A stretch of DNA of 64,000 bases. Source: Pararhizobium capsulatum DSM 1112. Lineage in GTDB: Bacteria; Pseudomonadota; Alphaproteobacteria; Rhizobiales; Rhizobiaceae. The notes beneath the pieces were generated by a model. That model did not search any database and had not been told where the DNA came from. It worked only from the letters and a program-made list of their open reading frames with translations. The position numbers and the translations under genes are program-made. The stretch covers positions 372,001 to 436,000 of the forward strand of contig NZ_JAUSVF010000002.1 in the NCBI RefSeq assembly GCF_030814475.1, written 5' to 3'. Shown in pieces: positions 1-64,000 of the stretch (the stretch's first letter is position 1; each line of letters begins with the position of its first letter).

Positions 1-201
1 GGAAAGATCGAAGTCGCGGGACGCCAGACAGAACATCATGGTGCAGGCGACGATGCCGATCGTGACCACGGACTGCAGCAGGCCGAGCATGTTGCGCTCG
101 GTCAGAAAGTTGGGAACCGTCACCGAGACGACCGCAAAGGCGAGGGCGAAAATGACGACCAGTCCCTGCTCGCCGAGAAGGAGTTTTTTTAATGATGTCA
201 T
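1..201 (-). CDS. araH: AraH-like sugar ABC transporter permease, N-terminal part
   Basis: Inner-membrane permease of a pentose/hexose ABC importer; only the first 67 codons are in the window and the gene continues beyond base 1. The translation starts MTSLKKLLLGEQGL and contains a hydrophobic helix followed by CTMMFCLASRDFDLS, a signature I associate with AraH of the L-arabinose importer. The ATG (201-199) overlaps the TGA of the upstream ATPase gene by four bases, so the two are translationally coupled in an araF-araG-araH order. RbsC-type ribose or xylose permeases are related alternatives, but the AraF-like binding protein upstream favours the arabinose/galactose type. Confidence 0.8.
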   Translation of the reverse strand, partial: MTSLKKLLLGEQGLVVIFALAFAVVSVTVPNFLTERNMLGLLQSVVTIGIVACTMMFCLASRDFDLS

Positions 202-1730
202 CGGCTTTGTACCTGTTGAATGGGTAGGTCGTTGGCGTTCGAAACGTCCGGCAGGGCGGCGGCGAGTATCCGCCGCTCGTCGAAATCGGCACGTTCTATC
301 TCGGCGGCGATGCGGCCTTCGCACATCACGGCGATCCGGTCGGTGATGCCCATGATCTCGGGCAGTTCGCTGGATATGACGATGATTGCCATGCCTTGTG
401 CGGCGAGCTCGTAAAGGATTTCGTAGATTTCCGACTTGGCGCCGACGTCGATGCCGCGCGTTGGCTCATCGATCAGCAGCACCTTGACGCCCTGCTCGGA
501 AAGCCAGCGGCCGAGGATGACCTTCTGCTGGTTGCCGCCGGACAAGTTGATGATGTCCTGCCTACGCGACGGCGTGCGCACGCGCAGCTTGGCGATGAAC
601 GTGTCGGCCAGCTCGCCTTCCTTCTTCGGATTGAGGATGCCGAAGGGGGAGAAATGGCGGCGCGAGGAAATCGCCATGTTTTCCTCGATGGACCGGCCCT
701 GAATGATGCCGTCCAGCTTGCGGTCCTCCGGGCACAGAACCACACCGGCGCGGATCGAATGCGCGGGGCTATTGGCGGTGACCGTTGTTCCGTCCACCGT
801 GACCGTCCCTTGCGATCGAGCATCCGCGCCATAGAGAAGCCGCGCCATTTCGCTGCGGCCGGCACCAATCAGCCCGAAGAAGCCGAGGATCTCGCCTTTT
901 CGCACCTTGAAATTGATCGGATGGGGGAGCTTGGGACCGGCGAGGCTTTTGATCTCCAGCCGCGTCGCGCCCAAGGGGCGCTCCCGCCATCCCCAGATAT
1001 TGGCGATTTCGCGTCCGACCATCTCGGCGATGATCTGATCGCGCGTCACCTGCGAAATGTCGGGATGATGGGCTGCGAGCTTGCCATCGCGCAGCACAGT
1101 CAGGCTGTCGCAGAGGCGGAAGATTTCGTCGAGCCGGTGTGAAACATACAGAATGACGGTGCCGTTCGCGCGCAACCGGTCGATCAGCGAGAACAGGATT
1201 TCGCTTTCCCGGGAAGACAGAGAGGAGGTCGGCTCATCCAATGCGATGACGCGCGCGTCGACCATCACGGCCTTGGCTATCTCGACCATCTGGCGTTCGC
1301 CGATGGAGAGCGATGCGACTTTCGCCGTCGGATCGACATCGATGCCCATCTCGGTGAGCTTCTCAGTCACGATGCCGATCAGCTTGCGCTTGTCGAGCAC
1401 GCCGGCTTTCGCCGGGAAACGACCGAGCCAGAGGTTTTCGGCAACGGTCAGCTCGGCGACCAGCTGAAGCTCCTGGTGGATGACGATCACCCCGGCCTGA
1501 AAGGCATCGCGGACAGACTTGTAGACCTGCTGCTCGCCACCAATGTGGATTTCGCCCGTATCGGCGCTCTGGTCCCCCGAGAGGACCCGGATCAATGTCG
1601 ATTTGCCGGCGCCGTTCTCACCCATCAGGCCGTGAACCGCACCTTTCTTGATGGAGAACGAGACATCGGCCAGGGCTTGTACGCCCGGATATCCCTTGGA
1701 TATCGATTGGAATTCTAGAAAGTCCTGCAT
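198..1730 (-). CDS. araG: AraG-like sugar ABC transporter ATP-binding protein (two ABC domains)
   Basis: Cytoplasmic ATPase that powers sugar import. At 510 aa it has the usual length of the RbsA/MglA/AraG family with two fused ABC domains. The first domain has Walker A GENGAGKST at residues 37-45, a signature LSIGERQ and Walker B VIALDEP. The second has the degenerate Walker A GLIGAGRSE and signature LSGGNQQK, normal for this family. I chose the ATG at 1730 because GGAG lies about 8 nt upstream; an in-frame upstream ATG at 1784 would place the start inside a hairpin. It lies between the binding-protein and permease genes and overlaps the permease by four bases. Confidence 0.9.
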   Translation of the reverse strand: MQDFLEFQSISKGYPGVQALADVSFSIKKGAVHGLMGENGAGKSTLIRVLSGDQSADTGEIHIGGEQQVYKSVRDAFQAGVIVIHQELQLVAELTVAENLWLGRFPAKAGVLDKRKLIGIVTEKLTEMGIDVDPTAKVASLSIGERQMVEIAKAVMVDARVIALDEPTSSLSSRESEILFSLIDRLRANGTVILYVSHRLDEIFRLCDSLTVLRDGKLAAHHPDISQVTRDQIIAEMVGREIANIWGWRERPLGATRLEIKSLAGPKLPHPINFKVRKGEILGFFGLIGAGRSEMARLLYGADARSQGTVTVDGTTVTANSPAHSIRAGVVLCPEDRKLDGIIQGRSIEENMAISSRRHFSPFGILNPKKEGELADTFIAKLRVRTPSRRQDIINLSGGNQQKVILGRWLSEQGVKVLLIDEPTRGIDVGAKSEIYEILYELAAQGMAIIVISSELPEIMGITDRIAVMCEGRIAAEIERADFDERRILAAALPDVSNANDLPIQQVQSR

Positions 1731-1749
1731 AACGGCGCTCCGCAACGGG

Positions 1750-1776
1750 AACCCGGCGACCTCTGGCCGCCGGGTT
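1750..1776 (-). terminator. Intergenic hairpin between araF-like and araG-like genes
   Basis: A perfect 9-bp stem (AACCCGGCG / CGCCGGGTT) with a 9-nt loop lies between the binding-protein stop and the ATPase start. There is no U-run after it. By position it resembles the RNA hairpins that stabilise the upstream binding-protein message and lower expression of the ATPase in binding-protein-dependent operons. That role is inferred. Confidence 0.5.
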
Positions 1777-1795
1777 GTTTGCATCGGTCTATCGA

Positions 1796-2779
1796 TTACT
1801 CGATGCCGAGGTCCTTGCGTACTGTTTCATAATTGTCGCGCAATGCGATTTGGCCAGCTGTCAGGATCAGCTTTTCCGGCTCCTTGCCGTTGGCAATCCA
1901 GTCGTACATGTTGAGGGCGGTCTCATAGCCGTGACGCTTCGGCGAGATGATCACGGTTCCGAAGAAACCGGTCGCGGACGGCTTCTTGAATTCGTTGATC
2001 GCGGAATCCGCGCCGCCGATGCCAACGCCGATCATGCTGTCGGCGGGGATGCCGACACTCTCGGTGGCGCGCACGGCGCCGAGGACGGCTTCGTCGTTCA
2101 GGCCGACGGCAACCCACTTCTTGATGCCGGCGTTCTTGTTGAGAACAACCGTCGATGCATTGAGCGCTGCTTCCGTATCGGTCTTGGCCTGGGGCGCATC
2201 GAAGATGTTGGCTTCCGGGAAGCCGTTTGCCTTCAGCACCGAAAGAGCGCCTTCGACACGATCAACGGCGGTCGGGAGCTGGTCGTAGGAAACGCGGATC
2301 GCGCCGACGTCCTTCATGTCCCAGCCGCGCTTCTTGATTTCATCGACGATCGTCTGGCCGACGGCCTCGCCGATCTTGGTGGCGGAAATGCCCATATGCG
2401 GGACGTCTTCAATCGGGCTGCCGTCTGCATTGACCAGCCGGTCATCGACGGTCATGACCTTCAGGTCGTTTGCTGCGGCCTTGGCAACGATGCCCGGTCC
2501 GAGCTTGACGTCCGGCGTGCAGACGATGAAGCCCTGCGCGCCTTGGGCACCAAGGTTGTCGATGGCCGACTGGAGCTTTTCACCGTCCTCTGCGCCAATC
2601 TTGACGAGGGTGAAGCCCTTTTCCTTGGCTGCTTGGTCAGCGAATTTCCACTCGTCCTGGAACCAGGGCTCCTCAGGCTGCTTGACGATGAACCCGATTT
2701 TCACATCTGCGGCGAAGGCGGATGTCGCGGCGAAAACGGCAACGGTGCCAGCCAGTATGGCTGCTTTGATAAAGCGCAT
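1796..2779 (-). CDS. araF: AraF-like periplasmic sugar-binding protein
   Basis: Periplasmic receptor (327 aa) of the importer. It has a classical signal peptide (MRFIKAAILAGTVAVFAATS...AFA) with cleavage likely before ADVKIGF. The mature protein carries AraF-like motifs: VKQPEEPWFQ near the N-terminus, FIVCTPDVKLGP, TVDDRLVNADG, GLNDEAVLGAVRATE and IGVGIGG. This matches L-arabinose-binding protein better than ribose- or galactose-binding proteins. The start at 2779 has a strong GGGAGAGA Shine-Dalgarno sequence; the open frame extends upstream to 3010 but that extension has no signal peptide and crosses the promoter. A -35/-10 pair and repeated half-sites lie just upstream. L-arabinose, D-galactose or D-fucose are plausible ligands. 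Confidence 0.88.
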   Translation of the reverse strand: MRFIKAAILAGTVAVFAATSAFAADVKIGFIVKQPEEPWFQDEWKFADQAAKEKGFTLVKIGAEDGEKLQSAIDNLGAQGAQGFIVCTPDVKLGPGIVAKAAANDLKVMTVDDRLVNADGSPIEDVPHMGISATKIGEAVGQTIVDEIKKRGWDMKDVGAIRVSYDQLPTAVDRVEGALSVLKANGFPEANIFDAPQAKTDTEAALNASTVVLNKNAGIKKWVAVGLNDEAVLGAVRATESVGIPADSMIGVGIGGADSAINEFKKPSATGFFGTVIISPKRHGYETALNMYDWIANGKEPEKLILTAGQIALRDNYETVRKDLGIE

Positions 2780-2819
2780 GTTCTCTCTCCCAATGGAAAC
2801 TGCTCCCTGCAGTTCCTTT

Positions 2820-2848
2820 TTTGTAGGATGAAACATCATACGAGTCAA
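2820..2848 (-). promoter_or_regulatory. Predicted sigma-70-type promoter of the araFGH-like operon
   Basis: Reading leftward, TTGACT (2848-2843) and TACAAA (2825-2820) are separated by 17 bp, a good housekeeping promoter about 40 bp upstream of the binding-protein start. The spacer contains one of the repeated GTATGAT half-sites, as expected for repression by a bound regulator. Confidence 0.6.
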
Positions 2849-2885
2849 TTGCCTTTGTATGATGATTGATATATCTGTGTATGAC
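2835..2885. promoter_or_regulatory. Three GTATGA half-sites spaced 22 bp apart (candidate GntR operator)
   Basis: ATCATAC (2835-2841), GTATGAT (2857-2863) and GTATGAC (2879-2885) have centres at 2838, 2860 and 2882, exactly 22 bp apart. The first two form an inverted repeat that flanks the araF -35 box. The block lies in the divergent region between the transporter operon and the GntR gene, so it is the likely operator of that regulator. The sequence is direct evidence; the regulator assignment is inferred. Confidence 0.5.
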
Positions 2886-2983
2886 ATTGGAGAGTGTATT
2901 GGCGGCGGATCGTAGATGGTCGCCACAAAAATCAAACTGCGATAAGCATCGCAGTGCACTTTGCGTGCAACGATGGGGTGGAG

Positions 2984-3754
2984 ATGGTGGTGCAGGGACA
3001 ACAAGAGCAACCGTTGGCGGTTTCGGGCGAAAAGCCGGGCCGGCGGCCCCGCGTGCAGAAAAACGTAACGCGGACCATCGCGACGGACATCTGCGCCGAT
3101 GTCTTTCCGGTCGGCACCTATCTTCCCACCGAAAACGAGCTTTGCGACCGGTACGGCGTGAGCCGTACCGTCATCCGGGAATCGCTGAAGATTCTGGAAT
3201 CAAAGGGTCTGGTGCGCGGGCGCTCGCGTGTGGGGACGATCGTCTGTGGCAAGGATGAATGGAATATTCTTGATCAGCAGGTCCTGGAATGGATCGGCGC
3301 GCGGATTTTCGAGTTTGACCTGCTGACCTGCATTCTGGATGCGCGCCGGGCGATCGAGCCTTTCGCGGCGGAGTTCGCGGCCGAGCGCGCAACGGTGCAG
3401 GAGATTGCCGAGATTGAGCGCGCCTGGCAGCAGATGCGCAATGCCGAAGGCGATGTGGAACGCTTTACGCAGGCGGATGTCGCCTTTCATGCGGGCCTGT
3501 TGAAGGCCAGCCACAACCAGGTTTTTGTTCAGCTATCGAGCATCATCCAGGCGGCGCTGGAGTTTTCGCTGCACGCTTCCAATGAAGCGGCCGATGCGAG
3601 AGACGAGGCCGTCGATATCCACAGGATGCTGGTCGAGGCCTTGCGCATGCGCGACAAGGTCGCCGCCCGGGAATGTTCACGCCGCATGCTGGAGATCGCC
3701 GCCCGTGATCTCTCCATTGCCGTGACCCGGCACCCGGTGCCACCTTCGGCCTGA
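2984..3754 (+). CDS. GntR-family transcriptional regulator (FadR/FCD subfamily)
   Basis: DNA-binding sugar-acid-responsive regulator of about 256 aa. The N-terminal winged helix shows [21 protein letters not shown] and [15 protein letters not shown], the GntR recognition motif. The C-terminal all-helical FCD domain has [23 protein letters not shown] and the histidines expected for metal or ligand binding. The start is uncertain: ATG 2984 follows a GGGGTGGAG stretch, while an open frame reaches back to 2894. It is divergent from the araFGH-like operon and directly upstream of a sugar-acid dehydratase gene, so it probably senses a sugar acid (galactonate or arabinonate) and controls both directions. 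Confidence 0.85.
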
Positions 3755-3809
3755 GCCCAGTTTGGCTGCCAGCCCCAGTCTCACTCCCATATCCACAAGG
3801 TCAAGTCGC

Positions 3810-4958
3810 ATGAAAATCACCAAGCTCACCACCTATATCGTTCCGCCGCGCTGGCTGTTCCTGAAGGTCGAGACGGATGAAGGTATTGTCGGCTGGGGAG
3901 AGCCTGTGGTCGAGGGCCGCGCGTTGACGGTCCAGGCCGCCGTGCACGAACTGGAAGATTACATCGTCGGCAAGGATCCGTTCCTGATCGAGGATCACTG
4001 GAACGTCATGTATCGCGGCGGTTTCTATCGTGGCGGTGCGGTTCACATGAGCGCAATCTCCGGCATCGATCAGGCGCTCTGGGATATCAAGGGCAAGGCG
4101 CTCGGCCAGCCGGTCCATTCGCTGCTCGGCGGTCAGGTCCGTGACAAGATCAAGGTCTATTCCTGGATCGGCGGCGACCGGCCGGCCGATGTCGCCAACA
4201 ATGCGAGGGACGTCGTCGCCCACGGGTTCAAGGCGATCAAGCTCAACGGCTGCGAGGAGATGCAGATCGTTGACAGCTACGACAAGGTCGAAAAAGCTGT
4301 CCAGACTATTGCTGCAATTCGCGAAGCGGTCGGGCCTTACATCGGCATAGGCGTCGATTTCCATGGGCGCGTGCACAAGCCGATGGCAAAGGTGCTGGCT
4401 AAGGAGCTCGATCCCTACAAGCTGATGTTCATCGAAGAACCGGTTCTGTCGGAAAACAAGGACGCCCTGCGCGACATCGTCAATCACACTTCGACGCCGA
4501 TCGCGCTCGGGGAGCGGCTCTATTCGCGCTGGGACTTCAAGCAGGTCCTGTCCGACGGTTTCGTCGATATCATTCAACCGGATCTTTCCCATGCCGGTGG
4601 TATCACGGAATGCCGCAAGATCGCGGCGATGGCGGAGGCCTATGATGTCGCGCTGGCGCCGCATTGCCCTCTTGGCCCGATCGCCCTTGCCGCCTGCCTG
4701 CAGGTCGATGCCGTCAGCTACAACGCCTTCATCCAGGAGCAGAGCCTCGGCATTCATTACAACAAGAGCAACGACATCCTCGACTATATCTCCAACAAGG
4801 AGGTCTTCGAGTATGCGGATGGCTTTGTCTCCATCCCGCAGGGGCCGGGCCTCGGCATCGAAGTCGATGAGGCCTACGTCATCGAACGCGCCAAGGAAGG
4901 CCATCGCTGGCGCAACCCGATCTGGCGTCATGAAGATGGCAGCTTTGCCGAGTGGTGA
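3810..4958 (+). CDS. dgoD: D-galactonate dehydratase-like enzyme (enolase superfamily)
   Basis: Predicted to dehydrate D-galactonate to 2-keto-3-deoxy-D-galactonate. Its 382 aa equal the length of E. coli DgoD. The start [19 protein letters not shown] is typical of the family. The barrel shows metal-ligand motifs GVDFHGRVH (Asp and the paired catalytic His), FIEEPV (Glu), ALGERLYSR (Glu) and the second catalytic histidine in APHCPLGP. The frame is open upstream to 3762, but ATG 3810 gives the family start and is preceded by AAGGT. Neighbours are a GntR gene 55 bp upstream and an SDR gene 17 bp downstream, forming one operon. Related sugar acids sharing the C2-C4 configuration (D-fuconate, L-arabinonate) are possible additional substrates. 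Confidence 0.88.
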
Positions 4959-4975
4959 TGCAGGAGGCTAATGCG

Positions 4976-5755
4976 ATGGCGAACCGGCTCAAGGGCAAGC
5001 GGATTATGATCACCGGTGCGGCGCAGGGCATCGGCCTTGCAATCGCGCGGGCCTGCGCCAGTGAAGGCGCAAACCTGTTTCTCGTCGACCTTGATGGCGG
5101 CTTGCTGGAGGCAGAGGCCGAGATTTTGAAGATGGGTGGGGCGACCATCGGTTATGCCGTCGCCAGCATCACCGATGCCACGGCAATTTCCGCGGCCGTC
5201 GAACGCGCCGCAGCCGAGATCGGCCCGATCAACGCGCTGATCAACAATGCCGGTGTCAATGTTTTCTACGAGCCGCTGGAAACCAGCGACGCGGAATGGC
5301 AGCGCTGCTTTGATATCAATCTGAAGGGCGCATGGAACTGCGCAAAGGCGGTGCTCCCCGGCATGATCGGCCAGGGCGGCGGCGTGATCCTCAACATCGC
5401 CTCGACCCACGCTTTCACCATCATTCCGCACACGTTCCCCTATCCGGTGGCCAAGCATGCTCTGTTGGGCATGACCAAGTCTCTCGGCATCGAATACGCG
5501 CCGCAGGGCGTGCGGGTGAACGCACTGGCGCCGGGCTATGTCCGGACCCAGAAGGCGACAGAATACTGGAACAGTTTCCCCGATCCGGTTGCAGCCGAGG
5601 CCGCGACAATGAAATTGCATCCCGGCGGCCGCATCGCCACGGCGGAAGAGATCGCGCTTGCCGCACTGTTCATGATCTCGGACGAATGCCCCTTCATGAA
5701 CGCCACATGCCTGACGATCGACGGTGGCCTGAGCGTTCTGCACCACCCCGTCTGA
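4976..5755 (+). CDS. SDR-family NAD(P)-dependent oxidoreductase
   Basis: Classical short-chain dehydrogenase of 259 aa. The Rossmann glycine motif TGAAQGIG lies near residues 12-19, the structural motif NNAG near residue 90, and the catalytic YxxxK as YPVAK. GYVRTQ follows, the usual nucleotide-binding loop. ATG 4976 is chosen because AGGAGG lies at 4962-4967; earlier in-frame codons overlap the dgoD stop. It is the last gene before a strong hairpin. In this operon it may oxidise the aldose (L-arabinose/D-galactose 1-dehydrogenase) or a keto-deoxy acid; sequence alone does not decide which. Confidence 0.75.
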   Translation: MANRLKGKRIMITGAAQGIGLAIARACASEGANLFLVDLDGGLLEAEAEILKMGGATIGYAVASITDATAISAAVERAAAEIGPINALINNAGVNVFYEPLETSDAEWQRCFDINLKGAWNCAKAVLPGMIGQGGGVILNIASTHAFTIIPHTFPYPVAKHALLGMTKSLGIEYAPQGVRVNALAPGYVRTQKATEYWNSFPDPVAAEAATMKLHPGGRIATAEEIALAALFMISDECPFMNATCLTIDGGLSVLHHPV

Positions 5756-5794
5756 TCGGGCGTCATCGCCGCTCAATGCTTCGCTGGTTTTGAT

Positions 5795-5830
5795 AACGAC
5801 CCGGCCGCAGATGCTTGCGGCCGGGTCGTT
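5795..5830 (+). terminator. Strong stem-loop terminator after the SDR gene
   Basis: A perfect 15-bp GC-rich stem (5795-5809 pairs with 5816-5830) encloses a 6-nt loop (GATGCT) and is followed by TCGCTT. It is placed 40 bp after the SDR stop and before the next promoter, which fits a transcription terminator despite the short T-run. Confidence 0.65.
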
Positions 5831-5939
5831 TCGCTTATGAGCCTCAATATCAATTTTATGCCCGGCCGCACATGTGAGGCAGTGGCACCGCGCCTACGGA
5901 TTCGTCGGGTTTGCCGTGCGAATTTCATGCCGTCTTTGC

Positions 5940-5968
5940 TTGACGATTAATAACTCCGATTATATGAG
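5940..5968 (+). promoter_or_regulatory. Predicted promoter of the dehydratase operon
   Basis: TTGACG (5940-5945), a 17-bp spacer and TATGAG (5963-5968) precede the IlvD-type gene by about 35 bp. The -10 region overlaps TATATGAGAATACGAAT, an AT-rich stretch resembling the GTATAYGAAT motif upstream of the sugar-binding-protein gene at 56407. The GGAGG ribosome-binding site lies at about 5990-5995. Confidence 0.5.
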
Positions 5969-6003
5969 AATACGAATTACGAAGAAAATCGGAGGAATGA
6001 CCC

Positions 6004-7719
6004 ATGTCCCGGAAACTGAGATCGCAAAGCTGGTTCGGGGGACTGGACAAGGACGCGTTCATTCATCGCAGCTGGATGAAGAACAACGGTTTGCCCGATG
6101 ATGCCTTCGATGGCCGGCCGGTCATCGGCATCTGCAACACCTTCTCTGAATTGACACCCTGCAATGCCCATTTCCGCGGGCTGGTCGAGCAGATCAAGGC
6201 TGGCGTCCTGGAAGCCGGCGGCTTGCCGCTGGAGTTTCCAGTCTTCTCCTGTGGTGAATCGAACCTGCGTCCAACGGCGATGCTGTTTCGCAACCTGGCA
6301 TCGATGGATGTCGAGGAAGCCATTCGCGGCAATCCGATGGATGGCGTCGTGCTGATGGCCGGCTGCGACAAGACCACGCCATCGCTGGTCATGGGGGCTG
6401 CATCTTGCGATCTGCCTGCGATCGTCATTTCGGGCGGACCGATGCTGAATGGCCGGCTGAAGGGTCGCACGATCGGCTCGGGCACTGATGTCTGGAAGTT
6501 TTCCGAGGATGTTCGCGCCGGGGTCATGTCGCCTGCGGATTTCATGGCCGCCGAAAGCGCCATGTCCCGCTCGCCCGGTCATTGCATGACCATGGGCACC
6601 GCCTCCACCATGGCCTCTATGGCCGAGGCTCTTGGGCTCGCACTTCCCGGCAACGCAGCCTATCCGGCCGTCGATGCGCATCGCGCGCGGCTCGCGCGGC
6701 TGACCGGCCGCCGGATCGTTGAGATGGTTGCCGAGGACTTGCGCCCGTCGCAAGTCCTGACGCGCCAGGCCTTTGCCAATGCCATCCGTATCAATGGCGC
6801 GATCGGTGGCTCGACCAACGCGGTCGTCCATCTCCTGGCGATTGCAGGCCGTGTCGGCACGGAGCTGACGCTCGACGACTGGGACCGTTTTGGCCGCGAC
6901 GTGCCGACAATCCTCAACCTGATGCCTTCGGGCCAGTACCTCATGGAGGAGTTCTGCTACGCCGGCGGCCTGCCGGCCGTTATGAAGGAAATTGCCGATA
7001 TGCTCGATCTCGACTGTCTGACAGTCACCGGGCGAAGCGTCGGCACCAATATCGAGGCTGCCGAAAACTACAATCCAGATGTTATTCGTCCTCGTGACAA
7101 AGCGTTGACGCAGCAGGGCGGCATCGTCGTGCTGAAGGGCAATCTGGCCCCCCATGGAGCGATCCTCAAACCTTCGGCGGCGTCGCCGGGACTGATGCAG
7201 CATCGCGGCCGCGCCGTGGTCTTCGAAACCATCGATGACTACAAGCGAAGGATCGACGATCCGCAGCTTCAGATCGACGAAAACAGCATCATGGTTCTGA
7301 AGAATTGCGGCCCGAGGGGATATCCCGGCATGGCCGAGGTCGGCAACATGGCGCTACCGCAAAAGCTTCTCAAGAAGGGCGTGCGCGACATGGTCCGGAT
7401 ATCGGATGCGCGCATGTCCGGGACCGCCTTCGGCACGGTTGTCCTGCATGTCGCGCCCGAGGCGGCGGTCGGCGGCACGCTGGCGCTTGTCGAAGAAGGT
7501 GACTGGATCGAACTCGACGTCGAGGGCCGCCGGCTGCATCTCGACGTAGATGACGGTGAACTTGCGCGCCGACGGGCGCGATGGTCGGCGCCGAAGCCGG
7601 AGATGGCCGGCGGATATCAGGGTCTCTATGTCGAGCGCGTGATGCAGGCGGACAAGGGCGCCGATCTCGACTTTCTGATTGGTTGCCGCGGCCACGCCGT
7701 TCCCCGCGAAAGCCATTGA
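6004..7719 (+). CDS. L-arabinonate dehydratase-like enzyme (IlvD/EDD family)
   Basis: Fe-S dehydratase predicted to convert L-arabinonate (possibly D-fuconate or D-galactonate) to the 2-keto-3-deoxy acid. The 571-aa protein closely follows the R. leguminosarum L-arabinonate dehydratase as I remember it. Three candidate cluster cysteines are in TPCN (Cys53), GCDKTTPS (Cys121) and GHCMTMGTAST (Cys194). Other family motifs are GGPMLNG, NLMPSG and MVRISDARMSGTAFGT with the active-site serine. A GGAGG ribosome-binding site precedes the ATG. The downstream aldolase-superfamily gene starts 10 bp after the stop. It acts on the same compound class as the dgoD-like enzyme but belongs to an unrelated fold family. 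Confidence 0.85.
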   Translation: MSRKLRSQSWFGGLDKDAFIHRSWMKNNGLPDDAFDGRPVIGICNTFSELTPCNAHFRGLVEQIKAGVLEAGGLPLEFPVFSCGESNLRPTAMLFRNLASMDVEEAIRGNPMDGVVLMAGCDKTTPSLVMGAASCDLPAIVISGGPMLNGRLKGRTIGSGTDVWKFSEDVRAGVMSPADFMAAESAMSRSPGHCMTMGTASTMASMAEALGLALPGNAAYPAVDAHRARLARLTGRRIVEMVAEDLRPSQVLTRQAFANAIRINGAIGGSTNAVVHLLAIAGRVGTELTLDDWDRFGRDVPTILNLMPSGQYLMEEFCYAGGLPAVMKEIADMLDLDCLTVTGRSVGTNIEAAENYNPDVIRPRDKALTQQGGIVVLKGNLAPHGAILKPSAASPGLMQHRGRAVVFETIDDYKRRIDDPQLQIDENSIMVLKNCGPRGYPGMAEVGNMALPQKLLKKGVRDMVRISDARMSGTAFGTVVLHVAPEAAVGGTLALVEEGDWIELDVEGRRLHLDVDDGELARRRARWSAPKPEMAGGYQGLYVERVMQADKGADLDFLIGCRGHAVPRESH

Positions 7720-7729
7720 GGAGGCGGAT

Positions 7730-8635
7730 GTGAACGATTTCCGGATTGATGATCTGCACGGCATTCACGCCATCCTCTACGCCCTGTTCGACAGGCATGA
7801 GAAGCTCGATCGAAACGCCATGCGCCGGCAGGTCGAGCTTTGTCTTGCGAGCGGCGTGCACGGCATGGCGGCGCTCGGCCTTGCGACCGAGGCCTCAAAG
7901 CTTGGCGAGAACGAGCGCCTGGCGGTGATGGAATGGGTCGTCGAGGATACTGCCGGCCGGGTTCCGGTGGCACTGACGATCTTCGGGTCCTCCGTCGACG
8001 AGCAGGTCCGCCAGGCCCGCCATGCGGCCAAAGTCGGCGCCGACTGGCTGATCCTGCAGCCGCCGATGATCGGGCAGTTTTCAGCCCGCGAATATATGCA
8101 GTTCTTCGGTCGTGTGGCCGACCAGACCGACCTTCCCGTCGCCATCCAGAATGCCCCGGCGCTGATGGGGTGCGGCTTGTCGGCCACCGATATTCGCGAT
8201 CTGGTTCAGCAGCATCCGAATATCCGACTGGTGAAGGGGGAAGGCCCCGTCGTCGATATCGCGACGCTGATCGAGGTGACCGATGGAACGCTTCCGGTCT
8301 TCAACGGCAGGGCAGGGCTGGAGCTGCCGGACAATCTGCGCGCCGGTTGTCGTGGCCTGATCTTGGCACCGGATTGCATCGACTATGCCGTTCGGGTTTA
8401 CGAGTTTTTTTGCGACGGATGGGATGAACAGGCGGACGAGGACTATCGTCGCATGCTGCCGGCGGTCGTCTTTACCATGCAGGGGATCGAGAACCTGCTT
8501 TGCTACGGCAAGCGTCTTTTCGGGGAGCGTGCCGGAATCCCCATCTTTGACCGCGCACCGGCGCTTCGCCCGAGTGAAGTGGGTCTGGCGATGACGAAGC
8601 GCTATGCTCAGGATCTCGGTGCGTTTGAGGAATAG
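7730..8635 (+). CDS. DHDPS/NAL-superfamily keto-deoxy-sugar-acid dehydratase or aldolase
   Basis: Class I (Schiff-base) TIM barrel of 301 aa. The lysine is Lys169 in IRLVKGEGP. The position that carries tyrosine in dihydrodipicolinate synthases (YNVP) reads IQNAP here, a feature I associate with L-2-keto-3-deoxyarabonate dehydratases. With the arabinonate dehydratase 10 bp upstream, the best call is conversion of L-KDA to alpha-ketoglutarate semialdehyde. A KDGal-type aldolase is the alternative. The GTG start at 7730 is preceded by GAGGAGGCGG; the open frame upstream overlaps the previous gene. Confidence 0.72.
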   Translation: MNDFRIDDLHGIHAILYALFDRHEKLDRNAMRRQVELCLASGVHGMAALGLATEASKLGENERLAVMEWVVEDTAGRVPVALTIFGSSVDEQVRQARHAAKVGADWLILQPPMIGQFSAREYMQFFGRVADQTDLPVAIQNAPALMGCGLSATDIRDLVQQHPNIRLVKGEGPVVDIATLIEVTDGTLPVFNGRAGLELPDNLRAGCRGLILAPDCIDYAVRVYEFFCDGWDEQADEDYRRMLPAVVFTMQGIENLLCYGKRLFGERAGIPIFDRAPALRPSEVGLAMTKRYAQDLGAFEE

Positions 8636-8728
8636 AAGGCGGCTATCCTGATCGCGCCTAGGTGACAGGTGCAAGTCGTCTGCGCTTGCCTTATGACTTG
8701 GGACGCAACCACGCGAAATGGATGACGG

Positions 8729-9448
8729 ATGAAGACCTTTGTACTTGGAGACCGAGGACTGCCTGCGCAGATTGCCGGCGAAATCGGCCGGCGGATCACG
8801 CTTGGCGAACTCAAGGTCGGCGAAATTCTTCCAAAGGAATCCGAATTCCTGACCAGTCTACGGGTCAGTCGCACAACGCTGCGAGAGGCGTTGAAAATTC
8901 TGTCGACCAAGGGCTTTATCGAGGCAAAGCCCCGCCTTGGCACCCGCGTCAGGTCCCCGGAATTCTGGAATACGCTCGATCCTGTCGTTCTGGCCTGGCA
9001 GGGCGGTGCCGATGACCAGGACGCGCTGGCGGAAGAACTGTTCGAAATTCGTTCGGCGGTCGAGCCCCTGGCCGCAGGCCTTGCCGCACGCCGAGGCTCT
9101 GCCGCGGAATATGCGCAGATCAGAGCTGCTTTTTCACACATGACTGAGGAGCATGCGACGGCGGAAGCGGCAATCGAAGCCGATATCAGCTTTCATCTGC
9201 AGATTTTTCAGGCCGCTCACAACCGGTTCCTCCTGCCCGTGTCCTCCGTCATCCGCGCAGCGCTGACCATCAGCATTCCGAAGACGCTGAAGACGTTCGG
9301 AGGCCTTCAGCATTCGCTGAAGATGCACGAGGCAATCATCGATGCCATTGAAGCGCGCGATGAAACACGCGCGTCCGAGGCTGCAACACTCCTGATCAGC
9401 GCAACCTACCAGAGAAATTTCTCTCTCGGCGGCGGGGATACGCCTTAA
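8729..9448 (+). CDS. Second GntR-family regulator (FadR/FCD subfamily)
   Basis: Regulator of 239 aa closing the sugar-acid locus. The winged helix is visible as PKESEFLTSLRVSRTTLREAL plus LSTKGFIEAKPRLGTRV. The FCD ligand domain follows with FEIRSAVEPLAAGLAA, EADISFHLQIF and the C-terminal histidine KMHEAII. It shares domain plan but not close sequence with the GntR protein at 2984, so they are paralogues rather than a recent duplicate. It lies 93 bp after the aldolase-superfamily gene, probably in the same transcription unit, and likely responds to a different intermediate than the first GntR. Confidence 0.83.
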   Translation: MKTFVLGDRGLPAQIAGEIGRRITLGELKVGEILPKESEFLTSLRVSRTTLREALKILSTKGFIEAKPRLGTRVRSPEFWNTLDPVVLAWQGGADDQDALAEELFEIRSAVEPLAAGLAARRGSAAEYAQIRAAFSHMTEEHATAEAAIEADISFHLQIFQAAHNRFLLPVSSVIRAALTISIPKTLKTFGGLQHSLKMHEAIIDAIEARDETRASEAATLLISATYQRNFSLGGGDTP

Positions 9449-9761
9449 CGAGTTTCAGGTAGCGGCAGATCTCGGTACCATGACGCAGATGAGCGTTCAA
9501 AAATCCCGCACTCTGTGCCTATGCCGCTGAACCATCGTAGTGTTTATCAGGTGTGTCGGCATCTCGGATCTCATAAAGCGGATAAAAAAAGAGCCAACAG
9601 CACCCGATCGCTTCACGAACCGGCACGGGCGACCGGGCTGGTACCGCTTCGAAGCTCCCTCCAATGTGACGCTACGAGCCTCCCATGTCCGTCGCCGCTG
9701 TACGGACGATCGACGGATGAGTTCCAGTAGCGTGCGAGCTACAGGCGACAGTTCATACACC
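9449..9761. other. Intergenic stretch between two convergent genes
   Basis: About 310 bp between the second GntR gene and the leftward acetyltransferase gene. I see only short overlapping frames without ribosome-binding sites and no convincing terminator, repeat or RNA gene. Confidence 0.5.
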
Positions 9762-11012
9762 TCAAAATGAGATACCCGAATGAGGGCGGTGGCTGGTAGC
9801 GAATAGCCGGTCTAGTTCTTCTGCGACTTCGGAGGAGGATGCCTGAATGCGGCCCGATGCCGCCAGAAGTGACGCTGGGTGTGCGCCGAATATCAGCGCG
9901 GCCAGCTCTGCGATTGCGATACGAGCTTCCGGCCGCTCGCCAACTCGCGCCGCACCCTTGGGACCGAGAGACCATATGCCCCCATTGTCAGGGAATACAT
10001 CATCGTCAACAGCAATTGACACTTGTCGCGTCCCGCCGAAGGGGCGGGCGGCAAGCAGGGCTTCGAGGTCGAGGGGCCGTATCCAGCTTTCGTCGCGCAG
10101 GCCGGATATTTCCAGTGTTCTCGGGTTATTCAGAAGCAAGGGTAACGGATCATCGACCGGCCGGGACGGAAAAATTGCGCGATGCAGGATATCCTGCGCG
10201 AAGAGATGACCAATCAGGGCCCGCCAGGCCTCGTCATCATGCGCGATGAGGTCATCGATGATCACGGTGCGGCGCGATGACGTGAACCAGTTGTCGGAAG
10301 GCTCAATGTGGAAGCGCAAATAACCAAGCTCATTGCCTTCGGGGCCGAAGACGACAGCGTGGTGGGGCGTGGTGCCATGGGCCGCACGATACTCCTGTAT
10401 GGCCCACCAGCCATCCCAGCGCGACAGCGTTGCGGCCCGCGGCTTTGGATCGGCATCGGCAATCTGTCGAAACAAGGGGAAGCTCTCGTAGGCATCGACA
10501 ATGCGAAGTCCCTCGCGTGGCGTGGCGACGGCGAGTTCGGCGCGGGTCAGATCGAGTTCATGCTGGACAGACCATGAGGCGACACCATAACCGTATCGGC
10601 CGTAGATGCCGGTGTCGGATGCCCTCAAGCCTGCGACGACATAGCCTTCCGCGCGGGCGCGGCGAAGTTGTTCGACGAGAAGATGACGTGCAATGCCACG
10701 TCGCGTCGCGTCGGGAGAGACACCGACATGGGTCACGGCGAGATGCCGCACGCGGCGACCGCCGGGCAGGGTGATATAGGAATCGTAGCCGTTGACGACC
10801 CCACGGAGGATGTCATCCTCGAAGCCGCCAAGCGGGTTGCCTTCCGCCAGAAATCGGGCCTCGGTTTCAGGGCTGTTGCGACCAAAATCACCAATTCCCA
10901 GCAACGCCTGCCGAAAGACGGCAAAAGCCTTGCGGCGGTCCGCGTCACCATTCAGAAACCGTATATCCAGGCGGGAGCCGTCGGCGGGGGAAATTTTCGA
11001 GAGCGATGGCAT
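9762..11012 (-). CDS. Eis-like GNAT N-acetyltransferase
   Basis: Acetyl-CoA-dependent N-acetyltransferase of 416 aa, the usual length of the Eis family with two GNAT domains and a sterol-carrier-like C-terminal domain. The acetyl-CoA loop is visible as VGVSPDATRRGIARHLL. The conserved GIYGRYGYG contains the tyrosine used as general acid in Eis, and the chain ends in phenylalanine (GISF), matching the family's use of the C-terminal carboxylate in catalysis. The start at 11012 has AAGGAAGAG upstream. It lies 10 bp after the SsuD-like gene, so it is expressed with sulfur-scavenging genes. The acetyl acceptor is unknown; amine substrates of this family are broad. Confidence 0.78.
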   Translation of the reverse strand: MPSLSKISPADGSRLDIRFLNGDADRRKAFAVFRQALLGIGDFGRNSPETEARFLAEGNPLGGFEDDILRGVVNGYDSYITLPGGRRVRHLAVTHVGVSPDATRRGIARHLLVEQLRRARAEGYVVAGLRASDTGIYGRYGYGVASWSVQHELDLTRAELAVATPREGLRIVDAYESFPLFRQIADADPKPRAATLSRWDGWWAIQEYRAAHGTTPHHAVVFGPEGNELGYLRFHIEPSDNWFTSSRRTVIIDDLIAHDDEAWRALIGHLFAQDILHRAIFPSRPVDDPLPLLLNNPRTLEISGLRDESWIRPLDLEALLAARPFGGTRQVSIAVDDDVFPDNGGIWSLGPKGAARVGERPEARIAIAELAALIFGAHPASLLAASGRIQASSSEVAEELDRLFATSHRPHSGISF

Positions 11013-11022
11013 GAGCTCTTCC

Positions 11023-12168
11023 TTATGATCTAGGGGATACTGGAGCGAGACGGCCCCGCGCCTTGAGAATAGCTGCGCCGCCCTCGCCGAAATGCCAGGC
11101 TTCTTCAAGATGAGGCTGGCCGGAGAGGATGAAGTGGTCGAAACCGACGCCGTGATAGGCTTCGATCAGATCGGCGACCTGCGCATGGCTGCCGACAAGA
11201 GCCGTGCCTGCGCCGCCGCGCACGAGGCCATAACCGGACCAGAGGCCGGGGTGGATTTCCAGCTCACGCGCCGACGTCGGCAGGCTCTCGCGATCCGCAT
11301 GCAGGGCCGACATCTGGCTCTGGGCGACGGATTCGGATTTGGCGAGCAGATCCCGGGCTTTTCGCACGCGATCTGGTGAGAGCCAGGCGAGCAGCTTGTC
11401 CGCCACGGCCCAGGCTTCACCCTCCGTGTCGCGTGAAATGACATGCAGGCGCACGCCGAAGCTTAAGGAGCGGCCTTTGGCGGCAGCGCGTGCTTTCAGC
11501 TTTGCGATATTTTCAGCCTCGAGCGCCGGGGGACGGCCCCAAACCAGATAGACGTCGGCTTGGCTGGTTGCGACCTCCAGAGCCGCCAGGCTCGCTCCAC
11601 CGAAGAATATCTGAGGCAGCTCGTACGGTGCCGGATCGATGCTCGCGTCGCGGATGTCATAGTGTTTGCCCTTGAAAGAGAAGGGCTGGTCGGCCGGCGC
11701 CGATGTCACGCCACGCACCACCGAAAGAAATTCCTCCGTCCTCTCATAGCGGGCATCATGATCCAGGTGGTCGCCAAAACGTGCCTGCTCGAAACGATCG
11801 CCACCCGTGACGACGTTGAGAAGCAGCCGCCCGCCCGTCATCCGCTGAAAGGTTGCCGCCTGATGGGCGACCAGCGTCGGCGATATCAGGCCGGGCCGGA
11901 AGGCAACGAGGAATTTCAGCCGCTCCGTTTCTTGGGCAAGAGCGGCCGTGGTAATCCAGGCATCTTCACACCATGTGCCGGTCGGGGTCAGAACAGCGTG
12001 GAAAGGCTGCGCTTCCGCAGCGCGTGCCACATCGCCGAGATAGGCGAGGGTCGGTGCGCGGAAGCCGCCGGACGATTCCACCAGATGACTGTCATTTCCC
12101 GAGCCTGTCAGGCCCCGGCTGTCGCCATTCGTCGGCAGATACCAGTGAAGATGGATTTTGCCACTCAT
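11023..12168 (-). CDS. ssuD: FMNH2-dependent alkanesulfonate monooxygenase-like (SsuD family)
   Basis: Luciferase-like monooxygenase (381 aa, the length of E. coli SsuD) expected to release sulfite from sulfonates using reduced FMN. It begins with IHLHWYLPTNGDSRG and contains TPTGTWCEDAW (the conserved cysteine region), VAFRPGLISPTLVA, LNVVTGGD, IFFGGASLAA and ILSGQPHLEEA near the C-terminus, all typical of SsuD. No dedicated flavin reductase gene is visible nearby. It is first in a leftward pair with the acetyltransferase and diverges from the ABC transporter operon. Sulfur-starvation control is likely but inferred. Related family members act on dimethylsulfone or methanesulfonate. Confidence 0.83.
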   Translation of the reverse strand: MSGKIHLHWYLPTNGDSRGLTGSGNDSHLVESSGGFRAPTLAYLGDVARAAEAQPFHAVLTPTGTWCEDAWITTAALAQETERLKFLVAFRPGLISPTLVAHQAATFQRMTGGRLLLNVVTGGDRFEQARFGDHLDHDARYERTEEFLSVVRGVTSAPADQPFSFKGKHYDIRDASIDPAPYELPQIFFGGASLAALEVATSQADVYLVWGRPPALEAENIAKLKARAAAKGRSLSFGVRLHVISRDTEGEAWAVADKLLAWLSPDRVRKARDLLAKSESVAQSQMSALHADRESLPTSARELEIHPGLWSGYGLVRGGAGTALVGSHAQVADLIEAYHGVGFDHFILSGQPHLEEAWHFGEGGAAILKARGRLAPVSPRS

Positions 12169-12278
12169 GCCGAGGTGTTCCCGTCGGCTGGAAGTGGGCG
12201 TGCCGGCTGGAGCCGGGCATCCATCAGCCGCAAAGCAGGTTTAATCGAAAGTCCATTCAAAGCCATCGGTTGATCCAT

Positions 12279-12299
12279 AGTCTATAAATTTAATAGACT
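12279..12299. promoter_or_regulatory. Palindromic motif, ssuD side (AGTCTAT-N7-ATAGACT)
   Basis: A perfect 7-bp inverted repeat with a 7-bp AT spacer, about 110 bp upstream of the SsuD-like start. Its core (12282-12296, CTATAAATTTAATAG) resembles a second motif on the opposite side of the region, so both look like copies of one regulator site. Confidence 0.5.
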
Positions 12300-12544
12300 T
12301 ATGCTACGAGATCTGACGCTTGGCGTGGGCAATCCGTTCTAAAAACAGATTTTTCGAGGAAAATCGTTCTCTACTTTCACGCGGAATTGGCTGGTTGCGA
12401 GAGAGATCGCTTTTTTGGTGATCTGGCGTGCCTCTCGCAGGGTACGAGCCTCGAAACGCATCGATTTTCTGGCGAAACCGGATTTTCGACTGCTTATTTT
12501 CTCCTGCTGCGGCCGAAATTGGAACGTTGCCGCGTTTCAATAGC

Positions 12545-12559
12545 CTATAAAAACTATAG
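12545..12559. promoter_or_regulatory. Palindromic motif, transporter side (CTATA-N5-TATAG)
   Basis: CTATAAAAACTATAG lies 37 bp upstream of the binding-protein start, where a promoter would be. It shares CTATAAA-N4-ATAG with the motif at 12282-12296. I infer a common operator for the divergent organosulfur operons; the regulator is not encoded in this cluster. Confidence 0.5.
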
Positions 12560-12595
12560 AAATAATGTAACTAAACCGAACCGAGGCAATTCCCT

Positions 12596-14356
12596 ATGCA
12601 TGTTAACGTCCTTTTGCGATCCGCCAAGCGGGCCGCCGTTCCTCTTCTCGCGGCTTACACCGCTCTTTGCGCCCCGGCACTTGCTGATGAGCCGAAATTC
12701 GGTGGCACGCTGCGCATTGCCTCGCTTGAATCCGATCTCGACGCTTTCGATCCGCTCACCGGCTACAGTATTGAATCCTGGGAAATTTTGCGTGCGACGA
12801 CACGCCAGCTCGTCACCTATCCTGGTTCGTCTATCGGCCTCAAGGAAGACACGACCCTGGTGCCGGATCTGGCCAAGTCCTGGGATGTCAGCCCTGACGG
12901 CAAGACCTACACCTTTCACCTGAAGAACGACATCTTCTTCTCGGGCTCTACCGAACGCCCGATCGTTGCCGGTGATTTTGTCTATGGCATAAAGCGCTTC
13001 TGCGACCCCAACAAGCAGGTGGCGGCGATCAACTATTTCAATCTCGTGCTCTCCGGCTTTGTCGATTACTGCAAGGAATTCTCCAAGGTGCCGACCGGAG
13101 ATCTGGCGGCGAGCAAGGCCTTCATCGATAGCCATGAAATTTCCGGCGTTTCCGCCCCGGATGACAAGACCCTGGTGATCCGTTCCGACACCAAAAACTA
13201 CGACTTCCTCAATATTCTCTCGATGAATTTCGTGTCGCCGGTCGCGTCCGAAATCGCATCCAAATACTTCCCAGATTCATTGGAATCGCGCAAGAATCTG
13301 CCGTCGAGCGGCCCCTATTATGTCGTCTCCTACGATCAGGGGCAGAAGCTGGTTTTGAAGAAAGCCAAGAACTTCAAGGCCGAATCGGACGAAGCCCGCA
13401 AGGCCTATGTCGATGAGATCCATGTCGATTTCACCGCCAACAGCGAAGACGCGGTTGTTCAGAAAATCCAGGCCGGCGAAGCAGACCTCTCGCTCTATCT
13501 CGATACTCCGCCACGTGGCACCATCCGGCAGTATGCATCGGAAAACAGCCCGTTTCTGCATGCGACGAACAGCGGCTCGGCAAACTTCATCACCATAAAC
13601 GCGCAGAAGAATGTCGCCAGTGAAGGTATTGATGCCTTGCGTAAACCCGAAGTGCGTCAGGCTTTGTCGTATGCCGTCAATCGCGCCCATCTGGTTCAAT
13701 CACAGGGTGGGCCGATCGCGGCCGTACCGCTGTCGCAGATCATCACGTCGACGATTTCCGGCTACGAGCAATTCGACCCCTATCCAACCGAGGGCAACAA
13801 GGGAGATCCGGAAAAAGCCAAGGAACTTCTGGCCAAGGCTGGTTATCCCAATGGCATCACGTTCGACGCGCTCTATCGCACCAACGCGCAAGGGGAAACC
13901 ATTGCCGTAACTCTCAAGGAAGATCTGGCGGCTGCTGGGATCACGCTGAACCTCATCCCCGTGCCTGCCAGCGAGTGGCGCGCCTATGTTCAAGACCCGA
14001 AATCGCGTTGGGACCTGTTCCTGAACGCAAGCTTTTCACCCGATTGGCAGGGTCCAAGCACACGCATGCTTCTGGGTGGCTGGCTGAATTCGGATGGAGC
14101 GCCGTGCGGTCCCGGAAACGTCTATGCGATCTGCTACAGCAATCCCGAGTTGAACAAGCTCGCCGCCGAAGCTTATCCGTCTGACAACCCCACCCCGCTC
14201 TGGACGAAGGCAGACAAGATCGTCTCGACGGACCTGCCCTGGATCCCCCTCTTCGAAAAGCGCAAGATCGCCATTACCTCGGACCGCGTCAGTCACTGGG
14301 TATGGTCTTCGCTGGCGGTGCAGGCCGACATTACCAACATCGCGCTGAAGAACTGA
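12596..14356 (+). CDS. Peptide-type ABC transporter substrate-binding protein (family 5)
   Basis: Periplasmic receptor of 586 aa, starting with a basic N-terminus and hydrophobic signal peptide ending near ALCAPALADEP. Family-5 (DppA/OppA-like) motifs are visible: FGGTLRIA, LVPDLAKSWDVSPDGKTYTFHL (the conserved dipeptide-receptor region), LRKPEVRQALSYAVNR and DPEKAKELLAKAGYPNG. Cysteines occur in CDPNKQ and DYCKE in the front half and in APCGPGNVYAICYS in the back half. It heads a four-gene transporter operon and lies among flavin monooxygenases, so I infer import of an organosulfur compound, possibly a cysteine conjugate or small peptide, rather than general peptides. Confidence 0.85.
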   Translation: MHVNVLLRSAKRAAVPLLAAYTALCAPALADEPKFGGTLRIASLESDLDAFDPLTGYSIESWEILRATTRQLVTYPGSSIGLKEDTTLVPDLAKSWDVSPDGKTYTFHLKNDIFFSGSTERPIVAGDFVYGIKRFCDPNKQVAAINYFNLVLSGFVDYCKEFSKVPTGDLAASKAFIDSHEISGVSAPDDKTLVIRSDTKNYDFLNILSMNFVSPVASEIASKYFPDSLESRKNLPSSGPYYVVSYDQGQKLVLKKAKNFKAESDEARKAYVDEIHVDFTANSEDAVVQKIQAGEADLSLYLDTPPRGTIRQYASENSPFLHATNSGSANFITINAQKNVASEGIDALRKPEVRQALSYAVNRAHLVQSQGGPIAAVPLSQIITSTISGYEQFDPYPTEGNKGDPEKAKELLAKAGYPNGITFDALYRTNAQGETIAVTLKEDLAAAGITLNLIPVPASEWRAYVQDPKSRWDLFLNASFSPDWQGPSTRMLLGGWLNSDGAPCGPGNVYAICYSNPELNKLAAEAYPSDNPTPLWTKADKIVSTDLPWIPLFEKRKIAITSDRVSHWVWSSLAVQADITNIALKN

Positions 14357-14369
14357 GGTGGGCAGCGCA

Positions 14370-15980
14370 ATGTCCGTTTTCTCCGTAGATCATCTGCACG
14401 TGCGCTTTGGCGGGGTTCAGGCGGTGAGGGGCGTCTCCTTTGGCGTCGAAGCCGGCAAGACACTTGCGATTGTCGGCGAGTCGGGATCGGGAAAGAGCGC
14501 CAGCCTTCTGGGTGCAACCGGGCTTCTGCCCGGTTCCGCCACCGTCCAGGGCAGCGTTCTGCACCGTGGCCAGGAGATCCTTGGTCTAACGGATAGGGAC
14601 TTGCGCAGAATTCGCGGTGCAAAGATCGGCTTCGTCTTCCAGGACCCGCTGAGCAACCTGCACCCCTTGAAGACGATCGGTGATCAGATCGGCGAGGCGA
14701 TCTCGGTCCATCAGAGAATAAGCTCAAGGGAGAAGCGCGAGCGCGTGCTCGCGCTTCTCGACGATGTCGGTATTGCCGACCCGCTAGCGCGGCTCTCGGA
14801 TTACCCGCGTCACCTTTCCGGCGGCATGCGCCAACGGGTGATGATTGCCATCGCCATCGCGCTCGATCCCGGCTTGATTATCGCAGACGAGCCGACGACG
14901 GCCCTCGACGTCACCGTTCAGGCGGCGATCCTCGACCTTCTCAAGCGCCTGCAGGAAGAGCATGGAACCGCGTTGATTTTCGTAAGCCACGATCTCGCTG
15001 TGGTCTCCGATATTGCCGATGATGTTGTCGTGATGCGCGATGGCATCGTCGTCGAAAAGGCGCCCGCAGCCGATATCTATCTCCGGCCACGGCAGGTTTA
15101 CACCCGGGAACTGCTGGGCGCGGCGCGCCTCGGCGGCCCGAAGGCCTTTGCTACCGTTAAAGTTCGGGAGGCGCCTCGTCCTTTGCTCGACGTGCAGGAT
15201 GTCGCGCGTTCCTTCGGGTCCCGCCCTGTGCTCGACAATGTCTCCTTCACCATCGGGGAAGGCGAGATTCTCGGTCTTGTCGGCGAGTCGGGCTCGGGAA
15301 AATCAACCATAGGAAGACTGATCGCCGGGCTCGACCGGCCTGACGCTGGTCGCATCAGCCTGAAGGGGGCTGAGTACTCCCGATCGGGTTCTCGCGGTGG
15401 CCTCTTGCAGGGCGATTTGCGCAAATCGATCCAGGTGGTCTTTCAAGATCCCTATGCCAGCCTCAATCCGAGGCGGCGAGTCGAGGCCATTCTTTCTGAT
15501 CCTTTCATCATTCATGGCACTATCGACAAGGCGGACCTGCGCGAGAGCGTGAGGCAACTTGTCGCCGATGTGGAACTCCCCCAAGACATTCTGGATCGAC
15601 TGCCGTCGCAATTGTCCGGAGGTCAGCGGCAGCGTGTTGCCATTGCGCGGGCGATTGCGCTGCGCCCATCGTTGATCGTTGCCGACGAACCGGTTTCCGC
15701 CCTCGACATCACCACCCAGGCAAAGGTTCTGAAGCTGCTTGCCCGCCTTCGCGACAAGCTCGGCGTGTCCCTTCTGTTCATTTCCCATGATCTTGGCGTC
15801 GTCGGCGAGCTCTGCGACCGGGTGATCGTGCTGGAACAAGGCCGGATCGTCGAGGCGGGCCGCACGCAGCAGGTCTTCGAACGCCCGGTTCACACCTATA
15901 CCCGCCGGCTGCTTGCCTCCATACCGGGACGCAAGCGTCTACCCGCAGAGCCGGAGCCTGAGGATGCCATCTATGGCTGA
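14370..15980 (+). CDS. Fused peptide-type ABC ATPase (DppD-DppF in one chain)
   Basis: Cytoplasmic ATPase of 536 aa carrying two complete ABC domains. The first has [29 protein letters not shown] and [13 protein letters not shown]; the second has [29 protein letters not shown] and [13 protein letters not shown]. Both Walker A and signature motifs look intact, so it can replace the usual DppD/DppF heterodimer. ATG 14370 follows GAGGTGGG; an in-frame GTG four codons earlier is an alternative. Its end overlaps the start of the next permease gene. Such fusions are common in glutathione- and peptide-type importers of proteobacteria. Confidence 0.88.
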
Positions 15981-16923
15981 CACAATTCATTCCCCCGTCG
16001 TGCTGGCGGTCTCCGCTCCGTCGCCGTCGTCGGCAATACTGCTTCTGAAGCGTCTTTGGCGCGAAAGGGCGGTGCGCACGGGCGCAATCCTCGTCGGTTT
16101 CGTGTTGCTGGCGGCGTTGTCGGCGCCATTGGTCAGCAATCTGCTGGGACACGGCCCCATGGAGCAGTTCGAGGATACCGCGCTCGATGAAATGGGATTG
16201 CCCATTGGCCCTACGCTCGAATTTCCTCTCGGAGCCGATGGCAACGGCCGCGATGTCTTCGTCAGAACCCTCTATGGGGCGCAGGTCTCTTTGATCGTCG
16301 GCATCCCGGCGACAACGATCGCGATGATCATCGGTACGGCGGTCGGCCTCGTCAGCGGCTTTTTCGCAGGCCGAACGGATCGCATCATTTCGCAGAGCAT
16401 CGACGTTGCCTTGTCCTTTCCCTTCATCGTGACGGCACTCAGCCTTCTGGCCCTTAATCGCGGCGGAACCGGACAGCCGATCGTCCCGCCAGTCGTCGTA
16501 GTCATCACCATCATTGCCCTGTTTTCCTGGGCCTATTTCGCACGCCTCACGCGCGGGCTCGTGCTGGAGTTGCGCACCAGCCCGATGGTGGAGGCCTCGC
16601 GCACCATCGGCGCGTCATGGGCGCGGATCATCTGGTTCGACATCCTGCCCAACATCCTGCCGACGGTCTTTGTCTACTGGGCCGTCCAACTACCCGCCAA
16701 TATCGTGGCGGAGGCGACCCTTTCCTTCCTGGGCGTCGGCATCCAGGCGCCGATGCCGAGTTGGGGCAATATGATCGCTGAAGCGCAGCGGACCTCCCTT
16801 TATCAGGATCAGCCGTGGTTTCTGGCTGGCCCGGCACTTGCCCTGTTTCTGACGGTGGTCGGCTTCAACACCTTGAGCGCAGGCTTAAGGAACGTGCTCG
16901 ATCCCCATCGCAGACGGACCTGA
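15973..16923 (+). CDS. Peptide-type ABC permease (DppC-like)
   Basis: Inner-membrane permease of about 316 aa. It has an N-terminal cytoplasmic tail and first helix (GAILVGFVLLAALSAPLVS), then the DppC hallmark LGADGNGRDVFVRTLYGAQVSL, and the EAA-type loop EASRTIGASWARIIWFDILPN that contacts the ATPase. The C-terminus has the conserved ATLSFLGVGIQAPMPSWGNMI. ATG 15973 overlaps the ATPase stop and follows TGAGGATG; ATG 15964 in the same frame is possible. It pairs with the DppB-like protein encoded next. The gene order here is receptor, ATPase, DppC, DppB. Confidence 0.87.
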   Translation: MADTIHSPVVLAVSAPSPSSAILLLKRLWRERAVRTGAILVGFVLLAALSAPLVSNLLGHGPMEQFEDTALDEMGLPIGPTLEFPLGADGNGRDVFVRTLYGAQVSLIVGIPATTIAMIIGTAVGLVSGFFAGRTDRIISQSIDVALSFPFIVTALSLLALNRGGTGQPIVPPVVVVITIIALFSWAYFARLTRGLVLELRTSPMVEASRTIGASWARIIWFDILPNILPTVFVYWAVQLPANIVAEATLSFLGVGIQAPMPSWGNMIAEAQRTSLYQDQPWFLAGPALALFLTVVGFNTLSAGLRNVLDPHRRRT

Positions 16924-16927
16924 GACC

Positions 16928-17920
16928 ATGACAAAACAGTTCTCCACCGTTGTCTTGCGCTCGATCTCGACGCTGGTCATCGTTCTTGTGCTCTCGTTCT
17001 TCATCACCCGGATCGCGTACCGCAATCCCGCTGCGATGCTTGCTCCGCGCAATGCGACGCAGGAGTCGATCGACGCCGTCGCGCGTGCGCTTCGCCTGGA
17101 TGAACCCTGGTACCTGCAGCTATGGTATTACCTGTTCCGCGGTCCCGACATCCAGGGCGCGCCGATGGGATTGATGCACTGGCCGCCAGCTCTCGGGTTT
17201 TCCTTTCGCAAGCAGGCGCCCGTCACAGACCTTATTCTCGCAAAGGCACCGGTGACACTTTCGCTGGCGCTCGGCGCATTAGTGATCTGGATGGTGATCG
17301 CTGTCATTTCCGGAGTTGTCGCGGCGCGCTGGCAAGGCCGTCTCATCGACCATGTGCTCGCCTTCTTCGCCTATGTCGGTCTTTCGGTTCCCACTTTCCT
17401 AAGCGGCATCCTGATCTCCTATTTCTTCTTCTTCCAGTTCTCGAACCACGGCATTTCCTGGTTCCCGAGCAGCGGCTACGTTCCCTTGAGCGAAGACCCG
17501 CTGCAATGGGCGCGGCATCTGGCGCTCCCGTGGGCGACGCTGGCAATTGCCGAGATCGGGATTTTCCAGCGCATGGTCCGGGCCAGCATGCTCGACGTGC
17601 TGGGGCATGACTACATCCGCACGGCCCGCGCGAAGGGCGTCCCCGAGCGCCGGATCTATTTTTCCCATGCCCTGAAATCGGCCCTCAATCCCATACTGAC
17701 ACTGGGCGGGCTGGAACTTGCCACCATCATGGGTGGGGCGATCGTGACGGAAACGATCTTCGGGTTGGATGGGGTCGGCCGCATGGCGATTGCCGCTGCG
17801 CTGGAGGCCGATTTCCCGGTCGTCATCGGCACGACCATCTTTGCCGCCTCCGCCTTCATCATCACAACCCTTGCCGTCGATCTTGTCGCGCAGTGGCGTG
17901 ATCCAGCCAATCGAAACTGA
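16928..17920 (+). CDS. Peptide-type ABC permease (DppB-like)
   Basis: Second inner-membrane subunit, 330 aa. It starts with one helix, then a periplasmic loop with the family pattern (DEPWYLQLWYYLFRG), followed by helices near GALVIWMVIAVISGVVA. The conserved permease loop is RAKGVPERRIYFSHALKSALNPILT, ending with GGAIVTETIFGLDGVGRM, characteristic of DppB. It starts 5 bp after the DppC-like stop and ends the transporter block; the first flavin enzyme gene starts about 130 bp downstream, probably on the same transcript. Confidence 0.87.
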   Translation: MTKQFSTVVLRSISTLVIVLVLSFFITRIAYRNPAAMLAPRNATQESIDAVARALRLDEPWYLQLWYYLFRGPDIQGAPMGLMHWPPALGFSFRKQAPVTDLILAKAPVTLSLALGALVIWMVIAVISGVVAARWQGRLIDHVLAFFAYVGLSVPTFLSGILISYFFFFQFSNHGISWFPSSGYVPLSEDPLQWARHLALPWATLAIAEIGIFQRMVRASMLDVLGHDYIRTARAKGVPERRIYFSHALKSALNPILTLGGLELATIMGGAIVTETIFGLDGVGRMAIAAALEADFPVVIGTTIFAASAFIITTLAVDLVAQWRDPANRN

Positions 17921-18051
17921 GCAATTCACACGATCCAATCATCCCTTTCTTGGGCCAGCAAACTCCAGGCTCCGACGCAACCGCGATCGCACAAACCCGG
18001 ATTCACATATGCCCCACAACTGTTGACGTATCAGCATTCAGGAGAACAAAA

Positions 18052-19296
18052 ATGACCACCGCCCCGACTTCGCTGACCTATCTGCGCCCTGCGACAGCGA
18101 AGGAAGAAGCTCTCGTGGAGCGCTTTCAGCCGGTTTTCGACCGGATTGCCGAGGGCAATGTCGAGCGCGAACGCAATCGCACATTCCCTTTCGAGCAGGT
18201 GCAGTGGCTGAAGGATGCCGATTTTTCTCTGGTGCGTGTACCCGAGGAGTTCGGCGGCTGGGGCGCTTCGCTTGAGCAGACCTACTACCTGCTGGCCCTA
18301 CTGGCGGAGGCGGATGCGAACGTCGCTCACGTCTGGCGCAATCACCTCGCCTTTATAGAGGACCGTCTCAACGCGCGGCCGTCACCGACCAACGATCGCT
18401 GGTTCCAGCGCTTCCGGGACCGCGAGTTCATTGGCGGTGGCTGGACGGAAGCCAACAACGGAACCTATGCCAACATCAAGACGACGGTGACCCGGGAAGG
18501 CGACCTCTACAAAGTCACCGGTGCGAAGTTCTATGCCACCGGCAGCCTCTACGCAGATTGGCTCGACGTGATCGGCAAAGGCGAAGACGGCTCGCTCATC
18601 ACCACCTTGGTAAGCCGTCACCAATCGGGCGTCGTCCTCACCGACGACTGGCCAGGATTTGGCCAGAGCACCACGGCAAGCGGCAGTGCGACGTATCAGG
18701 ATGCGGTCGCACACGAAGGGGACGTCTTTCCGGCGAGCGAGCGTGTGGTCTACCAGGGGCATTTCTACCAGACGGCACTGCTGGCCGTGCTCACCGGCAT
18801 CACGCGCGCGATCCTGCGTGACGGGATCAAGGCGCTCAAGGCGCGTGGGCGCAACTACCCGCAAGGTCTCAACCCGGTCCCGGCACTCGACCCACAATTG
18901 TTGCAGGTAATCGGTGAGGTGTCAGTGCGGGTCTTCTCGACAGAGGCCGCATTGCGCCGTGCCGCCAGCGCGCTCGATCTCATCGCTGCCGCCCATGCCG
19001 ACGGCGACGTCGCTTTGCGCGACAAGCGCGCCATCGACGGCGAAGTGGCTGTGGCACAGGCACAGCTCGCAATCATTGACGGGGTGCTCCACGCGGCCAC
19101 GCATGTTTTCGGTGCCCTCGGCGCGTCCGCGACGTCGGAGGAAACAGCGCTCGATCGCCATTGGCGCAATGCGCGCACGCTCGCGTCCCATAACCCGGTC
19201 GCCTACAAGGCTCGCATCCTCGGTGATTACCTGGTGAACGACAATTCGCCCGTGTCGAGCGTTGCCCGCCTTGGCCGCGGCGGCCAAGGCAACTGA
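18052..19296 (+). CDS. DszC/SfnB-type flavin monooxygenase (acyl-CoA dehydrogenase fold)
   Basis: Enzyme of 414 aa in the acyl-CoA dehydrogenase fold group that uses reduced flavin to oxygenate sulfur or nitrogen compounds. Visible motifs include VPEEFGGWGASLEQ near the N-terminus, GGGWTEANN, TGAKFYATGSLYADWL, and the C-terminal GALGASATSEETALDRHWRNARTL followed by HNPVAYKARILGDY, which is typical of DszC and SfnB-like proteins. The start at 18052 has GGAG upstream, while the longer open frame lacks one. Together with the two luciferase-type genes downstream it forms a DszC+DszA-like pair, suggesting oxidative C-S bond cleavage for sulfur acquisition. The substrate is unknown; no DszB-like desulfinase is present. 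Confidence 0.8.
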   Translation: MTTAPTSLTYLRPATAKEEALVERFQPVFDRIAEGNVERERNRTFPFEQVQWLKDADFSLVRVPEEFGGWGASLEQTYYLLALLAEADANVAHVWRNHLAFIEDRLNARPSPTNDRWFQRFRDREFIGGGWTEANNGTYANIKTTVTREGDLYKVTGAKFYATGSLYADWLDVIGKGEDGSLITTLVSRHQSGVVLTDDWPGFGQSTTASGSATYQDAVAHEGDVFPASERVVYQGHFYQTALLAVLTGITRAILRDGIKALKARGRNYPQGLNPVPALDPQLLQVIGEVSVRVFSTEAALRRAASALDLIAAAHADGDVALRDKRAIDGEVAVAQAQLAIIDGVLHAATHVFGALGASATSEETALDRHWRNARTLASHNPVAYKARILGDYLVNDNSPVSSVARLGRGGQGN

Positions 19297-19304
19297 GGAG
19301 ACGC

Positions 19305-20231
19305 ATGATGACGAAACCTTATCTTGCGCTTGGCCTTGCGGGACCGCATCTGGTGGAACTCACCACAAATCATCAGTTGCTGGAGCGCTGGGATGCCTTG
19401 CCGGTTGCGTTCAGCGTGCTGGGCATAGACCGCATCGATGGCAGCGCACCGGCGCCGGTCACGCTTTCGAGTAGCGCCGTCGGTGCGACGCTGGCCAGCG
19501 CCACGAAGCGTGGACGCTTCCTCATTGCCGCGTCGCCGCAGCGGGACCACCCCTATAACATCGCCCGCCGGGTTGCTTCGCTTGCCCACCTGTCAGGTGG
19601 TCGTAGTGGACTGCTGATCGGCGTGCGGGATGCCTACGCGCCAGAGGGTCCGAAGGATGCCCCAGCCTGGGGTGGAGCCGGGCTCGGCGGGGGCGCGCCC
19701 CTCAATGCACAGACGGCTTACGACACGGCGCGCGCGGTGCGCGCTCTTGAGCAGAGCTGGCCTTACGATTCCATCATCGGCGACCGTGAGACGGGCATTC
19801 TGGTGGAGTCGAACCGTATTTTACATGTGGATATCGAAAACAGCTTCTCCATCGCGGGGCCGTTGAACGCGCCCGCGCCGGAAACCGGCGCGTCAGTAAT
19901 CGCGTGGTATGCCGAAACGGCGACGGACAGGCCGCCGACGAGTGATGACACGCCGATCGAACTCATCCTCGGTGCCGCGGGCTCTGTCCCCGTGGTCGCG
20001 TTGGGTAAGGAGCCGCCAGTCGGTCAGTTTGCAGGCATCGTGCTCCGCGCAGGCATCGAGCAATCGGTGAGCGAGTTGCTCGATGCCGCGGAACGTTGGC
20101 TTGCCGACGGCTTCGTTCCCTCTGCGCTCGGCGGGTCACTGCGCGCCACGCTAAACCTTTCTCTACCAGCGCCGCTGCCGTCCACGGCGCGGGCCGCTTT
20201 CCCCGTGCCGCAACCGCATGTCTCTTTGTAG
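19305..20231 (+). CDS. Short luciferase-like flavin oxidoreductase
   Basis: Protein of 308 aa that resembles the luciferase-like (LLM) fold but is shorter and more diverged than its neighbour. Recognisable parts are WDALPVAFSVLGIDRIDG, SPQRDHPYNIARRVASLAHLSGGRSGLLIGVRD (the strand and loop that read TGGRAAWNVVT in typical members) and YDTARAVRALEQSWPYDSIIGDRETG. The C-terminal third lacks the usual GTPEQVAD region. Possible start codons are 19305 and 19308, after GAGGAG at 19295-19300. It is cotranscribed between the DszC-like and DszA-like genes, so it probably supports the same reaction, possibly as a partner subunit or a diverged monooxygenase. Confidence 0.65.
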   Translation: MMTKPYLALGLAGPHLVELTTNHQLLERWDALPVAFSVLGIDRIDGSAPAPVTLSSSAVGATLASATKRGRFLIAASPQRDHPYNIARRVASLAHLSGGRSGLLIGVRDAYAPEGPKDAPAWGGAGLGGGAPLNAQTAYDTARAVRALEQSWPYDSIIGDRETGILVESNRILHVDIENSFSIAGPLNAPAPETGASVIAWYAETATDRPPTSDDTPIELILGAAGSVPVVALGKEPPVGQFAGIVLRAGIEQSVSELLDAAERWLADGFVPSALGGSLRATLNLSLPAPLPSTARAAFPVPQPHVSL

Positions 20232-20252
20232 ACAACACCGGAGACATTCCCC

Positions 20253-21542
20253 GTGACAAACAAACGAACTGGCCACGTCCTCCTCGGAATCAACGCATTG
20301 GTGTTGGGATATCTTCCCGCCGCATGGAAGACACCGCACTTGAAAAAAGATGCATTCGTTGACCCGGAATATTGGGAAAATCTCGGCAAGACCGCGGAGC
20401 GCGGCACCCTTGATGCCATTTTCCTTGCGGATGGCCCGTTGCTGGGCGATCCGGCCTACGACGCCAATCCGATCCGGCTGGAGCCGACGGTAAACTGGGG
20501 CCATGTGGCAGCAGCAACCTCACGGGTGGGGCTGGTGGCCACGGCGTCATCAACCTTCAACGATCCTTTCGAGCTTGCCGAGCGCTTCCTCTCGTTCGAT
20601 CATCAAACAGGTGGTCGCGCGGCGTGGAATGTCGTCACCACTCGCGGTGTTCCCGCAGCGCGCAATTTTGGCATGCCGGATATCCCCTTCCGTGACGACC
20701 GCTATGAGCGTGCGAACGAGTTTGTCGATGTCGTGCGGGCCTTATGGGCGTCGGCGGCCACGGGTCGCGACGTGCACTTCCATGGCGGGTTCTTCGATAT
20801 CGATGGACGCTTGCGCGTACCGCCGTCCAAACAAGGCCACCCCGTCATCTTTCAGGCGGGTGGTTCGCCGCAGGGTCGTGAACTGGCGGGTCGTGCGGCT
20901 GAGGGCGTCTTCGCGGCCGAACTTACGAAAAATCAGGCAATCGAGCATTACCGCCTCGTGAAAGGTTTCGCACGGAGCAATGGTCGTTCACCTGACGACA
21001 TCAAAATCCTTCCGGGCCTGTTGTTGAGCCTGGGCAGTACCGAGGAGGAAGCACGTCGCCGCAGCGACGAAATCCACGATGCCGGTCCGCCGTCATACTC
21101 GATCGGCTGGCTGTCCCAGGCGATCGGTTTCGACGCCTCGAAACTCGAGCTCGACGAACCGTTTCCCGAGGAGGTACTCGCGCCTATCGGCAACGCCCAG
21201 AGTTTCCTCGGCAGTATCGGCTTTCGGGAATCGATTATCACGCAGATCCGCAAGACGAACCCCACTGTGCGCAGCTACCTCAAGCAGACGCGGTATACCG
21301 GGTCGGGCCATGCCGGATTTGTCGGCACGCCTGAGCAACTCGCCGATCACATCGAGGATTGGTTCCATGCCGGAGCCATCGACGGTTTCAATTTGCAGCC
21401 GGATCGGCTGATAGACGGGCTTGATGTGATCGTCGATGAACTCGTGCCAATCCTGCGCGAACGCGGCCTCTACCGCCATCAGTACGAAACGGAGACACTA
21501 CGTGAGCACTTCCAAGCGGCCTCACCCACACCTCCCTTCTAA
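20253..21542 (+). CDS. NtaA/SnaA/DszA-type flavin-dependent monooxygenase
   Basis: Luciferase-superfamily monooxygenase of 429 aa using FMNH2. Family motifs are clear: AWKTPHLKKDAFVDPEYW, FLADGP, EPTVNWGHVAAATSRVGL, ASSTFNDPFELAERFLSFDH, GGRAAWNVVT, the RYERANEFVDVVRALW helix, PVIFQAGGSPQGRELA and the C-terminal GFVGTPEQLADHIEDWF. The GTG start at 20253 follows GGAGA about 9 nt upstream. DszA acts on dibenzothiophene sulfone, NtaA on nitrilotriacetate and YxeK-type relatives on N-acetylated cysteine conjugates. With a peptide-type importer and an acetyltransferase in the locus, a cysteine conjugate is an attractive but unproven substrate. Confidence 0.82.
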   Translation: MTNKRTGHVLLGINALVLGYLPAAWKTPHLKKDAFVDPEYWENLGKTAERGTLDAIFLADGPLLGDPAYDANPIRLEPTVNWGHVAAATSRVGLVATASSTFNDPFELAERFLSFDHQTGGRAAWNVVTTRGVPAARNFGMPDIPFRDDRYERANEFVDVVRALWASAATGRDVHFHGGFFDIDGRLRVPPSKQGHPVIFQAGGSPQGRELAGRAAEGVFAAELTKNQAIEHYRLVKGFARSNGRSPDDIKILPGLLLSLGSTEEEARRRSDEIHDAGPPSYSIGWLSQAIGFDASKLELDEPFPEEVLAPIGNAQSFLGSIGFRESIITQIRKTNPTVRSYLKQTRYTGSGHAGFVGTPEQLADHIEDWFHAGAIDGFNLQPDRLIDGLDVIVDELVPILRERGLYRHQYETETLREHFQAASPTPPF

Positions 21543-21721
21543 GAGTTACGAATCCATGTAGATCAGTAGGTCCAAATCGGCATGCTCTCACGAAGAGGCG
21601 ATGGCGGCTCTCGGCAGAGGGACAGCATCGGCTCTCGCGATGGTAAGTTGACAATAGTTCAGATCGTAGTGTTGCTGCGGGATCACCTTTGGGGATTTCG
21701 GTCAACCAAGGCGCAAATGGA

Positions 21722-22303
21722 TCAGACGCGATCCAGGAACTCGATCACGCGGACGGTAAGTAATGCGGTCGCATCTGCGTCGAAGGACGGTAGCGAACTA
21801 TCGGCGAAATAGTGCTGATCGCCCGGGTACAGGAAAAGCTCCGCGTTCTCGACCTTGTCCACTATCTCGCGGGCGGCCTCGATGTCGCCCTCGGCGACGA
21901 AAAACGGGTCGTTGTCCATGCCGTGAATTTGGACTGACACGCCGTCCGGCCAGCGTCCAAAGGACCACTCGCCGCTGATAGGGAGGCAGGAGTAAAAGAG
22001 CAGCGCTCCGCGAGCTCCGGGCCGTGTCTGTGCAAGCTTCTGCGCCGGCAACACACCGAACGAGAACCCAGCGTAGACGAGATTGGGGGGCAATTCGTCG
22101 GCGACGTGGACGCCACGCTCCCTCATTTCGTCGAATCCGATCTCCCCTATGTAGGCCAGACCCTCATTGATACTTTGGAATATACGTCCGTCGAATAGGT
22201 CCGGAGTGTGCACGATATGACCGCTGGCCCGCAAGTCATCGGCGAACCCGCGCACACCCTCAGTCAACCCCTGAGCGTGGTGAAAAAGCAAGACCTCAGT
22301 CAT
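21722..22303 (-). CDS. Dienelactone hydrolase-family alpha/beta hydrolase
   Basis: Small cytoplasmic hydrolase of 193 aa. It begins MTEVLLFHHAQGLTEGV with the oxyanion-type start of the DLH family. The nucleophile elbow is GFSFG, serine where classical dienelactone hydrolases have cysteine (GYCLGG-like). The acid and base regions appear as MDNDPFF and PGDQHYF with the catalytic histidine. It is convergent with the sulfur operon and lies 39 bp downstream of the XRE regulator gene on the same strand, so it may be part of that unit. Function beyond ester or lactone hydrolysis cannot be assigned. Confidence 0.72.
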   Translation of the reverse strand: MTEVLLFHHAQGLTEGVRGFADDLRASGHIVHTPDLFDGRIFQSINEGLAYIGEIGFDEMRERGVHVADELPPNLVYAGFSFGVLPAQKLAQTRPGARGALLFYSCLPISGEWSFGRWPDGVSVQIHGMDNDPFFVAEGDIEAAREIVDKVENAELFLYPGDQHYFADSSLPSFDADATALLTVRVIEFLDRV

Positions 22304-22342
22304 CCAGGCCTCCGGGTAGGGTGCGGTGTTGGACGTACGATG

Positions 22343-23161
22343 TCAGCTTTCTGACCGTATGAGCAGCCGAATGTGGTCCGCCACGGCGGGATCAATCGGA
22401 TTATAGATCACCAAATTGAGGTCGGGTCTGCCATCCACTGCGAAGCCGGAATACTCGAGTTCGACATCGCCGAGGATAGGATGCTTCAACCGTTTTGTTC
22501 CCTCACCATGCGCGATGACTTCGTTCTCGCGCCAAAGGGCTTGGAATTCCGGACTGGTCGCACAGAGTTCTTCAACGAGATCAGCGATCTCCGAAGTCGC
22601 TCCCGCACGCGCGGCATCGGCACGAAAGGCTCCAACAACAAATCGCGCCATCGCTTCCCAGTCATGCTGATGCATTCGGACCGCCGGGTTAAGGAACAGA
22701 AGCCGCAGAATATTGCGGTCGCCGACCGCGAGACGATCATAGTCCGTCATGACGACAGTGGCTGCCCGGTTCCAGGCAACGATATCCCAGGCGGCAGTCC
22801 GCACCAAGGCTGGGCTCACTTCCAACGTATCCAAGAGCCGCTGAAGACGTGGGCTGATGCCTTCGACAGAGCGAAACCGAACTTCTGGTGGTCGACCAAG
22901 GCCGAGCATGAACAGGTGTTCTCGCTCCGGTTCTGTCAGCATTAATCCGTTTGCGATACGGTTAAGAACGTCCGCAGACGGGGCGCCGCCACGCCCTTGT
23001 TCCAGCCAAGTGTACCAGGTCGGGCTGATGTTCGCGCGCTGTGCAACCTCCTCGCGTCGGAGGCCAGGCGTTCGTCTCCGGCCGGAGAGGCCGAAGGTCG
23101 CCGGGTCAAGTCGGGAGCGGCGATCCCTGAGAAATGCCCCCAGTTGGTTGGTTTCGACCAT
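22343..23161 (-). CDS. XRE-family regulator with MmyB-like ligand domain
   Basis: Transcription factor of 272 aa. The N-terminal helix-turn-helix has LGAFLRDRRSRL, RRRTPGLRREEVAQRANIS and WYTWLEQGRG, a well-known signature of this group. The C-terminal PAS-like MmyB domain has VRTAAWDIVAWNRAATV, RNILRLLFLNP and the GVELEYSGF-like segment DVELEYSGFAVDG. I chose ATG 23161; an upstream in-frame codon at 23185 would cover a perfect palindrome. The gene diverges from an NAD-epimerase-like gene, a common arrangement in which the regulator represses its neighbour. The inducer is unknown. Confidence 0.83.
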   Translation of the reverse strand: MVETNQLGAFLRDRRSRLDPATFGLSGRRRTPGLRREEVAQRANISPTWYTWLEQGRGGAPSADVLNRIANGLMLTEPEREHLFMLGLGRPPEVRFRSVEGISPRLQRLLDTLEVSPALVRTAAWDIVAWNRAATVVMTDYDRLAVGDRNILRLLFLNPAVRMHQHDWEAMARFVVGAFRADAARAGATSEIADLVEELCATSPEFQALWRENEVIAHGEGTKRLKHPILGDVELEYSGFAVDGRPDLNLVIYNPIDPAVADHIRLLIRSES

Positions 23162-23172
23162 GAGTATCCAGT

Positions 23173-23184
23173 TGATAATTATCA
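23173..23184. promoter_or_regulatory. Perfect 12-bp palindrome TGATAATTATCA between divergent genes
   Basis: The palindrome lies 11 bp upstream of the XRE regulator start and about 70 bp upstream of the divergent epimerase gene. It overlaps TATGAT/GATAAT elements that could be -10 boxes. It is the likely operator of the XRE regulator; binding is inferred. Confidence 0.55.
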
Positions 23185-23256
23185 TAGGATAAGATCACTA
23201 CTTTACCAGCATGATACTATCGCAATGATGGAAGCTCTTCAACAAGGAGATATCCT

Positions 23257-24156
23257 ATGCGTATTTTTGTGACTGGTGCGACCGGCTTCATTGGATCGGC
23301 TGTCATTTCCGAACTCCTCAAGGCAGGTCATCAGGTCATCGGGATGGCCCGCTCTGACGCGGCTGCCCGCACGCTCGAAGCGGCAGGAGCCGAAGTTAAT
23401 CGCGGGACGCTTGAAGAGCCAGATAGTGTCCGAACCGTAGCAGAAAACGCTGACGCGGTAATCCATACCGCTTTCGACCACAATTTTTCGCGTTTCGTGG
23501 AAAACTGCGAAAAGGACCGTCGTGTGATCGGGGCGATGGGGGAGGCGCTTAAGGGATCGAACCGCCCGCTGGTTATCACTTCGGGAACGGGGCTTGGAAA
23601 CGCCAAACTCGGCCAACCTGCCTTGGAGGACGTTACCAATTTTGATCATCCGAATCCGCGTGTTGCGTCCGAGCAGGCTGGGAACGAACTGCTTGACGCC
23701 GGCGTGAATGTTTCGGTCATGCGTCTTCCCCAGGTCCACAATACGGTCAAGCAGGGGCTGATCTCGCCGCTGATCGACATCGCGCGGGCAAAAGGCATAT
23801 CCGCATACGTGGACGATGGGAGCAATCGCTTTCCCGCCGGACATCTTAACGATGTGGCTCTGCTCTACAGACTGGCTATGGAACGCGGCGAGCCTGGTGC
23901 GCGTTATAATGCGGTCGGCGAGGAAGGTGTGACATCCCGCGAGATTGCAGGGGCGGTCGGACGCGGCCTGAAAATGCCGGTGGCCTCCATCTCTCGCCAA
24001 CAGGCCGCCGACCATTTCGGTTGGATGTCTATGTTCGCTGGTCTGGATTTTCCGGCGTCCAGCGCGAAAACCCGTCGAATTTTGGCATGGAACCCTACTG
24101 GCCCAGGGCTCATCGCCGATCTCGATGACATGGACTACCGAAAGCTGGCGGCCTGA
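23257..24156 (+). CDS. NAD(P)-binding atypical SDR / epimerase-like oxidoreductase
   Basis: Protein of 299 aa with the extended-SDR nucleotide motif GATGFIG at residues 7-13 (MRIFVTGATGFIGSAV), an acidic segment GTLEEPDSV, and a long C-terminal substrate domain containing HLNDVALLYRLAMERGEPGARYNAVGEEG. The usual YxxxK pair is absent: the segment after SGTGLGN reads HPNPRVASEQAG, so it is an atypical family member. The start has AAGGAG upstream. It diverges from the XRE regulator and is likely controlled by it. A role in detoxifying reactive carbonyl or quinone compounds is possible but not shown. Confidence 0.75.
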   Translation: MRIFVTGATGFIGSAVISELLKAGHQVIGMARSDAAARTLEAAGAEVNRGTLEEPDSVRTVAENADAVIHTAFDHNFSRFVENCEKDRRVIGAMGEALKGSNRPLVITSGTGLGNAKLGQPALEDVTNFDHPNPRVASEQAGNELLDAGVNVSVMRLPQVHNTVKQGLISPLIDIARAKGISAYVDDGSNRFPAGHLNDVALLYRLAMERGEPGARYNAVGEEGVTSREIAGAVGRGLKMPVASISRQQAADHFGWMSMFAGLDFPASSAKTRRILAWNPTGPGLIADLDDMDYRKLAA

Positions 24157-24500
24157 TTTTTATGGCCGGGCCATATCGGCCTCAAGGACCACCCCGTCCA
24201 CGTGCCAGAGTTTGTCAGGGAAAAGTGGGAACCGGTTTTCCCGAAAAGACATACGGAAACAAAAGAAACTAGAGGCAAACCAAGAACCTCTAGCACGTGG
24301 CCAGCGACAATCCGGCTGGAGATTGATCCAGGCTCCTCACCAAGGGGAAACCGCCACGCGTTCCTGAAAAGGCGGTGGCTGTTGTCGGCGCAATTCTATC
24401 GGCTAGACGCGGAAGTTAGTTTGCCCTCTCCGAACCTCATTAGACCAACCTGCGGGGCGCTCCTTTTTCGTAGGTCCCTTATCAATCAAAATGCTTCCGT
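24157..24500. other. Intergenic region containing a RIME-like element
   Basis: About 340 bp downstream of the epimerase-like gene. It contains the RIME-like repeat (24205-24293). The rest shows no supported gene; a rightward frame running through it lacks a plausible ribosome-binding site and family resemblance. Confidence 0.5.
24205..24293 (+). repeat. RIME-like intergenic palindromic repeat, copy A
   Basis: A 39-bp core (24207-24245, starting AGAGTTTGTCAGGGAAAAG and ending GGTTTTCCCGAA) is identical to the reverse strand of 54450-54488. It contains the palindrome GGGAAAA...TTTTCCC. An A-rich spacer follows, then a second inverted repeat CTAGAGG (24269-24275) / CCTCTAG (24287-24293). The two-palindrome plan resembles Rhizobium-specific intergenic mosaic elements. 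This copy is about 17 bp shorter than copy B because its second hairpin is reduced. Confidence 0.75.
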
Positions 24501-24770
24501 TCACCCCTGTCGTTCTTGTCCCTTTAAATGCCGCATTGCCAAAAGGCCGGAGGTCATCGCCCGGCGTCCGCGACCGGCCGTGGAGGCGTACAGTTGGTTC
24601 AGAAGGCGAACGACGTTTTTAGCCTTTTCCCACGGGGCCAACTTTCGGCCAGGATTCCTGGCGCGCACGAGCGGCATAGAAGTTTCGACCATGCCGTCCC
24701 CGAAACGATCGGGCGGTGGTAAATAGATTTTGCCTTGGTCGAGAGAGAGGATGGTCAAGGGTGTAAGCAT
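24501..24770 (-). CDS. Unrecognised small protein with a hairpin-embedded ribosome-binding site
   Basis: An 89-codon frame beginning MLTPLTILSLDQGKIYLPP and ending LKGQERQG. I do not recognise the product. It is basic, with no clear signal peptide or membrane helix. Support for translation is an excellent Shine-Dalgarno sequence (GTAAGGAG, eight bases before the ATG at 24770), which lies in the 3' arm of a perfect 8-bp inverted repeat. It is downstream of, and on the same strand as, the TPR-containing regulator, so it could be cotranscribed. It could also be a chance frame; confidence is low. Confidence 0.35.
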   Translation of the reverse strand: MLTPLTILSLDQGKIYLPPPDRFGDGMVETSMPLVRARNPGRKLAPWEKAKNVVRLLNQLYASTAGRGRRAMTSGLLAMRHLKGQERQG

Positions 24771-24778
24771 CGCGAAAT

Positions 24779-24814
24779 CTCCTTACGGTCCGCGCTGATC
24801 TGCGCTGTAAGGAG
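24779..24814 (-). promoter_or_regulatory. SD-sequestering hairpin in the leader of the small ORF
   Basis: On the leftward transcript CTCCTTAC (24814-24807) can pair perfectly with GTAAGGAG (24786-24779), the ribosome-binding site of the 89-codon frame. An inner GCGC/GCGC stem closes a six-base AGATCA loop. This is the geometry of a translational switch or thermosensor. The pairing is read directly from sequence; regulation is inferred. Confidence 0.45.
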
Positions 24815-24894
24815 TACTCTCGGGAAACAAGCGATTTATGTCCTCAAACAAGGCATTAAAAGTTCCAAAATGTCCCAAAACAACGAGCGACCCG

Positions 24895-26454
24895 TCAGTC
24901 TTCGGGAAGACCGGCCAGCTGTAAGCCCTCGACGATGGCCGCGAGGCGGCTCGGGTCCTTGGCGGGCTGGCCGGACTTAATGCTGGCGATTGTAACGTCC
25001 GGGGCTATTCTTACCAGTTCGCCAAGGTAGTGATGAGCCTCTGCCATGCGTCCAAGATGCGCGTTTGCGGCAGTCAGCATCCAATATATCGGATCGAAGT
25101 TCGGATTGATGGCGAGGGCCCGGGTGGCGCACGTCAACGCCTCCTCATAGTTGCCGAGTATTATCTGCGCGTGCGCCATTCCGCATTGCGATATGTGCGC
25201 CAGGAGATCGCGCGGCGAGAGCCTGCTCGCACGTTGGAACAAGGCCAATGCGCTCGCCACCTCTCCACAATGAAGGGTCGCCACACCCGCCGACGTAACG
25301 ACCAGCATGTTGTTAGGATTGGAGTCCAGTGCTGCGGAGAGCACCGCCATTCCCCAATCATATTCCCTTGCCACCTGCACGAGTGCCATCGCGCAATGTG
25401 CCATCACCGTAGGATCGCCGGCCGCCTTCTCCAGCCCGCGCCGGGCCAATTCGAAACACTTTTCCCGGTCATTGGCCCCGATCGCCGGCCACCCCATAGT
25501 AACGCGGTGTTCCAGCGCCCAAGCGGCATGGGCGAGCAGGTGTGCATTGTCGGGTTCGAGCGCAAGAGCCTCGGTCAGCATCGCGTATGCCAGTGCATTC
25601 TCACTCACCGTTTCCGCCAGGATTTTGGAAAGGGCGCGCAGGTACGCATCGTAGGCTGCCATGCTTCCTGGCCGCTCCCTGCGGGAGCGCTCGATTTCCG
25701 CCATCCTGATATGCGGCTCGACAACCGTTGCGACTTTCTCGGTAATCCGATCCTGGAAGTTGAACACGTCATCGAGGGTACCGTCGAATTTCTTTGCCCA
25801 CAGGTGAGCGCCGCTGCCACCGTCGATGAGTTGTGCCGCTATCCTGAGTTGGTTCCCCGACCGCCTGACGCTGCCTTCGAGCACGTACCGGACGCCGAGT
25901 TCCTTCGCCACTTGCCGCACGTCGCGGTTTTGCTCCCTGTAAACGAAAGCGGAGTTGCGGGCGATAACCGAAAAATCCTTGAAGCGGCTGAGCGCCGTGA
26001 TGATATCGTCCACGATACCATCCGCGAAGTAATCCTGGTCCACATCACCGCTAAGATTAGCAAAGGGAAGAACGGCCAGCACAGGGAACTGGCTGTCGGA
26101 CTCATTTGACGCAGAGGACGCGCGGATCAGGCGATAGCCCATCCTCGGCACCGTCGCGATCCATTCCTGCCCTTCCGGTGCCGGGCCCAGCGCCTTGCGC
26201 AGGGCCGCAATCTGCACGGTCAGATTGCCTTCCTCGACGACCAAACCGGGCCATCCCCGTTCCATCAGGTCCAACTTGGAGACAATCCCTCCTCCGGCGT
26301 CGAGGAGCGCTTTGAGAAGAGCCAGGCTACGACCACCCAGTGCAACGGGCTTACCGTTCCGCCGCAACACGCCGGAAGCGGAATCGAGAACAAACGAACC
26401 AAAAGTTTGCCGCGACTGCATCATGCGAACAATGTATCGCGCGGCAGAACTCAT
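24895..26454 (-). CDS. Winged-helix (OmpR/CadC-type) regulator with TolB-like and TPR domains
   Basis: Protein of about 519 aa. An N-terminal winged helix similar to response-regulator effector domains is visible (FGSFVLDSASGVLRRNGKPV, LALLKALLDAGGGIVSK, VQIAALRKALG, TVPRMGYRLI). A FlgO/TolB-like domain follows (LAVLPFANLSGD, YFADGIVDDIITALSRF, LEGSVRRSGNQLRIAAQLID, HLWAKKFDG). The C-terminal half is made of TPR-like helices. No transmembrane helix or receiver domain is seen. Such proteins are often annotated as adenylate-cyclase-associated or CadC-like. The start is uncertain: 26454, 26424 and 26421 are candidates, none with a strong ribosome-binding site. Its target genes are unknown. Confidence 0.72.
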   Translation of the reverse strand: MSSAARYIVRMMQSRQTFGSFVLDSASGVLRRNGKPVALGGRSLALLKALLDAGGGIVSKLDLMERGWPGLVVEEGNLTVQIAALRKALGPAPEGQEWIATVPRMGYRLIRASSASNESDSQFPVLAVLPFANLSGDVDQDYFADGIVDDIITALSRFKDFSVIARNSAFVYREQNRDVRQVAKELGVRYVLEGSVRRSGNQLRIAAQLIDGGSGAHLWAKKFDGTLDDVFNFQDRITEKVATVVEPHIRMAEIERSRRERPGSMAAYDAYLRALSKILAETVSENALAYAMLTEALALEPDNAHLLAHAAWALEHRVTMGWPAIGANDREKCFELARRGLEKAAGDPTVMAHCAMALVQVAREYDWGMAVLSAALDSNPNNMLVVTSAGVATLHCGEVASALALFQRASRLSPRDLLAHISQCGMAHAQIILGNYEEALTCATRALAINPNFDPIYWMLTAANAHLGRMAEAHHYLGELVRIAPDVTIASIKSGQPAKDPSRLAAIVEGLQLAGLPED

Positions 26455-26572
26455 GGAAACCAGCAATCCTCCGTCAGATTGCGGGCGGATTACCCAGATG
26501 CCGAAAACAAAACCGCTCCGATGGAAACCAATGGAGCGGTTGGACGGAATTCCGCAGCGTCTGAAAATACCT

Positions 26573-28725
<2,153 letters not shown>

Positions 28726-28841
28726 GCGGCCGGGTAACACTATCCGGCAGCGCGCATCTTGCCAGCGACGACCAAGGCGCGATATGCCTTTCCGGTAGCA
28801 ATCTATCCGACTGATTTGCTTCGCGTTTATTGGAGAGCGGA

Positions 28842-29909
28842 ATGAAAACGGCACTTGCAGACGTCAACACACCGGCGGTGCTGGTGGATCTCGGCTTGAC
28901 GCGAAGAAACATCGACCGTTTCCAGGCCTATGCCGACAAACACGGCCTGAAAGTGCGCCCGCATATCAAGACGCACAAGCTGCCGGCGATTGCGGAAATG
29001 CAGCTCGACGCCGGCGCCATCGGCATCACCTGCCAGAAGGTTTCCGAGGCCGAAGCGATGATTGCGGGTAGCGACCGGATCAAGGATGTGCTGATTACCT
29101 ACAATATCCTCGGCAACGAAAAGCTCGCGCATCTGGCGGCGTTGGCGAAGAAGGTGACACTCAGTGTCGTTGCCGACAGCGCCAAGGTCATCGACGGCCT
29201 ATCCGCCGCCTTTGCCGAAGAAGACAAGCCACTTACCGTACTGGTGGAATGCAACACCGGCGCCGATCGCTGTGGCGTCGCCACGCCGGAGGCCGCAGCC
29301 GAGCTTGCAAAGCGGATTGCCGCGGCACCAGGCCTCATCTTTGGCGGCCTCATGACCTTTCCGCCGACAGGCGGCGCCCGCGCCGTCCAATCCTTCATGA
29401 GCCGCGCGAAAGTTTTCCTCGAAGCGGCCGGCATCGATGTGCCCGTCATAACGTCGGGCGGCACGCCATCGATGATGAAAGCGGCCCTCGCCCCCATCGC
29501 CACCGAATATCGACCCGGCACTTATGTCTATAACGACCGCTCCCTTGTCGCCCGGGGCGCCTGCGCGTGGGAGGACTGCGCGCTCACGGTTCTCGCAACT
29601 GTGGTTTCGGTTCCGGCGGCCAACCGGGCGATTATCGATGCCGGTTCCAAGACGCTGACATCAGACCTTTTCGGCCAGACCGGCTTTGGCCATGTGCTGG
29701 GCCGCCCGGATATCGCCATCGATCAACTGTCGGAAGAGCATGGACGGCTGGTCACCACCGGGCCGATCGCTCTTTCCGTCGGTGATCGTGTGCGGGTCGT
29801 GCCCAACCATGCCTGCGTGGTGACCAACATGGTCGATGCCGTGCATATCGTCGAGGGCGACACCGTGACCGACATCTGGCCGGTCGCTGCGCGCGGCAAG
29901 ATCACGTGA
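28842..29909 (+). CDS. D-threonine aldolase / D-serine dehydratase-like PLP enzyme
   Basis: Fold-type III (alanine-racemase-like) PLP enzyme of 355 aa. The PLP lysine region is RPHIKTHKLPAIAEMQ. The barrel continues with GITCQKVSEAEAM, VECNTGADRCGV and SGGTPSM, and the C-terminal domain ends with RVRVVPNHACVVTNMVD, where His and Cys are the metal-ligand pair of D-threonine aldolase/DSD1 proteins. The ATG at 28842 follows GGAG. Likely reaction is cleavage or dehydration of a D-beta-hydroxy amino acid. It lies 116 bp after the AraC-type gene with no obvious functional link. Confidence 0.8.
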   Translation: MKTALADVNTPAVLVDLGLTRRNIDRFQAYADKHGLKVRPHIKTHKLPAIAEMQLDAGAIGITCQKVSEAEAMIAGSDRIKDVLITYNILGNEKLAHLAALAKKVTLSVVADSAKVIDGLSAAFAEEDKPLTVLVECNTGADRCGVATPEAAAELAKRIAAAPGLIFGGLMTFPPTGGARAVQSFMSRAKVFLEAAGIDVPVITSGGTPSMMKAALAPIATEYRPGTYVYNDRSLVARGACAWEDCALTVLATVVSVPAANRAIIDAGSKTLTSDLFGQTGFGHVLGRPDIAIDQLSEEHGRLVTTGPIALSVGDRVRVVPNHACVVTNMVDAVHIVEGDTVTDIWPVAARGKIT

Positions 29910-30267
29910 GGGGTTCGTCTCTCTTTCCACCAGGGACCAGTTGATATTCAAGGTCCCACAACCCGGAAAGTAATGTCGATATTCCCGCGGGTTAGGGGCT
30001 TGCACACGGTCTCTTTTCGCGGAAATCTCAAGTATCTCTCCGCTGATTCTTTTGGCGTCGTCGTCTCGGTGCGCGGTTTTCGGTGACACGGCTGTCTTCC
30101 TCCCTTCGGCTCCGGTGTTGAATCGAGGTCGACACCTGCCGAAATGAGCGGATGAGAAACCCGCTCAAGTTATCCCCTCGTGACCGGCAAACGCGAAGAA
30201 CGCAGAGGCCTTGCCCATCTGGATCATTTCTGTCCTTCATTGATGAAACGTTGTGGGGAGAAACCGG
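29910..30267. other. Intergenic stretch without a supported gene
   Basis: About 360 bp between the PLP enzyme and a small membrane protein. Short frames occur on both strands but none has a good start or recognisable sequence. No clear terminator or repeat was seen. Confidence 0.45.
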
Positions 30268-30615
30268 ATGTCCGAGCCTGACCCGGAGGAGAAGATCGAC
30301 GCGACTTTCCGCAACGGCTCGCTGACGGCGGCGGGGATCATTCTCGGCTTCTCGCTGAATTTCATCGCTCGCTGGGTTTCTAATCCCAACGACTGGAGTC
30401 GCATAGACATCGCGCCGATGTTGTTTCTAACCTTCGGAATCGCGATCCAGGTGAAAGTGTTCGCTGACCTGCTAGCGCGAGATTCCTTGATAGCGAAAAA
30501 GTACGACCGCTCGCGGCGACTGTTTCTGATCGGCCTCGGTATCGTGGCGGTAGGGATGGGGATCGCGTTGCTAAACGACATTCTGGGGCTGGGGTCGATG
30601 CAGATGTTGGGATAG
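30268..30615 (+). CDS. Small hypothetical membrane protein
   Basis: A 115-aa protein starting MSEPDPEEKID with GGGGAGA upstream of ATG 30268. Three hydrophobic segments are visible, roughly residues 17-35 (GSLTAAGIILGFSLNFIA), 47-68 (DIAPMLFLTFGIAIQVKVF) and 85-103 (LFLIGLGIVAVGMGIALL), suggesting an inner-membrane protein. The family is not recognised. It stands alone between the PLP enzyme and the BMP transporter operon, with more than 100 bp on each side. Confidence 0.6.
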   Translation: MSEPDPEEKIDATFRNGSLTAAGIILGFSLNFIARWVSNPNDWSRIDIAPMLFLTFGIAIQVKVFADLLARDSLIAKKYDRSRRLFLIGLGIVAVGMGIALLNDILGLGSMQMLG

Positions 30616-30676
30616 GCGCCGGAAAGGCCGCGCGCTCAATTTCTATGCACGCCGTATCCTTGACTTCAAATTAGGC

Positions 30677-30708
30677 ACCAACTAACAATTTTCACCAGTT
30701 GGTAAAAA
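30677..30708. promoter_or_regulatory. Nested inverted repeats upstream of the BMP operon
   Basis: ACCAACT (30677-30683) and AGTTGGT (30697-30703) form a perfect 7-bp inverted repeat. The right arm is also part of a near-palindrome, TTTTCACCAG/TTGGTAAAAA (30689-30708, 8 of 10 paired). The block ends 17 bp before the binding-protein start, so a repressor bound here would block transcription or translation. No regulator gene is adjacent. Confidence 0.4.
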
Positions 30709-30724
30709 CTGGGGAACAGATCAA

Positions 30725-31711
30725 ATGACCAGCAAGCTTATCATGTCTCGACGCGGCGTTCTTGCGTCGGGTCTCGCACTTAGTGCATCCGCATTCATTC
30801 CCTCTGTCCGCGCCGCCACACCGATCAAGGTCGCTGGCATCCATGGTTCTCCGGTAGAGAACGCCTGGAATTCGGTGCTGCATAAGGCACTCCAGGATGC
30901 AGCAGCAGAGGGGACAATCGAATATGTCTTCTCCGAGGGAGTGTCAGGAACAGACTATCCCCGTGCTATGCGCGAATATTCGGAACAGGGCGCCAAACTG
31001 ATTATCGGGGAGACGTTCCCCGTCGAGAAGCAGGCCCGCGAAGTGGCGGCTGACTATCCGGAAACCGCTTTCGTCATGGGCTCAAGCGGGAAGGAATCAG
31101 GCGACAATTTCGGGGTGTTCGGCACCTGGAACTTTGATGGCGCCTACCTCGCCGGCATGTTGGCCGGCAAGATGACCAAAAGCAACATTGTCGGCTCCGT
31201 CGGCGCCATGCCGATCCCTGAGGTCAACATGCTGATCAATGCCTTTGCGGAGGGCGTGAAGGCGGTGAACCCGGACGCCAAGCATCTGGTGACCTTCATC
31301 GGCACCTTCTTCGATCCGCCTAAAGCGCGCGAGGCAGGCCTTGCCCAGATCGATGCCGGCGCCGACATCCTGTTCGGCGAACGTATCGGCACGGCAGATG
31401 CCGCCAAGGAGCGCGGCATCAAGTCGGTTGGCTCGCTCATCGACTATACGCCGCGCTATCCCGACACGGTCTTCGCCAACGCACTCTGGAATTTCCGCCC
31501 GATCCTCAACGCCGCGATCGCTGATATTGCTGCTGGAAAACCGACAGGCCGCGATTACACGAGCTACGGCCTGATGAAGGAGGGCGGCAGCGACATCGTG
31601 TTCGTCAAAGGCGTGGCGCCGGCGGAAGCCGAGGCTGCTATGGAAGCCAAGCGTGCCGAGATCAAAGCCGGCACGTTCGAGGTGCCGAGGGTCATGGACG
31701 AACCGAAGTAA
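30725..31711 (+). CDS. BMP-family substrate-binding protein (nucleoside/base-type ABC importer)
   Basis: Extracytoplasmic receptor of 328 aa. The N-terminus has SRRGVLASGLALSASAF, a twin-arginine-like signal ending near VRAATP. The mature chain resembles the BMP (PnrA/MED) family: KVAGIHGSPVENAWN, GETFPVEKQAREVAADYPETAFVMGSS, VFGTWNFDGAYLAGMLAGKMTKSNIVGSVGAMPIPEV and GADILFGERIG. It heads an operon with two permeases and a duplicated ATPase. BMP systems import purine nucleosides or related bases. The cytosine-deaminase-family enzyme at the operon end suggests a pyrimidine or other cyclic N-compound. Confidence 0.85.
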   Translation: MTSKLIMSRRGVLASGLALSASAFIPSVRAATPIKVAGIHGSPVENAWNSVLHKALQDAAAEGTIEYVFSEGVSGTDYPRAMREYSEQGAKLIIGETFPVEKQAREVAADYPETAFVMGSSGKESGDNFGVFGTWNFDGAYLAGMLAGKMTKSNIVGSVGAMPIPEVNMLINAFAEGVKAVNPDAKHLVTFIGTFFDPPKAREAGLAQIDAGADILFGERIGTADAAKERGIKSVGSLIDYTPRYPDTVFANALWNFRPILNAAIADIAAGKPTGRDYTSYGLMKEGGSDIVFVKGVAPAEAEAAMEAKRAEIKAGTFEVPRVMDEPK

Positions 31712-31724
31712 TAGGGTTCTGCAA

Positions 31725-33131
31725 ATGCGGGATGACGCAACGTCATTGGCTGAGGCGATCCGCGGGGGTCGCCTCAGTGCATTGGAGGCCATGCGGGTTG
31801 CGATTGATCGGGCGGAGCAACAGTCCGACCTCGGAGCTATCGTTTATCTGGATCGGGATCTTGGACTGTATGCAGCCCAGTCCATGGACGAAAGACTGCG
31901 CGATGGATCTGCAACGGGCTCGTCCTTCGCCGGCGTGCCCAGCCTGGCCAAGGATCTTGGCGGACCTTTTTTCGGGCTTCCGGTCACGGCGTGCTCAGGC
32001 ATGATAGACAGGAGTTCGGTGGAACCGGACTCCGATCTTGCCGCGCGACTTCGCACCTCCGGCCTCTGCTTCTTCGGCCTTACCACGGTGCCGGAAATGG
32101 GTCTGTCTCTCGCCAGTGAGCCGGCAGTCGGACCACTCAGCCGCAACCCGCTGGAACCGTCGCTGACGCCCGGCGGGTCCTCGGGTGGTGCTGCAGCTGC
32201 CGTCGCCGCAGGCATTGTCGCTATAGCCCATGCCACCGATGCAGGAGGATCGATCCGGGTTCCCGCGGCCTGCTGCGGCCTTGTGGGTCTGAAGGCGAGC
32301 CGCGGGGTGATACCGGCTGGCCCGAGCTTTGGTAATCATCTCGGTGGAATCGCCAGCGAGCTTGCAGTCTGCCGCTCTGTAAGGGACCTCACTACGATTT
32401 TCCGAGTTGCCGTTGGCGCCTCGCGTGGCCCTTTCGCAGATCCCCATTTGTCCCAGGCCAGTGCCGGTCCGCTGCGAATTGGCCTCGTCACAGATTCTGG
32501 CAACGATTTCTCACTGGATTCCGACCGGGCCGCAACGATCGAGGCTGCAGCGCGTTCCCTGGAAGCCGACGGGCACGCGATTATCCAGATCTCGTGGAAC
32601 ACATTAGAAAACGCCGTCGCGGCTAGCGGTCGGGCATTCGCTGACATCATTGCCGTCAATCTCGCGAATTACGTCGATGGGGCGCACCTGAATGCCCAAA
32701 AAGCTGAACGCCTTACCCAAGCCTTTATCCGCAAAGGTCAGGCGCTGACTGGCCAATCCCTCTGGGCGTCGTTGGATGCCGGCATTCATACCAGCAGGGC
32801 TCTTTGGGACATCTTCGAGGAGGTCGATTGTCTGTTGACGCCCATGTTGTCGAGTGCCCCGCTGCCACTCGGGTCCTTCTCGTTTGACCATGATGATACG
32901 GAGCTGCATATCCATCGTATGACAGCTTTCGCCCCGCTTGCGTCACTGGCGAACATCACGGGCTTTCCGGCAATCACTCTACCGTTTGGCGCGGATGCGA
33001 CGGGCTTGCCGCTACCCGTCCAGCTTTTGGCTCCCATGGGACATGACTTGCTTCTGCTGGCACTTGCCGCGTCGCTGGAGCAGGAGGGTCGCTGGCAGCA
33101 CCGCTTCCCCGTTGCAGGATTGCACGCATGA
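31725..33131 (+). CDS. Amidase-signature family hydrolase
   Basis: Serine amidase of 468 aa. The Ser-cisSer-Lys triad is visible: lysine in VPSLAKDLGG, cis-serine within TPGGSSGGAAAAVAAG and nucleophile serine in DAGGSIRVPAACCGLVGLK. The C-terminus has the usual NITGFPAITLPFG and PLPVQLLAPMGHD. Start 31725 gives MRDDATSLAEAIRGG and sits 13 bp after the binding-protein stop. The stop overlaps the ATPase start (ATGA), so the amidase is embedded in a transporter operon. It probably hydrolyses an amide or ureido bond of the imported compound or of its deaminase product; the substrate is unknown. Confidence 0.85.
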   Translation: MRDDATSLAEAIRGGRLSALEAMRVAIDRAEQQSDLGAIVYLDRDLGLYAAQSMDERLRDGSATGSSFAGVPSLAKDLGGPFFGLPVTACSGMIDRSSVEPDSDLAARLRTSGLCFFGLTTVPEMGLSLASEPAVGPLSRNPLEPSLTPGGSSGGAAAAVAAGIVAIAHATDAGGSIRVPAACCGLVGLKASRGVIPAGPSFGNHLGGIASELAVCRSVRDLTTIFRVAVGASRGPFADPHLSQASAGPLRIGLVTDSGNDFSLDSDRAATIEAAARSLEADGHAIIQISWNTLENAVAASGRAFADIIAVNLANYVDGAHLNAQKAERLTQAFIRKGQALTGQSLWASLDAGIHTSRALWDIFEEVDCLLTPMLSSAPLPLGSFSFDHDDTELHIHRMTAFAPLASLANITGFPAITLPFGADATGLPLPVQLLAPMGHDLLLLALAASLEQEGRWQHRFPVAGLHA

Positions 33132-34648
33132 ACAAGCCCGTTCTTGAAATCATTGGCGTTAGCAAACGGTTCGGCACGACACTGGCCAATGATGACATCT
33201 CGTTGTCCCTGGCCAAAGGCGAGATCGTAGCACTGCTCGGTGAAAACGGTGCCGGCAAGACCACACTGATGAACATTCTCTTCGGCCACTACGTGCCAGA
33301 CAGCGGCCGCGTCCTGATCGACGGTGAGGAACTGCCGCAAGGCAAGCCCCGCGCAGCAATCCGTGCCGGTATCGGCATGGTTCACCAGCATTTTGCACTG
33401 GCGCCAAACCTCACGGTGATCGAGAACGTCACAACCGGGACGGAAAGCCTGTGGTCGCTTCGATCGCGCCGTGCCGAGGAGCGGATCAAGCTGCTTGCCA
33501 TCTCCCAGCGCTTCGGCCTGAAGATTGATCCGGATGCAAGACTTGGCGATCTCTCCGTTGGAGAGCAGCAGCGGGTGGAAATCCTGAAGGCACTCTATAA
33601 CGAGGCGCGAATTCTCGTTCTCGACGAACCGACCGCAGTCCTGACACAGCTCGAGGCCGAGCGACTTTTTGCGACGCTGAAGGATATGGCAGCCCAAGGC
33701 CTGTCGTTGATTTTCATTTCCCACAAGCTGGACGAGGTCATGTCAGCTTCAGACCGCGTGGTGGTTCTTCGCGGAGGCCGCCACGTGGCGGAGCGCAGAG
33801 CGTCCGAGACCAGTAAGTCCGAACTCGCCGAACTCATGGTCGGTCGCACTGTAACTCGACCTGTCCGGGAGCCATCGTCTCCCGGCGAACTGGTCCTGGA
33901 AGCGGCTGCCGTTACCGTGCGGTCCGCCGGTGTCGATAGGCTCAAGGCAATTGATTTTCAACTTCGTTCCGGGGAGGTGCTGGGCATTATCGGCGTTTCT
34001 GGCAATGGACAGGCGGAATTGGCGCAATTGCTGTCGGGGACAACCTCGAAGACCAGCGGCGACCTGTTGCTGTTCGGCACAGCGGTCGCCTCCCTTTCGG
34101 TCGCCGACGTCGTCTCGGCCGGTGTCGGCCGCATTCCTGACGATCGCAACAAGGAAGGCGCCATTGGCGAAATGGCGATCTGGGAAAACGTTATCCTGGA
34201 AAGGCTCGCTTCCTTCTCACGCCGCGGGCTGGTGGATCGCAAGCGCGCCGTTGCGTTCACGCAAAAGATTATCGATCAGTTCGACGTGCGTGGTGGAACG
34301 CCGACAACCCGTATTCGCCTGCTATCCGGCGGAAACATGCAGAAGCTTATTCTGGGACGCAACCTGATAGACCGGCCGCGCATTCTGCTTGCGGCGCAAC
34401 CGGCGAGAGGATTGGACGAGGGGGCAGTCGCTGCCGTGCACGAGCGGCTTCTCGATGCGAGACGGCAGGGAACAGCCGTGCTGCTGATCTCGGAAGATCT
34501 GGACGAGGTGATGGCGCTCGCCGATCGCATCCAGGCCATCGTCGGCGGCAGGCTTTCGCCGCCGATTGCCGCCGAGGAGGCATCCTCGCGCAAACTCGGA
34601 CTGATGATGGCCGGTGAATGGGAAAAGGAGGTGGCGCATGCGGTTTGA
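33128..34648 (+). CDS. Nucleoside/base-type ABC transporter ATPase (two ABC domains)
   Basis: Cytoplasmic ATPase of 506 aa in the YufO/RbsA-like group. The first domain shows GENGAGKTT, the Q-loop IGMVHQHFALAPNLTV, DLSVGEQQRVEILKAL and LVLDEPTAVLT. The second has the altered Walker A GVSGNGQAE, IPDDRNKEGAIGEMAIWENV and LSGGNMQKLILGRNL, typical for the BMP-associated importers. The start overlaps the amidase stop by four bases, and the end overlaps the first permease gene by 11 bp. It pairs with the two permeases downstream. Confidence 0.87.
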   Translation: MNKPVLEIIGVSKRFGTTLANDDISLSLAKGEIVALLGENGAGKTTLMNILFGHYVPDSGRVLIDGEELPQGKPRAAIRAGIGMVHQHFALAPNLTVIENVTTGTESLWSLRSRRAEERIKLLAISQRFGLKIDPDARLGDLSVGEQQRVEILKALYNEARILVLDEPTAVLTQLEAERLFATLKDMAAQGLSLIFISHKLDEVMSASDRVVVLRGGRHVAERRASETSKSELAELMVGRTVTRPVREPSSPGELVLEAAAVTVRSAGVDRLKAIDFQLRSGEVLGIIGVSGNGQAELAQLLSGTTSKTSGDLLLFGTAVASLSVADVVSAGVGRIPDDRNKEGAIGEMAIWENVILERLASFSRRGLVDRKRAVAFTQKIIDQFDVRGGTPTTRIRLLSGGNMQKLILGRNLIDRPRILLAAQPARGLDEGAVAAVHERLLDARRQGTAVLLISEDLDEVMALADRIQAIVGGRLSPPIAAEEASSRKLGLMMAGEWEKEVAHAV

Positions 34649-35687
34649 ACGGCGTGAACACCGTCCGGTCGCGCTCGTCATCGCGACCCCGCTCATCGCA
34701 ATCGCTGCGGCCCTTGCGATTGCAGGCGTCCTGATCGCAATTGCCGGCGCGCCGGTCTTTGAGGCTTATTGGCGTATTTTGCTGGGCGCATTCGGCTCCC
34801 GCCTCTCGGCAACCGAAACGCTGACCCGTGCAACACCTTTGATCCTCACTGGACTTGCAGCGGCCGTCGCCTTCCGCGCCCGGCTTTGGAATATCGGTGG
34901 GGAGGGGCAATTTTATCTCGGCGCTATCACCGCCGCTTGGGCAGGTTCGCATCTTTTTGGCACATGGCCTTCGATCGTGCAGATTCCGTTGCTGCTCGTC
35001 TTCGGCGCCGTCGCCGGCATGATCCTGCTGCTCGTGCCGCTCTGGCTGAGACTACGCTTTTCGGTGGATGAGGTCGTGACGACCCTGCTCCTCAATTTCG
35101 TCGCCGTGCTCTTTGTGTCGATGTTGATCGACACAGTTCTGAAGGATCCGCTGGCCTTCGGCTGGCCCCAGTCGCAATCGATATCCGAAGCTGGGATGCT
35201 GCCGAAGCTTCTCGCCCGATCTAGGCTTCATTTCGGCCTGGTGATCGCCATCCTGCTTGCACTCGTCCTCGCGTTCGTCCAGTCGCGTACGGCCTTCGGC
35301 ATGCAGTCGCGTGCAGCCGGGCTCAACCCGCAGGGAGCCGCCTTTGCCGGTGTGCCGCTGGGCAAAACCCTGGTGGCTGTCGCCTGCATCTCCGGCGGAC
35401 TTGCAGGGCTCGCCGGTGCAGTCGAAGTCATGGGTGTCCAAGGCTACGTCACGACCAACCTCTCGCCGGGTTACGGTTATTCAGGCATCGTCGTTGCCAT
35501 GCTGGCCAATCTCAACCCGCTCGGAGTGGTGCTGGCAGGGCTATTTACGGCAACCATGTTCGTCGGCGCCGACGGCATGAGCCGAAGCCTCGGAATTCCA
35601 AGCTACATCGCCGATGTCATCGTGGCCCTTTCCCTTCTGTCCATGCTGGTCGCCGTATTCTTCACCCAATACAGGATCCGTCGATGA
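34638..35687 (+). CDS. Nucleoside/base-type ABC permease 1 (YufP-like)
   Basis: Inner-membrane subunit of 349 aa. It begins MRFERREHRPVALV followed by a long hydrophobic helix (ATPLIAIAAALAIAGVLIAI). Family motifs are ETLTRATPLILTGLAAAVAFRARLWNIGGEGQFYLGA and SVDEVVTTLLLNF, typical of branched-chain/BMP-type permeases. AAGGAGGTGGC precedes ATG 34638. The stop overlaps the next permease start (ATGA), showing tight coupling of the two subunits. Confidence 0.87.
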   Translation: MRFERREHRPVALVIATPLIAIAAALAIAGVLIAIAGAPVFEAYWRILLGAFGSRLSATETLTRATPLILTGLAAAVAFRARLWNIGGEGQFYLGAITAAWAGSHLFGTWPSIVQIPLLLVFGAVAGMILLLVPLWLRLRFSVDEVVTTLLLNFVAVLFVSMLIDTVLKDPLAFGWPQSQSISEAGMLPKLLARSRLHFGLVIAILLALVLAFVQSRTAFGMQSRAAGLNPQGAAFAGVPLGKTLVAVACISGGLAGLAGAVEVMGVQGYVTTNLSPGYGYSGIVVAMLANLNPLGVVLAGLFTATMFVGADGMSRSLGIPSYIADVIVALSLLSMLVAVFFTQYRIRR

Positions 35688-36628
35688 GCGCCGTTTTCGA
35701 TATCATCGCATCTGCCGGGCTTTGGGCCGCAGTGTTTAGGATCGCAACGCCGCTGATCTTCGGTACGCTCGGCGCCCTGTTGTGCGAACGGGCAGGCGTG
35801 CTGAACCTCGGCATCGAAGGCATCATGACCTTCGGCGCGATGATCGGCTGGCTTGCCGTTTATAATGGGGCGGACCTTTGGACGGGTTTCCTGTTAGCAG
35901 CTCTGGGCGGCGGCGTCTTCGGACTGCTGCATGCCGGGCTGACCGTCACACTCGGACTGTCGCAACATGTTGCTGGGCTTGGCGTGACATTGTTTGCAGG
36001 AAGCTTCAGCTATTTCGTCTTCCGTCTGGCGGTGCCGGTCGCAGGAACACCGCCCACAATCACGCCGTTCCAACCGATTGCAATCCCGGGTCTGAGCGAT
36101 CTCCCGTTCTTGGGCCCCGCATTCTTTGCCCAGACTCCTCCAACCTATCTGGCGATTCTGCTTGCGCTCGTGCTTGCCTACATCATTTTCCGGACTCCCC
36201 TTGGCCTTGCAATCCGCATGACAGGCGAGAATCCGCATGCGGCCGAAGCGCAAGGCATCAATCCGATGGTTGTGCGCTACGGCGCTGTTATCGCGGGCAG
36301 CGCCCTGATGGGAATGGCCGGTGCCTTCCTCACCCTGTCGGCATTCAACAGTTTCTTCCCGACCATGGTGCAGGGGCGTGGATGGATCTGCATCGCGCTC
36401 GTCGTGTTTGCCTCCTGGCGACCGGAACGCGCACTTTTAGGTGCCTTGCTCTTCGCCTTCTTTGATGGCTTCCAACTGCGCCTCCAGACGGCGCTGGGCG
36501 GGGCGGTGCCTTATCAGCTCTTTTTGATGATACCCTACATCCTGTCGATCGCGGCGCTGGCCATCATGGCGCGGCGTGCGCGCGTGCCGCAGGCCCTGAT
36601 GCAACCCTATCGGCGCGGCGAGCGCTGA
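35684..36628 (+). CDS. Nucleoside/base-type ABC permease 2 (YufQ-like)
   Basis: Second permease, 314 aa. The N-terminal IATPLIFGTLGALLCERAGVLNLGIEGIMTFGAM is the classic signature of this subunit. Later come LAIRMTGENPHAAEAQGINPMVVRYGAVIAGSALMGMAGAFL and GRGWICIALVVFASWRPERALLGALLF. It overlaps the preceding permease by four bases and ends 16 bp before the deaminase-family gene. Together with the upstream ATPase, permease and BMP receptor it completes the importer. Confidence 0.88.
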   Translation: MSAVFDIIASAGLWAAVFRIATPLIFGTLGALLCERAGVLNLGIEGIMTFGAMIGWLAVYNGADLWTGFLLAALGGGVFGLLHAGLTVTLGLSQHVAGLGVTLFAGSFSYFVFRLAVPVAGTPPTITPFQPIAIPGLSDLPFLGPAFFAQTPPTYLAILLALVLAYIIFRTPLGLAIRMTGENPHAAEAQGINPMVVRYGAVIAGSALMGMAGAFLTLSAFNSFFPTMVQGRGWICIALVVFASWRPERALLGALLFAFFDGFQLRLQTALGGAVPYQLFLMIPYILSIAALAIMARRARVPQALMQPYRRGER

Positions 36629-36644
36629 ACGGAGGAACCCGAGC

Positions 36645-37937
36645 ATGTTCGACCTGATCATCCGAAACGCCAACCTGCCTGACGGCCGCCAAGGCTTGGA
36701 TATTGGACTCGCCGGCGGCAAGATCACCGCTATCGAGAAGCATCTCGATGCATCGGCGAAAGAGGAGATCGATGCGACCGGAAGGCTGGCCAGCCCGCCC
36801 TTGTGCGATCCGCATTTCCATATGGACGCGACGCTTTCGCTCGGACTGCCGCGCATGAACGTATCCGGCACCCTGCTGGAGGGCATAGCGCTTTGGGGCG
36901 AGCTGCGTCCGCTGCTCACCAAGGAAGCACTTGTGGAACGGGCGCTCCGCTATTGCGACCTCGCCGTCAGTCAAGGCCTGCTGTTCATCCGTAGTCATAT
37001 CGACACCTCCGATCCGAGGTTGGTTACGGCGGAAGCGCTGATCGAGGTTCGCGAGCGGGTGGCGCCCTATATCACCCTGCAGCTCGTTGCCTTCCCACAG
37101 GATGGCTATTACCGCGCGGCTGACGGCGAAAAATCGCTGGAACGCGCGCTCGACATGGGCCTCGACATCGTCGGCGGCATCCCGCATTTTGAACGGACGA
37201 TGGATGATGGACGCCGCTCGCTGGAAGCCCTCTGCCGCATTGCTGCGGAGCGGGGGCTTCCGGTCGACATCCATTGCGACGAGAGCGACGACCCGATGTC
37301 GCGCCATATCGAGACGCTGGCAGCCGAGACCGTACGCCATGGCCTGCAGGGACGGGTGGCGGGATCGCACCTGACATCCATGCATTCGATGGACAACTAT
37401 TATGTCTCGAAGCTCATTCCGCTGATGGCGGAGGCCGAAATCAACGTGATCCCCAATCCGCTGATCAACATCATGCTGCAGGGGCGCCATGATACCTATC
37501 CCAAGCGCCGGGGCATGACCCGCGTGCGTGAGTTGATGGATGCCGGGCTCAACGTCTCCTTCGGCCAGGACTGCACGATGGACCCCTGGTATTCGATGGG
37601 CTCCGCCGACATGCTGGAAGTCGGCCACATGGCCATCCATGTGGCGCAGATGGGAGGAATCGAGGACAAGAAGAAGATCTTCGATGCGCTGACGATGAAC
37701 TCTGCGAAAACCATGGGACTCGAAGGCTACGGACTGGAGGTCGGTTGCAACGCCGATCTCATCGTGTTGCAGGCTGCCGATGTGGTCGAGGCACTCCGTC
37801 TCAAGCCCACCCGGCTTCTGGTCGTGAAGGGTGGCAAAGTCATTTCTCGGAGCGCACCCCGTATCGGCGAGCTTTTCCTCGAGGGCAGACCAAAGAACAT
37901 CGATCCCGGTCTGGATTACGTGCCGACTGCACGCTGA
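36645..37937 (+). CDS. Cytosine deaminase-family amidohydrolase with an altered active-site residue
   Basis: Metal-dependent amidohydrolase of 430 aa, similar in length and motif order to E. coli CodA. Metal ligands are visible: His57 and His59 in DPHFHMD, His210 with the catalytic Glu213 in IHCDESDD, and Asp309 in FGQDC. His242 is in the SHLTSMHS segment, Gln152 is in AFPQDG, and LQGRHDTYPKRRGMTRV is strongly CodA-like. However, the residue equivalent to E. coli Asp314 (in FGHDD) is Cys310. This position borders the substrate ring in CodA, so the substrate may not be cytosine. It is the last gene of the BMP transporter/amidase operon, 16 bp after the permease gene. It likely deaminates or hydrolyses an imported cyclic N-compound. 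Confidence 0.8.
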   Translation: MFDLIIRNANLPDGRQGLDIGLAGGKITAIEKHLDASAKEEIDATGRLASPPLCDPHFHMDATLSLGLPRMNVSGTLLEGIALWGELRPLLTKEALVERALRYCDLAVSQGLLFIRSHIDTSDPRLVTAEALIEVRERVAPYITLQLVAFPQDGYYRAADGEKSLERALDMGLDIVGGIPHFERTMDDGRRSLEALCRIAAERGLPVDIHCDESDDPMSRHIETLAAETVRHGLQGRVAGSHLTSMHSMDNYYVSKLIPLMAEAEINVIPNPLINIMLQGRHDTYPKRRGMTRVRELMDAGLNVSFGQDCTMDPWYSMGSADMLEVGHMAIHVAQMGGIEDKKKIFDALTMNSAKTMGLEGYGLEVGCNADLIVLQAADVVEALRLKPTRLLVVKGGKVISRSAPRIGELFLEGRPKNIDPGLDYVPTAR

Positions 37938-38435
37938 GTTCGTGTTCCTCGGAGTCGGATGCAGGAGTATCCGCACTCCCGCCGCAAGGGCATATATAGA
38001 GATATCAAACTACCCGGATGCTCTTCAGCCCGCCAGCCTTCCGTCGTAGTGTACGCCGTTAGCTCGGCCCTTTCGGCGCAACCCAGATCACCAACGGTTT
38101 TCGGCGCTAGCAGCAGCAAGCCGGTGTCTTTAAAGCGACGGCCAGTTCGGCCGGTGGAGCACCTTCCGACCATGTAGGAATGCCATCTGATATGGAAATG
38201 CCGGATTGCGTTCGCTTGGTCCAGATTTGAGCGCCTGTTTTTAAGCGTAGAAATTTGACCCCGGCACGGCCCTTCTAAAAGGCGGTAAATCAAGGCACAC
38301 CTGCGAACCGCGGCCGCAAGGACCTTCGACGCCCTGTCCGGTGCTCTCGGCTTGATCTGTAATCTCTTCAACAGAACCGAATGCTGGAATTATCGCAAGC
38401 ATCAGGATATGCGCCCGATGAATTGTGCGGATGGT
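37938..38435. other. Convergent intergenic region
   Basis: About 500 bp between the deaminase-family gene and the 3' end of the giant leftward gene. No supported gene, tRNA or strong terminator was found. A short GGCC-rich inverted repeat near 38140-38155 is the only local structure noted. Confidence 0.5.
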
Positions 38436-41400
38436 TTAGCTAACAAGCTGGGGTCGGAAGACGACATCCGCGTAGTAGTTGGCGGAGGCGAAGGTCTGGT
38501 CGGGGAAGATGCCGATGGCGCTGGTTCCTCCGTACGCATAGACACCATTGCCACCGGCGGTGGCGCTCGAAGGGGCCGTAAGCGGGCCGTTTGTGACGGG
38601 AGTGGTGAAGAAGTTATCTGTCGCCACATAAGCGCCGGTCGTGTGATACGACGCGACGTAGGTTGTACCGCCGGTAATGGCGACAGGCGTGGCGAGCGTC
38701 ACAGTCTGCCAGCCGCTCGCGGCTGTGTTTGTAAATGTCGCGTTGGCGAGGTTAGTTCCGGTCGATGTCCACAGATTTACAACGTTCGAGCCGGTATCGC
38801 TGGCGCTGCGGTAGAACTTCAGGGCAATGACCTCGCCGGCAACGGAGGACGTGAACTTCATGCCGACTTCGAGCTGAGACCCGTCATTGAGACTCGTCAG
38901 CGCCGGTGTGCTGGAAGCGCTGAACAGACTTACCGTCGTGGGGGCGGCCGTCACGGCGATGTTGAAGGTCTCGGTCGCGGCGAGGCCGCTGAGATCGGTG
39001 GCCGTGACCTTGATGCCCTGTGTGCCGATATTCGCAGCCGCTGGCGTGCCGGCAAATGTGCGTGTCGTGGTGTCGAAGGTCAGCCAGGCGGGAAGCGCCG
39101 AGCCATCAGCGGCGGTAGCCGTGTAGGTGAGCGTGTCGCCGGCATCAACGTCGGTAAAAATGCCGGCGGGCAGCACCAGCGAGAAGGACGTACCGACGAC
39201 CGCGCTCTGGCCACCGGTCTGGACGGCGAGCACCGGTCCGTCGTTGGCGCCATGAATGCTGACTGTGAGCGTCGTCGAGGATGTGGCGCCAACCGTATCG
39301 CGCATAGTGTACGTGAAGACATCGGTCAGCATACTGGTCGATTGCAGCAAGGCCTGCACGGCCGCGTCGGTCTCGTTGACCGTGTAGGTGAAGGCGCCTG
39401 AGGCGTTGAGCACGAGGCTGCCATGCGCTCCGGCGAGCGCCGTGCCGAGCGTTCCGTTGACTGCACCGAAGCTGACCGCGGTAACGGCCTTGGTGTCGCC
39501 GGCGTTGGGATCGGTGTCGTTGGTCAGTACATTGCCGATGGCGGGCAGGCCGCCCGAGCCATTGGCGATACCACCTTTTTCCGTGGCGTCGCTCGTGTCG
39601 GCCACCGCCGTCGGCGCGGTATTGGGCGTTGTTGTCACGACGATGTTGAAGGTCTCGGTCGCGGCGAGGCCGCTGAGATCGGTGGCCGTGACCTTGACGC
39701 CCTGTGTGCCAATATTCACAGCCGCTGGCGTGCCGGCAAATGTGCGTGTCGTGGTGTCGAAGGTCAGCCAGGCGGGAAGCGCCGAGCCATCAGCGGCGGT
39801 AGCCGTGTAGGCGAGCGTGTCGCCGGCATCAACGTCGGTAAAAGTGCCGGCAGGCAGCACCAGCGAGAAGGACGTGTCGATCACCGCGCTCTGGCCACCA
39901 GTCTGGACGGCGAGCACCGGTCCGTCGTTAACGTTGGCGACGGCGGAAGGCGTCGCGGGACTGGACACGTTCTCCACGCTACCCAAAGTGTCGACGTAGT
40001 TTGCCGTTGCCCGCACGAAGCTACCGACCTGGGCCTGCTGGAGGGGCAGTGTTCTGGCTGTAGCCCCGCCAATATTGGTCCAAATGGTGCCATTGCTGCT
40101 CTGCTGCCACTGATAGGACACCGATCCTGGTACGCCGTCAGGATCAGTAACCAAGGCGGTCAACAGCTGGTTTTGCGTCGGCGTCCCGCTGATGCTCAAC
40201 ACACCCTGATTGTTGGTTGCCGGACTGACCAACGGCGTTGGCGCACTCGTCCGATTGGACTCGACGCCACTCAGTTGATCGGTATAGGAAACCCTTACCC
40301 GGACCTGCCTGCCCAACTGTGCGGCTTGAAGCGTCCAAGCTTGGCCCGTGGCTCCGGAAATATTTGTCCAGGTGGTTCCGATCAGCTGCTGCCAGCTATA
40401 CGTCATTGTTACATTGGCGAGTCCGTCGAGATCCGTAGCAGCTGCAGTGAGGGTCTTACCCTGAACCGGAGTGCCGGTGATGGTCGCCACGCCAACGTCG
40501 TTCGCATTGGCAATTGCTGAAGTTGGAGCACTGCTTACGGTGGCGATGTTGCCTTGGGAGTCCGTATAGGTGGCTAAGATACGGACCTGCCTTCCGACCT
40601 GAGCCTGCTGCAGTGTCAGCGCGCTCGCAGTAGCGTCGGCAATATCGCTCCAACTGCTGCCATTGCTTTGCTGCCACCGATAGCTGACTGCAGCAGGTGT
40701 GACACCGTCGACATCGGTAACGCTCGCCGCGAGAGTCTGATTTTGAGTTGGCGTCCCGCTGAGGGAAACAACGCCAGAATCGTTTCCGGCGGGATTACTC
40801 GCAATGATCAGTGGGGTGGCCGGGCTCGTTCGGTTGCTTTCGGTTGCGGTCCCCTGGTCGGTATAAGTAACTCGGAGCCGGACTTGTCTGCCGACCTGCG
40901 CCGCCTGCAGGGTCCAACTCGGACCCGTAGCGCCTGAGATATTGCTCCACGTGCTTCCGACCAATTGCTGCCAACGATAGGTGATCGTTACGTTTGCTAG
41001 GCCGTCCGGATCGGCGACATTTGCCACAAGTGCCTGGCCTTGAACGGGCGCTCCGGCGAACGAGGCCAAACCAACGTCGTTCACATTGGCGACTGCGTTA
41101 GTGCTGCTGCTCGTGACGGACTCTGCATTGCCCAAGGCATCGGTGTAGGTGGCGACCACTCGGGCCCGCTTTCCAACCTGGTCCTGCTGTAGTGTTAGGG
41201 CGGATGTGGTTGCGCCGGCGATGTCGGTCCACGTATTGCCGTTATCCCCGCTCTGCTGCCACCGGTAGGTGATGGTCGTCCCCGGCAACAGTCCATCAAC
41301 GTCCAGGATGTTTGCCGCGATCGTTTGATATTGGGTCGGTGTTCCATTGAGAGATACCACGCCTTGTGTCTGCACTACCGTCACGGCGATGTTGAAAGTC

Positions 41401-44400
41401 TCGGTCGCGGCGAGGCCGCCGAGATCGGTGGCCGTGACCTTGATGCCCTGTGTGCCGATATTCGCAGCCGCTGGCGTGCCGGCAAATGTGCGTGTCGTGG
41501 TGTCGAAGGTCAGCCAGGCGGGAAGCGCCGAGCCATCAGCGGCGGTAGCCGTGTAGGTGAGCGCGTCGCCGGCATCAACGTCGGTAAAAATGCCGGCGGG
41601 CAGCACCAGCGAGAAGGACGTACCGACGACCGCGCTCTGGCCACCGGTCTGGACGGCGAGCACCGGTCCGTCGTTGGCGCCATGAATGCTGACTGTGAGC
41701 GTCGTCGAGGATGTGGCGCCAACCGTATCGCGCATAGTGTACGTGAAGACATCGGTCAGCATACTGGTCGATTGCAGCAAGGCCTGCACGGCCGCGTCGG
41801 TCTCGTTGACCGTGTAGGTGAAGGCGCCTGAGGCGTTGAGCACGAGGCTGCCATGCGCTCCGGCCAGCGCCGTGCCGAGCGTTCCGTTGACTGCACCGAA
41901 GCTGACCGCGGTAACGGCCTTGGTGTCGCCGGCGTTGGGATCGGTGTCGTTGGTCAGTACATTGCCGATGGCGGGCAGGCCGCCCGAGCCATTGGCGATA
42001 CCACCTTTTTCCGTGGCGTCGCTCGTGTCGGCCACCGCCGTCGGCGCGGTATTGGGCGTTGTTGTCACGACGATGTTGAAGGTCTCGGTCGCGGCGAGGC
42101 CGCTGAGATCGGTGGCCGTGACCTTGACGCCCTGTGTGCCAATATTCACAGCCGCTGGCGTGCCGGCAAATGTGCGTGTCGTGGTGTCGAAGGTCAGCCA
42201 GGCGGGTAGCGCCGAGCCATCAGCGGCGGTAGCCGTGTAGGTGAGCGTGTCGCCGGCATCAACGTCGGTAAAAGTGCCGGCGGGCAGCACCAGCGAGAAG
42301 GACGTGTCGATCACCGCGCTCTGGCCACCGGTCTGGACGGCGAGCACCGGTCCGTCGTTGGCGCCATGAATGCTGACCGTGAGCGTCGTCGAGGATGTGG
42401 CGCCAACCGTATCGCGCATAGTGTACGTGAAGACGTCGGTCAGCATACTGGTCGATTGCAGCAAGGCCTGTACGGCCGCGTCGGTCTCGTTGACCGTGTA
42501 TGTGAAGGCGCCTGAGGCGCTGAGCACGAGGCTGCCATGCGCTCCGGCGAGCGCCGTGCCGAGCGTTCCGTTGACTGCACCGAAGCTGACCGCGGTAACG
42601 GCCTTGGTGTCGCCGGCGTCGGGATCGGTGTCGTTGGTCAGTACATTGCCGATGGCGGGCAGGCCGCCCGAGCCATTGGCGATACCGCCTTTTTCCGTGG
42701 CGTCGCTCGTGTCGGCCACCGCCGTCGGCGCGGTATTGGCCGACGCCGGATTGAATAAGACATCGATCCAGTAGTTCTCGGCATTGAAAGTGTTGTTCGG
42801 AAAGACGCTGGCCGAATTGTACGCATAGACGCCGGCATTCGTGGGCGCCGAAAGGGGACCATTTGTCACGGCAGACGCGAAATAGTTTCCCGTTGCCGAA
42901 TAGTGCCCGTAGTTGGTGTGATATGACACCACATAGGTTGTACCGGGGGTGATTGAGACCGGAGTGGAAAAGCTCACCGTCTGCCAGCCGACCCCAGACT
43001 CGTTGGTGAAGGTGGCCGTAGCCAGCCTGGTCCCAGTGCTGGACCACAGCGAGCCCGTATGGGGGCCGATGTTCAAGTCGCTCTTATAGTATCGGACGCC
43101 CGCCACGGTGCCCGCCGTCGAAGACTGGAACTTCATTCCCACTTCGATAGCCTTGTCATCGACATCCGGCACGGCGGGCGGTGTCGCCGAAGCGGAAAAG
43201 AAATTGTTGCCGGTGACCGTCACGGTCCGGCCGGGACCGGCGGTCTCCAGGTTGACGCTGTCGTCCACCGCCCGGGTCTTGATCGTAAACGTGCCGGCTC
43301 TTGGTGCGACCCAGCTATAGGTCCAGGTTTCGTCTCCCACCGCCCAGTGCCACGTCGTGCCGCCATCGGTCGAAACTTCGACGGCGGCGATGACGCCACC
43401 GACGTCGGAGGCCGTTCCGCTGATGGTGATCGCGTCGCCCACCCTTAAGGCGGCCCCGTTATTTGGGGCGGTGATGGTAGACACCGGCTTAGTGACATCC
43501 GTCGACTGGATTGCCGGCGCCAGTCCGGTCTCCAGCGTACCGGGCTGAATCCCCATGTCAGCAAGCAGATTTACCATCGCCTGCTTGACGCGTGGGTCAA
43601 CCGGGGTCGCTTCGAGGTCATGGTGGGAATCGAGCCCCCACGCCCAGTAGACCGTGCCGGCCCCGAACACCAGGGCGCCGCTAGGAGCGCGGTATAATGT
43701 TAGATTGTGTGTTGCAGTTGCCGAGCCAGTTTTGGTGCCGTAGTCCAATAGATATTCGTCAACCGGCAGCGTAGTCGACGACAGTTCGATAAGACCAGCA
43801 GGACGGAAGCCATTGTCCGGTGACTCGTCCCATTCGTATCCGAGATAATTCCGCGTGAGGGTTGCGGTTTGACCCGGCAGCAGGTTCGCTACCGCAGTAT
43901 CCCGCCAGAAGCGCAGATTAGCGTCGTCATATGGGATATTGATCGCGTCGCTTCTGTACGAATCGACTTGGAACATTGTGCCACTAAGGGCATTCTCCGG
44001 CCGCCCACCGCCCACCGCGGTCGGAGAGACGAACCTCGGGTCCCGGTAGGTACCGGTCCATTGATTGTTCGGATCGATGGGGCCTGCTCTGGTTTCCTTG
44101 TAGGACACAAGCGTGCGGTAGGGTTGGGCTCCTGTGCTGATGCTGGGTGCAAAGCGCGTCTCCCAGTAAACCTCGTTGCCGCTCCAGAAGGACAGGTTCA
44201 CGCCGGCGTCCCGCGCTGCCTCGACGTTGGTGCGCTGCTGTCCCGACCAGTACTCGTCGTGGCCGACGCTCAGAAACATTTTGTGATTCTGGATTAGGTT
44301 GCCGAAACGATCGGAATCCATTCCGGCCATGTAAGAAACATCATAGCCGTTCTGCTCCAGCCATCGCAGGGCCGGGTACTCGACACCGAAAATGTAATCC

Positions 44401-45890
44401 TGCGGCCCCGCTGCGAGGCCGCCGCCTCTCGTTGTGATCGGGCGATTGTAGCTAACCGCATATGCGCGCCCGGGGGCGGAATCGCTACCAGGACCGTTAC
44501 CTTGATACAGGTTGGCGCCTCCCCAAGGGTTGTAAGCTTGCCAGGTTTCGTCCGAGGTCTGGAAGATGATGTCGCTGTGGCTACTGTCATCTCGAACGAT
44601 GAACGGAATCTGGTTCTCGCCGGAGGTACCGTCCTGGCGGACGAGCTTCGCGATGTAGATACCCGATACTGCGTCGGCTGGAATGGCCCAGGAGGCTGAA
44701 ACGGACCAATTTCCTGCATCGACCAAACCGGTGGCGCTATCGCGCAACGCCGTGGGCTGGCTCTGGACGCCGGTGTGCTGGACCGTGCCGACCTTTCTTG
44801 CACCCATGCCGCCGTAGTATCCGAGCCGATAGATGTCGATGCGATAGTTGCTGGAGTTTGTATTGATCTTAAAGTTGACGGTCTGGCCCCGGTTAGTGCT
44901 GATGTCGGTGGCGAAGCCCTCGATGTTTGCGCTGCCGGCGCCGACGATTCCCCATTCGCTCTCCGGATTGCCAGGCTTTTGGTTCTCCAGCACGATCTCG
45001 CTGGAAGCATCGGAGAACGTTGTGCTGGCCGTCTGATTGCCGGACGTCGCGGTCAGGCGCAGCATTGCGTTTGTAGCGCTTCCATCGGACGGCACGCGCC
45101 AATGCGCTACCACGACGCCATTGGCGAGCCCATCAGAATCACCAACGCCGCCGTCCCTCACACTGAACGGCGCATAGACGTCGGCAACGCCGTTCACGCC
45201 GGGATCACTGGCCAAATCGGCGATACCGAATGCGACCGAACTTCCAGGGGCAACTTTGGACACAACAAAGGTCGCTGTGCTGCCCGGCGCGTAGTCCGCT
45301 TTGTCCGTACTAACGGACAACGATTTGCTGGCGCTCCCGGCGGAAAGCCGCGACGGTTTCATGGCGGCGGACATTTCGGATTCGGACTTGGGAGCAGGCC
45401 ACGGCCGGTCGTCGGCGCGCGCCGAAGGGCGCCAAACTGCCGAAATCGCCACGTGCCCTGCCAGTTCCGCCGTCGCAAATGTCGTTTTTGAACCTGCTGC
45501 GACATAACGGTGGACACTTTCGGGGGTGCCGAAATTGTTGGTGGTCAAGCTGGCGATCGGAAATACGACGGAACTTCCGGGGTTCGCGCAGGTCACGGCG
45601 ACGGGACTGCCCGGCGCCGCATCCGCCAGGGCGCCGTGTTCGTTACGCAGGTCGTCCGACCAGACTGGAGCGCGGCGCCCCTGGCGTTCTTTCGGCGTGG
45701 CTTTCCGCCACCTCGCTTTGGTGTCGATGGCCAGCAATTTGAGAGCCGAATCGCCCAACAGAAATGATCGGAAATCCCACCAGCGGTCGTCACGCATAAG
45801 ATGACCTTTCGCGAAATCGCGCATAGGAAAGTCAAATAAGCGCGCCAGCATAAGCAAATCGAAAAACGGAAATAAGTCATACAAAAGCAT
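38436..45890 (-). CDS. Giant multidomain repeat protein (DMFase-like, DUF4082, VCBS/cadherin-like, Ig-like)
   Basis: Predicted protein of up to 2484 aa. Approximate order: two related APGS-containing segments (residues 80-250); a domain like the N,N-dimethylformamidase large subunit (about 300-830; LSVGHDEYWSGQQR and NLSFWSGNEVYWETR); a bacterial Ig-like domain (835-895); DUF4082 (about 900-1050); two 228-aa VCBS/cadherin-like units (1052-1505); five Ig-like repeats of about 95 aa (YRWQQ...LQQAQVGRQVRI); one and a half further VCBS units; and a final DUF4082 (2318-2484). It is probably a surface or secreted adhesin-like protein, but I see no signal peptide and no RTX nonapeptides. Starts: ATG 45890 lacks a ribosome-binding site, while ATG 45797 has AAAGG upstream. 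No neighbouring secretion genes are visible. Confidence 0.8.
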   Translation of the reverse strand: MLLYDLFPFFDLLMLARLFDFPMRDFAKGHLMRDDRWWDFRSFLLGDSALKLLAIDTKARWRKATPKERQGRRAPVWSDDLRNEHGALADAAPGSPVAVTCANPGSSVVFPIASLTTNNFGTPESVHRYVAAGSKTTFATAELAGHVAISAVWRPSARADDRPWPAPKSESEMSAAMKPSRLSAGSASKSLSVSTDKADYAPGSTATFVVSKVAPGSSVAFGIADLASDPGVNGVADVYAPFSVRDGGVGDSDGLANGVVVAHWRVPSDGSATNAMLRLTATSGNQTASTTFSDASSEIVLENQKPGNPESEWGIVGAGSANIEGFATDISTNRGQTVNFKINTNSSNYRIDIYRLGYYGGMGARKVGTVQHTGVQSQPTALRDSATGLVDAGNWSVSASWAIPADAVSGIYIAKLVRQDGTSGENQIPFIVRDDSSHSDIIFQTSDETWQAYNPWGGANLYQGNGPGSDSAPGRAYAVSYNRPITTRGGGLAAGPQDYIFGVEYPALRWLEQNGYDVSYMAGMDSDRFGNLIQNHKMFLSVGHDEYWSGQQRTNVEAARDAGVNLSFWSGNEVYWETRFAPSISTGAQPYRTLVSYKETRAGPIDPNNQWTGTYRDPRFVSPTAVGGGRPENALSGTMFQVDSYRSDAINIPYDDANLRFWRDTAVANLLPGQTATLTRNYLGYEWDESPDNGFRPAGLIELSSTTLPVDEYLLDYGTKTGSATATHNLTLYRAPSGALVFGAGTVYWAWGLDSHHDLEATPVDPRVKQAMVNLLADMGIQPGTLETGLAPAIQSTDVTKPVSTITAPNNGAALRVGDAITISGTASDVGGVIAAVEVSTDGGTTWHWAVGDETWTYSWVAPRAGTFTIKTRAVDDSVNLETAGPGRTVTVTGNNFFSASATPPAVPDVDDKAIEVGMKFQSSTAGTVAGVRYYKSDLNIGPHTGSLWSSTGTRLATATFTNESGVGWQTVSFSTPVSITPGTTYVVSYHTNYGHYSATGNYFASAVTNGPLSAPTNAGVYAYNSASVFPNNTFNAENYWIDVLFNPASANTAPTAVADTSDATEKGGIANGSGGLPAIGNVLTNDTDPDAGDTKAVTAVSFGAVNGTLGTALAGAHGSLVLSASGAFTYTVNETDAAVQALLQSTSMLTDVFTYTMRDTVGATSSTTLTVSIHGANDGPVLAVQTGGQSAVIDTSFSLVLPAGTFTDVDAGDTLTYTATAADGSALPAWLTFDTTTRTFAGTPAAVNIGTQGVKVTATDLSGLAATETFNIVVTTTPNTAPTAVADTSDATEKGGIANGSGGLPAIGNVLTNDTDPNAGDTKAVTAVSFGAVNGTLGTALAGAHGSLVLNASGAFTYTVNETDAAVQALLQSTSMLTDVFTYTMRDTVGATSSTTLTVSIHGANDGPVLAVQTGGQSAVVGTSFSLVLPAGIFTDVDAGDALTYTATAADGSALPAWLTFDTTTRTFAGTPAAANIGTQGIKVTATDLGGLAATETFNIAVTVVQTQGVVSLNGTPTQYQTIAANILDVDGLLPGTTITYRWQQSGDNGNTWTDIAGATTSALTLQQDQVGKRARVVATYTDALGNAESVTSSSTNAVANVNDVGLASFAGAPVQGQALVANVADPDGLANVTITYRWQQLVGSTWSNISGATGPSWTLQAAQVGRQVRLRVTYTDQGTATESNRTSPATPLIIASNPAGNDSGVVSLSGTPTQNQTLAASVTDVDGVTPAAVSYRWQQSNGSSWSDIADATASALTLQQAQVGRQVRILATYTDSQGNIATVSSAPTSAIANANDVGVATITGTPVQGKTLTAAATDLDGLANVTMTYSWQQLIGTTWTNISGATGQAWTLQAAQLGRQVRVRVSYTDQLSGVESNRTSAPTPLVSPATNNQGVLSISGTPTQNQLLTALVTDPDGVPGSVSYQWQQSSNGTIWTNIGGATARTLPLQQAQVGSFVRATANYVDTLGSVENVSSPATPSAVANVNDGPVLAVQTGGQSAVIDTSFSLVLPAGTFTDVDAGDTLAYTATAADGSALPAWLTFDTTTRTFAGTPAAVNIGTQGVKVTATDLSGLAATETFNIVVTTTPNTAPTAVADTSDATEKGGIANGSGGLPAIGNVLTNDTDPNAGDTKAVTAVSFGAVNGTLGTALAGAHGSLVLNASGAFTYTVNETDAAVQALLQSTSMLTDVFTYTMRDTVGATSSTTLTVSIHGANDGPVLAVQTGGQSAVVGTSFSLVLPAGIFTDVDAGDTLTYTATAADGSALPAWLTFDTTTRTFAGTPAAANIGTQGIKVTATDLSGLAATETFNIAVTAAPTTVSLFSASSTPALTSLNDGSQLEVGMKFTSSVAGEVIALKFYRSASDTGSNVVNLWTSTGTNLANATFTNTAASGWQTVTLATPVAITGGTTYVASYHTTGAYVATDNFFTTPVTNGPLTAPSSATAGGNGVYAYGGTSAIGIFPDQTFASANYYADVVFRPQLVS
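38948..39929 (-). repeat. Long internal direct repeat of the giant gene, copy 1
   Basis: This stretch is nearly identical to 41378-42359 at a constant offset of 2430 bp (810 codons), with only scattered single-base differences seen by eye. It encodes about one and a half VCBS/cadherin-like units. Such DNA-level identity implies recent duplication or gene conversion, because the intervening Ig-like region is diverged. Confidence 0.8.
41378..42359 (-). repeat. Long internal direct repeat of the giant gene, copy 2
   Basis: Partner of 38948-39929. Its 5' part (on the gene strand) also belongs to a 684-bp tandem pair: 41378-42062 aligns with 42062-42746 at an offset of 684 bp (228 codons). The gene therefore carries the same unit in several near-identical copies. 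Confidence 0.8.
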
Positions 45891-46474
45891 CAAAGACTAA
45901 CAATGGCTCACTAAAATTGATGTTGATCTACGTCGATGGGGTAGGTGACCCAAGTTAAAACCGCCGGAAATATTTTTGAACGGTTGCCTCTATCAGACAG
46001 TCACGCCGGCAGCGGTCTTCCAACGTGCGATCTATTGATCTCCAAAATTCGGTGTAAGGCGCTGTTAGTCTAAATCCCTGACCCGTCGATCTTCTGAGCG
46101 ACTCTGCCTTCCCAGGATGAAGGCGTTGAGAGGCGATTGAGGTTGGCCGAGAGGCCCCGGTTCCAATCGTGAGCCAGCATTTTCATCTTATCGGGGGGCA
46201 ATCACCCATGTCAGAAATTGCTGAGGAAATGGCGATGAGTGAACCGCCCGCGATTACCTCATGTTCAAGAGCTTTAAGAATGCGAGAAAAGTTTGCGCAG
46301 TCGATACGCTCCAAGTTGTCAGTTCATACCGAGAGACTCGGATGGCGGTAGAAAATGCTCCCGGGCGACGCCGTGTCGATCCCTGTCGGCGGATATCAAA
46401 TGAGCGGCGCCCGGCTTGACTTAATTCCAAAACGGCCTTAGCAAGTTGTAGGCCTAACCCTACAATTGGATACC
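45891..46474. other. Divergent intergenic region
   Basis: About 580 bp separates the giant leftward gene from the amino-acid-type transporter operon. No supported gene or RNA was recognised. The right end holds an inverted repeat next to the permease start, listed separately. Confidence 0.5.
46446..46465. promoter_or_regulatory. Inverted repeat TTGTAGG-N6-CCTACAA before the transporter operon
   Basis: Perfect 7-bp arms (46446-46452 and 46459-46465) end nine bases before the permease ATG at 46475. Because the operon encodes a HutC-type GntR regulator, this is the most likely operator. It occupies the place of a ribosome-binding site, so the message may have a very short leader or start at TTG 46466. 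Confidence 0.5.
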
Positions 46475-47401
46475 ATGACCCAATCGTCTGTAAAATCAAC
46501 TTCCGCGCTATCCTTGGCAGATCTGCCAGGACCGGACGCGCCTATTCGCCGATTGCGCCACCCTGGGCGCTGGCTCAGCGGCATCGCCGTCATTCTACTG
46601 CTTGCCGTAATCGGTCGCGCCTTTGCAGTCGGGCAAATCCAATGGCCCGTGGTCGGAGAGTTCCTGACAGCCGGTGTCATCATCACCGGTTTTGGCTGGA
46701 CCCTTTTGATCTCGGCCTGCGCTCTGGTACTCGGCGTCGCGCTCGGCTTTGGTTTCGGCATCATGCGCCATTCGCAAAACCCGATCCTGCGTTTCGCTGC
46801 CTGGCTTTATGTCTGGATATTCCGCGGCACCCCGGTTCTGCTGCAGCTTCTTATCTGGTTCAACATCGCGCTTGTCTTTCCACGACTCTACATTCCGGGC
46901 CTTGTCGATGAGCGCATGGTCGATGTGGTGACGCCCTTCGTCGCGGCCGTTCTCGGCCTCGGCGTCAACGAGGGTTCCTATCTGACGGAAGTGGTGCGCG
47001 GTGGCATCGGCTCCGTCGACCATGGCCAAAAGGAAGCGGCTCATACGCTCGGTATGACGCCCGGCCAGACAATGCGTCGTATCATCCTGCCGCAGACCTT
47101 GCGGCTGATCCTGCCCGTTCTGGGCAATAGCGCCATCGGGATGCTGAAATTCTCTTCGCTCGCCGCAACAATCGCCATGGGCGAAATGCTGAACGCAGCT
47201 CAGCGGATTTACTTCATCAACGGCGCCGTCATTGAGCTGCTGTTCGTCTGCGCTGCCTGGTATCTGGCGGGGACGACCGTGCTCTCCATCGGCCAATATT
47301 ATCTTGAACGTTATTTTGGCCGTGACGCCGCGGCTGCCACCGGCGGCTGGCGTTGGTTCAAAGGTTGGGCGCGGCGCCCGGCTGTCGAGGGGGAAGCATG
47401 A
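46475..47401 (+). CDS. Amino-acid-type ABC transporter permease (HisM/GlnP family)
   Basis: Inner-membrane permease of about 308 aa. An N-terminal tail precedes helix 1 ([20 protein letters not shown]). Family features are [35 protein letters not shown] and the ATPase-contact loop [39 protein letters not shown]. It is the only permease of the system, so it probably works as a homodimer. The start is ATG 46475, with TTG 46466 possible; no good ribosome-binding site is seen. Its end overlaps the ATPase start (ATGA). Confidence 0.85.
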
Positions 47402-48162
47402 GTCTCGCGGTCAAGGCGGTCGGAATCCGCAAGAGTTTTGGCAGTCACGAGGTCCTGAAAGGCCTCGATTTGGAAGTCGCCTATGGCGAAGTGCTGTGCA
47501 TCCTTGGCCCTTCGGGCAGCGGCAAGAGTACCTTCCTGCGCTGCATCAACCATCTGGAAACGCCCAACAGCGGTTATGTCTGGGTCGACGGCGCCATCAT
47601 GGGCTACGAGCTTAATCGCGGCGCCCTGCAGGAACTGCCGATCAAGCGGCTGCGCGCCCAGCAGAGCCACCTCGGCATCGTGTTCCAGCATTTCAACCTG
47701 TTCGCCCATCGTACTGTGCTTGGCAATGTCATCGAGGGTCCAATGGTCGTGCGTGGTCTGCGCCGCGCCGAAGCAGAAGCTCGCGCCATGGATCTGTTGG
47801 AACAAGTCGGAATGGCCGGCAAAGCGTTGAGCTATCCCTCGCAGCTTTCCGGCGGCCAGAAGCAGCGCGTGGCGATCGCCCGATCGCTGGCGATGGAACC
47901 GCGCGTGATGCTGTTTGACGAACCGACATCAGCGCTCGACCCTGAACTGGTCGGCGAGGTGCTGGAAGTCATGCGCAATCTGGCGCGCGGTGGCACCACC
48001 ATGATCGTCGTCACCCATGAAATCGGCTTTGCCCGTGAGGTGGCCGACCGCGTTGTGGTGATGATCGATGGAGAAATTCGCGAAACAGGTGCGCCGGGAC
48101 AAGTCCTCAGCAATCCCGACGACCCGCGTGTGCGCACATTCCTCAGCCGCGTACTGGCCTGA
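47398..48162 (+). CDS. Amino-acid-type ABC transporter ATPase (GlnQ family)
   Basis: Cytoplasmic ATPase of 254 aa. Complete motifs: Walker [11 protein letters not shown]-loop [13 protein letters not shown], signature [17 protein letters not shown], Walker [17 protein letters not shown] and the H-loop [17 protein letters not shown]. The length and the MNH-like ends match the polar amino acid subfamily. The start overlaps the permease stop by four bases, and the receptor gene follows 33 bp later. Confidence 0.9.
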
Positions 48163-48195
48163 GGTTCACACCTTCAAAATGGGAGAACGAAGAGA

Positions 48196-49056
48196 ATGAA
48201 ACGACTACTGCCAATGCTACTGGGACTGGTATCCACAACCTTAGTCGGCCTCGCTGCATGCGGCGCGGCTCACGCCGCCGACCAAAAACTGGTCGTCGCC
48301 CTGCCCGAAGCCGTGCGAACCGCCGGCAAGCTGAACGTGACGATCAGCCTTGCCTATCCGCCAATGGAATATAACGATGCCGGCTCCACAGAACTCAAGG
48401 GCTTCGACATCGATCTCGCCAAGGCCATTGCCGAACGTCTCGGCCTTTCGCCAGAATTCCAGAATGTCGAATTCCCGCAGCTGATCCCCCAGGTCGTTAC
48501 CGGCCGGTCCGATCTGATCATGACAGCCTTCTCCGACAAGGTCGAGCGCCAGACGCAGCTCGATTTCATCGACTACTTCCAGACGGGCAATGTTTTGTAT
48601 TCAACTGTCGACCACCAGAGCGAGATCAAGACCGAGGCTGACCTCTGCGGCAAGACCGTGGCAGTGGCGACGGGTACAAGCTGGGTCACCTGGACGGAGG
48701 AGCTCGGCAAGGCCAAGTGCGCAGAAGACAAACTTATTACCGTCATCCAGATCCCGACCCAGGCCGAGCATATCATGCAAATTCGCCAGGGCCGCGCGCA
48801 GGCTTCGGTGATTGGACTGGAAGGGCTTCTGGACCTGATGAAGCACGAGCCTGGTAAATTCTACCAGATCGGCGAAGTCGGAGACGTCAACCACTACGGC
48901 ATCGCTTTTGCCAAATCGAACAGCCAGTTGCGTGACGCCGTATTGGGCGCGCTCGACGCTCTGAAGGCCGATGGCACCTATACACAAATCCTCGACCGCT
49001 ACGGCTTGAATCAAGCAGGCGTGAAGGAGTTCAAGGTAAACGGAACCACGAAGTAA
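48196..49056 (+). CDS. Amino-acid-type substrate-binding protein (family 3)
   Basis: Extracytoplasmic receptor of 286 aa. The N-terminal hydrophobic segment ends in GLAACGAAHAADQ: LAAC is a possible lipobox, while AHA-AD is a possible signal peptidase I site, so it may be a lipoprotein or a soluble periplasmic protein. Family-3 motifs are YPPMEYNDAGSTELKGFDIDLAKAIAERLGL, VEFPQLIPQVVTGRSDLIM, ADLCGKTVAVATGTSW and YGIAFAKSNSQLRDAVLGALDALKADGTYTQILDRYGL. The ligand is unknown. The downstream kinase suggests it carries a sugar-like hydroxyl as well as an amino-acid-like part. Confidence 0.86.
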   Translation: MKRLLPMLLGLVSTTLVGLAACGAAHAADQKLVVALPEAVRTAGKLNVTISLAYPPMEYNDAGSTELKGFDIDLAKAIAERLGLSPEFQNVEFPQLIPQVVTGRSDLIMTAFSDKVERQTQLDFIDYFQTGNVLYSTVDHQSEIKTEADLCGKTVAVATGTSWVTWTEELGKAKCAEDKLITVIQIPTQAEHIMQIRQGRAQASVIGLEGLLDLMKHEPGKFYQIGEVGDVNHYGIAFAKSNSQLRDAVLGALDALKADGTYTQILDRYGLNQAGVKEFKVNGTTK

Positions 49057-49077
49057 ACGACCCATCTGGAGCCGATC

Positions 49078-49863
49078 TTGACCCACCCTTCCATACCAGA
49101 CACCCCCATCGCAACGGGCGAAAGCTCCGATGACAGACTGTCCCGGTTGAGGCTCGATCTTTATTCGAGCGAGCAGCTTTACCGGCAGCTTTATCGGGCA
49201 TTGCGCGCAGCCATTCTCAGCGGCGATTTTTCCGAAGGGGAGGCCATCCCCTCGGAAAACCAGTTGCGCGATCAGTTCGGCATCGCCCGAACGACAGTGC
49301 GCAACGCGATGGCGCTTCTGGTGTCGGAAGGGTTGGTCCAGCAGGTTCGCGGGCGAGGGACGATCGTTTCGCATCGGCCGATCAGCCACAATATCTGGAA
49401 TTTTGGCAGCTTTACCGAACTGGCGCGCCGGCAAGGTCAGCGGCCAGTGACGCGCGTGCTGGAACATCGGGTGGAAAACGGCGAGCTGCTGCTGGTGCGT
49501 GCTCGCGGCCTTGCTAATGGTGAAACGGTGAACTGGCTGAACGTCGATACGTCGCAGCTGGACCTTACCCTCTATCCGGGCATCGACCGAAACGACTTCG
49601 CGGCGCAATCGCTCTATGAGGTATTGCGCCGCGATTATGATCGCCATCCCCTACGCTCGGAACTGCTGCTAACTGTCGTGCCGCCGTCCGATCGTCTGCG
49701 GGAGGTCTTTGCCCCGGCGCTGGATGTGCCGGGCTATCTTTGCGCCAGCGGGGATGTACTCGACGCCGACGACCGGTTGGTGGAGCGAACGTCGATTGTC
49801 TACTCGCCGGCGGTCCAGATGAAATTCGCTACCCGCTGGGGGCGTGATACCGCGCCGGCTTGA
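49078..49863 (+). CDS. GntR-family regulator, HutC/UTRA subfamily
   Basis: Regulator of 261 aa encoded inside the operon it probably controls. The winged helix is YRQLYRALRAAILSGDFSEGEAIPSENQLRDQFGIARTTVRNAMALL followed by GLVQQVRGRGTIV. The UTRA ligand domain follows (VENGELLLVRARGLANGETVNWLNVD, SLYEVLRRDYD, LERTSIVYSP-like VERTSIVYSP). The start codon is TTG 49078 with TGGAG upstream. HutC-type regulators such as FrlR bind sugar-phosphate or amino-acid-derived inducers; here the inducer may be the product of the PfkB kinase. Confidence 0.84.
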   Translation: MTHPSIPDTPIATGESSDDRLSRLRLDLYSSEQLYRQLYRALRAAILSGDFSEGEAIPSENQLRDQFGIARTTVRNAMALLVSEGLVQQVRGRGTIVSHRPISHNIWNFGSFTELARRQGQRPVTRVLEHRVENGELLLVRARGLANGETVNWLNVDTSQLDLTLYPGIDRNDFAAQSLYEVLRRDYDRHPLRSELLLTVVPPSDRLREVFAPALDVPGYLCASGDVLDADDRLVERTSIVYSPAVQMKFATRWGRDTAPA

Positions 49864-49889
49864 TAGTCGCGCGACGCAGGAGAAGAACT

Positions 49890-50630
49890 ATGAGCCGTTT
49901 CGGCGAGACATTTATTAACCCAAAACCCATTCTCGGCATGTTGCATCTGGCTGGAGAAAGCCCCGCGGCGAAGCTCGACCAGGCCGAGGAAGAAGCCCGC
50001 ATCATGGCCGGCGAAGGGATCGACGGTCTTGTCGTCGAGAACTATTTCGGTGATGCCGAGGATGTTGAACGGGTGCTGGAGCGGTTGTGCGGCCTTGATC
50101 TGGGAACGCGCATCGGCATCAATGTGCTGCGGGACAACGTATGCGCCTTTAAGCTCGCCAAACTTTATCCGGTCTCCTTCATCCAGGTCGATTCCGTCGC
50201 CGGCCATCTCCCGCTGGAACAGGATGCGCCTTTTGCGGCCGATCTTGCCGCGCACCGCGAAAGCGTTCCGGCGCTGTTGCTCGGTGGTGTGCGGTTCAAA
50301 TACCAGCCGATCCTGTCGGGCCGACCCGAGGACGAGGACGTGCGCATCGGCGCATCCCGCTGTGATGGTCTTGTTGTGACCTCGGACGCCACCGGCCAGC
50401 CGACCGACATGGACAAGGTGGCACGTTTCCGCACGGCTACAGGCGGAACAGTGCCGCTGCTGATCGGAGCCGGCTTGACTGAAACCAATGCCGCGGAACA
50501 ATTGGCGCATGCCGACGGCGCCGTCGTCGGTAGCTGGTTCAAGCACGACCACAGGGATACTGGCCGCGTCGAGGCGGCCCATGTCGCCCGTCTGATGCGG
50601 GCCGTGCGCGCAGCAAGGCACGCCGCATGA
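49890..50630 (+). CDS. BtpA/SgcQ-family TIM-barrel protein
   Basis: Protein of 246 aa beginning MSRFGETF, with CAGGAGAAGAAC upstream of ATG 49890. It has the BtpA/SgcQ pattern: KPILGMLHLAGESP, EGIDGLVVENYFGDAEDVE, RIGINVLRDNV, FIQVDSVAGHLP and the C-terminal GLTETNAAEQLAHADGAVVGSWFKHD, a phosphate-binding-like glycine loop. The family is poorly characterised; members occur with sugar operons (SgcQ) and photosystem I biogenesis (BtpA). In this operon, next to a PfkB kinase, it may be a lyase or aldolase acting on a phosphorylated intermediate; that is inference. It overlaps the next gene by four bases. Confidence 0.78.
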   Translation: MSRFGETFINPKPILGMLHLAGESPAAKLDQAEEEARIMAGEGIDGLVVENYFGDAEDVERVLERLCGLDLGTRIGINVLRDNVCAFKLAKLYPVSFIQVDSVAGHLPLEQDAPFAADLAAHRESVPALLLGGVRFKYQPILSGRPEDEDVRIGASRCDGLVVTSDATGQPTDMDKVARFRTATGGTVPLLIGAGLTETNAAEQLAHADGAVVGSWFKHDHRDTGRVEAAHVARLMRAVRAARHAA

Positions 50631-51139
50631 ACGCCCCGGATGTCATTGTTGCCCGTCCGGTGACGCCGGACAATTTTGCACGCTTCGGCACGGTCTACGA
50701 TCTCACCAATGATACCGATCCCAAGGCTATCTGGACCGCAGGTGAGGGCTGGAGCGACGGTTTTACCAGGATGCCCCTGATCGAGGGTTCCGGCCATCTT
50801 GGCGTAACACGCACCGCCGCCGCTCCGTGGCTCTGCGCGGCAATGGAACGGCATCCGGGGACCGAAGAAGCGATCTTCTGTGCGGCACAGCCGATCATTC
50901 TTGCTGTTGCCCCCGCATCAGACGCCAATGCGGCCAATCGGGAAGATATTGAAGCCTTCGTGATTGAACCGGGTCAAGCTGTCGTGATGCGCCGCGGCGT
51001 TTGGCACGATGCCTGCCGGGGTGCGTCCGGTCCTGCGGCCTACTACTGGATGGCCATTTGCGGACTTGGCGAAAGCCCCTGGGTTCCCGTTGCAGGGGGC
51101 CCAAGACTGGTGCAAGCAGATCCGGAGGAAAACACATGA
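50627..51139 (+). CDS. Ureidoglycolate lyase (AllA)-like protein
   Basis: Cupin-fold protein of 170 aa. AllA-family traits are VTPDNFARFGTVYDL near the start, the central MERHPGTEEAIFC, IILAVAPASD, and the C-terminal FVIEPGQAVVMRRGVWHDA. True AllA cleaves ureidoglycolate to glyoxylate and urea, but no allantoin pathway gene is nearby, so this may act on another small hydroxy-acid conjugate. ATG 50627 overlaps the upstream stop, and the downstream kinase gene overlaps its stop. This tight coupling indicates one pathway. Confidence 0.72.
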   Translation: MNAPDVIVARPVTPDNFARFGTVYDLTNDTDPKAIWTAGEGWSDGFTRMPLIEGSGHLGVTRTAAAPWLCAAMERHPGTEEAIFCAAQPIILAVAPASDANAANREDIEAFVIEPGQAVVMRRGVWHDACRGASGPAAYYWMAICGLGESPWVPVAGGPRLVQADPEENT

Positions 51140-52068
51140 CCGCCTTTTTCATCGGTGACGTGGCGATTGACGAGTATTATACCGCCGATCGTTGGCCCGG
51201 CCGCGCCGACAAGGGCCGGGTCACCGAACTGCCTGCCGAAATCGGCGGCTCAATCGCCAATGCCGCCGTCGTCCATGCAAGGCTTGGCGGCGAGACGCAG
51301 TTCATCTCGCTGCTGAACTCCAGCCCGCTGTCGCAGAGGCTGATTGCCGACTTGCGGGAGAACCGCGTCCGCGTCGATCATATGCTGACAGATCCCGCCA
51401 TTCCGGAATCACGCAATCTTATCTTTCTCGTCGACGGCGAGCATATCGTGCTGACCGTCGAAATGGGCGAGCAGCCGATGTGGCTCACATCGGAGAGCCT
51501 GAAAGCGTTGCGTCGGCCCGGCTTTCTCTACACGACGCTTTACCGCGTTCGCCGGCTGCACGCCCGGACAGAGGATGGCGTCCTGAAGCAAGCCGCCCTT
51601 CTTGCCGATCTCCGTCAACATGAGCGCCGTTCCATCTTCGATCTCGACGTCGGCGGCTGCGCGCCCGAAGACATGCCCTATCTCACAGGCGCCGCTGTCG
51701 TCATCTTCAATCAGGTCGGCTTCCGCGCCGCCTTCGGCCATGATGACATCACCCGCATCGGCCCCTGGACGCGGGATTATCAGATAGGATGGGTGGTGCG
51801 CACACTCGCCGCCAACGGCGCTGAGGCCTGCAACGGCGACACGGTCCTGCGCACGGCCGGATTTCCTGTGGATGTCATCGACGTCACCGGTGCCGGGGAC
51901 ACGTTCGGTGGCTCGTTGACCTGGTGCCTTTCGCAAGGCCAGAACTTTAACGAAGCACTGGACTTCTCCGTCGCAGCGGCATCCCGTTCGGTGACCATCC
52001 ATGGACCGCGCGGCGGCAAGGCAAGCGCCGACGAAATCCGCCGCTGGCGTGAAAAAGGACACCAGTAA
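51136..52068 (+). CDS. PfkB-family carbohydrate kinase
   Basis: Ribokinase-superfamily kinase of 310 aa. The N-terminus MTAFFIGDVAIDEYYTADRWPG and the glycine motif EIGGSIANAAVVHARLGGETQFISLL are family typical. The anion-hole and catalytic aspartate are in DVTGAGDTFGGSLTWCLSQG, followed by AVAAASRSVTIHGPRGG-like SVAAASRSVTIHGPRGG. ATG 51136 follows GGAGGAAAAC and overlaps the AllA-like stop. Substrates of PfkB kinases include ribose, fructose derivatives and glycated amino acids (FrlD). With an amino-acid-type importer and a HutC-type regulator, as in fructoselysine operons, a sugar-amino-acid conjugate is a reasonable hypothesis. Confidence 0.83.
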   Translation: MTAFFIGDVAIDEYYTADRWPGRADKGRVTELPAEIGGSIANAAVVHARLGGETQFISLLNSSPLSQRLIADLRENRVRVDHMLTDPAIPESRNLIFLVDGEHIVLTVEMGEQPMWLTSESLKALRRPGFLYTTLYRVRRLHARTEDGVLKQAALLADLRQHERRSIFDLDVGGCAPEDMPYLTGAAVVIFNQVGFRAAFGHDDITRIGPWTRDYQIGWVVRTLAANGAEACNGDTVLRTAGFPVDVIDVTGAGDTFGGSLTWCLSQGQNFNEALDFSVAAASRSVTIHGPRGGKASADEIRRWREKGHQ

Positions 52069-52265
52069 CGCGATCCGGCGCAGTGATGTGTGGATGGCGC
52101 CCGCTTGGCGCGGTGGTTTCGGGCGATGTTTGAGCGTGGCGGGTCGATTACATGACCAGCGTCGCTTCGTTGCCGATGGAAAAAGGGCGGAGAACTCGGT
52201 ATCATTTGCCGCCAAGATCCGGAAATTCTTCAATCTTCACGCCTCCTAACATGCAGGGAGCTTTC

Positions 52266-52721
52266 ATGAGCCAGCAACGTGCCGACACCACGATCATTTC
52301 TGCATGTCATGGGGCGATGATCAGTCATCCCGTCCGGCGCGTCGCTCTTCTCCTGGTCTGCACACCCTATCTGCTGAGCGGCATTCACAAGCTCATGGAC
52401 TTCGACGCCGGCATTGCCGAAATGAGCCGGAACGGTCTCCTGCCTGCGGCGCCCTATGCCGCAGCGACGATCCTCCTGCAGCTTGGCTGCTGCGCCATGA
52501 TCCTCACCGGCTTTTGCCGTTGGCTGGGCGCCCTGGTTCTGGCCGCTTTCACCCTCGCGGCCTCCGTCATCGCCAATGCCTTCTGGCAAACGACGCCACA
52601 AATGTATGAGACCATGCGTGCCGATTTCGCCGACCATCTGGCGCTGGTGGGCGGGCTCCTGCTGATCGCATGGTACGGACTTCACAAATATAAGAACCGT
52701 GGCGAAGACGACTGGAAATAG
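52266..52721 (+). CDS. DoxX-family membrane protein
   Basis: Small integral membrane protein of 151 aa with four predicted helices: VALLLVCTPYLLSGIHKL, AATILLQLGCCAMILTGF, LGALVLAAFTLAASVIA and HLALVGGLLLIAWYGL. The pattern PYLLSGIHKLMDFDAGIAEM is typical of the DoxX family. AGGGAG lies upstream of ATG 52266. It starts about 200 bp after the kinase gene, so it may be a separate unit. DoxX proteins are linked to thiosulfate or redox stress, but a specific role cannot be read here. Confidence 0.72.
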   Translation: MSQQRADTTIISACHGAMISHPVRRVALLLVCTPYLLSGIHKLMDFDAGIAEMSRNGLLPAAPYAAATILLQLGCCAMILTGFCRWLGALVLAAFTLAASVIANAFWQTTPQMYETMRADFADHLALVGGLLLIAWYGLHKYKNRGEDDWK

Positions 52722-52955
52722 TTCCGCGGCAAGCTGTTGCAAAATGTCCTGGCGACCGATGGGGGACCGTGCCTCTTCGGGCTGCGGTGCAACGCGGTAT
52801 AAATTGAGCACACCCGGCGATCGATCGCCATCCGGGAAGGGAGAGGGTGGTAACGCCTGCCAGAACGGTAGCGACCTAGCAGGCTGTTGAAAAAGTCCCT
52901 GGCGTGAAGACTTTGGTCGTGATTCATTGGCTTTGTCGAGATTCGGAGTTGATGG

Positions 52956-54047
52956 ATGCGCGGCAGCGATGTGAGGAGCGGTCAACTTTTCAGTTATGTC
53001 GATCTTGAGGATCGTGTTCGTCGGGATCATCCGCTGCGGGCCATTCGTCAGATCGTGAACGACGCGCTCGTTTTGTTGGAACGGGAGTTTGCAGGGCTCT
53101 ATTCACCGATCGGGCGGCCATCGATCGCGCCTGAGAAGCTTCTGCGCGCCATGCTTTTGCAAGCCTTCTATTCGATCCGTTCTGAGCGGCTTTTGATGGA
53201 GCGACTGGAATACGATCTTCTGTTCCGCTGGTTCGTGGACATTGGCATTGACGATCCAGCCTGGGACCATTCGGTGTTTTCGAAGAACCGCGACCGGTTG
53301 CTAGAAGGAGACATCGCCGCGAAGTTCCTGGGTGCGATCCTTTCGCAGCCCAAGGTAAAGCGGCTGTTGTCAACGGACCACTTCTCTGTGGATGGCACGC
53401 TGATCGAAGCCTGGGCGTCGATGAAGAGCTTCAAGCCGAAGGACGGCTCGGGCGAGCCACCATCGGATGACGGCGGTCGGAATGTGGAAGCAGACTTTCA
53501 TGGCGAAAGGCGTTCCAACGAGACGCATGCTTCAACGACCGATCCGGATGCAAGACTTTATAGAAAGGGAAAAGGCAAGGAGGCCAAGCTGTGCTTCATG
53601 GGGCACGGGCTGATGGAAAACCGCCATGGCCTGCTGGTCGATGCCTACCTGACGGAGGCCAGCGGATATGCCGAACGGGTAGCGGCGCTGCACATGATCG
53701 AGCCCTTCGCTGGGCGGACACAAGCGACTACCCTGGGTGCCGACAAGGCCTATGACACAAAGGACTTCGTCAAAGATTTGCGGTCGATGAAGGTGACGCC
53801 CCATGTGGCGCAGAACGTCAATGGTCGCCGCTCCGCCATTGACGGGCGCACGACGCGCCATTCCGGCTATGGGGTCAGCTTGCGTATCCGCAAGCGCATC
53901 GAGGAGGCGTTCGGCTGGATCAAGACTGTCGCGGGGCAGGACAAGACGAAGTTCCGTGGTCGCGACCGCGTCGGATGGGCCTTCACCTTCGCGGCTGCCG
54001 CCTATGATCTGGTGCGGTTACCGAAACTGATGGCGGTGTCGTCATGA
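52956..54047 (+). CDS. IS5-family transposase
   Basis: DDE transposase of 363 aa. The N-terminal domain has VDLEDRVRRDHPLRAIRQIV and GRPSIAPEKLLRAMLLQAFYSIRSER, widely shared by IS5-family elements. Catalytic residues are Asp146 (VDGTLIEAW), Asp263 (GADKAYDT) and Glu316 in RKRIEEAFGWIK, the last part of the family's Y-R-E-K region. The frame is uninterrupted. Its TGA overlaps the ATG of the passenger gene (ATGA). Confidence 0.92.
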   Translation: MRGSDVRSGQLFSYVDLEDRVRRDHPLRAIRQIVNDALVLLEREFAGLYSPIGRPSIAPEKLLRAMLLQAFYSIRSERLLMERLEYDLLFRWFVDIGIDDPAWDHSVFSKNRDRLLEGDIAAKFLGAILSQPKVKRLLSTDHFSVDGTLIEAWASMKSFKPKDGSGEPPSDDGGRNVEADFHGERRSNETHASTTDPDARLYRKGKGKEAKLCFMGHGLMENRHGLLVDAYLTEASGYAERVAALHMIEPFAGRTQATTLGADKAYDTKDFVKDLRSMKVTPHVAQNVNGRRSAIDGRTTRHSGYGVSLRIRKRIEEAFGWIKTVAGQDKTKFRGRDRVGWAFTFAAAAYDLVRLPKLMAVSS

Positions 54048-54388
54048 GCGCGGCCTCGAACTGCCGCCTGATTGGCCGCTGGCGGATCGTCGAGGCCGAT
54101 CTATGGGATCGGGATTATCTCGACCTGGTTGAACCCGCCACGATCACCATCGGAGCCAATGGACATGGAGAAATCGCCTTCGGTGCGATGCAAGCGGGCC
54201 TCCAACTCGGCTACAGCACGTCCATGGTCTCCTTCACTTGGGCCGGATGCGACGAAATGGACGAGGTCTCGGGTGACGGTCATGCCGAATTACTCGACGA
54301 TGGCGCAATCGAGATCGCGTTCGCTTATCACAATGGCGACGAGGCCATCCTGAAGGCCAAGTCAGAGACTTCTTCAACAGCCTGCTAG
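54044..54388 (+). CDS. IS passenger protein of unknown function
   Basis: A 114-aa acidic protein (starting MSAASNCRLIGRWRIVEADL) translated in overlap with the transposase stop. I associate similar proteins with this type of rhizobial IS but know no function; it may be regulatory. Its last codons run through the right terminal inverted repeat, and the final TGC (Cys) and TAG stop are formed with bases of the CTAG target duplication outside the element. The C-terminus and stop therefore depend on the insertion site. Confidence 0.65.
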   Translation: MSAASNCRLIGRWRIVEADLWDRDYLDLVEPATITIGANGHGEIAFGAMQAGLQLGYSTSMVSFTWAGCDEMDEVSGDGHAELLDDGAIEIAFAYHNGDEAILKAKSETSSTAC

Positions 54389-54490
54389 AGGATGTCCGGT
54401 TCAGATTGAACCAGACATCCTCTATATTTTTTTGTTTTCGTTTGTCTTCTTCGGGAAAACCGGTTCCCACTTTTCCCTGACAAACTCTAG
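54385..54490 (-). repeat. RIME-like intergenic palindromic repeat, copy B
   Basis: A 106-bp element bounded by CTAG at both ends. Reading leftward it has the same 39-bp core as copy A (54488-54450), an A-rich spacer and a second long palindrome (54423-54387). The IS5-family element is inserted exactly at its outer CTAG, so the CTAG at 54385 is shared by the repeat and the target duplication. Confidence 0.75.
54387..54423 (+). terminator. Long hairpin followed by T-run (second palindrome of RIME-like copy B)
   Basis: The 17-nt arms (54387-54403 and 54407-54423) pair at 16 positions with a single mismatch, around a 3-nt loop. ATATTTTTTTG follows immediately, so on the plus strand this would act as a Rho-independent terminator for transcription leaving the IS. 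Confidence 0.7.
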
Positions 54491-54509
54491 GGCTGAATGT
54501 CGGTCGGTC

Positions 54510-55346
54510 CTAGAGTGACCACAGCCTGCGGGCATTCGCCGAGAGCAGCTTCGTGCGCTCATCAATGGATGAGCCCTCGATCAGCGCATGCGTCGCGGCG
54601 ACCCATGTGGACAGATTGCCACCCAATGTGCAAACCGGCCAGTCGCTGCCCCAGATGACGCGATCCCACCCGAAGGCGCTGATCGTGTGTTCGACATAGG
54701 GGCGCAGCGTTTCGACATTCCAATTCTCCGCCTCTGCATAGGCGACCACGCCGGAAATCTTCGCAACGACGTTCGGGCGGCGGGAGATCTCTGCCATATG
54801 ATCGCGCCATGGGAGATCCTTGCCGCTCTTGATGTCCGGAACGCCGCAATGGTCGAGGATAAACTGGACATCGGGAGCGAGGTCGGCAAGTGCAAGGGCC
54901 TTCGGGATCTGGTGCGGCAGGACGCAGAGATCGAAGGTGAAGCGTGTTCCGCCGAGCCGCTTGATGTTTTCGCGGAAGGTCGCACCCTCTGAAACGTCAT
55001 CCGACACGACATGCAGCACCCGGCGAAAACCTTTGACAAAAAGATTTGCCACCTGGCGTTCGAGATAGGCGGGGAAATCCGGTTCTTCGGGCCGGCAAGC
55101 GGCGATCGCACCGTTGAGCAGGCTGCCGGCCGTCTCGGATAGCCGCTTTATTTCAGCGGTTTCCTTCTCCATTTGCGATGGATCGACATCCACTTCCATA
55201 TGAAGCGACATGCCGATGCCGGCGCGCTTGGCCTCCAGGGCATATGTTTCGTAGAGATAATCGCGGTCGAGGGCAGGGGCGGATGACAGCCACGGATAGC
55301 TCAGCGCTGATTTATTGATGAGATGCAGGTGGGTATCGATGATCAT
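54510..55346 (-). CDS. Amidohydrolase-family sugar lactonase (L-fuconolactonase-like)
   Basis: TIM-barrel amidohydrolase of 278 aa. It has the N-terminal metal motif MIIDTHLHLI (HxH), FILDHCGVPDIKSG (His), KISGVVAYAEAENW and WGSDWPVCTLGG (Asp), the signature of the family that opens L-fucono- and L-rhamnono-1,4-lactones. The gene is leftward, downstream of the IclR-type gene and opposite to the transporter operon, whose enzymes fit L-fucose oxidation. It would supply the lactone hydrolysis step, forming L-fuconate. The RIME-like repeat and IS lie just after its stop. Confidence 0.8.
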   Translation of the reverse strand: MIIDTHLHLINKSALSYPWLSSAPALDRDYLYETYALEAKRAGIGMSLHMEVDVDPSQMEKETAEIKRLSETAGSLLNGAIAACRPEEPDFPAYLERQVANLFVKGFRRVLHVVSDDVSEGATFRENIKRLGGTRFTFDLCVLPHQIPKALALADLAPDVQFILDHCGVPDIKSGKDLPWRDHMAEISRRPNVVAKISGVVAYAEAENWNVETLRPYVEHTISAFGWDRVIWGSDWPVCTLGGNLSTWVAATHALIEGSSIDERTKLLSANARRLWSL

Positions 55347-55449
55347 GACGTGGCTCCTCCTCGGTCGCGATCAAACTCTCACAAGAAAATTATTTGTTCA
55401 AATAAGAATTTTCATGTCTCCCGACCCATCGCTTTAAGCGGCGTCCTCT

Positions 55450-56244
55450 CTATTCCTGCACCGCTGCAACATCGGAACCTGCCAGTAGCGAAAGCTGGGC
55501 AGCCGTTTCCACCAGCATTGAAATGGTGCGGGTGATGTCAGGGGCGGTTGGATTGTTGACGAGGGTGATATAGGGCACCGTGAGGGCGGCGATACCCGCC
55601 CCATCCGGCCCAAGGATCGGTGCCGAGAGGTTATAGACGCCGGCCGTCTGGGCGCTGGCCATCATCTCGTAGCCGCGCTCGCGGATCTGGTCGAGCCGGG
55701 CATAGAACTCGTCGGAGAGGGTTACTTCGCTGCGGCTTTTAACATGCTCGGAGATCATCATCTCGCGGTCTTCGGCAGACCGGAAGGCGAGCAGAACATG
55801 GCCGGAACCCGTATCGAACAGGCTGATATGGGAGCCGACGCGGATCGAGATACCCCAGTAATCCGGGGCTTCCTGCTGGGCGACGACGACGGCTGCACCG
55901 CGGTCAAAGACGGCCAGCTGGTTGGCCTGCTTCGAGCGTTGCGCAAGCTCGCGCATCAACGGTGTGGCATAGGATGCAAGACGGCGCACCGGGGCGTGAA
56001 GCTGGGCAAGGCCGAAGAGCTTCAGCGTCAGCGAATACCGGTCGCCGTCAATGCGCGTCACGTAGCCGCGCCGCACGAGCCGGTCGAGCATGCGGTAGAA
56101 TTCGTTCGGGCTGCGATTAAGCTTCTTGGAAATTTCGGCCTGGGTCAGACCGCCATCGACGCCGGCCAGAAGTTCCAGAATGTCCAATCCCTTATCGAGA
56201 GCGGGCGCGCGGTAACGATCGGCCTCTTCGCTGTCTGTCGTCAT
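55450..56244 (-). CDS. IclR-family transcriptional regulator
   Basis: Regulator of 264 aa. The winged helix includes ALDKGLDILELLAGVDGGLTQAEISKKLNRSPNEFYRMLDRLVRRGYV. The GAF-like effector domain shows LRELAQRSKQANQLAVFDRGAAVVVAQQE and a C-terminal AGVYNLSAPILGPDGAGIAALTVPY. ATG 56244 has GGAGGAAGC upstream. It is divergent from the sugar transporter operon and on the same strand as the lactonase gene, so it probably controls both. Sugar-acid or lactone inducers are common for this group. Confidence 0.85.
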   Translation of the reverse strand: MTTDSEEADRYRAPALDKGLDILELLAGVDGGLTQAEISKKLNRSPNEFYRMLDRLVRRGYVTRIDGDRYSLTLKLFGLAQLHAPVRRLASYATPLMRELAQRSKQANQLAVFDRGAAVVVAQQEAPDYWGISIRVGSHISLFDTGSGHVLLAFRSAEDREMMISEHVKSRSEVTLSDEFYARLDQIRERGYEMMASAQTAGVYNLSAPILGPDGAGIAALTVPYITLVNNPTAPDITRTISMLVETAAQLSLLAGSDVAAVQE

Positions 56245-56270
56245 TGCTTCCTCCGTGAATATTAGCATCC

Positions 56271-56344
56271 GTATACGAATAATGGAGCCAATTCAAACGA
56301 AGTTCTTGCTTGACGGCCTGTGAAAATGTTGTTTGTATATGAAT
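56271..56344. promoter_or_regulatory. Promoter with paired GTATAYGAAT sites upstream of the sugar transporter operon
   Basis: GTATACGAAT (56271-56280) and GTATATGAAT (56335-56344) lie in the divergent region, 64 bp apart in the same orientation. TTGACG (56310-56315) with TTGTAT (56333-56338) at 17-bp spacing is the likely transporter promoter; the second site overlaps its -10. These are candidate IclR binding sites. Confidence 0.45.
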
Positions 56345-56406
56345 TAGTTTCTCACACATGAGAACGCCGCACTAAGGAAGAGGTGCGGCAAACTGGAGGA
56401 GAATTC

Positions 56407-57726
56407 ATGAGAAAGCTGCTTTCCGGCGTGTCTGCCGGTGTAATCGCGCTTGCATGGTCCATCGGTGCGGTTTCCGCAGCCGAACTGCCCGGCAAGTTTG
56501 AAGGTGTGACAATCGATGCCAAGCTCATCGGTGGTCAGCAGTACGAAAAGCTCTATGAGCGGATCGGCGAATGGGAGAAGGCGACCGGTGCAAAGGTCAA
56601 CATTCTCTCGAAGAAGAACCACTTCGAGCTCGACAAGGAAATCAAGTCGGATATCGCGACCGGCGGCCTGAGCTGGTGCGTAGGTTCCAACCACTCGTCC
56701 TTCGCGCCGCAGTATCCGGATATCTACACGGACCTGTCGAAGCTGATCCCGGCTGAAGAAATCGCCGCCTTCGTCCCGGCTCTGATTCAGGCATCGACGC
56801 TCAATGGCAAGCTCGTCATGCTGCCGCGCGCCCAGTTCGATGTTTCGGCCCTCTACTACCAGAAGAGCCTCTATCAGGACGAAGCCAAGAAGACCGCCTT
56901 CAAGGAAAAATACGGCTACGACCTGACGCCGCCGGACACCTGGCAGCAGGTTACCGACCAGGCCGAATTCTTCGCCGCACCGCCGAATTTCTACGGCACC
57001 CAGTTTGCCGGCAAGGAAGAAGCCCTCAACGGCCGCTTCTATGAAATGCTCGTTGCCGACGGCGGCGAATATCTCGACAAGGACGGCCGCCCGGCCCTCA
57101 ATTCCGAAGCAGGCGTTCAGGCGCTCGACTGGTTCGTCAATCTCTACAAGGCAAAGGCCGTTCCTCCAGGCACGACCAACTATCTGTGGGACGATCTCGG
57201 CCAGGGCTTCGCCTCCGGTTCGATCGCCCTCAATCTCGACTGGCCTGGCTGGGCGAGCTTCTTCAACGACCCGGCTTCGTCCAAGGTCGCCGGCAACGTC
57301 GGCGTGAAGGTGCAGCCGGCTGGTTCTTCCGGCAAGCGCACCGGCTGGTCTGGCCATCACGGCTTCTCGGTCACCGAATCCTGCGCCAACAAGGAAGCTG
57401 CCGCTTCGCTCGTCTGGTGGCTGACAAACGAGGACAGCCAGAAGCTGGAATCGGCCGCAGGCCCGCTGCCGACGCGCAGCGCGGTCTGGGATTTCAACAT
57501 CAAGGCTGCCGAAGGTGACGCCTACAAGACCGAAGTGCTGCAGGCTTTCCAGGAAGCCGCAAAGCATGCATTCCCGGTTCCGCAGACGCCTCAGTGGATC
57601 GAAATCTCCAACGCCGTCTATCCGGAACTGCAGGCTGCCATCCTCGGCGACAAGACGTCGAAGGAAGCACTTGATGCGGCTGCTCAGAAGGCAACCGCCA
57701 TTCTCGAAGACGCCGGCAAGCTCTGA
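56407..57726 (+). CDS. Sugar ABC transporter substrate-binding protein (family 1)
   Basis: Periplasmic receptor of 439 aa with signal peptide MRKLLSGVSAGVIALAWSIG ending near VSAAELPG. GGAGGAGAATTC precedes ATG 56407. Family-1 traits are VTIDAKLIGGQQYEKLYERIGEWEKATGAKVNIL, LSKLIPAEEIAAFVPAL, GRFYEMLVADGGEYLDKDGRPALNSEAGVQALDWFVNLYK and PLPTRSAVWDF. It heads a complete permease and ATPase set and is followed by a stable hairpin, as is common after abundant receptors. The catabolic genes downstream point to L-fucose or a related 6-deoxy sugar, possibly as an oligosaccharide. Confidence 0.87.
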   Translation: MRKLLSGVSAGVIALAWSIGAVSAAELPGKFEGVTIDAKLIGGQQYEKLYERIGEWEKATGAKVNILSKKNHFELDKEIKSDIATGGLSWCVGSNHSSFAPQYPDIYTDLSKLIPAEEIAAFVPALIQASTLNGKLVMLPRAQFDVSALYYQKSLYQDEAKKTAFKEKYGYDLTPPDTWQQVTDQAEFFAAPPNFYGTQFAGKEEALNGRFYEMLVADGGEYLDKDGRPALNSEAGVQALDWFVNLYKAKAVPPGTTNYLWDDLGQGFASGSIALNLDWPGWASFFNDPASSKVAGNVGVKVQPAGSSGKRTGWSGHHGFSVTESCANKEAAASLVWWLTNEDSQKLESAAGPLPTRSAVWDFNIKAAEGDAYKTEVLQAFQEAAKHAFPVPQTPQWIEISNAVYPELQAAILGDKTSKEALDAAAQKATAILEDAGKL

Positions 57727-57739
57727 CAAGTATCATAAG

Positions 57740-57773
57740 AGGGCGGCGGCAACGGATGCGTTGTCGCCGCCCT
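57740..57773 (+). terminator. Hairpin between the receptor and permease genes
   Basis: AGGGCGGCG (57740-57748) pairs with CGCCGCCCT (57765-57773), and an inner CAACG/CGTTG stem closes a 4-nt loop. It is followed by TCCTCTTTC. It probably stabilises the receptor mRNA or partly terminates transcription, raising receptor over permease levels. Confidence 0.6.
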
Positions 57774-57805
57774 TCCTCTTTCAATGAATTCCGGGAAGAC
57801 CTTCG

Positions 57806-58702
57806 ATGAAGCTCTCCAGACTGTCTGCGCCGGTTCTGCTTTTGACCCCGGCCTTCATCGTTCTTGCGGCCGTCATTGTCCTGCCGCTCGCCTTCTCGCT
57901 CTATTCGAGCTTCACACCGTTTCGGCTGACGAAGCCGGATTCGCTCTACGTCTTCATCGGCGTGCGCAACTATATTAGCGTACTCACCAATCAGGAATTC
58001 TGGATCGCGTTCGGTCGCACTGTTCTGCTGCTGACCGTAGCGCTCAATGCGGAAATGTTCTTGGGATTGGGGCTTGCGCTCCTCGTCAACAAGGCAACGC
58101 ATGGGCAGCGCGTGCTGCGTACCATGATGATGTTTCCGATGATGTTTTCCCCGGTGCTCGTCGGCTTTCAGTTCAAGTTCCTGTTCAACGACAATATCGG
58201 GTTCGTCAACAACGCCCTGCAATCGCTCGGGCTAACCGATCAGGCAATTCCGTGGCTGATTGATGGCAATCTGGCGCTGTTCTCGATTATCGTCGCCGAG
58301 GTCTGGTCATCCACCGCCGTCTTCGCGATCCTGATCCTTGCCGGTCTGCTCGCCATGCCGAAAGATCCGGTAGAGGCGGCCCATGTCGACGGCTGCACGC
58401 CGTGGCAGACCTTCCGCTATGTGACCTGGCCCTATCTGATGCCGTTTGCGTTCATCGCGATGACCATCCGCTCGCTCGACGTCGCCCGCGCCTATGACAT
58501 CGTCAAGATCATGACCGACGGTGGCCCCGCCAAGCGCACCGAGCTGCTTTGGACCCTTGTCGGCCGCACCGCCTATAGCGACGCCCGCATGGGTATGGCC
58601 AATGCCATGGCCTATGTCGCGATCCTGCTGTCGATCATCTTCACCGTCTATTTCTTCCGGAAGCTCGCGGCTGCCCGCGAGCAGATCGGAGCGGAGTGGT
58701 AA
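57806..58702 (+). CDS. Sugar ABC permease 1 (MalF-like)
   Basis: Inner-membrane permease of 298 aa with six expected helices, beginning LLLTPAFIVLAAVIVLPLAFSLYSSF. Other features are FGRTVLLLTVALNAEMFLGLGLALLVNK and the EAA loop VEAAHVDGCTPWQTFRYVTWPYLMPF. The tail NAMAYVAILLSIIFTVYFFRKL is typical for the family. Its TAA overlaps the next start (TAATG), coupling the two permeases. Confidence 0.87.
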   Translation: MKLSRLSAPVLLLTPAFIVLAAVIVLPLAFSLYSSFTPFRLTKPDSLYVFIGVRNYISVLTNQEFWIAFGRTVLLLTVALNAEMFLGLGLALLVNKATHGQRVLRTMMMFPMMFSPVLVGFQFKFLFNDNIGFVNNALQSLGLTDQAIPWLIDGNLALFSIIVAEVWSSTAVFAILILAGLLAMPKDPVEAAHVDGCTPWQTFRYVTWPYLMPFAFIAMTIRSLDVARAYDIVKIMTDGGPAKRTELLWTLVGRTAYSDARMGMANAMAYVAILLSIIFTVYFFRKLAAAREQIGAEW

Positions 58703-59568
58703 TGGATATCAATAGTTCCCATCGCCTGCGCCGGCGCCTTTTGAAGTTCGCGCATCTGATCGGCTTGTTCCTCGCCATGGCGATCATCTGCCTGCCCGGC
58801 CTCTGGATCGTGCTGTCGTCGCTCAGGCCCACCGTCGAGATCATGGCAAAGCCGCCGGTCTGGATCCCCGAACAGATTTCGCTTGAAGCCTATCGCGCCA
58901 TGTTTTCCGGTGCGGGGCAGGGGGGCATTCCAGTCTGGGATTATTTCCGCAATTCACTGATCATCTCGATCACCTCGACGGTGATCGCGCTCGCCATCGG
59001 CATGGCTGGCGGATACGCCTTTGCCCGCTACCGGTTCAAGGCGAAGTCGGCGATCTTCCTCGGCTTCATGCTGACACGCGCCGTGCCGGGCATCGCGTTG
59101 TCGCTGCCGCTGTTCATGATCTATGCGCGCACTGGCATTATTGACACCCATTTCTCGCTGATCCTCACCTACGTCGCGTTAAATGTGCCCTTCACCATCT
59201 GGTTGATCGACGGCTTCTTCCGGCAAGTGCCGAAAGATCTGGCGGAGGCCGCCCAGATCGATGGTTGCACGCCCTGGCAAGCCTTCTGGCAAGTGGAGTT
59301 TCCGCTGGCGGGTCCGGGCATCGCATCTGCCGGGATCTTTGCCTTCCTCACGTCGTGGAACGAATATGCACTGGCCTCGCAGATCACGCGGTCGGTCAAT
59401 TCCAAGACGTTGCCGGTCGGGCTACTCGACTATACCTCCGAGTTCACCATCGACTGGCGCGGCATGTGTGCGCTTGCGGTCGTCATGATCGTTCCGGCGC
59501 TGACCCTCACGTTCATCATTCAGAAACACCTCGTCTCGGGCCTGACCTTCGGCGCGGTGAAAGGATAA
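58702..59568 (+). CDS. Sugar ABC permease 2 (MalG-like)
   Basis: Second permease, 288 aa. The pattern LAMAIICLPGLWIVLSSLRPTVEIMAKPP at the N-terminus, NSLIISITSTVIALAIGMAGGYAFARYRFK in the middle and the EAA loop LAEAAQIDGCTPWQAFWQVEFPLAGPGI identify the MalG group. ATG 58702 overlaps the preceding stop, and the ATPase gene follows three bases after its stop. It pairs with the MalF-like subunit. Confidence 0.87.
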   Translation: MDINSSHRLRRRLLKFAHLIGLFLAMAIICLPGLWIVLSSLRPTVEIMAKPPVWIPEQISLEAYRAMFSGAGQGGIPVWDYFRNSLIISITSTVIALAIGMAGGYAFARYRFKAKSAIFLGFMLTRAVPGIALSLPLFMIYARTGIIDTHFSLILTYVALNVPFTIWLIDGFFRQVPKDLAEAAQIDGCTPWQAFWQVEFPLAGPGIASAGIFAFLTSWNEYALASQITRSVNSKTLPVGLLDYTSEFTIDWRGMCALAVVMIVPALTLTFIIQKHLVSGLTFGAVKG

Positions 59569-59571
59569 TCC

Positions 59572-60666
59572 ATGGCTCCGGTCACGCTTAGGAAACTCGT
59601 CAAACGCTACGGTGCACTCGAAGTCGTTCATGGCATCGACCTTGAAGTGAAGGACCGCGAATTCGTCGCGCTGGTCGGGCCCTCGGGTTGCGGCAAGTCC
59701 ACAACGCTTCGCATGATTGCCGGCCTCGAAGACATCAGCGGCGGCGACATCGAAATCGGCGATAACGTCGTTAACGACCTACCGCCGCGCGCCCGCAACA
59801 TTTCCATGGTGTTCCAGTCCTATGCGCTCTATCCGCATATGACGGTCGCTGAGAACATGGGCTTCTCGCTGAAGATCGCCGGTCGGTCGCAGGACGATAT
59901 CAAGGCGCGGGTGGCGGAAGCCGCCGCCATTCTCGATCTCGGCCATCTTCTCGAGCGCAAGCCGTCGCAGTTGTCCGGCGGCCAGCGCCAGCGCGTTGCC
60001 ATGGGCCGTGCCATCGTGCGCCAACCGGATGTCTTCCTGTTCGACGAGCCGTTGTCGAACCTCGACGCCAAGCTTCGCACGCAGGTTCGCACCGAGATCA
60101 AAAAGCTGCATGCCCGCATGAAGGCAACGATGATCTACGTCACCCATGACCAGGTTGAGGCGATGACGCTTTCCGACCGCATCGTCATCATGCGCGATGG
60201 CTATATTGAGCAGGTTGGAACGCCAGAGGATGTCTTCCGCAAGCCGGAGACCAAGTTCGTCGCTGGTTTTATCGGTTCGCCGCCGATGAACATGGACGAG
60301 GCAGTCGTCACGGGTGGCGAACTCGTGTTCTCAAACGCACGGCTTCCGGTTCCACCCAAGTTTCTCTCACGTGTTAAGGAAGGCCAGAAAGTCACATTCG
60401 GTCTGCGGCCGGACGATCTCTACCCCGAGGGCCACGGACTTCATGCCGGCGAGGCGAGCGCTGTGCATGCCGCCGATCTGGCCGTCTCGATCACCGAGCC
60501 ACTCGGCAACGAAACCCTTGTTTTTGTGCAGTTCAACGGCCGCGACTGGGTGTCGCGCATGCTTAATCCACGGGCGCTTGCGAGCGGGGAGAAAGTGCGC
60601 ATGAGCTTCGACCTCTCCAAGGCGCATCTCTTCGATGCCGAAACCGGCAAGACCCTGGATATCTGA
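59572..60666 (+). CDS. Sugar ABC transporter ATPase (MalK/UgpC-type)
   Basis: ATPase of 364 aa with an N-terminal ABC domain and C-terminal TOBE regulatory domain. Motifs: [62 protein letters not shown] and VTHDQVEAMTLSDRIVIM. GFIGSPPMN marks the start of the TOBE region, with FGLRPDDLYP further on. It completes the transporter; the dehydratase gene begins one base after its stop. Confidence 0.9.
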   Translation: MAPVTLRKLVKRYGALEVVHGIDLEVKDREFVALVGPSGCGKSTTLRMIAGLEDISGGDIEIGDNVVNDLPPRARNISMVFQSYALYPHMTVAENMGFSLKIAGRSQDDIKARVAEAAAILDLGHLLERKPSQLSGGQRQRVAMGRAIVRQPDVFLFDEPLSNLDAKLRTQVRTEIKKLHARMKATMIYVTHDQVEAMTLSDRIVIMRDGYIEQVGTPEDVFRKPETKFVAGFIGSPPMNMDEAVVTGGELVFSNARLPVPPKFLSRVKEGQKVTFGLRPDDLYPEGHGLHAGEASAVHAADLAVSITEPLGNETLVFVQFNGRDWVSRMLNPRALASGEKVRMSFDLSKAHLFDAETGKTLDI

Positions 60667-60667
60667 C

Positions 60668-61780
60668 ATGGCGAAAATCGAGAAAATCGAACTGCGCATG
60701 GTCGACCTGCCACCGAAGGTGAAGCGGACCGACGCCATTCAGAGCTTCGTCAGCCAGGAGACGCCCATCGTCACGATCACGGATTCGGATGGCGCAGTCG
60801 GCACCGGCTACAGCTACACGATCGGCACCGGCGGCTCCTCCGTCATGCGGCTGCTGTCTGATCATCTTGTCCCGATCCTGATCGATGAGGACGCCAATTG
60901 CATCGAGGCGATTTGGCACAAAATGGAGTTTTTTACGCACGCCACCACGATTGGCCCGATCACGGCGCTGGCGTTGGCGGCCGTCGATACGGCGCTGTGG
61001 GACCTGCGTGCGAAGAAACAGAACCTGCCGCTCTGGAAACTCGCCGGCGGGGCCAAGGATCGCTGCCCGCTCTACACCACCGAAGGCGGCTGGCTGCATA
61101 TCGAAAAAGAAGCCCTGGTCGAGGATGCGTTGCAGGCCAAGGCCAAGGGCTTTTCCGGTTCCAAGGTCAAGATCGGCAAGCCGCATGGCGCCGAAGACTA
61201 TGCCCGCCTTTCCGCAATGCGTATTGCCCTTGGCGATGGTTTCGAGATCATGACGGATTGCAATCAGGGTTTTACCGTCGATGAAGCGATCCGCCGCGCC
61301 GCGCGACTGAAGGAGCTCGATCTCGCCTGGATTGAGGAGCCTCTTCCGGCCGACGATCTCGACGGGCATATTCGGCTGACACGCTCGATACCGACGCCGA
61401 TTGCGGTCGGGGAGTCGATGTATTCGATCCGCCATTTCCGCGAATATATGCAGAAGGGCGCCTGCTCGATCGTTCAGGTGGATGTTGCCCGTATCGGTGG
61501 CATCACGCCCTGGCTGAAGGTGGCGCATGCGGCAGAAGCCTTCGACATCCCAGTCTGCCCGCACTTCCTGATGGAACTGCATGTCAGCCTCACCTGCGCC
61601 GTGCCGAACGGTAAATATGTCGAATATATCCCCCAGCTCGATGACCTGACGACCAAGGGCATGGAGATCGTCGATGGCAAGGCATTGGCACCGTCAGAAG
61701 CCGGGATTGGCATTGCGTGGGATTGGGACGCGGTGAAGGCCCGCTCGATCCCGGAATTCACCACTGAGTTCCGCGCCTGA
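60668..61780 (+). CDS. Sugar-acid dehydratase of the mandelate racemase group (L-fuconate dehydratase candidate)
   Basis: Enolase-superfamily enzyme of 370 aa. The catalytic KxK is in GSKVKIGKPHG, metal ligands are in DCNQGF (Asp), WIEEPL (Glu) and AVGESMYS (Glu), and the general-base histidine is in CPHFLMELH. This is the mandelate-racemase subgroup used by acid-sugar dehydratases. In a locus with a mutarotase, lactonase and SDR, dehydration of L-fuconate (or a similar 6-deoxyaldonate) to the 2-keto-3-deoxy acid is the best reading; family members with other aldonate specificity cannot be excluded. ATG 60668 directly follows the ATPase stop. Confidence 0.8.
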   Translation: MAKIEKIELRMVDLPPKVKRTDAIQSFVSQETPIVTITDSDGAVGTGYSYTIGTGGSSVMRLLSDHLVPILIDEDANCIEAIWHKMEFFTHATTIGPITALALAAVDTALWDLRAKKQNLPLWKLAGGAKDRCPLYTTEGGWLHIEKEALVEDALQAKAKGFSGSKVKIGKPHGAEDYARLSAMRIALGDGFEIMTDCNQGFTVDEAIRRAARLKELDLAWIEEPLPADDLDGHIRLTRSIPTPIAVGESMYSIRHFREYMQKGACSIVQVDVARIGGITPWLKVAHAAEAFDIPVCPHFLMELHVSLTCAVPNGKYVEYIPQLDDLTTKGMEIVDGKALAPSEAGIGIAWDWDAVKARSIPEFTTEFRA

Positions 61781-61791
61781 GGAGAAACGTT

Positions 61792-62121
61792 ATGCAGCGC
61801 ATGGGTATGGTGATCGGACTGAAGCCGGAGAAGGTCGCGGAATACAAGCGGCTGCATGCAGCCGTCTGGCCCGAAATTCTTGCGCTGATTTCCGAATGCA
61901 ACATCACCAACTACACCATCTTCCTAAAGGAGCCGGAAAACCTGCTGTTCGGCACCTGGGAGTATGTCGGAGCCGATTTCGAGGCCGATATGGCTGCCAT
62001 GGCGCGCCATCCTAAGAACCAGGAATGGTGGTCCGTCTGCATGCCCTGCCAGGAGCCGCTTGCCACCCGCAAGGAAGGTGAATGGTGGGCGATGATGGAA
62101 GAGGTGTTTCATCATGATTGA
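61792..62121 (+). CDS. L-rhamnose/L-fucose mutarotase-like protein
   Basis: Small enzyme of 109 aa that interconverts sugar anomers before oxidation. RhaM/RhaU-family features are MQRMGMVIGLKPEKVAEYKRLHAAVWPEIL (Tyr and His of the active site), ITNYTIFLKEPENLLFGTWEYVG and the C-terminal tryptophan-rich NQEWWSVCMPCQEPL followed by EGEWWAMMEEVFHHD. GAGGAGAAACG precedes the ATG. Its stop overlaps the next start by 8 bp. It supports a 6-deoxyhexose as the substrate of this operon. Confidence 0.83.
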   Translation: MQRMGMVIGLKPEKVAEYKRLHAAVWPEILALISECNITNYTIFLKEPENLLFGTWEYVGADFEADMAAMARHPKNQEWWSVCMPCQEPLATRKEGEWWAMMEEVFHHD

Positions 62122-63193
62122 GATATCCGACCCATCCAGCCTCCGACAATGGTGGCCCAAGCCGTCTGCGCCAAAACCGATCGTGATTTTTGGCGCTGGT
62201 TCGATTGTTGGCGACGCCCATCTGCCTGCCTATCGCAAGGGCGGCTTCCCCGTTGCTGGGCTTTACGACCCCAACCGCGACAAGGCCGAGGCGCTGGCGC
62301 AGCAATGGGGCATCAAGGCTTTTGCATCACGCGATGAGGCGTTTGCGGTCGAAGGCGCGATCTTCGATCTCGCCACGCCACCGGCCGTCCATGCTGAAAT
62401 CCTCTCGCAATTGCCGCGTGGCTCCCATGCGCTGATCCAGAAGCCAATGGGCAGTGATCTCGCTCAGGCGACCGATATCCTGAAAGTCTGCCGCGAACGC
62501 GATATCCGCGCCGCCGTTAATTTCCAGCTCCGTTTCGCCCCGATGATGCTGGCGCTGCATGATGCTGTCAAAAAGGGGTATCTTGGTGAGATTGTAGACT
62601 TCGACGCATGGCTGGCGCTCGCGACCCCATGGGGTCTCTGGCCATTTCTCAAAGGCTTGCCGCGTATCGAGATCGCCATGCACTCGATACACTATCTTGA
62701 TTTCGTGCGAGGCCTTCTCGGTAATCCGAAGGGCGTCCATGCCAAGACAATCGGCCATCCGAACCACGAGGTCGCCCAGACCCGCACGGCCGCCATTCTG
62801 GACTATGGCGACAAGGTGCGCTGCGTGCTCTCGATCAACCACGACCATGATTTCGGCCGCAAGTTCCAGGCCTGCGAGTTTCGCATATCCGGTACGGAAG
62901 GCGCAGCCTACGTGAAACTTGGCGTCAATCTCGACTATCCGCGCGGCGAGCCGGACGAACTTTGGATACGCCCCCGTGGCACGCAAGACTGGGTTCAGGT
63001 CGCGCTTGAGGGCGCATGGTTCCCTGACGCCTTCATTAACCGCATGGCCAATCTGCAGCGTTTTGCCACCGGCGAGGACAGGGAACTGATCGGTTCCGTC
63101 GAGGATGCCTGGCAGACAATGGCCCTGGTCGAGGCCGCTTACCAATCGAGCGCCGCGCCAGCCATGCCGATTGCACAACTTCCGGAGGCCTGA
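62114..63193 (+). CDS. Gfo/Idh/MocA-family NAD(P)-dependent dehydrogenase
   Basis: Dehydrogenase of 359 aa. The Rossmann motif is VIFGAGSIVGDAHLPAYRKGGFPVAGLYDPN, and the catalytic-lysine region is HALIQKPMG (equivalent of EKP). An additional NFQLRFAPMM and IAMHSIHYLDFVRGLLG follow. It could be the sugar 1-dehydrogenase of the pathway (L-fucose to L-fuconolactone), because no other candidate for this step is in the operon. Family members also act on inositols and other polyols. The start overlaps the mutarotase stop. Confidence 0.75.
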   Translation: MIEISDPSSLRQWWPKPSAPKPIVIFGAGSIVGDAHLPAYRKGGFPVAGLYDPNRDKAEALAQQWGIKAFASRDEAFAVEGAIFDLATPPAVHAEILSQLPRGSHALIQKPMGSDLAQATDILKVCRERDIRAAVNFQLRFAPMMLALHDAVKKGYLGEIVDFDAWLALATPWGLWPFLKGLPRIEIAMHSIHYLDFVRGLLGNPKGVHAKTIGHPNHEVAQTRTAAILDYGDKVRCVLSINHDHDFGRKFQACEFRISGTEGAAYVKLGVNLDYPRGEPDELWIRPRGTQDWVQVALEGAWFPDAFINRMANLQRFATGEDRELIGSVEDAWQTMALVEAAYQSSAAPAMPIAQLPEA

Positions 63194-63196
63194 GAC

Positions 63197-63646
63197 ATGG
63201 CAGAGCAGATCATCCACTACGAAGACTACGAACTCGGCCACGAGCGTGTCACGACCGGCCGCACGATCACCGAAACGGACTTTGTCGTGCATGCCGGCCA
63301 CACCGGCGATTTTTTCCCGCATCACATGGATGCCGAATTTGCGAAGTCGCTTCCCGGTGGCCAGCGCATCGCCCATGGCACCATGGTGTTCTCGATCGGC
63401 GTCGGCCTCACAGCCACGCTCATCAACCCGGTTGCTTTTTCCTATGGTTATGATCGCTTACGCTTCATCCGTCCCGTCCATATCGGTGATACGATCCGCA
63501 CGCGGGTGACAATCTCCGCCAAGGAGGATGATCCGAAGCGGGTGAACATGGGACGGGTCGTGGAACGCTGCGAAGTACTGAACCAGAGACATGAAGTCGT
63601 TCTGGCCGCGGATCATATCCTGCTGGTCGAACGCAAAGCCAACTAA
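63197..63646 (+). CDS. MaoC-family hot-dog dehydratase-like protein
   Basis: Protein of 149 aa with the (R)-hydratase-like motif. [18 protein letters not shown] contains the Asp and His of the active site, and FVVHAG and [14 protein letters not shown] are typical of MaoC proteins. ATG 63197 is four bases after the preceding stop. MaoC proteins usually hydrate enoyl-CoA esters; the operon encodes no other acyl-CoA enzyme, so its job here is unclear. It may act on an unsaturated keto acid intermediate. Confidence 0.75.
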
Positions 63647-63658
63647 GGAAGAAATGAG

Positions 63659-64000
63659 ATGACGGATTATCTTCACGGCAAGACGGTATTGATCACGGCG
63701 GCAGCTCAGGGCATCGGTCGCGCCTCGGCGCTTGCCTTTGCCATGGCCGGTGCCAAGGTCCATGCGACCGACATCAACATGGATGTGCTTTCCGAAATCG
63801 CCGGAAAAGACGGTATTGTCACCCATAAGCTCAATGTGCTGGATGAAGATGCCGTGAAGGGTCTGGTCGCCGAGATTGGCGCCATCGATGTGCTGTTCAA
63901 TTGCGCCGGCGTCGTCCACGGCGGCACCATTCTGGACATGCCGGACAAGGATCTGGAATTCGCGTTCGATCTCAACGTCAAGGCGATGATCCGCACTATC
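63659..64000 (+). CDS. SDR-family dehydrogenase, N-terminal part (2-keto-3-deoxy-L-fuconate dehydrogenase candidate)
   Basis: The first 114 codons of an SDR gene cut by the window end. The Rossmann motif reads TAAAQGIG near the N-terminus (MTDYLHGKTVLITAAAQGIG), followed by HATDINMDVL, LNVLDEDAV and FNCAG (normally NNAG). The start region resembles 2-keto-3-deoxy-L-fuconate dehydrogenases of the L-fucose route. The catalytic YxxxK lies outside the window. It follows the MaoC gene by 12 bp in the same operon, and it probably oxidises the dehydratase product. Confidence 0.75.
   Translation, partial: MTDYLHGKTVLITAAAQGIGRASALAFAMAGAKVHATDINMDVLSEIAGKDGIVTHKLNVLDEDAVKGLVAEIGAIDVLFNCAGVVHGGTILDMPDKDLEFAFDLNVKAMIRTI

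Follow-up and report, generated by a model that had tools for sequence, protein, structure and literature searches.

A seven-gene cassette in Pararhizobium capsulatum DSM 1112 was most likely a self-contained, locally regulated catabolic operon. Our preferred reading, which we hold tentatively and place a little short of an even chance, is that it encodes a kinase-first pathway for a conjugate of the sugar-amino-acid type, with a BtpA-family barrel in the cleavage position. The reading drew on the gene set and its co-inheritance, a conserved palindrome, the pairing of BtpA with phosphorylating modules, a phosphate-barrel signature, and the loss of an Asp residue from the receptor, each of which was established computationally.

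Gene content and distribution of the cassette

The window, a 64,000-nucleotide stretch of contig NZ_JAUSVF010000002.1, carried seven tightly packed, intact genes on the forward strand between positions 46475 and 52068, and none had an internal stop. They encoded a polar-amino-acid-type (PAAT) ABC permease (46475..47401; PF00528), an ABC ATPase (47398..48162; PF00005), a periplasmic SBP_bac_3 receptor (48196..49056; PF00497), a GntR-family regulator with a UTRA domain and a TTG start (49078..49863; PF00392 and PF07702), a BtpA/SgcQ-family barrel (49890..50630; PF03437), an AllA-like cupin (50627..51139; PF04115, 49 bits), and a PfkB-family sugar kinase whose VTGAGDTF motif was intact in the alignment (51136..52068; PF00294). 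The Pfam gathering cut-offs were passed for BPD_transp_1, ABC_tran, SBP_bac_3, GntR, UTRA, BtpA, Ureidogly_lyase, and PfkB. Four-base ATGA overlaps were read from the sequence at the permease/ATPase, BtpA/AllA-like, and AllA-like/PfkB junctions, and the dN/dS values of all seven genes against four relatives were 0.025 to 0.138.

We then considered the loci around the best 80 of 242 confirmed BtpA matches from one scan. Genes in these loci were mechanical ORF calls, and the counts describe the neighborhood of this subfamily rather than that of the whole BtpA family. Homologues of all seven genes were found together in 42 of the best 80 loci; a PAAT-type permease was present in 47 of the 80, and permease homologues with 58 to 95% identity were present in 46. 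Among 297 genomes of the host's family, BtpA and the AllA-like protein were confined to the same 15 genomes and were adjacent in each. Outside these 15 carriers, one further kinase match (genome G402) proved to be a decayed fragment lacking any surrounding cassette. Thus, the association of the seven genes was far above chance. A class-wide search of 289 genomes yielded two permease relatives besides that of the organism's own genome. The orphan BtpA family itself ranges over Hyphomicrobiales, Rhodobacterales, Actinobacteria, Thermomicrobiales, Bacilli, and Clostridia. A preliminary description of this DNA had placed the genes in a single operon serving a single pathway, a view that was supported; the co-occurrence check that it proposed came out strongly in its favor in both the locus and the genome counts.

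A conserved palindrome upstream of the permease gene

A perfect palindrome with 7-bp arms, TTGTAGG-CCTAAC-CCTACAA (46446..46465), was located 9 bases 5' of the permease ATG. It is newly described here and is a candidate operator. TTGTAGG-N6-CCTACAA was the sole site with zero or one mismatch in the 6.48-Mb genome of the organism. Because a reversed control pattern with one mismatch allowed also matched, at two places per strand, this search was no proof by itself, and the weight rests on conservation. The palindrome was found in 8 of 14 other cassette carriers and in none of 6 genomes that lacked an intact copy of the cassette; the exact palindrome was absent from carriers G069, G303, G372, G413, G459, and G482. 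The core TGTAGG-N6-CCTACA was present in 28 fetched loci as a single copy per locus.

The GntR/UTRA protein was probably the local regulator of its own operon, and it may repress the operon at this palindrome. The protein had been called a HutC regulator; its GntR and UTRA domains were confirmed, and the HutC identity was not, with a score of 68.7 bits against a cut-off of 220 bits on the NCBI HutC model.

The BtpA barrel and its phosphorylating partners

The cassette BtpA scored 80.3 bits on PF03437 (gathering cut-off, 30 bits) and 76.6 bits on TIGR00259, which has a cut-off of 153.4 bits. By sequence it belongs to a divergent subfamily, whose hallmark motifs are VENYFGD and GGVRFKY. An alignment of 66 sequences had 32 invariant columns, many of them polar, including H19, E50, N78, D101, H106, K137, and T168. 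BtpA profiles matched the beta7-beta8 region of LBCATS-a (E values of 1e-4 and 1.3e-5), which we take to be an ancestral tryptophan synthase alpha. Among the best 60 of 93 matches to solved structures, CutC, natural TrpA, OMP decarboxylase, and PcrB were also found, and TrpF was represented by one entry (4aaj; E value of 0.057). A TrpF/HisA-like Amadori isomerase, considered from the beta7-beta8 motif, was dropped because the best structures were LBCATS-a, CutC, TrpA, PcrB, and OMP decarboxylase. When the BtpA profile was compared with single E. coli barrels using hhalign, no relation to TrpA, TrpF, HisA, or others was detected; SgcQ gave 99.4%, and the other 12 were all below 0.3%. No enzyme activity for BtpA or SgcQ, nor a function for SgcQ, was found in open-licence full texts. 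The name BtpA is also borne by Brucella TIR effectors.

A PfkB protein matching the cassette-kinase profile was encoded within 7 kb of BtpA in 66 of the best 80 loci, and another PfkB was near BtpA in two further loci (L054 and L072), for a total of 68. In 8 of the 80 loci, a mannose-type PTS took the place of the kinase, and PfkB was undetected there even at an E value of 1. Neither was found in four loci (L053, L055, L065, and L069). Because of this pairing with a kinase or PTS and the profile matches to phosphate-binding barrels, the substrate on which BtpA acts was probably phosphorylated. The kinase-first logic of the preliminary description gained support from the same pairing. Two natural fusions pointed to physical coupling. 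BtpA and the AllA-like protein formed a natural single ORF in L056. In L054, BtpA was joined in a single ORF to an isomerase-like domain that matched an AP_endonuc_2-type protein of L046. We also dropped a connection with the catabolism of inositol or rhizopine, to which only TPP-enzyme and sugar-isomerase-like neighbors in L046 pointed.

The kinase and the AllA-like cupin

The kinase profile matched ribokinase best and also matched sulfofructose kinase and ketohexokinase; the match of the kinase to pseudouridine kinase was weak. The kinase scored 105.6 bits on PF00294, versus 44.5 bits on the FrlD equivalog model, which has a cut-off of 247 bits.

The AllA-like protein stayed below the cut-off of every AllA model that it matched: its best score on the equivalog models was 44.5 bits against a cut-off of 260, and its score on the subfamily model was 38.8 bits against 160. 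Because the scores on the HutC and AllA models were so far below the cut-offs, neither label should be read as a function. Among the best 80 loci, all 56 that had the AllA-like protein also had the kinase, and the eight PTS-type loci all lacked the AllA-like protein. Model scores and distribution disfavor its identification as a ureidoglycolate lyase. The putative metal ligands Glu74, His76, and His127 did not vary among E. coli AllA and 13 proteins of the cassette type; by motif, they correspond to Glu97, His99, and His150 of a DUF4867 structure (PMC11968277), and the fourth DUF4867 ligand, Glu103, was Glu, Gln, or Thr in the cassette-type proteins. Two papers (PMC9594981 and PMC11968277) suggest, though they do not prove, that proteins of the AllA fold open rings in pathways for ketoses. 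The opening of a ring or hemiaminal fits the AllA-like protein better than the role suggested at the outset, in which it would remove a ureido or hydroxy-acid fragment; that role lost ground since the protein is no AllA orthologue, occurs only with the kinase, and is absent from PTS loci.

The receptor and the substrate class

Where GlnH has Asp157, the window receptor had Gly (Gly-x-Glu), and it kept Arg75. Gly at this position, together with Arg75, was also found in all 16 cassette receptors aligned (16 loci besides the window, from 45 with a receptor match above 45% identity), and GlnH, HisJ, ArgT, and SocA kept Asp in the same alignment. Asp157 of GlnH binds the alpha-ammonium of the amino acid. 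A plain amino acid is therefore disfavored as the substrate of a receptor without this amine-binding Asp. SocA serves as the receptor for deoxyfructosyl-glutamine in Agrobacterium, and because it retains Asp, the substrate is not straightforwardly a classic Amadori amino acid.

In the case of sister transporters, we found 31 permease matches (29 plus 2) and fetched 20 neighborhoods. The Asp157 position was Gly in 19 of the 20 sister receptors and Ser in 1, and 14 of the 20 neighborhoods had an argininosuccinate-lyase-like gene. The loss of Asp, also in sister receptors that often lie beside lyase-like genes, hints at an N-substituted amino acid.

Further support for the amino-acid part came from neighbors of BtpA: APC amino-acid permeases were found in L054, L070, and L079, SBP_bac_5 was found in L059, and an M18 aminopeptidase was found near L068. 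Ten of the best 80 loci, distant ones, had an ECF importer with a CbiQ-type T subunit, ECF ATPases, and a CD3073-like S component; we found no paper linking CD3073 to an ECF transporter. ECF importers are known for vitamins and similar micronutrients, and their use by ten loci weakens the amino-acid part of the model. The sugar-type ABC importers of two loci and the nucleoside hydrolases near BtpA in four, both described below, also count against the preferred reading.

Comparison with known systems

Like the cassette, the frl operons of E. coli and B. subtilis (importer, FrlD PfkB kinase, FrlB SIS deglycase, and FrlR) combine an importer, a regulator, and a PfkB kinase. The kinase-first logic of frl, described in PMC12632257, is common to the cassette model. 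However, the cassette has BtpA and the AllA-like protein instead of FrlB, and its kinase shared only 37% identity with FrlD across 73 residues. A search of moderate sensitivity, with E. coli FrlB as the single query, detected no FrlB (SIS) homologue in the best 80 loci. The frl-like layout without an SIS deglycase noted in the preliminary description held up, as did its remark that no such pathway was described: we found no published pathway with this seven-gene set in open-licence full texts.

The E. coli K-12 sgc locus (SgcQ, PTS, SgcX, and SgcE) likewise joins a BtpA-family protein to a phosphorylating importer, but it has a PTS in place of the kinase and lacks an AllA-like protein. SgcX is annotated with a Zn-dependent exopeptidase domain. 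SgcQ was 24% identical to the cassette BtpA and kept 15 of the 32 subfamily invariant residues, not including E50, H106, and K137. In sulfoglycolysis clusters (SqvB/SftX DUF4867 cupin, sulfofructose kinase, and aldolase), an AllA-fold metal cupin adjoins ketose-phosphorylating or -cleaving enzymes, and the putative metal cupin of the cassette is similarly placed. In contrast, the cassette cupin belonged to PF04115 with no DUF4867 match at an E value of 0.001, the importer was of the amino-acid type, and the barrel was BtpA rather than FbaA or FbaB type. E. coli AllA of allantoin catabolism shares the PF04115 fold and the ERH and WH motifs with the AllA-like protein, but the two were 18% identical in the alignment and differed in neighborhood. 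The nearest other transporter relatives found were the sister PAAT clusters (ArgH-like/MmgE/polysaccharide-deacetylase; S. meliloti L101), with identities of 54% for the permease, 54% for the ATPase, and 41% for the receptor. Their receptor also lacks the Asp, and they have lyase-like and MmgE/PrpD enzymes instead of the kinase, BtpA, and cupin. L101 is probably SMb21094-21097; in the text available, SMb21095-21097 is described only as a transporter beside argH2.

Proposed pathway and alternatives

In the proposed pathway, the receptor and ABC importer would take up an N-substituted amino-acid-like compound bearing a sugar. Candidate cargo would be a glycated or glycosylated amino acid, with an Amadori-type ketosamine as one option. 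The PfkB kinase would phosphorylate a sugar hydroxyl, and the AllA-like cupin, a putative metal protein, may supply the open-chain or carbinolamine form. BtpA, with the phosphate bound at its beta7-beta8 end, would cleave the conjugate to release a sugar phosphate together with an amine or amino acid, and would thereby occupy the place of FrlB.

A route resembling sulfoglycolysis seemed unlikely. Here, an acidic ketose or sugar acid without an amino acid would be imported, ring-opened by the cupin, phosphorylated by PfkB, and split into two small pieces by BtpA acting as an aldolase. Tryptophan synthase alpha is a retro-aldol enzyme, and it was among the best BtpA profile matches, but that match was limited to the phosphate-binding end. 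The kinase match to sulfofructose kinase and the sugar-type ABC importers of L045 and L056 agree with such a route; however, most loci had amino-acid-type importers, three had APC permeases, and the cassette has no isomerase. The AllA-fold cupins SqvB and DUF4867 of sulfoglycolytic clusters are proposed ring openers in PMC9594981 and PMC11968277, but the latter reports assays of DUF4867 on sulfo-sugars in which activity was not seen. We considered it quite improbable that the cassette salvages a modified nucleoside, a vitamin-like glycoside, or a C-glycoside, with the kinase phosphorylating ribose and BtpA breaking a glycosidic or C-C bond. PsuK and PsuG provide a precedent, since they phosphorylate pseudouridine and then cleave the bond. 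The best kinase match (ribokinase), the weak pseudouridine kinase match, the ECF importers, and a row in L074 of a second PfkB, an IF-2B-type protein, and a second BtpA-like protein are consistent with salvage. Nucleoside hydrolases were also near BtpA in L053, L055, L065, and L058, on the same strand in L058 only. An apparent long N-terminal extension of the L058 hydrolase was produced by the ORF calling; the true start lies near 7812, past an M24 gene that is read in a different frame. Against salvage, the importer of the window cassette is of the PAAT type, the cassette lacks a hydrolase, and neither a nucleoside importer nor PsuG appeared in a general scan of neighbors.

The ureido scheme of the preliminary description was very unlikely. 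In that scheme, a sugar-ureido or sugar-guanidino conjugate would be phosphorylated and cut by BtpA, and the AllA-like protein would release urea or a hydroxy acid. True AllA homologues, encoded 3 to 5 kb downstream on the opposite strand in two Aminobacter loci (L004 and L019), count in its favor, as do the PF04115 membership of the AllA-like protein, the receptor without the ammonium-binding Asp, and a Creatinase_N-domain protein whose gene immediately precedes BtpA in L050 and which has relatives in L045, in L056, and, on the opposite strand, in L052. Nevertheless, the AllA-like protein fell below all AllA equivalog cut-offs, the cassette has no urease, allantoate, or glyoxylate gene, and a downstream ureido step would not predict the tie to the kinase and the absence from PTS loci. 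There was little to recommend a non-catalytic BtpA serving as a phosphosugar-binding regulatory or assembly protein, comparable to cyanobacterial BtpA in photosystem I biogenesis. That role was the only one named among the BtpA NCBIfam matches, but the score on the photosystem model was 63.8 bits against 400, and the 32 invariant columns, many of them polar, and the co-inheritance with a kinase or PTS argue against this alternative.

Implications

Returning to the kinase-first pathway for a sugar-amino-acid-type conjugate, a broader proposal, possible yet somewhat doubtful, is that GGVRFKY-type BtpA proteins are an unrecognised class of phosphate-binding-barrel enzymes. Their substrates for cleavage would be phosphorylated conjugates of sugars with amino acids or amines, and they would be unrelated to SIS deglycases and served by PfkB (usually with a ring-opening AllA-fold metal cupin) or a PTS. 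If true, this would give the orphan BtpA family its first biochemical function and provide a lead for E. coli SgcQ. AllA-fold cupins in sugar clusters likewise have no assigned role (PMC11968277). Because the operon is short, easy to handle in the laboratory, and links both families with a kinase, a receptor, and a palindromic site, the substrate should be findable through screens of the receptor and induction of a reporter. If the model is right, bacteria of soil, plants, and other habitats would share an unrecognised route for sugar-conjugated amino acids.

Conservation and distribution of the cassette

The cassette consisted of seven intact genes on one strand at 46475-52068, and three of the junctions were 4-base ATGA overlaps. 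The products matched, all above the Pfam gathering cut-offs, an ABC permease, an ABC ATPase, an SBP_bac_3 receptor, a GntR regulator with a UTRA domain, BtpA, an AllA-like protein (Ureidogly_lyase), and a PfkB kinase. When compared with four loci from other genomes (L001, L002, L003, and L103), all seven genes had dN/dS values of 0.025-0.138 and are under purifying selection. The genome (6.48 Mb, 7 contigs) contained a single BtpA gene; judged by its closest BtpA loci, it appears to group with relatives in Ensifer, Shinella, and Rhizobium. Upstream of the cassette, a single, strongly repetitive frame for a 2485-residue protein occupied 38436-45893 on the minus strand; directly 3' of the cassette, a DoxX-type membrane protein and an IS5/IS1182-type transposase were encoded at 52152-54047.

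A BtpA alignment scan of genome contigs yielded 242 confirmed loci, and the best 80 of these were used for counts. Homologues of all seven genes were found together in 42 of the 80 loci: 28 from close Hyphomicrobiales, 6 of the Rhodobacterales type, 4 from a divergent Mesorhizobium/Pseudaminobacter branch, 3 from Arthrobacter, and 1 from a Thermomicrobiales MAG. Up to 7 kb from BtpA, a match to the cassette kinase profile was present in 66/80 loci, a GntR regulator of the cassette type in 58/80, and an AllA-like gene in 56/80.

In the organism's own family, BtpA was present in 15 of 297 genomes (carriers, including the genome studied here), and the AllA-like gene was present in the identical 15, directly adjoining BtpA. 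The preliminary description had named co-occurrence across Rhizobiales as a check, and the gene set held together at both levels. PfkB was found in the 15 carriers and as a decayed fragment in one further family genome (G402, locus L108). This fragment, which had no other cassette gene nearby, is the remnant of a lost cassette. The permease was detected at 71-100% identity in 13 family genomes, every one a carrier, and the next matches were at most 56% identical; the carriers that lacked it, G413 and G459, had loci of the L056 and L050 types. Among 199 genomes sampled from the order, BtpA and a strong AllA-like match were found in the same 2 genomes, and weak AllA-type matches (42-50 bits) were found in 9 others. 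BtpA of the cassette type was also located on 14 plasmid records. The family and order counts therefore indicated that the cassette is rare in its family, with a patchy distribution, and that, where its kinase is intact, it is co-inherited with BtpA and the AllA-like gene.

A candidate operator, the perfect palindrome TTGTAGG-CCTAAC-CCTACAA, was located at 46446-46465, nine bases 5' of the permease ATG. The core TGTAGG-N6-CCTACA was present in 28 fetched loci, one copy per locus. The arms were kept and the spacer was changed in L029-L031, variants with one to three changes were found in L011, L024, L025, L104, L036, and the three Arthrobacter loci, and no palindrome within three changes was found in L026 or L044. 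The palindrome occurred once in the genome studied here. Of 20 other genomes searched, the 6 without an intact cassette had no copy, and 8 of the 14 carriers had one each. We take it to be a putative operator for the GntR/UTRA regulator encoded in the cassette.

BtpA, phosphorylation, and the AllA-like protein

Apart from the 66 loci whose kinase was of the cassette type, two of the 80 loci (L054 and L072) had other PfkB kinases nearby, and eight had a mannose-type PTS and no PfkB match even at an E value of 1. Four loci (L053, L055, L065, and L069, the last a 5.4-kb contig) had neither a kinase nor a PTS. The AllA-like gene was accompanied by a kinase in 56/56 loci and had no match at an E value of 0.1 in any of the eight PTS loci. 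These pairings suggested a requirement of BtpA for a phosphorylated substrate and a role for the AllA-like cupin in the kinase branch. The C-terminal part of the BtpA profile also matched the phosphate-binding end of LBCATS-a (E value of 1e-4; 1.3e-5 with a broader profile), which we read as an ancestral tryptophan synthase alpha, and it had further matches at the phosphate-binding end to CutC, natural TrpA, OMP decarboxylase, and PcrB. Because Escherichia coli SgcQ was 24% identical to BtpA and kept only 15 of the 32 columns that were invariant among 66 aligned subfamily members, cassette-type BtpA is a subfamily distinct from SgcQ.

Two natural fusions supported functional coupling of BtpA with partner proteins. 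In L056, BtpA was fused to the AllA-like protein; in L054 (8983-10920), its fusion partner was a roughly 400-residue domain akin to the AP_endonuc_2-type protein of L046, and the fusion gene was flanked by an amino-acid permease gene 5' and a PfkB kinase gene 3'. The corresponding family of about 395 residues recurred near BtpA, AllA-like, and PfkB genes in L046, L049, L051, L070, and L079, and no NCBIfam name was found for those of L046, L049, and L070, the three that were scanned. L074 carried, in a row at 11688-14473, genes for an additional PfkB kinase, a protein of the IF-2B family, and an additional BtpA of SgcQ-like type, a hint of aldose-1-phosphate-type chemistry in another BtpA branch.

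In the working model of the preliminary description, a ureido or hydroxy-acid fragment is removed; as a role of the AllA-like protein, this step was less well supported. The protein scored far below every AllA equivalog model. Its residues Glu74, His76, and His127 were also present in AllA, and, as judged by motif, a DUF4867 cupin had corresponding residues in its metal site. AllA-fold cupins in sugar clusters have been proposed to be ring openers or mutarotases (PMC9594981, PMC11968277), and the latter paper reports no activity when this role was tested on sulfoquinovose and sulfofructose (PMC11968277). A putative role in opening a ring or hemiaminal agrees better with the link to the kinase than does removal of a ureido fragment.

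Receptor, sister transporters, and other importers

Asp157 of GlnH binds the alpha-ammonium group of the ligand. Glycine occupied this position in the window receptor and in 16/16 cassette receptors aligned, and Arg75 was kept. The Asp was retained in GlnH, HisJ, ArgT, the receptors of other types in L046 and L049, and SocA, the receptor of the Agrobacterium deoxyfructosyl-glutamine system; its retention in SocA argued against a simple Amadori reading. Among sister transporters (permeases about 46-56% identical), the receptors had Gly (19/20) or Ser (1/20) at the Asp157 position, and an argininosuccinate lyase-like gene was present in 14 of 20 neighborhoods fetched. From the receptor and sister transporter data, we infer that the ligand of the window importer would be a carboxylate with a substituted or absent alpha-amine.

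Across L124-L143 and L101, a second, little-described PAAT cluster stood out; it had an ArgH-like lyase, often accompanied by MmgE/PrpD and polysaccharide-deacetylase-like proteins, and recurred in these 14 of the 20 neighborhoods. In the Sinorhizobium meliloti example (L101), the lyase was closest to argininosuccinate lyase, and the MmgE/PrpD protein matched IRG1 and IDS-epimerase structures. Perhaps this cluster functions in catabolism of N-succinyl-type amino acids. An amidohydrolase and an IclR regulator encoded at 54510-56268 in the window had S. meliloti counterparts (77% and 89% identical, respectively) that directly adjoined the L101 cluster, where the sister of the cassette transporter is encoded. 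The shared neighbors may reflect coincidence or a common insertion site.

The importers beside BtpA varied. A PAAT permease was present in 47/80 loci, APC amino-acid permeases in three, a sugar-type ABC importer in L045 and L056, and an SBP_bac_5 protein in L059. ECF importers were found in 10/80 loci (L048, L058, L060, L063, L064, L066, L071, L074, L075, and L078), which argued against an amino-acid conjugate as the substrate in all lineages. Their T subunit was of the CbiQ type, the ATPases were of the ECF type, and the S component resembled CD3073 at a score under the cut-off. M24-type proteins were encoded near BtpA on the same strand in eight loci (L045, L048, L050, L056, L058, L066, L075, and L078) and on the opposite strand in four more (L052, L053, L055, and L065).

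Relationship to known systems

The cassette resembled the frl (fructosamine) system in its working (PMC12632257), and it also resembled sulfoglycolysis clusters. The operon is not an frl member, as a search of the 80 BtpA loci at the thresholds used revealed no homologue of the SIS deglycase FrlB; this agreed with the frl-like layout without a SIS deglycase noted in the preliminary description. That description also knew of no pathway with this set, and we found no publication with these seven genes among open-license full texts. We class the operon as a catabolic one of the kinase-first kind, in which the cleavage position is taken by an orphan barrel. If the substrate of BtpA were identified, the specificity of the CD3073-like S family would follow as well.
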